Of a stretch of DNA of 20,488 bases, positions 1 through 20,488 are shown piece by piece; positions within the stretch are counted from its first letter, which is position 1; every line of letters begins with the position of its first letter. Under the pieces are notes generated by a model, which ran no database searches, had not been told where the DNA came from, and was given only the letters and a program-made list of their open reading frames with translations. A program made the position numbers and the translations under genes. The stretch is from a virus, in IMG/VR virus record IMGVR_UViG_3300008110_001601, positions 1 through 20,488 of that record. One strand, given 5' to 3'.

Positions 1-1
1 A

Positions 2-145
2 AGAGGCAGCTTCAAGGCCCATGGTAATGGCTGGGAGCGGGTTTTGACGGCGGGCGATATTGCCGATTGGAAGCCGCATGACCCGCATGAATTTGTTGCG
101 CTTGAGGATAACTCACGCATCGTCAACATTGTAAAGGGGAAATAA
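2..145 (+). CDS. C-terminal end of an unidentified phage protein (possibly cupin-like), truncated by the window edge
   Basis: An open frame enters from the left edge and stops at TAA 143-145, giving 47 visible residues and no start. The tail reads KPHDPHEFVALEDNSRIVNI. A 'PHxPHE...ALED' run followed by short beta strands resembles the end of a cupin-type beta barrel, where such histidines can bind metal. That is only a resemblance, and the protein could equally be a virion decoration protein. It ends one base before the ATG of the next small gene, so the two are probably co-transcribed. The reading frame is secure because it is open from the edge and abuts the next gene; the function is not. 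Confidence 0.6.
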   Translation, partial: RGSFKAHGNGWERVLTAGDIADWKPHDPHEFVALEDNSRIVNIVKGK

Positions 146-146
146 A

Positions 147-299
147 ATGAAGATTGAACTCAGCATCAACGAAATCAATACGATCATGCAGGCTCTTGGC
201 AATTTGCCATACGCCAGTGTGTTTGAGCTTGTATTGAAAATCCGCGAACAGGTGCAGCCGCAATTGGCCGCGAAGCAAGAGGATGAAGAAAATGGCTAA
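147..299 (+). CDS. Small conserved-type phage protein, 50 aa
   Basis: This 50-residue gene starts MKIELSINEINTIMQALGNL and ends DEENG. The ATG is one base after the previous stop, with AGGGGA about seven bases upstream as ribosome binding site (inside the previous gene's last codons). The protein looks like a short helical pair: an amphipathic first half with 'NEIN.IMQALGNLP', and a second helix 'FELVLKIREQVQPQLA'. I recognise it as the kind of small protein often found in structural-gene regions of aquatic phages. No function is known to me. Its stop (297-299) lies inside the start of the next gene, so translation is probably coupled. Confidence 0.75.
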   Translation: MKIELSINEINTIMQALGNLPYASVFELVLKIREQVQPQLAAKQEDEENG

Positions 300-618
300 C
301 GCCTACACCTGGGTCATTGAGGCGATGGATTGCGTGCCTCAAGAGGACGGCAAGACCGATGTGGTGATTACTGTGCATTGGCGCCAAAACGCCACCAACG
401 GCACATACAACGCCACTGTGTACGGCACTGTAGGTCTGACCTACACGCCGGGTTCCCCGTTCACGCCGTATGCTAACCTGACGCAGGATCAAGTCATTGG
501 CTGGGTGCAGAATGCGCTTGGTTTTGATCAGTGCGCGCAATTGGCGGCGAACCTTGATCAGCAGATTGAAGCACAAATCAATCCGCCTGTGGTGACGCCG
601 GCGTTGCCTTGGGCCTGA
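292..618 (+). CDS. Phage protein of the DUF7936 type (108 aa)
   Basis: The chosen start gives MANAYTWVIEAMDCVPQEDG. AGAGGA lies eight bases before this ATG, so I prefer it to the in-frame ATG three codons upstream (283), which has a poorer site. The first 45 residues form a beta-rich stretch (YTWVIEAMDC, TDVVITVHWR), then a GTYNATVYGTVGL strand, then a helical end (QVIGWVQNAL, CAQLAANLDQQIEAQI). The 'YTWVIEAMDC' opening and DGKTDVVxTVHWR pattern are typical of a small phage family (DUF7936, from memory) of unknown role found near tail and lysis genes. It overlaps the preceding gene by eight bases. Confidence 0.75.
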   Translation: MANAYTWVIEAMDCVPQEDGKTDVVITVHWRQNATNGTYNATVYGTVGLTYTPGSPFTPYANLTQDQVIGWVQNALGFDQCAQLAANLDQQIEAQINPPVVTPALPWA

Positions 619-642
619 CTTCACAAGCATTGGTAGTGCCCA

Positions 643-1107
643 ATGGAGTTGCCCAAACTTACTCCTGTCGTTCAATTCCTCACGGCTAGTTTTGCGCTGG
701 CCGTGGGAGGCTACACGGCTGGGGAGAGGTTTGGGTGGTTCAAGAATGAAATCATTGCCTGGGCGCCAGAGCATTTTAGGATTGAACCGGCAAAGATTGG
801 GCAGCCCGTTACGGTAACAGTGGCGCGGATTAAAAAGCGCGACGACTGTTCTGTGGAAAACTTTGAGGTGACCATTCGTGACGGCGCTGGCGTAATCCAC
901 CAAGCGACACCAAGCATGACGCGGTTTACCGGCCCCGCAGGCCCAGAGATAGACACGTTCACCTACCTGCTGAACATCTCCGACAAGGAGACTATCGCCC
1001 CAGGCCGGGCGACGCTTTTGGCCACCATCAAATACAAATGCCCGGAGGGTGAGCGCACCGTCACCTACCCTCGGCACCAGAACCTGACCTTTATGCTGGA
1101 GAAGTGA
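643..1107 (+). CDS. Single-helix membrane protein of the lysis block, function unknown
   Basis: 154 residues. Residues about 8-27 (PVVQFLTASFALAVGGYTAG) form one hydrophobic segment that could be a membrane anchor or uncleaved signal. The remaining ~125 residues are polar and beta-rich, with several strands (PVTVTVARIKK, ENFEVTIRD, TFTYLLNIS, ATLLATIKYKC) and two cysteines (in DDCSVENF and KYKCPEG) that could pair outside the membrane. The likely topology is N-in with a periplasmic beta domain. It sits one base before the holin gene. Position and topology suggest a part in lysis or its control (antiholin or spanin-like), but it has no lipobox and does not match Rz/Rz1. The start has only a weak ribosome binding site. 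Confidence 0.7.
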   Translation: MELPKLTPVVQFLTASFALAVGGYTAGERFGWFKNEIIAWAPEHFRIEPAKIGQPVTVTVARIKKRDDCSVENFEVTIRDGAGVIHQATPSMTRFTGPAGPEIDTFTYLLNISDKETIAPGRATLLATIKYKCPEGERTVTYPRHQNLTFMLEK

Positions 1108-1108
1108 C

Positions 1109-1636
1109 ATGGACGGCCTTCTCAACCTCGTGCGCACGGTTGCGCCCAGCATCGCCAGCGCCGTTGGCGGCCCCTTGGCCGGTATGGCCACCAGGGCGAT
1201 TTCTGAGGCCCTGCTGGGCAAGCCAGACGGCACTGAGCAGGAGCTTGCTGAGGCCGCGGCCAAGGCCACCCCAGATCAGTTGCTGGCCCTTAAGCAGGCC
1301 GAGAATGCCTTTGCGGAGCGCATGCGTGAGCTAGACATTGATCTGGAGCGTATTGCCAATGAGGACCGCGCCAGCGCGCGGGACCGTGAAATCAAGACCG
1401 GCGACTGGATGCCCCGCGTTTTGGCCTTTGTCGTGGTCGGCGGCTTCATGCTGACGGTCTTTCTCGTGCTGCTCGGCTATGTTGACGGCATGCGGGATCC
1501 GCTCATGGCCACCACGGTTGGCACTCTGATAGGCTTTGTGTCTGCCAAGTGCGAGCAGGTGGTGGCCTACTACTTTGGCTCTTCTGCTGGCTCCAAGGCC
1601 AAGGATGAGGCCATCAACAGGATAAAATCAAAATGA
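1109..1636 (+). CDS. Holin, GTA-type three-helix family (GTA_holin_3TM-like)
   Basis: 175 residues. Residues 1-30 are Ala/Gly-rich and weakly hydrophobic. A charged helix follows (ENAFAERMRELDIDLERIAN, then EDRASARDRE). Two clear membrane segments lie at about 99-120 (MPRVLAFVVVGGFMLTVFLVLL) and 127-147 (DPLMATTVGTLIGFVSAKCE). The end 'AYYFGSSAGSKAKDEAI' is a hallmark of holins of the PF11351 group. Holins pierce the inner membrane at the programmed time and let the endolysin reach the cell wall. GGAG eight bases before the ATG serves as ribosome binding site. The stop overlaps the endolysin start as ATGA, so the pair is coupled. Family assignment is from motif memory and is fairly secure. 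Confidence 0.88.
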   Translation: MDGLLNLVRTVAPSIASAVGGPLAGMATRAISEALLGKPDGTEQELAEAAAKATPDQLLALKQAENAFAERMRELDIDLERIANEDRASARDREIKTGDWMPRVLAFVVVGGFMLTVFLVLLGYVDGMRDPLMATTVGTLIGFVSAKCEQVVAYYFGSSAGSKAKDEAINRIKSK

Positions 1637-2172
1637 GTGAATTGTTCCCCAAGGTTCTTAAATCTGTTCTGAAGCACGAGGGGCTGTGGAGCGACCACAG
1701 GGATGATCCCGGCGGCGCGACTATGAAGGGCGTGACGCTTCAGACGTATTCCGACTGGCTCGGGCGGCCGGCAAGCAAGGATGAATTGCGGAACATCCCA
1801 GATGACCATTTGGAGGCCATCTACCGCAAAGGATATTGGGCCAAGATCCGGGGCGATGAGCTTGCCGAGATCTCGCCTGGGCTTGCGGCGTGCGCTTTTG
1901 ACTTCGCGGTGAACAGCGGTCCAGGGCGGGCTGCCAAGGCCCTCCAGAGCCTTTGTGGGGCGGTTACGGATGGCGCGATTGGGCCCAACAGCCTGAAGCA
2001 GATAAAGGCCTGGGTTGGGATCCTTGGCCATAAAAGCGCAATTGAGGCCTTCCAGGCGTTTCGCCAACATTACTTGGAGAGCCTGGACACCTTCGCTACT
2101 TTCGGTCGGGGTTGGACCCGGCGCGTTGCTGAAGTGCGGGAAGAGGCCCTCAAATTGTCTGCGGGGGCCTGA
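1633..2172 (+). CDS. Endolysin, glycoside hydrolase family 108 (N-acetylmuramidase)
   Basis: 179 residues. The N-terminal part carries the GH108 signature: HEGLWSDHRDDPGGATMKGV at residues 15-34, with Glu16 as the expected catalytic acid followed by the conserved DPGG. The middle has YRKGYWAKI and 'CAFDFAVNSGPGRAAKALQ'. The C-terminal half ('DGAIGPNSLKQIKAW...FRQHYLESL') matches the PG_binding_3 domain usually fused to this family. It cleaves the peptidoglycan glycan chain. No signal peptide or anchor is present, so release through the upstream holin is expected. The ATG overlaps the holin stop by four bases. Length is normal for the family. Confidence 0.93.
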   Translation: MSELFPKVLKSVLKHEGLWSDHRDDPGGATMKGVTLQTYSDWLGRPASKDELRNIPDDHLEAIYRKGYWAKIRGDELAEISPGLAACAFDFAVNSGPGRAAKALQSLCGAVTDGAIGPNSLKQIKAWVGILGHKSAIEAFQAFRQHYLESLDTFATFGRGWTRRVAEVREEALKLSAGA

Positions 2173-2192
2173 ATATTCTCGGCAGTAAATTG

Positions 2193-2216
2193 CCTTGCCT
2201 TAGCTATGAGGCAGGG
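2193..2216 (+). terminator. Hairpin after the lysis block (possible weak terminator)
   Basis: The arms CCTTGCCTTA and TGAGGCAGGG form a ten-pair stem (two G-U pairs) closed by a four-base GCTA loop, 21 bases after the endolysin stop. Only a poor T-run follows (CTATATTTG), so termination would be partial at best. It may instead be an mRNA processing or stability element. Confidence 0.4.
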
Positions 2217-2224
2217 GCTATATT
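2195..2224 (+). promoter_or_regulatory. Candidate sigma70-type promoter for the virion genes
   Basis: TTGCCT (2195-2200) and TATATT (2219-2224) are separated by 18 bases, about 55 bases before the adaptor gene. The -10 matches 5 of 6 consensus positions and the -35 matches 4 of 6. The spacer coincides with most of the hairpin, so one of the two readings may be accidental. There is no experimental or comparative support. Confidence 0.3.
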
Positions 2225-2278
2225 TGAAAAACGGCGCAAGCTGAAGCAGCTGCGGAGAGTAAATCCGGCGGAGTCAGC

Positions 2279-2911
2279 ATGGCGTATGTAATGACCTACG
2301 ACAGTTTGCTGGTCGATCTGCGACGTTATCTTGAGCGTGGCTTTACGCAGGAAAGCGACCAGATTGTCTACGACCAGTTGCCTCGCCTTATCACATTGGG
2401 CGAGCGCCGGATTGCGCGCGAGCTGAAGATTGAGGGCTTTATTCGTGCCGTCCAGACGCCGCTTCAGGTTGGCGTTGCGGTCTACTTAAAGCCAGATCGT
2501 TGGCGTGACACTGTCAGCATGACGCTCAATGGCGTGCCGATTTTCGCCCGTGCCTATGAGTATTGCCGCAACTATTGGCCGAATGAGGCCCAGACTGGCA
2601 CCCCGCAGTTTTATGCCGACTATGACTTCCAGCACTGGCTGCTTGCGCCGACGCCTGACGCGGCCAGCACTCTGGAGATTTTGTATTACGAGCAGCCTGC
2701 GCTGTTGGGTGAAGAGTTGCAGACGAATTGGCTGACGGAATATGCGCCTGATTTGTTGCTCTACGCGGCGCTGTTGGAGGCGACGCCATTCTTGAAGAGC
2801 GACGAGCGCATTCAGACTTGGCAGGCTTTGTATGACAGGGCGGCTCAGGCCATTAGCGGCGAGGATCTGAAGCGCATCATGGATCGCAGCGCCAACAGGA
2901 GTGAAGCCTGA
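2279..2911 (+). CDS. Head-tail adaptor protein (SU10 adaptor-like)
   Basis: 210 residues, starting MAYVMTYDSLLVDLRRYLER, with GGCGGAG six bases upstream. The layout is that of the SU10-type adaptor: an N-terminal helix, 'YDQLPRLITLGERRIARELK' (residues 36-55, the characteristic multi-helix start), a beta-rich centre (AVYLKPDRWRDTVSMTLNGV), then 'GTPQFYADYDFQHWLLAPTP' and 'LEILYYEQPALL', and a C-terminal helical part beginning NWLTEYAPDLLLYAALLEAT. Such proteins form the ring between portal and tail nozzle of short-tailed phages. It opens the virion block, right after the only sizeable gap on this arm. Its stop overlaps the next start (TGATG). The call rests on pattern recognition. Confidence 0.78.
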   Translation: MAYVMTYDSLLVDLRRYLERGFTQESDQIVYDQLPRLITLGERRIARELKIEGFIRAVQTPLQVGVAVYLKPDRWRDTVSMTLNGVPIFARAYEYCRNYWPNEAQTGTPQFYADYDFQHWLLAPTPDAASTLEILYYEQPALLGEELQTNWLTEYAPDLLLYAALLEATPFLKSDERIQTWQALYDRAAQAISGEDLKRIMDRSANRSEA

Positions 2912-4113
2912 TGACTATCTACACCGACGTTTTTGGCGGCGCTAATATCTACCCGAGTGAAATCAGCTACAGCTCAATCGCGCTTTCTGCTGATGTGACG
3001 CTCAGTTGGCCGGAAGAGACTTCCACCAATACAAATTTGGCGACCAGGATTATTGACGTCACGCCGGCATCTTCCGGCCTGAGCATCATCCTGCCGGATG
3101 CCAACAAGACTGGCACTGGCAATACGATCCTCTTCAATAACCGCGGCGCGAGCACGTTTACTGTCAAGAATGCCGTCGGCACGCAGGTTGTCACGATTGC
3201 GGGCGGCGAGTTGTGGCAGGTTTATGTTGCCAGCAACACGACGGCGGCCGGCACTTGGCGGTCTTTGCAGTATGGCGCGGCGGCGAGTGTCGCGAATGCC
3301 TCTGCCCTGGCCGGCAATGGGATTGTCGCGGTTGGCACTCTTCTCAGCCAGTCTGTTCCTGTTACGACGTTTAACAGCAACTACACGTCTGGCACTGCTG
3401 ACCGCGCCCTCATGTACAATTGGACTGGCGCGGCTGGGGTGTTTACGTTGCCGGATCCTGCGGTGGTGGGGAACAATTGGTTTCTCTACCTGCGCAATTC
3501 AGGCACTGGCGCCATTGTGGCGACGCCTCCGGGCATTGTCACGATCGACGGGTCTTCGACGCTCAGTTTCCAACCGGATGAGTCGGCTATTATTGTTTCG
3601 GATGGCACCAACTTCCACACCATTGGATTTGGGCAATCTGCGACTTTTGCGTTTGACTATACGGTTATTGATGTCGCCGGAACCGGCACCTATACGCTGA
3701 CCGGGTCTGAGCTCAATCGCATTGCGTACCGATTTACTGGCGTGTTGACTGGCAATCGGATTGTCGTCGTTCCGGCGACCATTCAGCAGTATTGGGTCGA
3801 TAACCAGACGACTGGCGCGTTTACGTTTACGATTGCGCCATCTGGTGGTGGCTCTAGCGTCAGCATTGCCCAGGGCTCTCGTTCTATCCTCTATTGCGAT
3901 GGAACTGACGTTCTTGAGGCCGACACTGCCGGCGTGTCTTTTCCGATTACTATCGGTCAAGGCGGCACGAATGCCACCACGGCGAGCGGCGCACGGATTA
4001 ACCTAGGCGGCACTTCGACTGGGATTGCTCTATTTACTGCGGCGGATCAGGCGGCGGCTTGGGCTGCCTTGGGCGTTGCCCAGGCCGGCAATATCAATGG
4101 CGGCACGTTCTGA
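2911..4113 (+). CDS. Tail fibre/appendage-like protein with three related beta modules
   Basis: 400 residues, rich in Thr, Gly, Val, Ala and Ser, nearly all beta. Three segments look alike: about 57-121 (SIILPDANKTGTGNTILFNN ... GGELWQVYVAS), 176-240 (VFTLPDPAVVGNNWFLYLRN ... PDESAIIVSDGT), and 282-336 (RIVVVPATIQQYWVDNQTT ... QGSRSILYCDGT). Each runs strand, 'LPD'-like turn, 'NxxG' strand, then a strand ending in a 'DGT'-like turn. The end 'IGQGGTNATTASGARINLGG' (348-367) is the common phage-fibre motif that precedes or links fibre domains. Role: probably a virion appendage contacting the host or filling the tail rim. It lies between adaptor and nozzle, an unusual place for a receptor-binding protein, and starts on TGATG with the adaptor stop. 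Confidence 0.65.
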   Translation: MTIYTDVFGGANIYPSEISYSSIALSADVTLSWPEETSTNTNLATRIIDVTPASSGLSIILPDANKTGTGNTILFNNRGASTFTVKNAVGTQVVTIAGGELWQVYVASNTTAAGTWRSLQYGAAASVANASALAGNGIVAVGTLLSQSVPVTTFNSNYTSGTADRALMYNWTGAAGVFTLPDPAVVGNNWFLYLRNSGTGAIVATPPGIVTIDGSSTLSFQPDESAIIVSDGTNFHTIGFGQSATFAFDYTVIDVAGTGTYTLTGSELNRIAYRFTGVLTGNRIVVVPATIQQYWVDNQTTGAFTFTIAPSGGGSSVSIAQGSRSILYCDGTDVLEADTAGVSFPITIGQGGTNATTASGARINLGGTSTGIALFTAADQAAAWAALGVAQAGNINGGTF

Positions 4114-5957
4114 TGAAGGCAACGACTGTCGTCCTCAAGTCTGCGGCGGGCATTAAGCGTGACGGCACGCGCTTTGAGGGCGACAATTATGTTGATGGCC
4201 AGTGGGTGCGGTGGCAGCGCGGCTTGCCCCGCAAGATTGGCGGCTATCGTTCTGTTCAAAAATATCTGAGCGAAATCAGCCGCGGCTTTTCCACATTCAC
4301 CCAAGCTGGTTTTGTTTACTGCCATTCTGGCAGTGAGAATTACCTTGAGCGGTTCACGATTGATGCGAGCTTCAACAGCTCGGTTGTGACTGACAGGACG
4401 CCTATCAATGTGGCCGCGACTGCGACGGTGACATTGACTGGTGGCGCTGCTGGGTCTGTGGATATGATCACGGTTGACGGCGTCAACATCATGTCTGGGT
4501 CTGTCGCCTTCACGACGAACTTATCGACCACGGCGACTGCAGTTGCGGCCAACATCAATGCCCACACGTCTGTGCCTGAATACACGGCGGCGGCCGTCGG
4601 CCCAATCATCACGATCAGTGCGGCGGCTGCAGCTGGGTCGGATCCCAATAGCTACCAAGTGGCGGTCACGACCACCACCATCACAGAGACGCACACTGAC
4701 ATGGCCGGCGGGTCATTTGCCTACACGGCAAGCGCCGACAATGTTTGGATGTTTGACTATCAGTATGAATCGTCTTCAAACCAAAACTACATCCTTGCGC
4801 ATGCCGCTCCGAATTTGAGTTGCATCTGCAATGACCAGGGTGGCCAGATTTTCTATGGCGATGTTTTGGGGACGAATAAGCTGAAGTCCATTTCGCTGCC
4901 GGCCGATGCAAATGCCACGGGCGGCATTGTTTCCCTGCACCCCTATTTGTTTTACTACGGCACTGATGGAATTATTGGCTGGTCCAAGCCTGGGGAGCCG
5001 ACAGAGCTTCGCGACACGACTGCAGGCGCCGGATTGGCGCGCGTGTGGGGCCAGAAGATCATCAAGGGCCTCCCCTTGCGCGCTGGCTCTGGGAGTGCCC
5101 CTGCGGGCATCTTCTGGGCATTTGATGCGGTCATCCGTGCCACCTTCACCGGCGGCGCTTCCATATTCCAGTTTGACGTGGTCGCGACTGACACGTCTAT
5201 TTTGTCTCCCACCTGCGTCATTGACTATGACGGCGTGTTTTTCTGGTGTGGCGTTGACCGTTTCATGATGTTCAATGGCGTGGTGCGTGAAGTGCCAAAC
5301 AATATGAATATCAATTACTTCTTCGACGGTCTTAACAAATCACAGCAGAATAAAGTCTTTGCTTTTAAGGTGCCTCGGTATGGCGAGATTTGGTGGTGCT
5401 ACCCGCGTGGCGATGCCACCGAATGCACGCATGCCGTCATCTACAATGTCCGCGAAAACACTTGGTACGACACTGAGTTGCCGAATGGCGGGCGTTCTGC
5501 CGGCCAGTTTGCAAACTCCTTTGCGGCGCCGGTTCTGACGGGCGTCACTCAGAATGTGGACGGCTACAAGGTTTGGGTGCAGGAGCAGTTGACTGACGAG
5601 TATGATGGGCCGAACATCTTCCCCATCCAGTCATACTTTGAGACTGCCGACTTGTCGCAATTGGTGCAGGGTCAGAACGAGTATCTGCGGATCACGACGA
5701 TTGAGCCTGACTTTGTGCAGCGCGGCGCAATGACTGTTCAAGTTACTGGCCGAGCAAATGCAAGGGCTCCAGAGGTTTACAGCACAATCTTCACGTTCCC
5801 TGAGAACCCATCCACACCACATGAACAGATTGTCATGCTCAAGGAGCAGCGCCGTGAATTGCGGGTGCGATTTGAAAGCAATGAAGTCTATGGCGATTAT
5901 CAGATGGGCCAGATCATTGGGCATATGTCTGTGGGCGACAGGACGGTACTGGGATGA
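4113..5957 (+). CDS. Tail nozzle / stabilisation protein (beta-propeller type) with an inserted adhesin-like domain
   Basis: 614 residues from ATG 4113 (MKATTVVLKSAAGIKRDGTR). This ATG overlaps the upstream stop as TGATG; an in-frame ATG at 4059 lies inside the previous gene and is unlikely. After the opening 'FEGDNYVDGQWVRWQRGLPR' the chain has propeller-like repeats (VWMFDYQYESS, GGQIFYGDVLG, HPYLFYYGTDGIIGW, YDGVFFWCGVDRFMMFNG, GEIWWCYPRGD, VIYNVRENTWYDTELP). This layout is that of short-tail nozzle proteins (P22 gp10, T7 gp12, SU10 nozzle). Residues about 100-202 interrupt it with a Thr/Ala-rich module, 'GSVDMITVDGVNIM', then 'ATAVAANINAHTSVPEYTA', then ITISAAAAAGSDPN, of a sort found inserted in many phage surface proteins. 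The nozzle call is fairly good. Confidence 0.72.
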   Translation: MKATTVVLKSAAGIKRDGTRFEGDNYVDGQWVRWQRGLPRKIGGYRSVQKYLSEISRGFSTFTQAGFVYCHSGSENYLERFTIDASFNSSVVTDRTPINVAATATVTLTGGAAGSVDMITVDGVNIMSGSVAFTTNLSTTATAVAANINAHTSVPEYTAAAVGPIITISAAAAAGSDPNSYQVAVTTTTITETHTDMAGGSFAYTASADNVWMFDYQYESSSNQNYILAHAAPNLSCICNDQGGQIFYGDVLGTNKLKSISLPADANATGGIVSLHPYLFYYGTDGIIGWSKPGEPTELRDTTAGAGLARVWGQKIIKGLPLRAGSGSAPAGIFWAFDAVIRATFTGGASIFQFDVVATDTSILSPTCVIDYDGVFFWCGVDRFMMFNGVVREVPNNMNINYFFDGLNKSQQNKVFAFKVPRYGEIWWCYPRGDATECTHAVIYNVRENTWYDTELPNGGRSAGQFANSFAAPVLTGVTQNVDGYKVWVQEQLTDEYDGPNIFPIQSYFETADLSQLVQGQNEYLRITTIEPDFVQRGAMTVQVTGRANARAPEVYSTIFTFPENPSTPHEQIVMLKEQRRELRVRFESNEVYGDYQMGQIIGHMSVGDRTVLG

Positions 5958-6187
5958 GCATTCGCGTTACTCTCCCTACTGGGCTTGGGTTGCGGGATTG
6001 GGCAGATCAGATTGCCTTGGACCTTGATCCTTATGGCACCTTTGGGCGTCTGGACATTGAGGACCAGTGGCAGAATTGGGCCATGCAGTTTCTCAATAAT
6101 ATGACGCTCAAAGAAAATTTCCCAATCCCCTATTATTTCGATAATTGGCAGGAATGGGCCGAGCGTTTTTGTCAGGCTTTGGAGTAG
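5954..6187 (+). CDS. Small virion-region protein, 77 aa, unknown function
   Basis: It starts MSIRVTLPTGLGLRDWADQI on an ATGA overlap with the nozzle gene and ends FCQALE. It is acidic and rich in Trp, Phe and Tyr, with two similar aromatic runs: 'EDQWQNWAMQFLNNMTL' (about 36-52) and 'YYFDNWQEWAERFCQAL' (60-76). Both follow a D/N-x-W-Q-x-W-A-x-x-F plan, so the gene may be a tandem duplication of one helix. The operon position between nozzle and internal proteins suggests a tail or chaperone role, but no family is recognised. Good gene structure on both sides makes it real. Confidence 0.75.
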   Translation: MSIRVTLPTGLGLRDWADQIALDLDPYGTFGRLDIEDQWQNWAMQFLNNMTLKENFPIPYYFDNWQEWAERFCQALE

Positions 6188-6191
6188 CGAT

Positions 6192-8123
6192 ATGGCGACG
6201 ATCCGCGATCAAATTATGCAGGTAGCTCAGTCTGACCCAAGCTTCTCTCAGGCGATCGACGCCATGGAGCAGGCGGTCATCAATATGCCCATCACTCCAG
6301 AGGATCTGGATGAAATCATCGCCCTCCTGGAGTTTGTGATCCAGAACCCCGACAAGTATGGCGAGGTTCGTCAGGCGGCGATTGAAGACGAAGAAATTGA
6401 CGAGAATACGCTGCCGCCTCAGTTTGATCCGATTTACATCATTTCGCTTTTGGTTGCGCTATATGGCCTGCAGGATCGTCTGCAAGAGCAGGGCTATGCC
6501 CGTGGCGGCCTGACTGTCGCGGCGCGGCGTGTGCAGGCTGCTGGGCGTGGTGGCGATACAATCCTAGCGCACATAAACCCCCAAGAGGCGGAAATGCTGC
6601 GCCGAGCTGGTGGCTCTGGCACAATCAATCCCCAAACTGGCCTGCGCGAATACAAGCCTTTCTGGGAGAAAAAGAATTTTGGTCTAGGATCTAGTCTTGG
6701 CCCAGTCCTCGCGGCAGCTGCGCCGATTGTCTTAAGTATTGTTGCCCCAGGAATTGGAACGGCGATCGGCTCAAGCATCGCAGGCGGCCTTTTCGGGGGC
6801 ACTGCCATGGCTGGCTTGGTGCCATATATTGCGCCCGCCCTCGGCGGTGCGCTTCTTGGCGCCGGCTCGTCTGCATTGACTGGCGGCAATCTAATGCAGG
6901 GCGCCTTGACTGGCGCAATTGGCAGTGGCCTAGGCAATGTTCTTGGCCAGGGCATTACCTCTGGCTTGGGTCTGGGATTGGGTGAAACTGCCTCAAATAT
7001 TTTGGGTGGCACTATTCTCGGCTCGGGGGCTTCGGCTATTCAAGGCCGCAACCCGTTTAGCGGTGCTCTGCGAGGTGCGTTGGGTGCTGGTATTGGCGCT
7101 ATCGGCAAAGAATTTGCTGGCGACATTGCTGGCTTTGGTCCTGGCGCTGGCGGCACTGAGGGCATTAAGCGCGGCATTGAGGCGGGCACCTCGGGCTTTG
7201 GCACTGGCCTGACTGCCGGGATGGATCCAAAGCAGGCGGCGGCGGCCGGCGTTCTGTCTGGCTTGGCATCTGGCCTGATTAAGCCATCTCAGGCGGTGGT
7301 TCAGAACATGAGCGGCGAAGTGCCACTGGCGACGCCTGTGCAGCAGCCTGACGGCACGCTGGCGCCGGCCCCGGGTTCTGCTGGCGTGATGCCTGACGGG
7401 CGCCCTGGCGTGTATCAGGCCGATTCGAGTACTGGGTTCATTGAATTGAAGCCCGTTCCCGGAACTTACCAACTGAACGAACAAACCAGACAGATGGAGT
7501 TTAGGCCACAACAGCGTGGCATTCTTGAAACTTTAGGTCTTGGCGCTCCTGCAGGGCAGACGCCGGCGGCTGGCGGCGGCCAGTCTTCTGGCTTGGGCAA
7601 CCTTCTCGGTGGCAATCTTGCGCCTCTTCTTGCGGGTGGCGCGCTGCTGGCGTCACAGGGTGGCGGGCAGGCTCCGCCGCCTCAAACGCGAGCGTTGCCG
7701 GCCGCGCAGCAGGAATACATCAACCGTCCGGGCGTTGTCTGGGATTGGGCCAGGATGCAGCGCGATGCGACAGCAAGCAATCTGACGCTTGATCAATTCA
7801 TGGCGCGCAATTGGCCGAGGGTCACGTCTGGCGAGTACAATGCCGCTCCGATGGCGCAGGGTGGCCTGAGCATGGTGTCTCGTTTCGTAAGGGGCGGCGG
7901 CACTGGCCGATCAGACGAAATCAGCGCCAAGCTTTCTGATGGCGAGTATGTGATTGACGCCGAGACTGTCGCGATGCTTGGTGACGGATCTAGTAAGGCT
8001 GGCGCAAAAAAGTTAGATGAAATGCGCAACCAAATCCGGCAACATAAGGGTAGGGCGCTGGCCAAGGGTAAGTTTAGCCCTGACGCCAAGTCGCCCCTGA
8101 CATATCTGAAGGGGGTCGCATAA
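6192..8123 (+). CDS. Large internal virion (ejection-type) protein with duplicated tape-measure-like motif
   Basis: 643 residues, with GGAG seven bases before ATG. Residues 1-100 are helical and acidic. Residues 103-146 read ARGGLTVAARRV then GDTILAHINPQEAEMLRRAG. Residues about 165-370 form a long Gly/Ala-rich hydrophobic stretch with glycine-zipper patterns, able to insert into a membrane. Residues 380-505 are Pro/Gly/Gln-rich and flexible. Residues 555-602 repeat the first motif as AQGGLSMVSRFV then DEISAKLSDGEYVIDAETVA. The 'D-x-I-x-A-x-L-S-x-GE-x-V' pattern is common in tape-measure and internal virion proteins. Likely packaged in the head and ejected with DNA to cross the envelope. Its stop overlaps the next ATG (TAATG). 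Confidence 0.7.
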   Translation: MATIRDQIMQVAQSDPSFSQAIDAMEQAVINMPITPEDLDEIIALLEFVIQNPDKYGEVRQAAIEDEEIDENTLPPQFDPIYIISLLVALYGLQDRLQEQGYARGGLTVAARRVQAAGRGGDTILAHINPQEAEMLRRAGGSGTINPQTGLREYKPFWEKKNFGLGSSLGPVLAAAAPIVLSIVAPGIGTAIGSSIAGGLFGGTAMAGLVPYIAPALGGALLGAGSSALTGGNLMQGALTGAIGSGLGNVLGQGITSGLGLGLGETASNILGGTILGSGASAIQGRNPFSGALRGALGAGIGAIGKEFAGDIAGFGPGAGGTEGIKRGIEAGTSGFGTGLTAGMDPKQAAAAGVLSGLASGLIKPSQAVVQNMSGEVPLATPVQQPDGTLAPAPGSAGVMPDGRPGVYQADSSTGFIELKPVPGTYQLNEQTRQMEFRPQQRGILETLGLGAPAGQTPAAGGGQSSGLGNLLGGNLAPLLAGGALLASQGGGQAPPPQTRALPAAQQEYINRPGVVWDWARMQRDATASNLTLDQFMARNWPRVTSGEYNAAPMAQGGLSMVSRFVRGGGTGRSDEISAKLSDGEYVIDAETVAMLGDGSSKAGAKKLDEMRNQIRQHKGRALAKGKFSPDAKSPLTYLKGVA

Positions 8124-9391
8124 TGTCTGGCAGTCTGTTTCAAGGTACGCCACAGGCGGCCACCTCTTATGTCACGACCACGCAGGAAATGCCTAAGTGG
8201 CTGCAAGATGCCATTTACAATCAAATTCAAGTCGCGACCAATGTAGCCAATCGCCCCTACACTCCATATACGGGGGATATGGTTGCTGATCTGACGCCCC
8301 TTCAGCAGCAGGCCTACCAACAGACGCAGCAGAATGTTGGCGCGTATTTGCCCGATATGTCTTTTGCCGCCTCCGGCATGAAGAACATCAGTCAAGATAC
8401 GACTGCGCCTGAATTGCAGGCGGCGCAAAACCCATACCTTCAGCCTGCTTTGTCTGGCTACAATCTTGGCGCCGGTCAGGGGTATTTCGCCCAGGCTGGT
8501 GGCATGAACATCCCCGGCGCGGCGCAGCCGCTTATGGCCAAGGCAGAGACGACGACTGGCCAATCTTTGGCAGAGCGTGCATTGACCGCCGCCAATCCCT
8601 ACTTGACTGCCGCCGGCCAGACGTCCGCCTCGCAGGTTGGCCAATATATGTCGCCCTATCAGCAGGGGGTCTTGGATGCCATTGCCAAGCAGGGCGCCAG
8701 GAATTTGAGCGAGAATATCCTTCCCCAGGTGTCTGATGCGTTCGTTCGCGCCGGGCAGTTTGGATCTTCGCGCATGGGTGAATTGGGCTCTCGGGCAATC
8801 CGCGACACGCAAGAGGCCATCCTGAAAGAGCAAAGCCAAGCGATGCAGCAGGGCTATGCACAGTCCATGGCTGCGGCCCAAGCTGATCTGGCGCGCCAGG
8901 GGCAATTGGCGGGCACTGTGGGCGGCATTGCAGGCTCTGACTTGTCGCGCATTCTACAGGGCGGTGCTCAGTATGGCAGCTTGGGCCAAGCGACCGGCCA
9001 ATTGACTGCACAACAAATGCAAGGCTTGGCAAATCTTGGCCAGATGCAGACGGCTGCCGGGCAGGCGCAGCAGCAGTTTGGCTTGAGTGCTGCCCAGCAG
9101 GCCCAGCAAGCCCAAGCGCAAGACCTATCGCGTCAGGCGGCTGCCTTGCAGGCCTTGAGCGACATTACGCGCCAAACTCAAGCATTGCGCACTGCAGACG
9201 TCGCGGCCTTGGAGGCGGCTGGCAGTGCCCAGCAGCGCCAGAGGCTGAGCACTCAGATCCGCGGCATGGCGCCGATCACGCCATCTCCGACTGTGCAGTC
9301 TGGCGTGACTACCGGCCAGACGTACTCGCCGTCTCCGCTTTCTCAATTGGCGACTGGGTTGTACACCTATAAGGGCCTTCAGAACATTTAA
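8123..9391 (+). CDS. Internal virion-type protein, Gln/Ala-rich, 422 aa
   Basis: It starts MSGSLFQGTPQAATSYVTTT on a TAATG overlap and ends LYTYKGLQNI. The first ~130 residues contain EMPKWLQDAIYNQIQVATNV and 'PYTGDMVADLTPLQQQAYQQT'. Residues about 165-245 include 'SPYQQGVLDAIAKQGARNL' and FVRAGQFGSSRMGELGSRAI. From about 235 the chain is Gln/Ala-rich and almost wholly helical, with QQ and AQ runs (AAQQAQQAQAQDLSRQAAAL). This composition suits elongated internal proteins of short-tailed phages that exit with the DNA. I recognise the general type from many environmental phage genomes, not a specific function. No membrane segment is evident. Confidence 0.68.
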   Translation: MSGSLFQGTPQAATSYVTTTQEMPKWLQDAIYNQIQVATNVANRPYTPYTGDMVADLTPLQQQAYQQTQQNVGAYLPDMSFAASGMKNISQDTTAPELQAAQNPYLQPALSGYNLGAGQGYFAQAGGMNIPGAAQPLMAKAETTTGQSLAERALTAANPYLTAAGQTSASQVGQYMSPYQQGVLDAIAKQGARNLSENILPQVSDAFVRAGQFGSSRMGELGSRAIRDTQEAILKEQSQAMQQGYAQSMAAAQADLARQGQLAGTVGGIAGSDLSRILQGGAQYGSLGQATGQLTAQQMQGLANLGQMQTAAGQAQQQFGLSAAQQAQQAQAQDLSRQAAALQALSDITRQTQALRTADVAALEAAGSAQQRQRLSTQIRGMAPITPSPTVQSGVTTGQTYSPSPLSQLATGLYTYKGLQNI

Positions 9392-9402
9392 GGAGCCGGG
9401 AT

Positions 9403-10890
9403 ATGGGAGCCAAACTTAATAATCTCATGCAGCAGTATGGGATTATGCCCGGAAATGGCTTTGCCTCCGGTGGCCGTGTGCGCACGCATTACCAGAGGGG
9501 TGGCGGGGCTGAGGTTCCTCCCTCCTCTGATCCGCTTGAAGAGCTTGACGCCTTCTATTCCAATCAGCGCAATTTCTCTCGCCCGCAAACTTTAGGTCCA
9601 GCATCGACTTATCGTGAATTGCGGCGCGTTGCAGAGATGAATGAAAATTTGGCGCCCCCCAGTTTTAATGCTGGCGAGGGCTTGCCGGTTTCTTCGACTG
9701 AGGACGTGCCATTGAGTGAGTGGCAAGGCTCCTGGAGCCAATTGCCGCAAAGCAATGAGATGCCGGTTTATGTCACCGGGGAAGAGCCGACTGGAGGCAA
9801 TGCTGGCAATGAGCCCGCGGCTGCTGCCGCGCCTCCTCCTGCCGCCAGCGCGTCTCCGCTTGAGGGGATGTTGGCGCGTTATCTGACGCCAACAGGCAGC
9901 GGCTCACGGGAATTGGCGGAAGCCCGCCGCCGTTCTCAGAGTGAGAGCGAGGCCTTCTACAACATGATCCGCCAAATGGCCGAGCGTGGCGAAAGCCCGA
10001 CGTCGCGCGCTGAGATGTATTTCCGGCTTGCGTCTGCATTTGGCGCGCCGACCAGGACCGGCACTTTTGGCGAGACGCTTTCAAACGTCGGCAAGGAACT
10101 TGGCGAATACACCAAGGGCCGCCGCGCGGAAGAGAGTGAGCGCCGTGGCCTGATGTTGAAGGCGCAAGAGGCAAGGATGGCCGGCGCACGCGAAGAGTTG
10201 TCAACCACGCGCGCCTTGGCTGCCCAAGAGGCTACTGAGCGTCGTGCGATCGCCAACAGCATGCTGCAGGAATACATCAGGTCTGGGCGCCCGCAATCGA
10301 ATGCCGGTAGGGCTGCTCTTGATGCTGGCTTGCGGCCGGGCACTCCAGAGTTTCAAGATTTTGTGCGGCGTCAAACCGAGTTGGACATTGAGCGGACTAC
10401 CCAATTGATTCAAACTCAAGCCGAAAATCTTGATTTGCGGCGACGGCAATCCGAAAGCCTGTCGCCAACAGAAATTCGCTTGGCTGACGAAACCCAACAG
10501 AACCTTTCTACCGCCCGCGACAACCTCTCTACCTTGCGCCGGGCGTTGGAACTGAATGAGCGCAGCACGCCAAGCAATTTGACTGAAGGCGTGATTACGG
10601 CACTGCGTCGGCGGCTGGGCAGCACTGCGCCGGAAGTGGTCAACACGGCCGAGCTGCAGAACATGCTGTCTCGCCTCACCTTAGCGAGCCTCAAGGAGAC
10701 GTTCCCTGGCGCGATCAGTAATGACGAGCGCAGGGCCTTGGAGGCCGTCAGTGGCGTTACGGCGCAGTCTCGCGAAGAGCGTCGGCGCATTCTGCAGAAT
10801 GCCATTGAAAATCTTGAGCGCATTGTGCCTCGGTATGACGAGAAGTTTCGCGAAATTAGAAGCGGTCGTTTTGGGCGTATTGAACGGTAA
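9403..10890 (+). CDS. Internal virion-type protein, coiled-coil rich, 495 aa
   Basis: AAGGAG eight bases before ATG is a strong ribosome binding site, one of the few non-overlapping starts in this block. The N-terminus contains ASGGRVRTHYQRGGG (21-35), similar to the 'GGL..R.V..GG' motif of the protein two genes upstream. A low-complexity Ala/Pro linker (about 136-150) follows. The C-terminal two thirds are charged and helical, with coiled-coil character (EARMAGAREELSTTRALAAQ, ATERRAIANSMLQEYIRSGR, DNLSTLRRALELNERSTP, EERRRILQNAIENLERIV). It is probably another internal or ejection protein. No enzymatic motif is seen. It ends 18 bases before the next start. Confidence 0.68.
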   Translation: MGAKLNNLMQQYGIMPGNGFASGGRVRTHYQRGGGAEVPPSSDPLEELDAFYSNQRNFSRPQTLGPASTYRELRRVAEMNENLAPPSFNAGEGLPVSSTEDVPLSEWQGSWSQLPQSNEMPVYVTGEEPTGGNAGNEPAAAAAPPPAASASPLEGMLARYLTPTGSGSRELAEARRRSQSESEAFYNMIRQMAERGESPTSRAEMYFRLASAFGAPTRTGTFGETLSNVGKELGEYTKGRRAEESERRGLMLKAQEARMAGAREELSTTRALAAQEATERRAIANSMLQEYIRSGRPQSNAGRAALDAGLRPGTPEFQDFVRRQTELDIERTTQLIQTQAENLDLRRRQSESLSPTEIRLADETQQNLSTARDNLSTLRRALELNERSTPSNLTEGVITALRRRLGSTAPEVVNTAELQNMLSRLTLASLKETFPGAISNDERRALEAVSGVTAQSREERRRILQNAIENLERIVPRYDEKFREIRSGRFGRIER

Positions 10891-10908
10891 AATTGAAAGG
10901 GTCGGGCA

Positions 10909-12942
10909 ATGACTGACGAAGAATACGATCGCGCACTCCTTTCTCGGGATCCGTTCACCACGCAGGCTTCGCGCATGGGCGTCAGGAATGTGCCCGTGCC
11001 TGCAAACCAGCCCTTGGAAAACGAATATTACCGGGCGCTGATTGGCCAGGGTTTGGGCATGGGCTGGGGCGACGAGGCCGAGGCTTGGCTTCGCTCCAAG
11101 CTTCCTGGCGGCCGGTCTTATGAAGAAGAGGTGGCGGACCTCCGGCGCCGGTATGCTGAATTTCAAGAGCGCAACCCGGTTGGCGCAAATGTCGCCGAGT
11201 TTGTCGGGGGCGCTTTGCCGACTGCCGCCAGCCTGCTTGCCACGCCATTTACGGGCGGCGCGGCGGCTCCGGTGGCCGCTGCAGCCACGGCGCGCACTGC
11301 AGGCACCCTGGGGCGTCTTGCAGGCCAATACGGCCGCACGGCAGGTATAGGGGGCGCCACGGGCGCCGTGACGGGCGCAGGCGTGGCAGACGAGGGTGAC
11401 CGTCTGAATGAGGCCGTCGTGGGCGGCCTGCTGGGCACTGGCGTGGGCGTGGCGTTGCCGGCAGGCATGCAGGCTGTTTCTGGCGCCCGCAGGATGCTGC
11501 GTGATGCCTTTGCGTCGGGCGATGATGCGACTTCAAGGGTTGCATCAGAACGCATCAACCAAGTGCTGGAGCGTTCCGGCATGACGCCGGCAGGGGCCGA
11601 GGCGCGCATCCTGGCGGATCAGGCGCAGGGGATTCCCACATCCTTGGCCAATCTGGACCCCAAGATGGCGGCGGCCCTGGAGCGTGCGGCTGTGCGGGGC
11701 GAGGGCACGGAGCGGATGGTGGTCGAAGAATTGGCCCCCAGGCTTGAGCGTTCACGCCAGCGTGGGGCTGTTCAGACCCAGCAGCGCCTTGGCGCCGGGG
11801 ATCTCTTCCAGCAGGAAGAAGTGATCGCGCGCGAATTGCGGCGCAATGCTGACCAAAATTACCGGACAGCTTACGCTGTGGGTGATGTTGAGGATCCACA
11901 GATCACTCAAATGCTGCGCAGCCCCGCGGTAGTTGGTGCTTGGAAGGATGCCGCCGAATTGGCCCGCCTTGACGCCCAGGCCGCCCGGTCTAGGGCAATT
12001 AGGGCTGGAGATGAAAACTTCAACGCAAGGGATTTTTTGATCCGCGCGCCCGGCGACACGCCTGACGTCAAGACGATCGACTATCTGAAGCGCGCCTTGG
12101 ATGAGAAGATCAATTCTCTGTACAGGTCTTCCGATACTACCGCCCGCACTGAAGTCGCGGCGCTGCGCACCATCCGCGACAATCTGCGGGACCGCACCAA
12201 GGAAGTGGTGCCTGCCTATCGTGAGGCCCTGGAACGGTATGCGGGCGACGTTGAGGTCAAGCAGGCTCTCCGCACTGGCTTTGAAGACTTCCAAAAGCTT
12301 CCGCGTGAAGAAATTGAGCGCATGTTCACGCGCCCACCCTCGGCCGGCGGCATGAGCGACGCCGAGAAGGAAGCCTTCATCACGGGCGTCAATCGGTATC
12401 TGTATGGCCAGATCATGAATGCCCCTGCCGGCCAGAATGCAGTGGCGCGCCTTATCAGGTCGCCTGAGATGGGCGAGAAGTTGCGGCCGATGTTCCCCAG
12501 CAATTCGCACTACGAGATGTTCAAGAGCGCCCTGGAGCGTGAGGGGCAGTTGTTTGAGCAGGGCACCAATGCCTTGAAGGCTGCCGTGCAGGGTGGCCGT
12601 TTGCGGGCCGCCGGCGAGATTGATTCAAACAGCCAACTCGGCCAATTGCTGGGCGACTTTCTGACGCAGAGCACGCGCGGATCTTTGACGAGTTTGGCGG
12701 CGCGTGCTGCGCGCAATGCCAGCATCAGCGAAGAGGCGGCAGAGCGCATCACCAGGATGCTCATTTCCTCCAAGCCAGAAGAAGTCTCTGCCGCGGTTCG
12801 CCTGTTGGAGAATTACGGCGAGCGTACTGCCGGCCGGGAGAGGACGCTGCGCCAGCTGCAAACTGGCGCAACGACGGGAGCGGCGACCTCCATGCTTCCC
12901 CGCCAGCAGGCCCAAGAAGACGTTGACGTGCTGGGCCGCTAA
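10909..12942 (+). CDS. Large internal virion-type protein, 677 aa
   Basis: It starts MTDEEYDRALLSRDPFTTQA. Residues 46-60 carry GQGLGMGWGDEAEAW, then a charged helix and 'ERNPVGANVAEFVGGALPTA' (88-107), a conserved stretch I associate with large structural proteins of environmental phages. Residues about 100-195 are a Gly/Ala-rich hydrophobic stretch that could insert in a membrane. The rest (about 200-660) is long, charged and helical with frequent Arg/Glu pairs and few aromatic residues. Likely ejected into the host with the genome. No lysozyme or transglycosylase motif is seen. It closes the rightward virion block; its TAA overlaps the stop of the oppositely oriented gene at 12939. Confidence 0.68.
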   Translation: MTDEEYDRALLSRDPFTTQASRMGVRNVPVPANQPLENEYYRALIGQGLGMGWGDEAEAWLRSKLPGGRSYEEEVADLRRRYAEFQERNPVGANVAEFVGGALPTAASLLATPFTGGAAAPVAAAATARTAGTLGRLAGQYGRTAGIGGATGAVTGAGVADEGDRLNEAVVGGLLGTGVGVALPAGMQAVSGARRMLRDAFASGDDATSRVASERINQVLERSGMTPAGAEARILADQAQGIPTSLANLDPKMAAALERAAVRGEGTERMVVEELAPRLERSRQRGAVQTQQRLGAGDLFQQEEVIARELRRNADQNYRTAYAVGDVEDPQITQMLRSPAVVGAWKDAAELARLDAQAARSRAIRAGDENFNARDFLIRAPGDTPDVKTIDYLKRALDEKINSLYRSSDTTARTEVAALRTIRDNLRDRTKEVVPAYREALERYAGDVEVKQALRTGFEDFQKLPREEIERMFTRPPSAGGMSDAEKEAFITGVNRYLYGQIMNAPAGQNAVARLIRSPEMGEKLRPMFPSNSHYEMFKSALEREGQLFEQGTNALKAAVQGGRLRAAGEIDSNSQLGQLLGDFLTQSTRGSLTSLAARAARNASISEEAAERITRMLISSKPEEVSAAVRLLENYGERTAGRERTLRQLQTGATTGAATSMLPRQQAQEDVDVLGR

Positions 12943-13124
12943 GTTTTGGCGGCGTAGAACTTCTCCAGGATTGGCGCGAGGGCGGCGGCATCAAATTCGT
13001 CGCCCTCGTCTTTATCCACCCGGCCAATGTAAATCTTGCCGGGATTGAACTTCATGCTTGGTGCGATGAAGAGATTACCTATGCGAATGTGCCAAGCGCA
13101 TGCCGGCGCGTATTGCTGCTTCAT
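12939..13124 (-). CDS. Small protein, 61 aa, last gene of the leftward operon
   Basis: Start at MKQQYAPACAWHIRIGNLFI (ATG 13124-13122), with AGGAAG five bases upstream and an ATGA overlap with the gene before. The longer frame from 13214 adds residues that only read the neighbour out of frame, so it is rejected. The protein is mixed alpha/beta: a beta start (HIRIGNLFIAPSMKF), GKIYIGRVDKDEGDEFDAAA, and a terminal helix LAPILEKFYAAKT. No family is recognised. Its TAG lies inside the last codons of the rightward gene ending at 12942, so the two operons converge with overlapping stops. Confidence 0.72.
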   Translation of the reverse strand: MKQQYAPACAWHIRIGNLFIAPSMKFNPGKIYIGRVDKDEGDEFDAAALAPILEKFYAAKT

Positions 13125-13312
13125 GGTCTTCCTATCGTTTCGTTTTTCTGGATCCTGATTTCGCTGTTCCGGTAGGACCAGCACTGGCCATTGTCGTCCA
13201 GGAAGCAGACCCATATCAGGTCTGCCTCTGGGCCGTAGTCAATGACGATGTGCGCCCAGGCCTTACCCTTTGGGGTTATCACCGGGAGCGGCGGGTTCAA
13301 TTGGTGGATCAT
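13121..13312 (-). CDS. Small conserved-type phage protein, 63 aa
   Basis: The sequence begins MIHQLNPPLPVITPKGKAWA and continues through AHIVIDYGPEADLIWVCFLD to a C-terminal 'SEIRIQKNETIGRP'. GGAAAGAG lies four bases upstream of the ATG. I recognise the opening 'MIHQLNPPLPV.TPKGKA', the 'IDYGPE.DL.WVCF' core and the 'N.EIR.QKN' end as a recurring small phage protein of unknown function; a single compact beta sheet is likely. The first 50 bases overlap, in another frame, the end of the XRE-type regulator upstream, and the end overlaps the next gene by four bases. Confidence 0.78.
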   Translation of the reverse strand: MIHQLNPPLPVITPKGKAWAHIVIDYGPEADLIWVCFLDDNGQCWSYRNSEIRIQKNETIGRP

Positions 13313-13568
13313 TTTCTCTTTCCATCATGGCCGCGGCCTTTTCGACTGAGATGATCAGGCTGGACAGTTTGACGTTGCAGACGGCAGCAAAGGTCACGAG
13401 GTGGGCCCAGCTGGGTGATCCCCTGCCCCCCTCCCATGACGCTATGGCCGATCGAGAGACGTTTATCCGGCGGGCCAACTCAGTCATTGTCCAGTTGCGA
13501 TATTTACGCGCCGCGCGCAGGGATACCCCCAACGCGCGTGCGTACAATTCATTGCGTGCTCGTGGCAT
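13263..13568 (-). CDS. XRE-family (Cro/CI-type) helix-turn-helix regulator
   Basis: 101 residues. Residues about 13-68 form a five-helix XRE domain: SLRAARKYRNWTMTELARRI, then 'NVSRSAIASWEGGRGSPSW', then HLVTFAAVCNVKLSSLI. The recognition helix is VSRSAIASWEGG. The tail (about 72-101) is acidic/proline-rich without a peptidase or dimerisation domain, so it is short for a CI repressor. It probably binds DNA as a dimer. The ATG overlaps the stop of the MarR-type gene (TAATG) and lacks its own ribosome binding site, so synthesis should depend on ribosomes finishing MarR. It is a candidate for binding the palindrome in the promoter of this same operon. Confidence 0.82.
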   Translation of the reverse strand: MPRARNELYARALGVSLRAARKYRNWTMTELARRINVSRSAIASWEGGRGSPSWAHLVTFAAVCNVKLSSLIISVEKAAAMMERENDPPIEPAAPGDNPKG

Positions 13569-13864
13569 TAAGTATCAATCAACTTTTCCACGAAGTTGAT
13601 GCCCTTCCTGGTAATGAGGATACGGACCTTGCGGCGGTCAACTTTCTCTTCGCGGCGCCGTTTGAGGAGGTCTTGCTCTTCGAGTTTGTCCAGGGTGCGG
13701 GAGACTGCCGGCGCGGTAACGCCAAGCTCTTCTGCCATTTCGTGGACCAGGAAATTGGTTTCCTGCAGGTAGGCCATGAACAAGATCTTCAGTGAGAGCT
13801 TGTTTACCTTTCCAGAGCGAGCCAGCACGAGATTGATGAATTGTGCTTTTTCAAGGTTGGTCAT
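13568..13864 (-). CDS. MarR-type winged helix regulator, short form (98 aa)
   Basis: Residues about 20-90 fit a MarR winged helix: KLSLKILFMAYLQETNFLVH, then 'EMAEELGVTAPAVSRTLDKL' (helix-turn-helix), then EEQDLLKRRREEKVDRRKVR with the DRR-type wing, ending ILITRKGINFVEKLI. Ordinary MarR proteins are about 140-150 residues with N- and C-terminal dimerisation helices; this one keeps mainly the DNA-binding core. AGGAGA, lying in the final codons of the upstream gene, is five bases from the ATG. Its TAA overlaps the ATG of the XRE-type gene. A pair of regulators at the far end of an operon suggests feedback on it, which is inference. Confidence 0.83.
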   Translation of the reverse strand: MTNLEKAQFINLVLARSGKVNKLSLKILFMAYLQETNFLVHEMAEELGVTAPAVSRTLDKLEEQDLLKRRREEKVDRRKVRILITRKGINFVEKLIDT

Positions 13865-13866
13865 TG

Positions 13867-14226
13867 TTATCTCCTGTCTATGCGTCTGCTGACGCCTGTT
13901 ATGATTTCAAAGGGGTTGATGCTGCGCTTGTTTTTGCAGTCGCAGCAAATGCGGTTGTGGTTGCCTTCTGAGTCAAACTCCTTTCGGCAGCACATGCAGG
14001 GCCTGGGGCGCAGCATGGGCTTTGGGGCGACGTGCAGCCCGGCTTGCTTGTGGGCTGCTTCTGGTGGCGCCGGCACTCTGTAGACCTGCCTGCTCCTGAC
14101 TGATCTGATGGTGCGATCAGAGACGTTGAACAGCTTGGCCAACTCGTGGCTTAATTTTCCGCTGTTGCGGATTTCTTCCACCTGATCATCCGTAAGCTTG
14201 CGGTTGAAATAGGCTGCCTTGCTCAT
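13867..14226 (-). CDS. Helix-turn-helix plus zinc-ribbon protein (119 aa)
   Basis: Start at MSKAAYFNRKLTDDQVEEIR (ATG 14226-14224), coupled by ATGA to the mini-gene before it. Residues about 9-50 are a helix-turn-helix (LTDDQVEEIRNSGKLSHELA, then KLFNVSDRTIRSVRSRQVYR) like those of resolvase/transposase or HNH-linked phage proteins. Residues 77-97 carry Cys77/Cys80 and Cys94/Cys97 (CMCC and CCDC), a CxxC...CxxC zinc ribbon with FDSEGNHNRIC between. DNA binding, perhaps a regulator, is likely. The upstream extension to 14397 has no support and overlaps other genes. The last six codons hold the ribosome binding site of the MarR-type gene. Confidence 0.8.
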   Translation of the reverse strand: MSKAAYFNRKLTDDQVEEIRNSGKLSHELAKLFNVSDRTIRSVRSRQVYRVPAPPEAAHKQAGLHVAPKPMLRPRPCMCCRKEFDSEGNHNRICCDCKNKRSINPFEIITGVSRRIDRR

Positions 14227-14273
14227 AGGCTCTTCACCACGTTGTAGATGATCATCAAGATTAGGTCGATCAT
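14223..14273 (-). CDS. Candidate hydrophobic mini-protein, 16 aa
   Basis: A 17-codon frame encodes MIDLILMIIYNVVKSL, long enough to cross or lie in a membrane. AGGAAG is four bases before the ATG. The ATG overlaps the stop of the gene upstream (ATGA), and its TGA overlaps the ATG of the Zn/HTH gene (ATGA again). Both overlaps plus a proper ribosome binding site make chance unlikely. It exactly fills the only gap between two genes in an otherwise seamless operon. It could be a membrane peptide, or mainly a device that carries ribosomes to the next start. Confidence 0.5.
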   Translation of the reverse strand: MIDLILMIIYNVVKSL

Positions 14274-14485
14274 TTGTCTTCCTGCCATGCCCGTTCAAAA
14301 ATATCGGGCGGATCTCTGTTCTCGCCTTCCCAGCCTCGGGCTTGCACGGCCTTGCGCGCCCACTCCATGGCTTCTTCTTTCGTGGTTTCATAACCAACAG
14401 TCATAACATTATTGCCGCGCATGATTGCGGCCATCCAAAGCTCTCTTGTGTAATCGCGGCCAATGACAATTTGCAGGTCGCTCAT
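14270..14485 (-). CDS. Small protein, 71 aa, unknown function
   Basis: Starts MSDLQIVIGRDYTRELWMAA. It looks like a small alpha/beta fold: strand IVIGRD, helix YTRELWMAAIM, strand NNVMTVGYET, helix TKEEAMEWARKAVQARGWEG, and an acidic tail EERAWQEDK-like (ending ERAWQEDK). The ATG follows the repeated junction element, with GGGAG seven bases upstream. Unlike its neighbours it starts 14 bases after, not overlapping, the previous stop. Its own TGA overlaps the ATG of the 16-residue mini-gene. No family is recognised. Confidence 0.72.
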   Translation of the reverse strand: MSDLQIVIGRDYTRELWMAAIMRGNNVMTVGYETTKEEAMEWARKAVQARGWEGENRDPPDIFERAWQEDK

Positions 14486-14498
14486 TCCTTTTCTCCCA
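14482..14498 (-). repeat. Junction repeat copy 1 (vestigial coding copy)
   Basis: Read leftward, TGGGAGAAAAGGAATGA. Here the upstream gene stops at TAA 14502-14500, yet the frame beyond still reads V-G-E-K-E-stop, so the old GEKE tail and ATGA overlap survive as untranslated sequence. GGGAG still serves as ribosome binding site for the next gene. Confidence 0.85.
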
Positions 14499-14499
14499 C

Positions 14500-14742
14500 T
14501 TAATTCATTGGTTTCTGGTTGTCATATTTAATCGGCGGGAAACTCCCGACAATCTTTGCCATATCCGCAGCCATTTTTTTCTTGCGTCCGGTTTTTACCG
14601 TCATCTCAATTCCCAACGCCAAGGCTTGAGCTATGGCCCTAATCACATCGTGACCATCCAAATCATTTTCTTCCCCTCGAGCCATCGCCCAAGTCACAAT
14701 AGCAATGGAGAAGTTTAAAATATCATCATGCTTTTCGCTCAT
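14500..14742 (-). CDS. Small protein, 80 aa, unknown function; C-terminus shortened by a new stop
   Basis: Begins MSEKHDDILNFSIAIVTWAM on an ATGA overlap. Predicted mostly helical: ILNFSIAIVTWAMARGE, then 'DLDGHDVIRAIAQALALGIEM', a basic turn TGRKKKMAADMAK, and a polar end PPIKYDNQKPMN. The stop TAA (14502-14500) is followed in the same frame by codons for V-G-E-K-E and a TGA overlapping the next ATG, exactly the tail found on its neighbours. So the gene seems to have gained a stop six codons early. No family is recognised. Confidence 0.72.
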   Translation of the reverse strand: MSEKHDDILNFSIAIVTWAMARGEENDLDGHDVIRAIAQALALGIEMTVKTGRKKKMAADMAKIVGSFPPIKYDNQKPMN

Positions 14743-14755
14743 TCCTTTTCTCCCA
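14739..14755 (-). repeat. Junction repeat copy 2
   Basis: Leftward TGGGAGAAAAGGAATGA. It encodes the GEKE-stop of the upstream gene, supplies GGGAG seven bases before the next ATG, and overlaps stop and start as ATGA. Confidence 0.88.
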
Positions 14756-14960
14756 GCAGCTCGCGTGTTTCCGGCTTCAGCTTATCCCAATCGCCGCGCC
14801 AGATATGCTTCGCCAAATCCTGCACAGCAGCGCGCAGCTTTTCGATTTCGTCGGCGGCTTCCCTTGCCACCGTACCTTTTACCCATATTACTGGGCTTCT
14901 CAGCCCATCTGTTGCTGAAGCAAACTCAGTAGAGCGCAGCCGTTCTACAATGTCGCTCAT
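14739..14960 (-). CDS. Small coiled-coil phage protein with GEKE tail, 73 aa
   Basis: Starts MSDIVERLRSTEFASATDGL. The 'MSDIVERLR' opening and a central 'REAADEIEKLRAAVQDLAK' helix are typical of small phage proteins (loosely Ea22-like) with a Glu/Leu/Arg coiled coil and no known activity. Between them lies a short strand SPVIWVKGTV. The C-terminus is ETRELLGEKE, produced by the junction repeat. The ATG follows GGAG in the junction before it and overlaps that gene's stop by four bases. It is one of several similar cassettes in the array. Confidence 0.75.
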   Translation of the reverse strand: MSDIVERLRSTEFASATDGLRSPVIWVKGTVAREAADEIEKLRAAVQDLAKHIWRGDWDKLKPETRELLGEKE

Positions 14961-14973
14961 TCCTTTTCTCCTG
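14957..14973 (-). repeat. Junction repeat copy 3
   Basis: Leftward CAGGAGAAAAGGAATGA. The first two bases differ from the other copies (the codon before GGA is CCA, so the tail is PGEKE), but GGAG, spacer and ATGA are kept. Confidence 0.85.
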
Positions 14974-15175
14974 GTTCCAGTTTGAAGTCTTTGGGAGGGT
15001 GGCCTAGATGGTCAGCGTTATAGAAACGCACATAGGCCCGCTGGCTTTCGGGGATCAGCAGGTGGATTTTCCCGTCTACCGCCATGATAATTCTGACCAC
15101 TCCTTCACCCACCCTTAAACGCCCAATACTCATGGGTATTGGTTGGCCGGTGGCAAAATCTCTTTCAAAGATCAT
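14957..15175 (-). CDS. Small beta-rich protein with GEKE tail, 72 aa
   Basis: Starts MIFERDFATGQPIPMSIGRL, the one array member without an MSD/MSE-type opening. It is beta-rich: RVGEGVVRIIMAVDGKIHLL, then IPESQRAYVRFYNADHLG, and a proline-rich end PPKDFKLEPGEKE. It shares only the junction-encoded tail with its neighbours, so cassettes of unrelated origin appear to use the same joint. The ATG overlaps the previous stop (ATGA), with GGGAG seven bases upstream. No family is recognised. Confidence 0.73.
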   Translation of the reverse strand: MIFERDFATGQPIPMSIGRLRVGEGVVRIIMAVDGKIHLLIPESQRAYVRFYNADHLGHPPKDFKLEPGEKE

Positions 15176-15188
15176 TCCTTTTCTCCCA
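15172..15188 (-). repeat. Junction repeat copy 4
   Basis: Leftward TGGGAGAAAAGGAATGA. It continues upstream with the same CGCGCGGCGC as copy 5, so both upstream proteins end RAALGEK(E/K). Confidence 0.88.
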
Positions 15189-15372
15189 GCGCCGCGCGCA
15201 CATTTGTTGCCTCGGACTGCCCAAAATATTTTTGGAAAGCCGCCCGCAGCCTTTTGTTCTCCGCCCGCAGCTTTTCGTTCTCCGCTTGGATCATATGCCC
15301 AATCTTTGCCGCCGCCTCTGCGCCGAGCGTCAGTCCGGTGGCGGCGTATATTTTATCTGCGATGTCGCTCAT
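15172..15372 (-). CDS. Small coiled-coil protein with RAALGEKE tail, 66 aa
   Basis: Starts MSDIADKIYAATGLTLGAEA. The middle is a clear heptad coiled coil: AENEKLRAENKRLRAAFQKY (about 30-49). The end NVRAALGEKE is nearly the same as that of the next gene upstream. Like its neighbours it is short, charged and helical, with no catalytic motif; it may form homo- or hetero-oligomers with related cassette products. The ATG lies on the variant junction in which GG of the spacer is AA, yet GGGAG remains as ribosome binding site. Confidence 0.75.
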   Translation of the reverse strand: MSDIADKIYAATGLTLGAEAAAKIGHMIQAENEKLRAENKRLRAAFQKYFGQSEATNVRAALGEKE

Positions 15373-15385
15373 TTTTTTTCTCCCA
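15369..15385 (-). repeat. Junction repeat copy 5 (variant)
   Basis: Leftward TGGGAGAAAAAAAATGA. GG just before the ATG is AA, changing the upstream tail to GEKK. GGGAG at the normal spacing is unchanged. The run of eight A could invite polymerase slippage. Confidence 0.85.
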
Positions 15386-15638
15386 GCGCCGCGCGGGCTT
15401 TGATGACTATGGTTCCCATGTCATTTATCATCCCCACCATGATTTCGTTGTCACGCTTCAGCATATCCCGTTCCGCCCGCAGTGCATCACGTTCCGCCGC
15501 AAGAGCGCGGAGAAGATTGGCTGAGATGTGGTGCATGGCGCGCCGCCCACTATCTTCTGGATTGCCGGCGTATAATTCTTCACTGACCTCATGAAACTTC
15601 GCCACTTCCAAAGCGCGCTTTGTGCTTGTGTCGCTCAT
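15369..15638 (-). CDS. Small coiled-coil protein with RAALGEKK tail, 89 aa
   Basis: Starts MSDTSTKRALEVAKFHEVSE. After an N-terminal part with LYAGNPEDSGRRAMHHISAN comes a strong coiled coil, LLRALAAERDALRAERDMLK (about 42-61), then a hydrophobic helix EIMVGMINDMGTIVIKA, and the tail RAALGEKK. It is the longest of the coiled-coil cassettes and shares the '(D/K)xLRAE' heptads and C-terminus with the gene at 15172, suggesting descent from one ancestor. ATGA overlap at both ends. Function unknown. Confidence 0.75.
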   Translation of the reverse strand: MSDTSTKRALEVAKFHEVSEELYAGNPEDSGRRAMHHISANLLRALAAERDALRAERDMLKRDNEIMVGMINDMGTIVIKARAALGEKK

Positions 15639-15651
15639 TCCTTTTCTCCCA
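15635..15651 (-). repeat. Junction repeat copy 6
   Basis: Leftward TGGGAGAAAAGGAATGA. It encodes the LGEKE-stop of the upstream gene and the start of the next (MSDT). This is the first copy met by transcription. Confidence 0.88.
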
Positions 15652-15826
15652 ATACCGCCACGATGATGGCATGCGCGCCGATCACATCATCGGCATCAAT
15701 GCACTGCCGGGCATGCACCAAAGCTTCACGGAGCTTGCCATTCTCTTCCAATAGCAGCCGGGCCTCCGCCTTGGCTTGGACGGCCTCTGCCGTGGTGCTG
15801 GTGGTAGGTTGTGCTTCAATCTTCAC
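15635..15826 (-). CDS. Small coiled-coil protein with LGEKE tail, 63 aa, GTG start
   Basis: Starts at GTG 15826-15824 (MKIEAQPTTSTTAEAVQAKA), with GGAGG six bases upstream. Residues about 15-45 are a helical coiled coil (VQAKAEARLLLEENGKLREA), followed by LVHARQCIDADDVIGAHAII and the tail VAVLGEKE. It is the first member of the cassette array; its start differs from the others (own strong ribosome binding site, no junction repeat), so it may be the founding end. It overlaps the previous gene by 11 bases. Function unknown. Confidence 0.73.
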   Translation of the reverse strand: MKIEAQPTTSTTAEAVQAKAEARLLLEENGKLREALVHARQCIDADDVIGAHAIIVAVLGEKE

Positions 15827-15950
15827 GATGGGCCTCCATGACCGCTGTTAGGGCTTCCTGGGCATCCTGGCGCGTGGGCCAGGGGTAGCCGTGAAATGCC
15901 CCCGAGGGGGCGTTGATGATGAACCAAAACTGTCCAATGAGCTTGATCAT
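15816..15950 (-). CDS. Very small protein, 44 aa, unknown function
   Basis: Start at MIKLIGQFWFIINAPSGAFH (ATG 15950-15948). The frame is open further up to 16103, but that extension reads through two other genes and is composition-poor, so it is rejected. A beta-hairpin start 'FWFIINAPSGAFHGYPW' is followed by a helix 'TRQDAQEALTAVMEAHRED'. The pattern (strand pair ending in a WPT turn, then a helix of DAxEAL type) resembles other phage miniature proteins that take a small alpha/beta form. No good ribosome binding site of its own; it overlaps the stop of the hydrophobic mini-gene as ATGA. Confidence 0.65.
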   Translation of the reverse strand: MIKLIGQFWFIINAPSGAFHGYPWPTRQDAQEALTAVMEAHRED

Positions 15951-15994
15951 ATGACCAGATCCGCGAACAGGATCAGCAGGATGACGGCCCCCAT
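15947..15994 (-). CDS. Candidate hydrophobic mini-protein, 15 aa
   Basis: The frame ATG 15994-15992 to TGA encodes MGAVILLILFADLVI, nearly all hydrophobic. Its TGA overlaps the ATG of the next gene (ATGA). The same frame is open further upstream and adds PVIAGGLL, so a longer membrane peptide with a non-ATG start is possible. The ribosome binding site (GGCGG, seven bases away) is weak. It fills the only gap in this part of the operon, and its size and composition match the mini-gene at 14223. Confidence 0.38.
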   Translation of the reverse strand: MGAVILLILFADLVI

Positions 15995-16011
15995 CAGGAG
16001 GCCGCCGGCAA

Positions 16012-16203
16012 TTACTGGGGAAACAATCCAGCCGCCTTGCGGCCGAAACGATATAGATCCCAAGCCCGCTGCATGATTTCGCGACGGCGTTCAATCGCCT
16101 CATCGCGCTCCATTTCGTAGCGGTTCCAATCGTCTAGGGCCTGTTGTTCAAGCATCGCATTATCCATGTCGATCAGCATGTCTTTCCACGCGCCCATGAT
16201 CAC
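16012..16203 (-). CDS. Small charged helical protein, 63 aa (61 if the internal ATG is used)
   Basis: Two starts are possible: GTG 16203-16201, overlapping the previous stop as GTGA, or ATG 16197-16195 two codons later, which stands eight bases after GGGGG. I give the longer form. From the ATG the protein is MGAWKDMLIDMDNAMLEQQA, then LDDWNRYEMERDEAIERRRE and IMQRAWDLYRFGRKAAGLFP. It is one long amphipathic, highly charged helix, probably oligomeric. No family is recognised. It is the second gene of the leftward operon. Confidence 0.7.
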   Translation of the reverse strand: MIMGAWKDMLIDMDNAMLEQQALDDWNRYEMERDEAIERRREIMQRAWDLYRFGRKAAGLFPQ

Positions 16204-16505
16204 AGCCCCCGACGGAAATCAGCGGTGGCGCAAGCGCGGTTCCAGCCGGCGTTGACGCGGTCATTTTCTTCCTCGGCAACGGCGCGGCCGACCAGATCAG
16301 AGAGCAGATCGCGGGTGCTGTTGATCAGATCATCGCACTCGTCGGTGCGGTGCAGCTGGCGGATCTCCAGGAGACGCTCCAGGAAAGACTGGGTGGCGAA
16401 CACCACGCGCTCGGCAATGGCGACGGTGGGGTGGTCGTCGGCGGCATCCAGCTTCGCGAGCTTGGACTTGATGTCGCCTTCAAGGTTGAAATTCTGAATG
16501 CTCAT
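16200..16505 (-). CDS. First gene of the leftward operon; helical protein of 101 aa
   Basis: Starts MSIQNFNLEGDIKSKLAKLD. AGGAGA seven bases before ATG is one of the best ribosome binding sites in the window, and the leftward promoter lies about 40 bases further up, so this is the promoter-proximal product. It is acidic and helical: HPTVAIAERVVFATQSFLER, then 'LLEIRQLHRTDECDDLINST', then RDLLSDLVGRAVAEEENDRV. The tail ends DFRRGL. No domain is recognised; an early phage protein is a fair guess from position. Its stop overlaps the next start. Confidence 0.75.
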   Translation of the reverse strand: MSIQNFNLEGDIKSKLAKLDAADDHPTVAIAERVVFATQSFLERLLEIRQLHRTDECDDLINSTRDLLSDLVGRAVAEEENDRVNAGWNRACATADFRRGL

Positions 16506-16547
16506 TTTTGTATCTCCTGGTTGGTTGGCTTGTTTGCCATGACCAGA

Positions 16548-16576
16548 ACCCTATCGTAGCAAATCGCTACGGTCAA
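16548..16576 (-). promoter_or_regulatory. Leftward promoter of the minus-strand operon
   Basis: Read leftward: TTGACC (16576-16571), a 17-base spacer, and TAGGGT (16553-16548). An A/T-rich tract (16577-16600) just upstream could act as an UP element. The predicted start near 16541 leaves a leader of about 36 bases carrying AGGAGA before the ATG at 16505. The spacer is occupied by a 17-bp palindrome. Confidence 0.7.
16555..16571. promoter_or_regulatory. Operator-like palindrome in the leftward promoter spacer
   Basis: CGTAGC and GCTACG form perfect six-base arms around AAATC, 17 bp in all, the size of lambda-type operators. It sits between the -35 and -10 boxes, overlapping the last -35 base, where a bound repressor would exclude RNA polymerase. 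The binding protein is unknown; the Cro-like (16683) and XRE-type (13263) products are candidates. Confidence 0.65.
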
Positions 16577-16593
16577 CACTTTTTTTAAACAAA

Positions 16594-16620
16594 AACGCAA
16601 AAAGATGATAAAAATGCGTT
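16594..16620. promoter_or_regulatory. 27-bp inverted repeat in the divergent control region
   Basis: AACGCA and TGCGTT (perfect six-base arms) flank a 15-base A-rich spacer between the two divergent promoters. It could be a second regulator site or a bend/IHF-type site. The A-rich context makes chance more likely than for the 17-bp palindrome. Confidence 0.35.
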
Positions 16621-16644
16621 AACTAATTTATGGTGGCCCTAGGG

Positions 16645-16674
16645 TTGACAGTTTGTCAAAATGACGAGTAGGCT
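16645..16674 (+). promoter_or_regulatory. Rightward promoter, predicted to give a leaderless mRNA
   Basis: TTGACA (16645-16650, perfect consensus), an 18-base spacer, and TAGGCT (16669-16674). The next gene's ATG is only eight bases after the -10 box, where transcription should start, and no ribosome binding site is present. The -35 is half of a palindrome, TTGACAGTTTGTCAA (16645-16659), a possible operator. Confidence 0.68.
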
Positions 16675-16682
16675 CGCGCCCC

Positions 16683-16919
16683 ATGAAGAATGCGACCACA
16701 TCCGACATTATAGATGCACTTGGCGGCGTCCAGCACGTTGCCAATAAAATCTGTGTGGATCAGCAGATCATCTACAATTGGATGAGGCCAACGCGGGGTA
16801 TTGCGCGCTTGTACTGGCTGGACATTCTTGAACTTGCGCGGCGCGAGCGCGTTGCTTGGATTACCCCACAGGTCTTGAAGAAGGCCAAGGGCTCGTATGC
16901 AAAGGAGATAAAAAAATGA
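16683..16919 (+). CDS. Cro-like helix-turn-helix regulator (78 aa)
   Basis: Begins MKNATTSDIIDALGGVQHVA. Residues about 7-52 follow the Cro/YdaS plan: 'DIIDALGGVQHVANKICVD', a turn, recognition helix QQIIYNWMRPTRGIARLYW, then LDILELARRERVAW. The 'ALGG...VA..........I..W' spacing is characteristic of Cro-type proteins that open the early rightward operon of lambdoid phages. The C-terminal 25 residues are basic (KKAKGSYAKEIKK). No ribosome binding site precedes the ATG, which lies about at the predicted transcription start. It faces away from the leftward operon across a region with palindromes, so repressing one or both promoters is its likely job. The stop overlaps the next ATG. Confidence 0.82.
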   Translation: MKNATTSDIIDALGGVQHVANKICVDQQIIYNWMRPTRGIARLYWLDILELARRERVAWITPQVLKKAKGSYAKEIKK

Positions 16920-17140
16920 GTGAAGAGGCCCCTTTGGATTATCTTAAAAAATCTTTAGAGCTGCAGTCGGCCGCCTTAAAACTTCAGAAAAAAAACCAGC
17001 CAACATTGCGTGATTTGTTTGCAATGGCAGCTTTGCAAGGTTTGTTAGCGAACCCTGAAACAAATACAGGATACGGCAGAGAAACTTACGCTTCTATTGC
17101 TTATGGGCATGCTGATGATATGCTTAAAGCGCGGAAATAG
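16916..17140 (+). CDS. Small conserved-type phage protein, 74 aa
   Basis: Start at MSEEAPLDYLKKSLELQSAA (ATG 16916-16918), with AGGAG nine bases upstream and an ATGA overlap with the Cro-like gene. The frame is open to 16856 but that part lies within the regulator and is rejected. After a Lys/Leu helix comes 'TLRDLFAMAALQGLLANPET', then 'TYASIAYGHADDMLKARK'. The pattern 'LRD.FA..A.QGLLA......ASIAY..AD.ML.AR' is very widespread in small early phage proteins of unknown role. Its last codons form one arm of a hairpin leading to the next gene. Confidence 0.8.
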   Translation: MSEEAPLDYLKKSLELQSAALKLQKKNQPTLRDLFAMAALQGLLANPETNTGYGRETYASIAYGHADDMLKARK

Positions 17141-17154
17141 AAAAGCTATTCCGC
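17131..17154 (+). promoter_or_regulatory. Hairpin abutting the start codon of the nuclease gene
   Basis: GCGGAAATAG (17131-17140) pairs with CTATTCCGC (17146-17154) around the loop AAAAG, nine pairs and one bulged A. The last paired base is directly before the ATG, the stem contains the previous stop codon, and it replaces the usual ribosome binding site. It may control translation of the nuclease. Confidence 0.55.
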
Positions 17155-17901
17155 ATGAACCCCTTTGAAACCCACGGCATCAAGCACCTCTCGGCCTCCA
17201 GCCTCAACACCTGGGCGGCAGAGCCCGCCCTGTGGGTGCTGCAGAAACTCGCCGGCAAGCAAACGCCCGCGGGCTTCGCAGCGCATCGCGGCACCGCATC
17301 AGAGAGTGGCATTGTGAGCGGCCTGCTCTATCCTGACATGCCGATTGTCGAGGCCCAGCAAATCGCGCTTGACCAATTCGACAGTCTTTCTGCCATGAGC
17401 AAAAACCCCAAGGCAGTAAAAGAACGCGCCGCCATTCCAGGCATTGTCGAACAGGGCATCAAGAAATTGCGCGTTGCCGGGATCCCCGACGAGGTCCAGC
17501 AAAAAATTGAAGTGTTCCTGCCCGACATCTCCGTGCCCTTAATTGGCTTTGTGGATCTCGGTTGGACGCGCCACGGCATTAGGCTTGACGTCAAAAGTAA
17601 GCTCCGCATGCCGTCTGATATTGAGCAGGCACACCGCCGCCAAGTCGGGCTCTACATTCACGGCACAAATAACACCGGCCGCGTGGCCTACTTCACGCCA
17701 ACACAAGAGATGGTGTTCGCGCTGGAAGAGGCGCCACGATATGTTGAAGAGTTGCGCCAGATCGCGATTCGGATGCAGAATTTCCTTTCGCTGAGCGACG
17801 ATCGCGAAAAGCTGATCCGCTCGTGCGTGCCTAACTACAACAGCTTTTACTGGTCTGACGAATACACTCGCCAGATGGGTAAGGAGGTTTTCGGTGTCTA
17901 A
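17155..17901 (+). CDS. PD-(D/E)XK nuclease, RecB/Cas4-like exonuclease
   Basis: 248 residues. The opening 'HLSASSLNTWAAEPALWVLQ' (11-30) and 'AHRGTASESG' (43-52, Glu50) fit the N-terminal part of the PDDEXK_1/Cas4 group. The active site is Asp134 (GFVDLGW), then Asp145 and Lys147 in RLDVKSK. Gln163 and Tyr167 in RRQVGLYIHG give the QxxxY motif of the RecB family. Expected to bind a divalent metal and degrade or trim DNA ends, in recombination or replication with the neighbouring SSB. No iron-sulphur cysteine cluster is seen, unlike many Cas4 proteins. The start lacks a ribosome binding site and follows a hairpin. The last codons contain AAGGAGG, which serves the mini-gene at 17894. Confidence 0.85.
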   Translation: MNPFETHGIKHLSASSLNTWAAEPALWVLQKLAGKQTPAGFAAHRGTASESGIVSGLLYPDMPIVEAQQIALDQFDSLSAMSKNPKAVKERAAIPGIVEQGIKKLRVAGIPDEVQQKIEVFLPDISVPLIGFVDLGWTRHGIRLDVKSKLRMPSDIEQAHRRQVGLYIHGTNNTGRVAYFTPTQEMVFALEEAPRYVEELRQIAIRMQNFLSLSDDREKLIRSCVPNYNSFYWSDEYTRQMGKEVFGV

Positions 17902-17950
17902 CCGGAAGGCGGTGCGGCGCTATCCGCACATCACGTTCAAAACGAGGTAA
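17894..17950 (+). CDS. Candidate basic mini-protein, 18 aa, GTG start
   Basis: The frame GTG 17894-17896 to TAA 17948-17950 encodes MSNRKAVRRYPHITFKTR. AAGGAGG, an almost perfect ribosome binding site, stands six bases upstream; nothing else within reach explains it, since the next gene (17954) is about 65 bases on and has its own GAGG. The start overlaps the nuclease stop by eight bases, and the end is three bases before the SSB start. The peptide is strongly basic and might bind nucleic acid, or the frame may only couple translation. It could be the remnant of a longer gene. Confidence 0.48.
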   Translation: MSNRKAVRRYPHITFKTR

Positions 17951-17953
17951 ACG

Positions 17954-18556
17954 ATGTCAACTTCTATCACGATTAAAAACGTCCGTCTGGCCTACATGCA
18001 CCTGATCGAGCCGCGCGCGGCAGCTGACGGCGCAGAGCCCAAGTATTCCGTCACCATGATCATCCCAAAGTCCGACAAGGCGATGGTTGATCTGGTGCGC
18101 GGCGCCATGGTCGCGGCACGCGAAGCGCGTTGGGGTGCAAAGCCCCCCGCCGGCCTCCGCTCTCCGCTGCGCGATGGTGACGAAAAGGACGCCGATAACA
18201 ACTTCCTGCGCGGCGAAGAGTTTCGCAATGCGTGGTTCGTAAACGTCGCCAGCAAGAAGCCGGTTGACGCCAAAATCATGATGGGCGGCAAAATCGTAAA
18301 CTGCCCGCATGAGCACCTTGTCTCGGGCTACTATGGCACCGTCTTCGCCAACTTCTATGGCTACGAGGCTGCCGGTAACCGGGGCGTAAGCGCCGGCCTC
18401 AATGGCGTGATCATCACCAAGCGCGGCGAACCCCTCGGCCGCCGCTTGGATTGGGAAGACGCCGCCTCTGGCGCAGAAGACTTTGGTGGTGCCGGATCTA
18501 CATCTGGCGGCATGGAAGACTTTGGCGCGCCTGCCGGCGACCAGATTCCTTTCTGA
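17954..18556 (+). CDS. Single-stranded DNA-binding protein, DUF2815 / Enc34 type
   Basis: 200 residues, with GAGG six bases before ATG. The chain starts MSTSITIKNVRLAYMHLIEP, then 'PKYSVTMIIPKSDKAMVDLV', which is the DUF2815 signature (modified OB fold of the Enc34 group). The middle has FRNAWFVNVASKKPVDAKIM and HLVSGYYGTVFANFYGYEAA, then 'GVSAGLNGVIITKRGEPLG'. The tail is acidic and Gly-rich, ending GDQIPF like the C-terminal peptide by which SSB proteins recruit partner enzymes. It would coat single-stranded DNA during phage replication and may interact with the nuclease upstream and primase-helicase downstream. Length is normal. Confidence 0.88.
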   Translation: MSTSITIKNVRLAYMHLIEPRAAADGAEPKYSVTMIIPKSDKAMVDLVRGAMVAAREARWGAKPPAGLRSPLRDGDEKDADNNFLRGEEFRNAWFVNVASKKPVDAKIMMGGKIVNCPHEHLVSGYYGTVFANFYGYEAAGNRGVSAGLNGVIITKRGEPLGRRLDWEDAASGAEDFGGAGSTSGGMEDFGAPAGDQIPF

Positions 18557-18565
18557 AAAATAACT

Positions 18566-18593
18566 GGCTCCCTCCCTTCACGGGGAGGGGGCC
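18566..18593 (+). terminator. Strong GC hairpin between the SSB and primase-helicase genes
   Basis: GGCTCCCTCCC and GGGAGGGGGCC form an eleven-pair stem (one G-U) with loop TTCACG, ten bases after the SSB stop. It is followed by CCCC rather than T, so it is not a standard terminator. Attenuation or protection of the SSB mRNA end, lowering primase expression relative to SSB, is plausible. Confidence 0.5.
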
Positions 18594-18624
18594 CCCCTGA
18601 CAATATAGCACTCTCGGAGGGTCC

Positions 18625-20488
18625 ATGGCCGATATATCAGCGTTCCCAGATCGCCTGCGGCCAAATGCCGACGCGATGCACGAGGCCCTGACCTTTTGGT
18701 TCAGCCTGTGCACTGAAGGCCAAATTGAACTCGGCTGGCGGGATCCTCAAACCAAGGAACTCAATCGGTTCAAGCGGTTTGAATTAACCGAAATCGAAGA
18801 GCTCGTGACCTTCGCCTATGACGTCAACAAGGTGGCCGGCGCCAATGTGTATTTCAGGGTCTGCACCCTGAAGGCATTGCCGGGCCGCACCACTGACGAG
18901 CATTTCCTCCAGGCGCCCGGCGCCCACATTGACCATGACGACGCCATGAGCGTCTCGCGCCTCGCCAGCCACCCCCTGGCTCTCAAGCCGGCCTATTTGG
19001 TCATCACCGGACGGGATCCTCAAATCCGTGGCCAAACCTTCTGGCCGGTGGATGACCCCATCACGGACCCGGCCATCGTGCGGGAACTGAACAGCGGCCT
19101 CGCTAAGCATTTCGGTGGCGACCCTGCCGTGGTGAACCCCACCCGCCTCATGCGCCTGCCTGGGTCGATTGCGTGGCCGGTGAAGAAGGGGCGCACAGTC
19201 GCCGAGATCACGCAGCTGCTGTGGCCGGCAGACCAGCGCATGAAGCGCCTGCACACGCCTGAGCTGCTCAACACCGTGCGCGAAGCTAACCAGTCTCTTC
19301 TGGCCACCAGGGCGCCTGAGTATGATGCCGCGCCATTCGATGCGCCGGCAGCCCAGGAGCCGGTGGAGGCCCCGGAGAAGGCTTGGCAGCCTCCTGTGCG
19401 GCAGAATGCGCCCATCAGCGAATTGATCATTGCTACCCGCCAGCCCGGCCAGTGGCACGCCAGCGTTCTGCGCTTGGTGGCATCCTGGCTCAACCGCGGG
19501 CTCAGCGACAGAGAGATCCACCTCTTCGCTCCAGCCCTCACGCTGCCCGGCTTCACCCTGCGCCAGACGCATGAAGAGCTGCAGGCCATGATTGATGGCG
19601 GCCGGCAGAAGTGGGATTTGCCAGACCGCGACCCTTTTGTTGACGCTGTCACGCCTAAGCCCCGCCAGGGTCTGTGGGTGGATGACGGGGATGATTTGGA
19701 CGACATCCCCACGCGCCCCTGGCTGGTGCCGGGCATCATCCTGCGTGGCAGCGTCACCCTCCTCTCCGGCCAGGGCGCCGGGGGCAAGTCGTCCTACGTC
19801 GTCGGCCTGACCACCTCGATCGCCGCCGGCATCCAATACGGCAAGGCCAGCCCGGTGAAGGCCATGCGTGGCATCAATTACAACACCGAGGATGACCGCG
19901 ACGAGCAGCGCCGCCGGTATGCGGCCTTTCTCTACGCCAGTGGCGTCGATCGGCAGGCCATCAGGTCTGTGATCCGCGTCGGGCCGGAGGGCGTGGGCGT
20001 GCTGTTCACCCGCGACCCGGACAGCGGCGAGGTGGTGCCCACGGCGGCCATGGAAGACCTCCGCACCCTGATCAAGGAGCAGGAGGCAGAATACATCATC
20101 GTGGACCCCCTGGCGGAATTGCACACGGCCGAGGAGAACGACAACACGGCCATGAGGAGCATCCTGGCCGCCTTCCGGCAGCTGGCCAAGGAAATGAACA
20201 TTGGCGTGGTCATCCTGCACCATGACCGCAAAGGGGTGGGCATTGCCGGCGACGTGGACCGGATGAGGGGCGCCTCGGCCCTGCAGGGTGCGGCCCGTAT
20301 CGTGCTGACCCTCACCCGGATGACGGAGGAGGAGGCCGAGGCCCTGCAGATACCCAAGGAGCAGCGTTCAAGCTTCATTCGCATCGACAATGCCAAGGCG
20401 AACTACACCCCGTTGGGTGAGGTGGCGTGGTACCAGCTGCAGGGCCAGACCATCCCCAATGGCGAGCAGGTGGCCGCGGCATTGCCCT
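18625..20488 (+). CDS. Primase-helicase (primase-like N-terminus, RepA-like AAA ATPase), C-terminus beyond the window
   Basis: 621 residues visible, no stop before the edge; start MADISAFPDRLRPNADAMHE with GGAGG four bases upstream. Residues about 60-190 look like a RepB/primpol-type primase: HIDHDD at 101-106 (metal-binding acidic pair) and 'NPTRLMRLPGSIAWP' (171-185), the usual motif near the end of that domain. A Pro/Ala-rich linker lies around 235-260. An AAA_25 (RepA-like) domain follows: Walker A GQGAGGKSS (382-390), Walker B YIIVDPLAE (490-498), HHDRK at 532-536, and a 'DRMRGASALQGAARIVLTL' sensor region. It would prime and unwind phage DNA. The 3' end and possible C-terminal domains are unseen. 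Confidence 0.85.
   Translation, partial: MADISAFPDRLRPNADAMHEALTFWFSLCTEGQIELGWRDPQTKELNRFKRFELTEIEELVTFAYDVNKVAGANVYFRVCTLKALPGRTTDEHFLQAPGAHIDHDDAMSVSRLASHPLALKPAYLVITGRDPQIRGQTFWPVDDPITDPAIVRELNSGLAKHFGGDPAVVNPTRLMRLPGSIAWPVKKGRTVAEITQLLWPADQRMKRLHTPELLNTVREANQSLLATRAPEYDAAPFDAPAAQEPVEAPEKAWQPPVRQNAPISELIIATRQPGQWHASVLRLVASWLNRGLSDREIHLFAPALTLPGFTLRQTHEELQAMIDGGRQKWDLPDRDPFVDAVTPKPRQGLWVDDGDDLDDIPTRPWLVPGIILRGSVTLLSGQGAGGKSSYVVGLTTSIAAGIQYGKASPVKAMRGINYNTEDDRDEQRRRYAAFLYASGVDRQAIRSVIRVGPEGVGVLFTRDPDSGEVVPTAAMEDLRTLIKEQEAEYIIVDPLAELHTAEENDNTAMRSILAAFRQLAKEMNIGVVILHHDRKGVGIAGDVDRMRGASALQGAARIVLTLTRMTEEEAEALQIPKEQRSSFIRIDNAKANYTPLGEVAWYQLQGQTIPNGEQVAAALP

Follow-up and report, generated by a model that had tools for sequence, protein, structure and literature searches.

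A palindrome in the leftward promoter of an uncultured phage is probably one copy of an operator dispersed over several promoters

We conclude, with a probability of roughly 80%, that the palindrome in the leftward promoter P_L of the viral DNA studied here (the window, positions 1 to 20,488 of IMG/VR record IMGVR_UViG_3300008110_001601) belongs to a set of dispersed phage operators with the consensus TGTAGCGTTTCGCTACA, at which a phage-encoded dimeric repressor would shut several promoters. As judged from the sequences compared, the site is conserved, recurs, and occupies a promoter-like position wherever it is retained. An earlier sequence-only reading had placed the palindrome exactly in the spacer of a leftward promoter, and this geometry is correct to the base: on the minus strand, TTGACC (16576-16571) and TAGGGT (16553-16548) are 17 bases apart, with CGTAGCGATTTGCTACG in between. 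The features of P_L are as follows.

16571..16576, minus strand: −35 hexamer TTGACC (TTGACN is kept in relatives L002, L005, L006, and L014)
16555..16571, no strand: putative 17-bp operator CGTAGCGATTTGCTACG (minus-strand letters), a copy of the consensus
16548..16553, minus strand: −10-like hexamer TAGGGT (TAAGGT, TAAAGT, or TATAAG in relatives, 17 bases from the −35)
16506..16541, minus strand: 5' leader, with GGCAAACAAGCC at 16538-16527 and the ribosome site AGGAG at 16518-16514
16200..16505, minus strand: first gene of the leftward operon, 101 aa, 80-89% identical in relatives, its product without a family match

The palindrome has perfect 6-bp arms (CGTAGC/GCTACG) and a single base in common with the −35, the spacer itself being 16570-16554. 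A start near 16541 gives a 36-base leader with AGGAG ahead of the ATG at 16505, and the leader element at 16527-16538 is a loose version of GGCAATNANGCC, which precedes the ribosome site at the other operator promoters. Because TAGGGT matches the −10 consensus at only three of six positions, a generic promoter scan missed P_L; the pattern TTGACN-N16/18-TANNNT/G occurs in the window only twice, at P_L and at the divergent rightward promoter at 16645. Taken alone, the palindrome is no better than chance, as dyads with 6-bp arms and gaps of 3-9 bp number 55 in the window and 49.8 in Markov shuffles, and 7 of the 55 have a 5-bp gap like that of the P_L palindrome. Such abundance (55 dyads where 50 are expected) is what a functionless, chance palindrome would predict, but that explanation is extremely improbable given the conservation of the site, its compensatory changes, and its recurrence at fixed promoter positions.

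IMG/VR was searched for relatives of the flanking genes, and four of those found (L002, L005, L006, and L014) cover P_L. Each has TTGACT or TTGACA followed, after 17 bases, by TAAGGT, TAAAGT, or TATAAG, and the near-consensus promoter of L014 (TTGACA-17-TATAAG) supports the reading of P_L as a real promoter. The spacer reads GTCGCGAAACGCAAC in L002, L005, and L006, GTCGCAGAAGGCGAC in L014, and GTAGCGATTTGCTAC in the window; the arms GTNGC-N5-GCNAC are invariant and identically placed in all four relatives, while the 5-bp centre is different in each version and the flanks vary too. Just outside the arms, the window has a C-G pair, L002 a T-A pair, and L014 an A-T pair, each of them complementary. 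It is this conservation in place, together with recurrence at other promoters, that makes the P_L palindrome more than a chance dyad. The exact form CGTAGC-N5-GCTACG is absent from the sister contigs even when one mismatch is allowed; what is conserved is the core GTNGC-N5-GCNAC, and a scan for this core found just one copy within the window, that at P_L, which departs from the consensus at three arm positions. Loose one-mismatch matches to the core inside coding regions were discarded as chance, as a reversed control pattern gave a similar number.

The sequence-only reading had also suggested looking for the same palindrome elsewhere in the phage genome, and operator copies were indeed found, both in a sister contig 92-96% identical to the window where the two overlap and in relatives further removed. 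When the sister records were scanned for the core, additional copies came to light at other intergenic promoters, such that the consensus is now seen in some 18 contigs, at about 20 promoter sequences, where it usually overlaps the −35 and mostly lies 49-54 bases (typically 52) upstream of an SD-ATG. Within 270 kb of related sequence, about 20 sites lie no more than two mismatches from the arm consensus where shuffling predicts 1.0, and no site of the same quality was found in 708 kb of other viral contigs. Taken over 14 distinct operators, pairing holds for 90% of arm cells, as compared to 14-59% at registers slid by 1-3 bases, with compensatory changes in three of the seven arm pairs; in G006 and G015 the arms are perfect (TGTAGCGTTACGCTACA). 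Two sites are present in the sister contig G014 and three each in G004 and G005, so that one conserved site is found at several promoters of a phage, as expected of a dispersed operator. Two further matches were rejected: a near-site in phage RW (L008:1675) sits in a gene, and GTCAAAATGAT at L016:8729 lies within an XRE gene.

The distal operator promoters share their surroundings as well, with AAAAAGTGGTTAAGTATC as an upstream motif and GGCAATNANGCCGNNNNNCAGGAGA as a leader. The viral collection was scanned with each of these motifs separately, neither pattern including the palindrome. The upstream motif was found in 14 contigs and, once one mismatch was allowed in the loci of those contigs, in 23 occurrences, 21 of which have an operator (at most two arm mismatches) 12-13 bases downstream. 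The leader motif has an operator exactly 20 bases upstream in 22 of 26 occurrences, the remaining four comprising three unrelated sequences and one at a truncated contig. The contig sets of the two scans overlap and many contigs are near-identical, so these site counts are not independent, and the records are fragments of uncultured phages. A hairpin (GGC...GCC) considered for the leader is broken in L002 and relatives; the leader seems to be conserved as sequence rather than structure. Among about 50,000 records of named phages, blastn found no match to the operator-promoter module, nor did megablast find one to the P_L region.

G014 (41.7 kb) can be regarded as a close sister because it matches the window over 626-7866 (92-96% identical) and 17992-20486 (96%), the intervening part being absent. 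Its operators, at 33368 and 35479, are ∼3.8 and 5.9 kb past the right end of the window when the G014 orientation is followed in the direction of the rightward operon. Each precedes a conserved small gene, and the second is followed by genes that, from our reading of their sequences rather than a tool assignment, appear terminase-like. Most distal promoters begin the dyad at the second base of the −35 and P_L at the last, the dyad centre falling between −35 and −10 in both cases. The distal promoters (TTGTAG-N17-TAGAAG, TATAAG, TATACC, and similar) combine a weak −35 with the conserved upstream motif, and several of their −10s are poor, as is the TAGGGT of P_L; P_L has a good −35 and no upstream motif.

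Three observations concern the neighbourhood of these promoters. The motif AAACATAAAAAGTGGTTAAGTATCT, a candidate activator site or UP element, stands 12-13 bases before the operator in L157, L158, L160-L170, and others and is absent at P_L. A G+C-rich, terminator-like stretch ends in GGGGGGATTTTCC directly before many operator promoters and marks one class of module (L157, L158, L160-L164, L166, L167, L169, and L170); these promoters look as if they were the starts of insulated transcription units. On the minus strand of L163, near 3175 (reverse-strand coordinate), the upstream motif precedes TTGTAG-N9-CTACAA, which exceeds the operator by two bases, and next comes a terminator-like hairpin in place of a gene.

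In the mechanism that we infer, a phage-encoded protein dimer would bind the operator and cover the spacer along with the end of the −35, from about −30 to −14 at P_L and −34 to −18 elsewhere, and because the site covers these elements, host sigma-70-type RNA polymerase would be excluded. P_L would thereby be repressed jointly with two or more distal rightward promoters, which would begin new transcription units ahead of the terminase genes. The weak −35 (TTGTAG) and the upstream motif suggest that the distal promoters may also be activator-dependent, and some activator probably exists; one could thus suppose that an activator of phage or host origin, instead of a repressor, binds the operator itself. 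We consider this improbable, as the dyad lies between and over the hexamers with its centre near −22 to −26, the −35 of P_L is good, and the upstream motif is the better candidate for an activator site. MerR-type activator sites have spacers of 19-20 bp, and that of P_L is 17; to our knowledge, activators other than MerR types do not sit between or over the hexamers.

If the operator is bound by a repressor, the window encodes several proteins that could serve.

13263..13568, minus strand: XRE-type helix-turn-helix protein, 101 aa, alternative candidate (Pfam HTH_3, 1.3e-11)
13568..13864, minus strand: MarR-type winged-helix protein, 98 aa, favoured candidate binder (Pfam MarR_2, 1.5e-9)
13867..14226, minus strand: possible helix-turn-helix protein with a Cys-rich C-terminus (inner ATG of ORF 13867-14397)
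16683..16919, plus strand: small Cro-like/YdaS-like DNA-binding protein, first gene of the rightward promoter P_R (P22_Cro, 7.8e-4, weak; phrog_8008, 4.8e-5)

The product of 13568-13864 scores above curated cut-offs for both MarR_2 (38.3 bits vs 27) and MarR (36.4 vs 24.6), and its predicted model (pLDDT 79) best matches a MepR-like protein (Z 12.4), with DNA-bound MarR proteins among the matches. In relatives it is 43-50% identical, the recognition-helix region being the best kept part. We favour it as the most likely binder, if tentatively, because of this retained helix, because both its sequence and its predicted fold are of the MarR type, and because a near-perfect 17-bp palindrome over promoter elements suits the family. 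Co-occurrence does not single it out, since the XRE-type and Cro-like genes are, like the MarR-type gene, conserved in all five P_L-bearing records. The 13867 protein is unlikely as a binder, its match in G005 spanning just the C-terminal half.

The regulon could be real and yet be served by the XRE-type protein (13263), whose gene is kept in five of five P_L-bearing records and whose family supplies typical phage repressors that bind 14-17-bp dyads. We regard this as somewhat unlikely, because G005 keeps the operator and a nearly unchanged MarR recognition helix whereas its XRE-type protein is only 41% identical with an altered recognition helix (VSRSAIASWEGG vs VTSSAIGAWEKG). With the MarR-type protein as binder, a regulator made from the end of the leftward operon would bring about negative autoregulation and a timed shut-off, and putative feedback on the operon by one of its own regulators, of either the MarR or the XRE type, is plausible. 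It is possible, though doubtful, that an uncharacterised phage group has the MarR-type protein as its master repressor, which would act via dispersed palindromic operators in a modular promoter that would consist of a terminator, an upstream activator motif, an operator over the −35, and a conserved leader; P_L would then be an early, autoregulated copy without the upstream motif and the distal copies later promoters.

The Cro-like protein has to be weighed together with the promoter that drives it.

16645..16674, plus strand: rightward promoter P_R, TTGACA-N18-TAGGCT
16654..16666, no strand: dyad in the P_R spacer, TGTCAAAATGACG (CGTCAAAATGACG, CATCAAAATGATG, and TGTCAAAATGACA in relatives)

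Made from P_R, which adjoins P_L, and 56-88% identical in relatives, this protein might bind the operator and, with P_R active, turn off both P_L and the distal promoters, cross-repression of the Cro type being classical. We find this unlikely, because P_R has a different dyad of its own beside the cro-like gene, a natural site for autoregulation, and this dyad is absent from the other promoters. Paired changes in relatives (CATCAAAATGATG and TGTCAAAATGACA, small numbers) speak for the P_R dyad, and a shuffle control (38 of 500) is only suggestive; the dyad was seen at none of the other promoters examined, and a natural guess is that it serves autoregulation by the Cro-like gene, whose product is the candidate binder. 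With 19.6 bits, under the 30.2 gathering cut-off of Pfam P22_Cro, the protein does not qualify as a P22 Cro; a search of solved structures found none for it, and no relatives were found in bacterial genomes (candidate prophages). Between the divergent promoters, AACTAATTTAT (16621-16631) is identical in the window, L002, L005, and L006 while its surroundings differ.

The repressor-type operator that the sequence-only reading proposed finds good support in conservation and recurrence, as does the reality of the leftward promoter, but the bistable switch that it also thought plausible does not. The P_L dyad (GTNGC-N5-GCNAC) differs from the P_R dyad (RTCAAAATGAY), and because the two promoters share no operator, a lambda-like switch is not supported; the other copies are at distal promoters and not at the divergent one, and no match to a tyrosine integrase (PF00589) was found in nine records, all of them fragments. 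Like lambda OL/OR, the arrangement combines two divergent promoters, one of which has an operator in its spacer, with a small Cro-like gene that opens the rightward operon; unlike lambda, whose operators are common to both promoters and bound by CI and Cro, it has a single unshared dyad per promoter and no CI-type repressor by the divide.

Dispersed phage operators are already known, and this is a familiar kind of control. The C1 operators of phage P1 and the conserved inverted repeats of phiC31, which lie near early promoters, are likewise dispersed over the promoters of one phage, the difference being that no lysogeny genes were found here. MarR, MepR, and SlyA are MarR-family repressors acting on near-perfect palindromes over −35 and −10; our candidate resembles them in sequence, predicted fold, and a near-perfect 17-bp palindrome over promoter elements, and differs in being short (98 aa), phage-encoded, and a predicted binder. 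In mycobacteriophages L5 and L1, too, one type of repressor site is repeated across the genome, promoters included, but the L5 operators/stoperators are 13-bp, asymmetric, monomer-bound, and present at more than 20 per genome, and they also lie between genes, where they stop elongation (PMC9283540). Here we see 17-bp palindromes at promoters, two or three per record, with compensatory changes and MarR or XRE candidates. Because L5 sites are asymmetric and monomer-bound (PMC9283540), the system described here is, to judge from the sequences, no stoperator system strictly speaking; it would behave as a regulon of dispersed operators.

Two features of the window lie apart from the operator. On the minus strand, at 14496-15649, small genes follow one another with overlaps at GGAGAAAAGGAATGA, and the ribosome site of each next gene encodes the common C-terminus (LGEKE) of the preceding one; because it is so encoded, this tail probably reflects translational coupling and is not a motif of the proteins. 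With Caulobacter phages, the tail protein encoded at 4107-5957 shares 56% identity, which is only a hint of an alphaproteobacterial host.

A single palindrome is thereby extended to a candidate regulon of an environmental phage group, one defined by its consensus and promoter positions and supplied with three candidate binders. The regulon bears on the timing of transcription in such phages, and on whether a MarR-type protein may serve as a phage master regulator.
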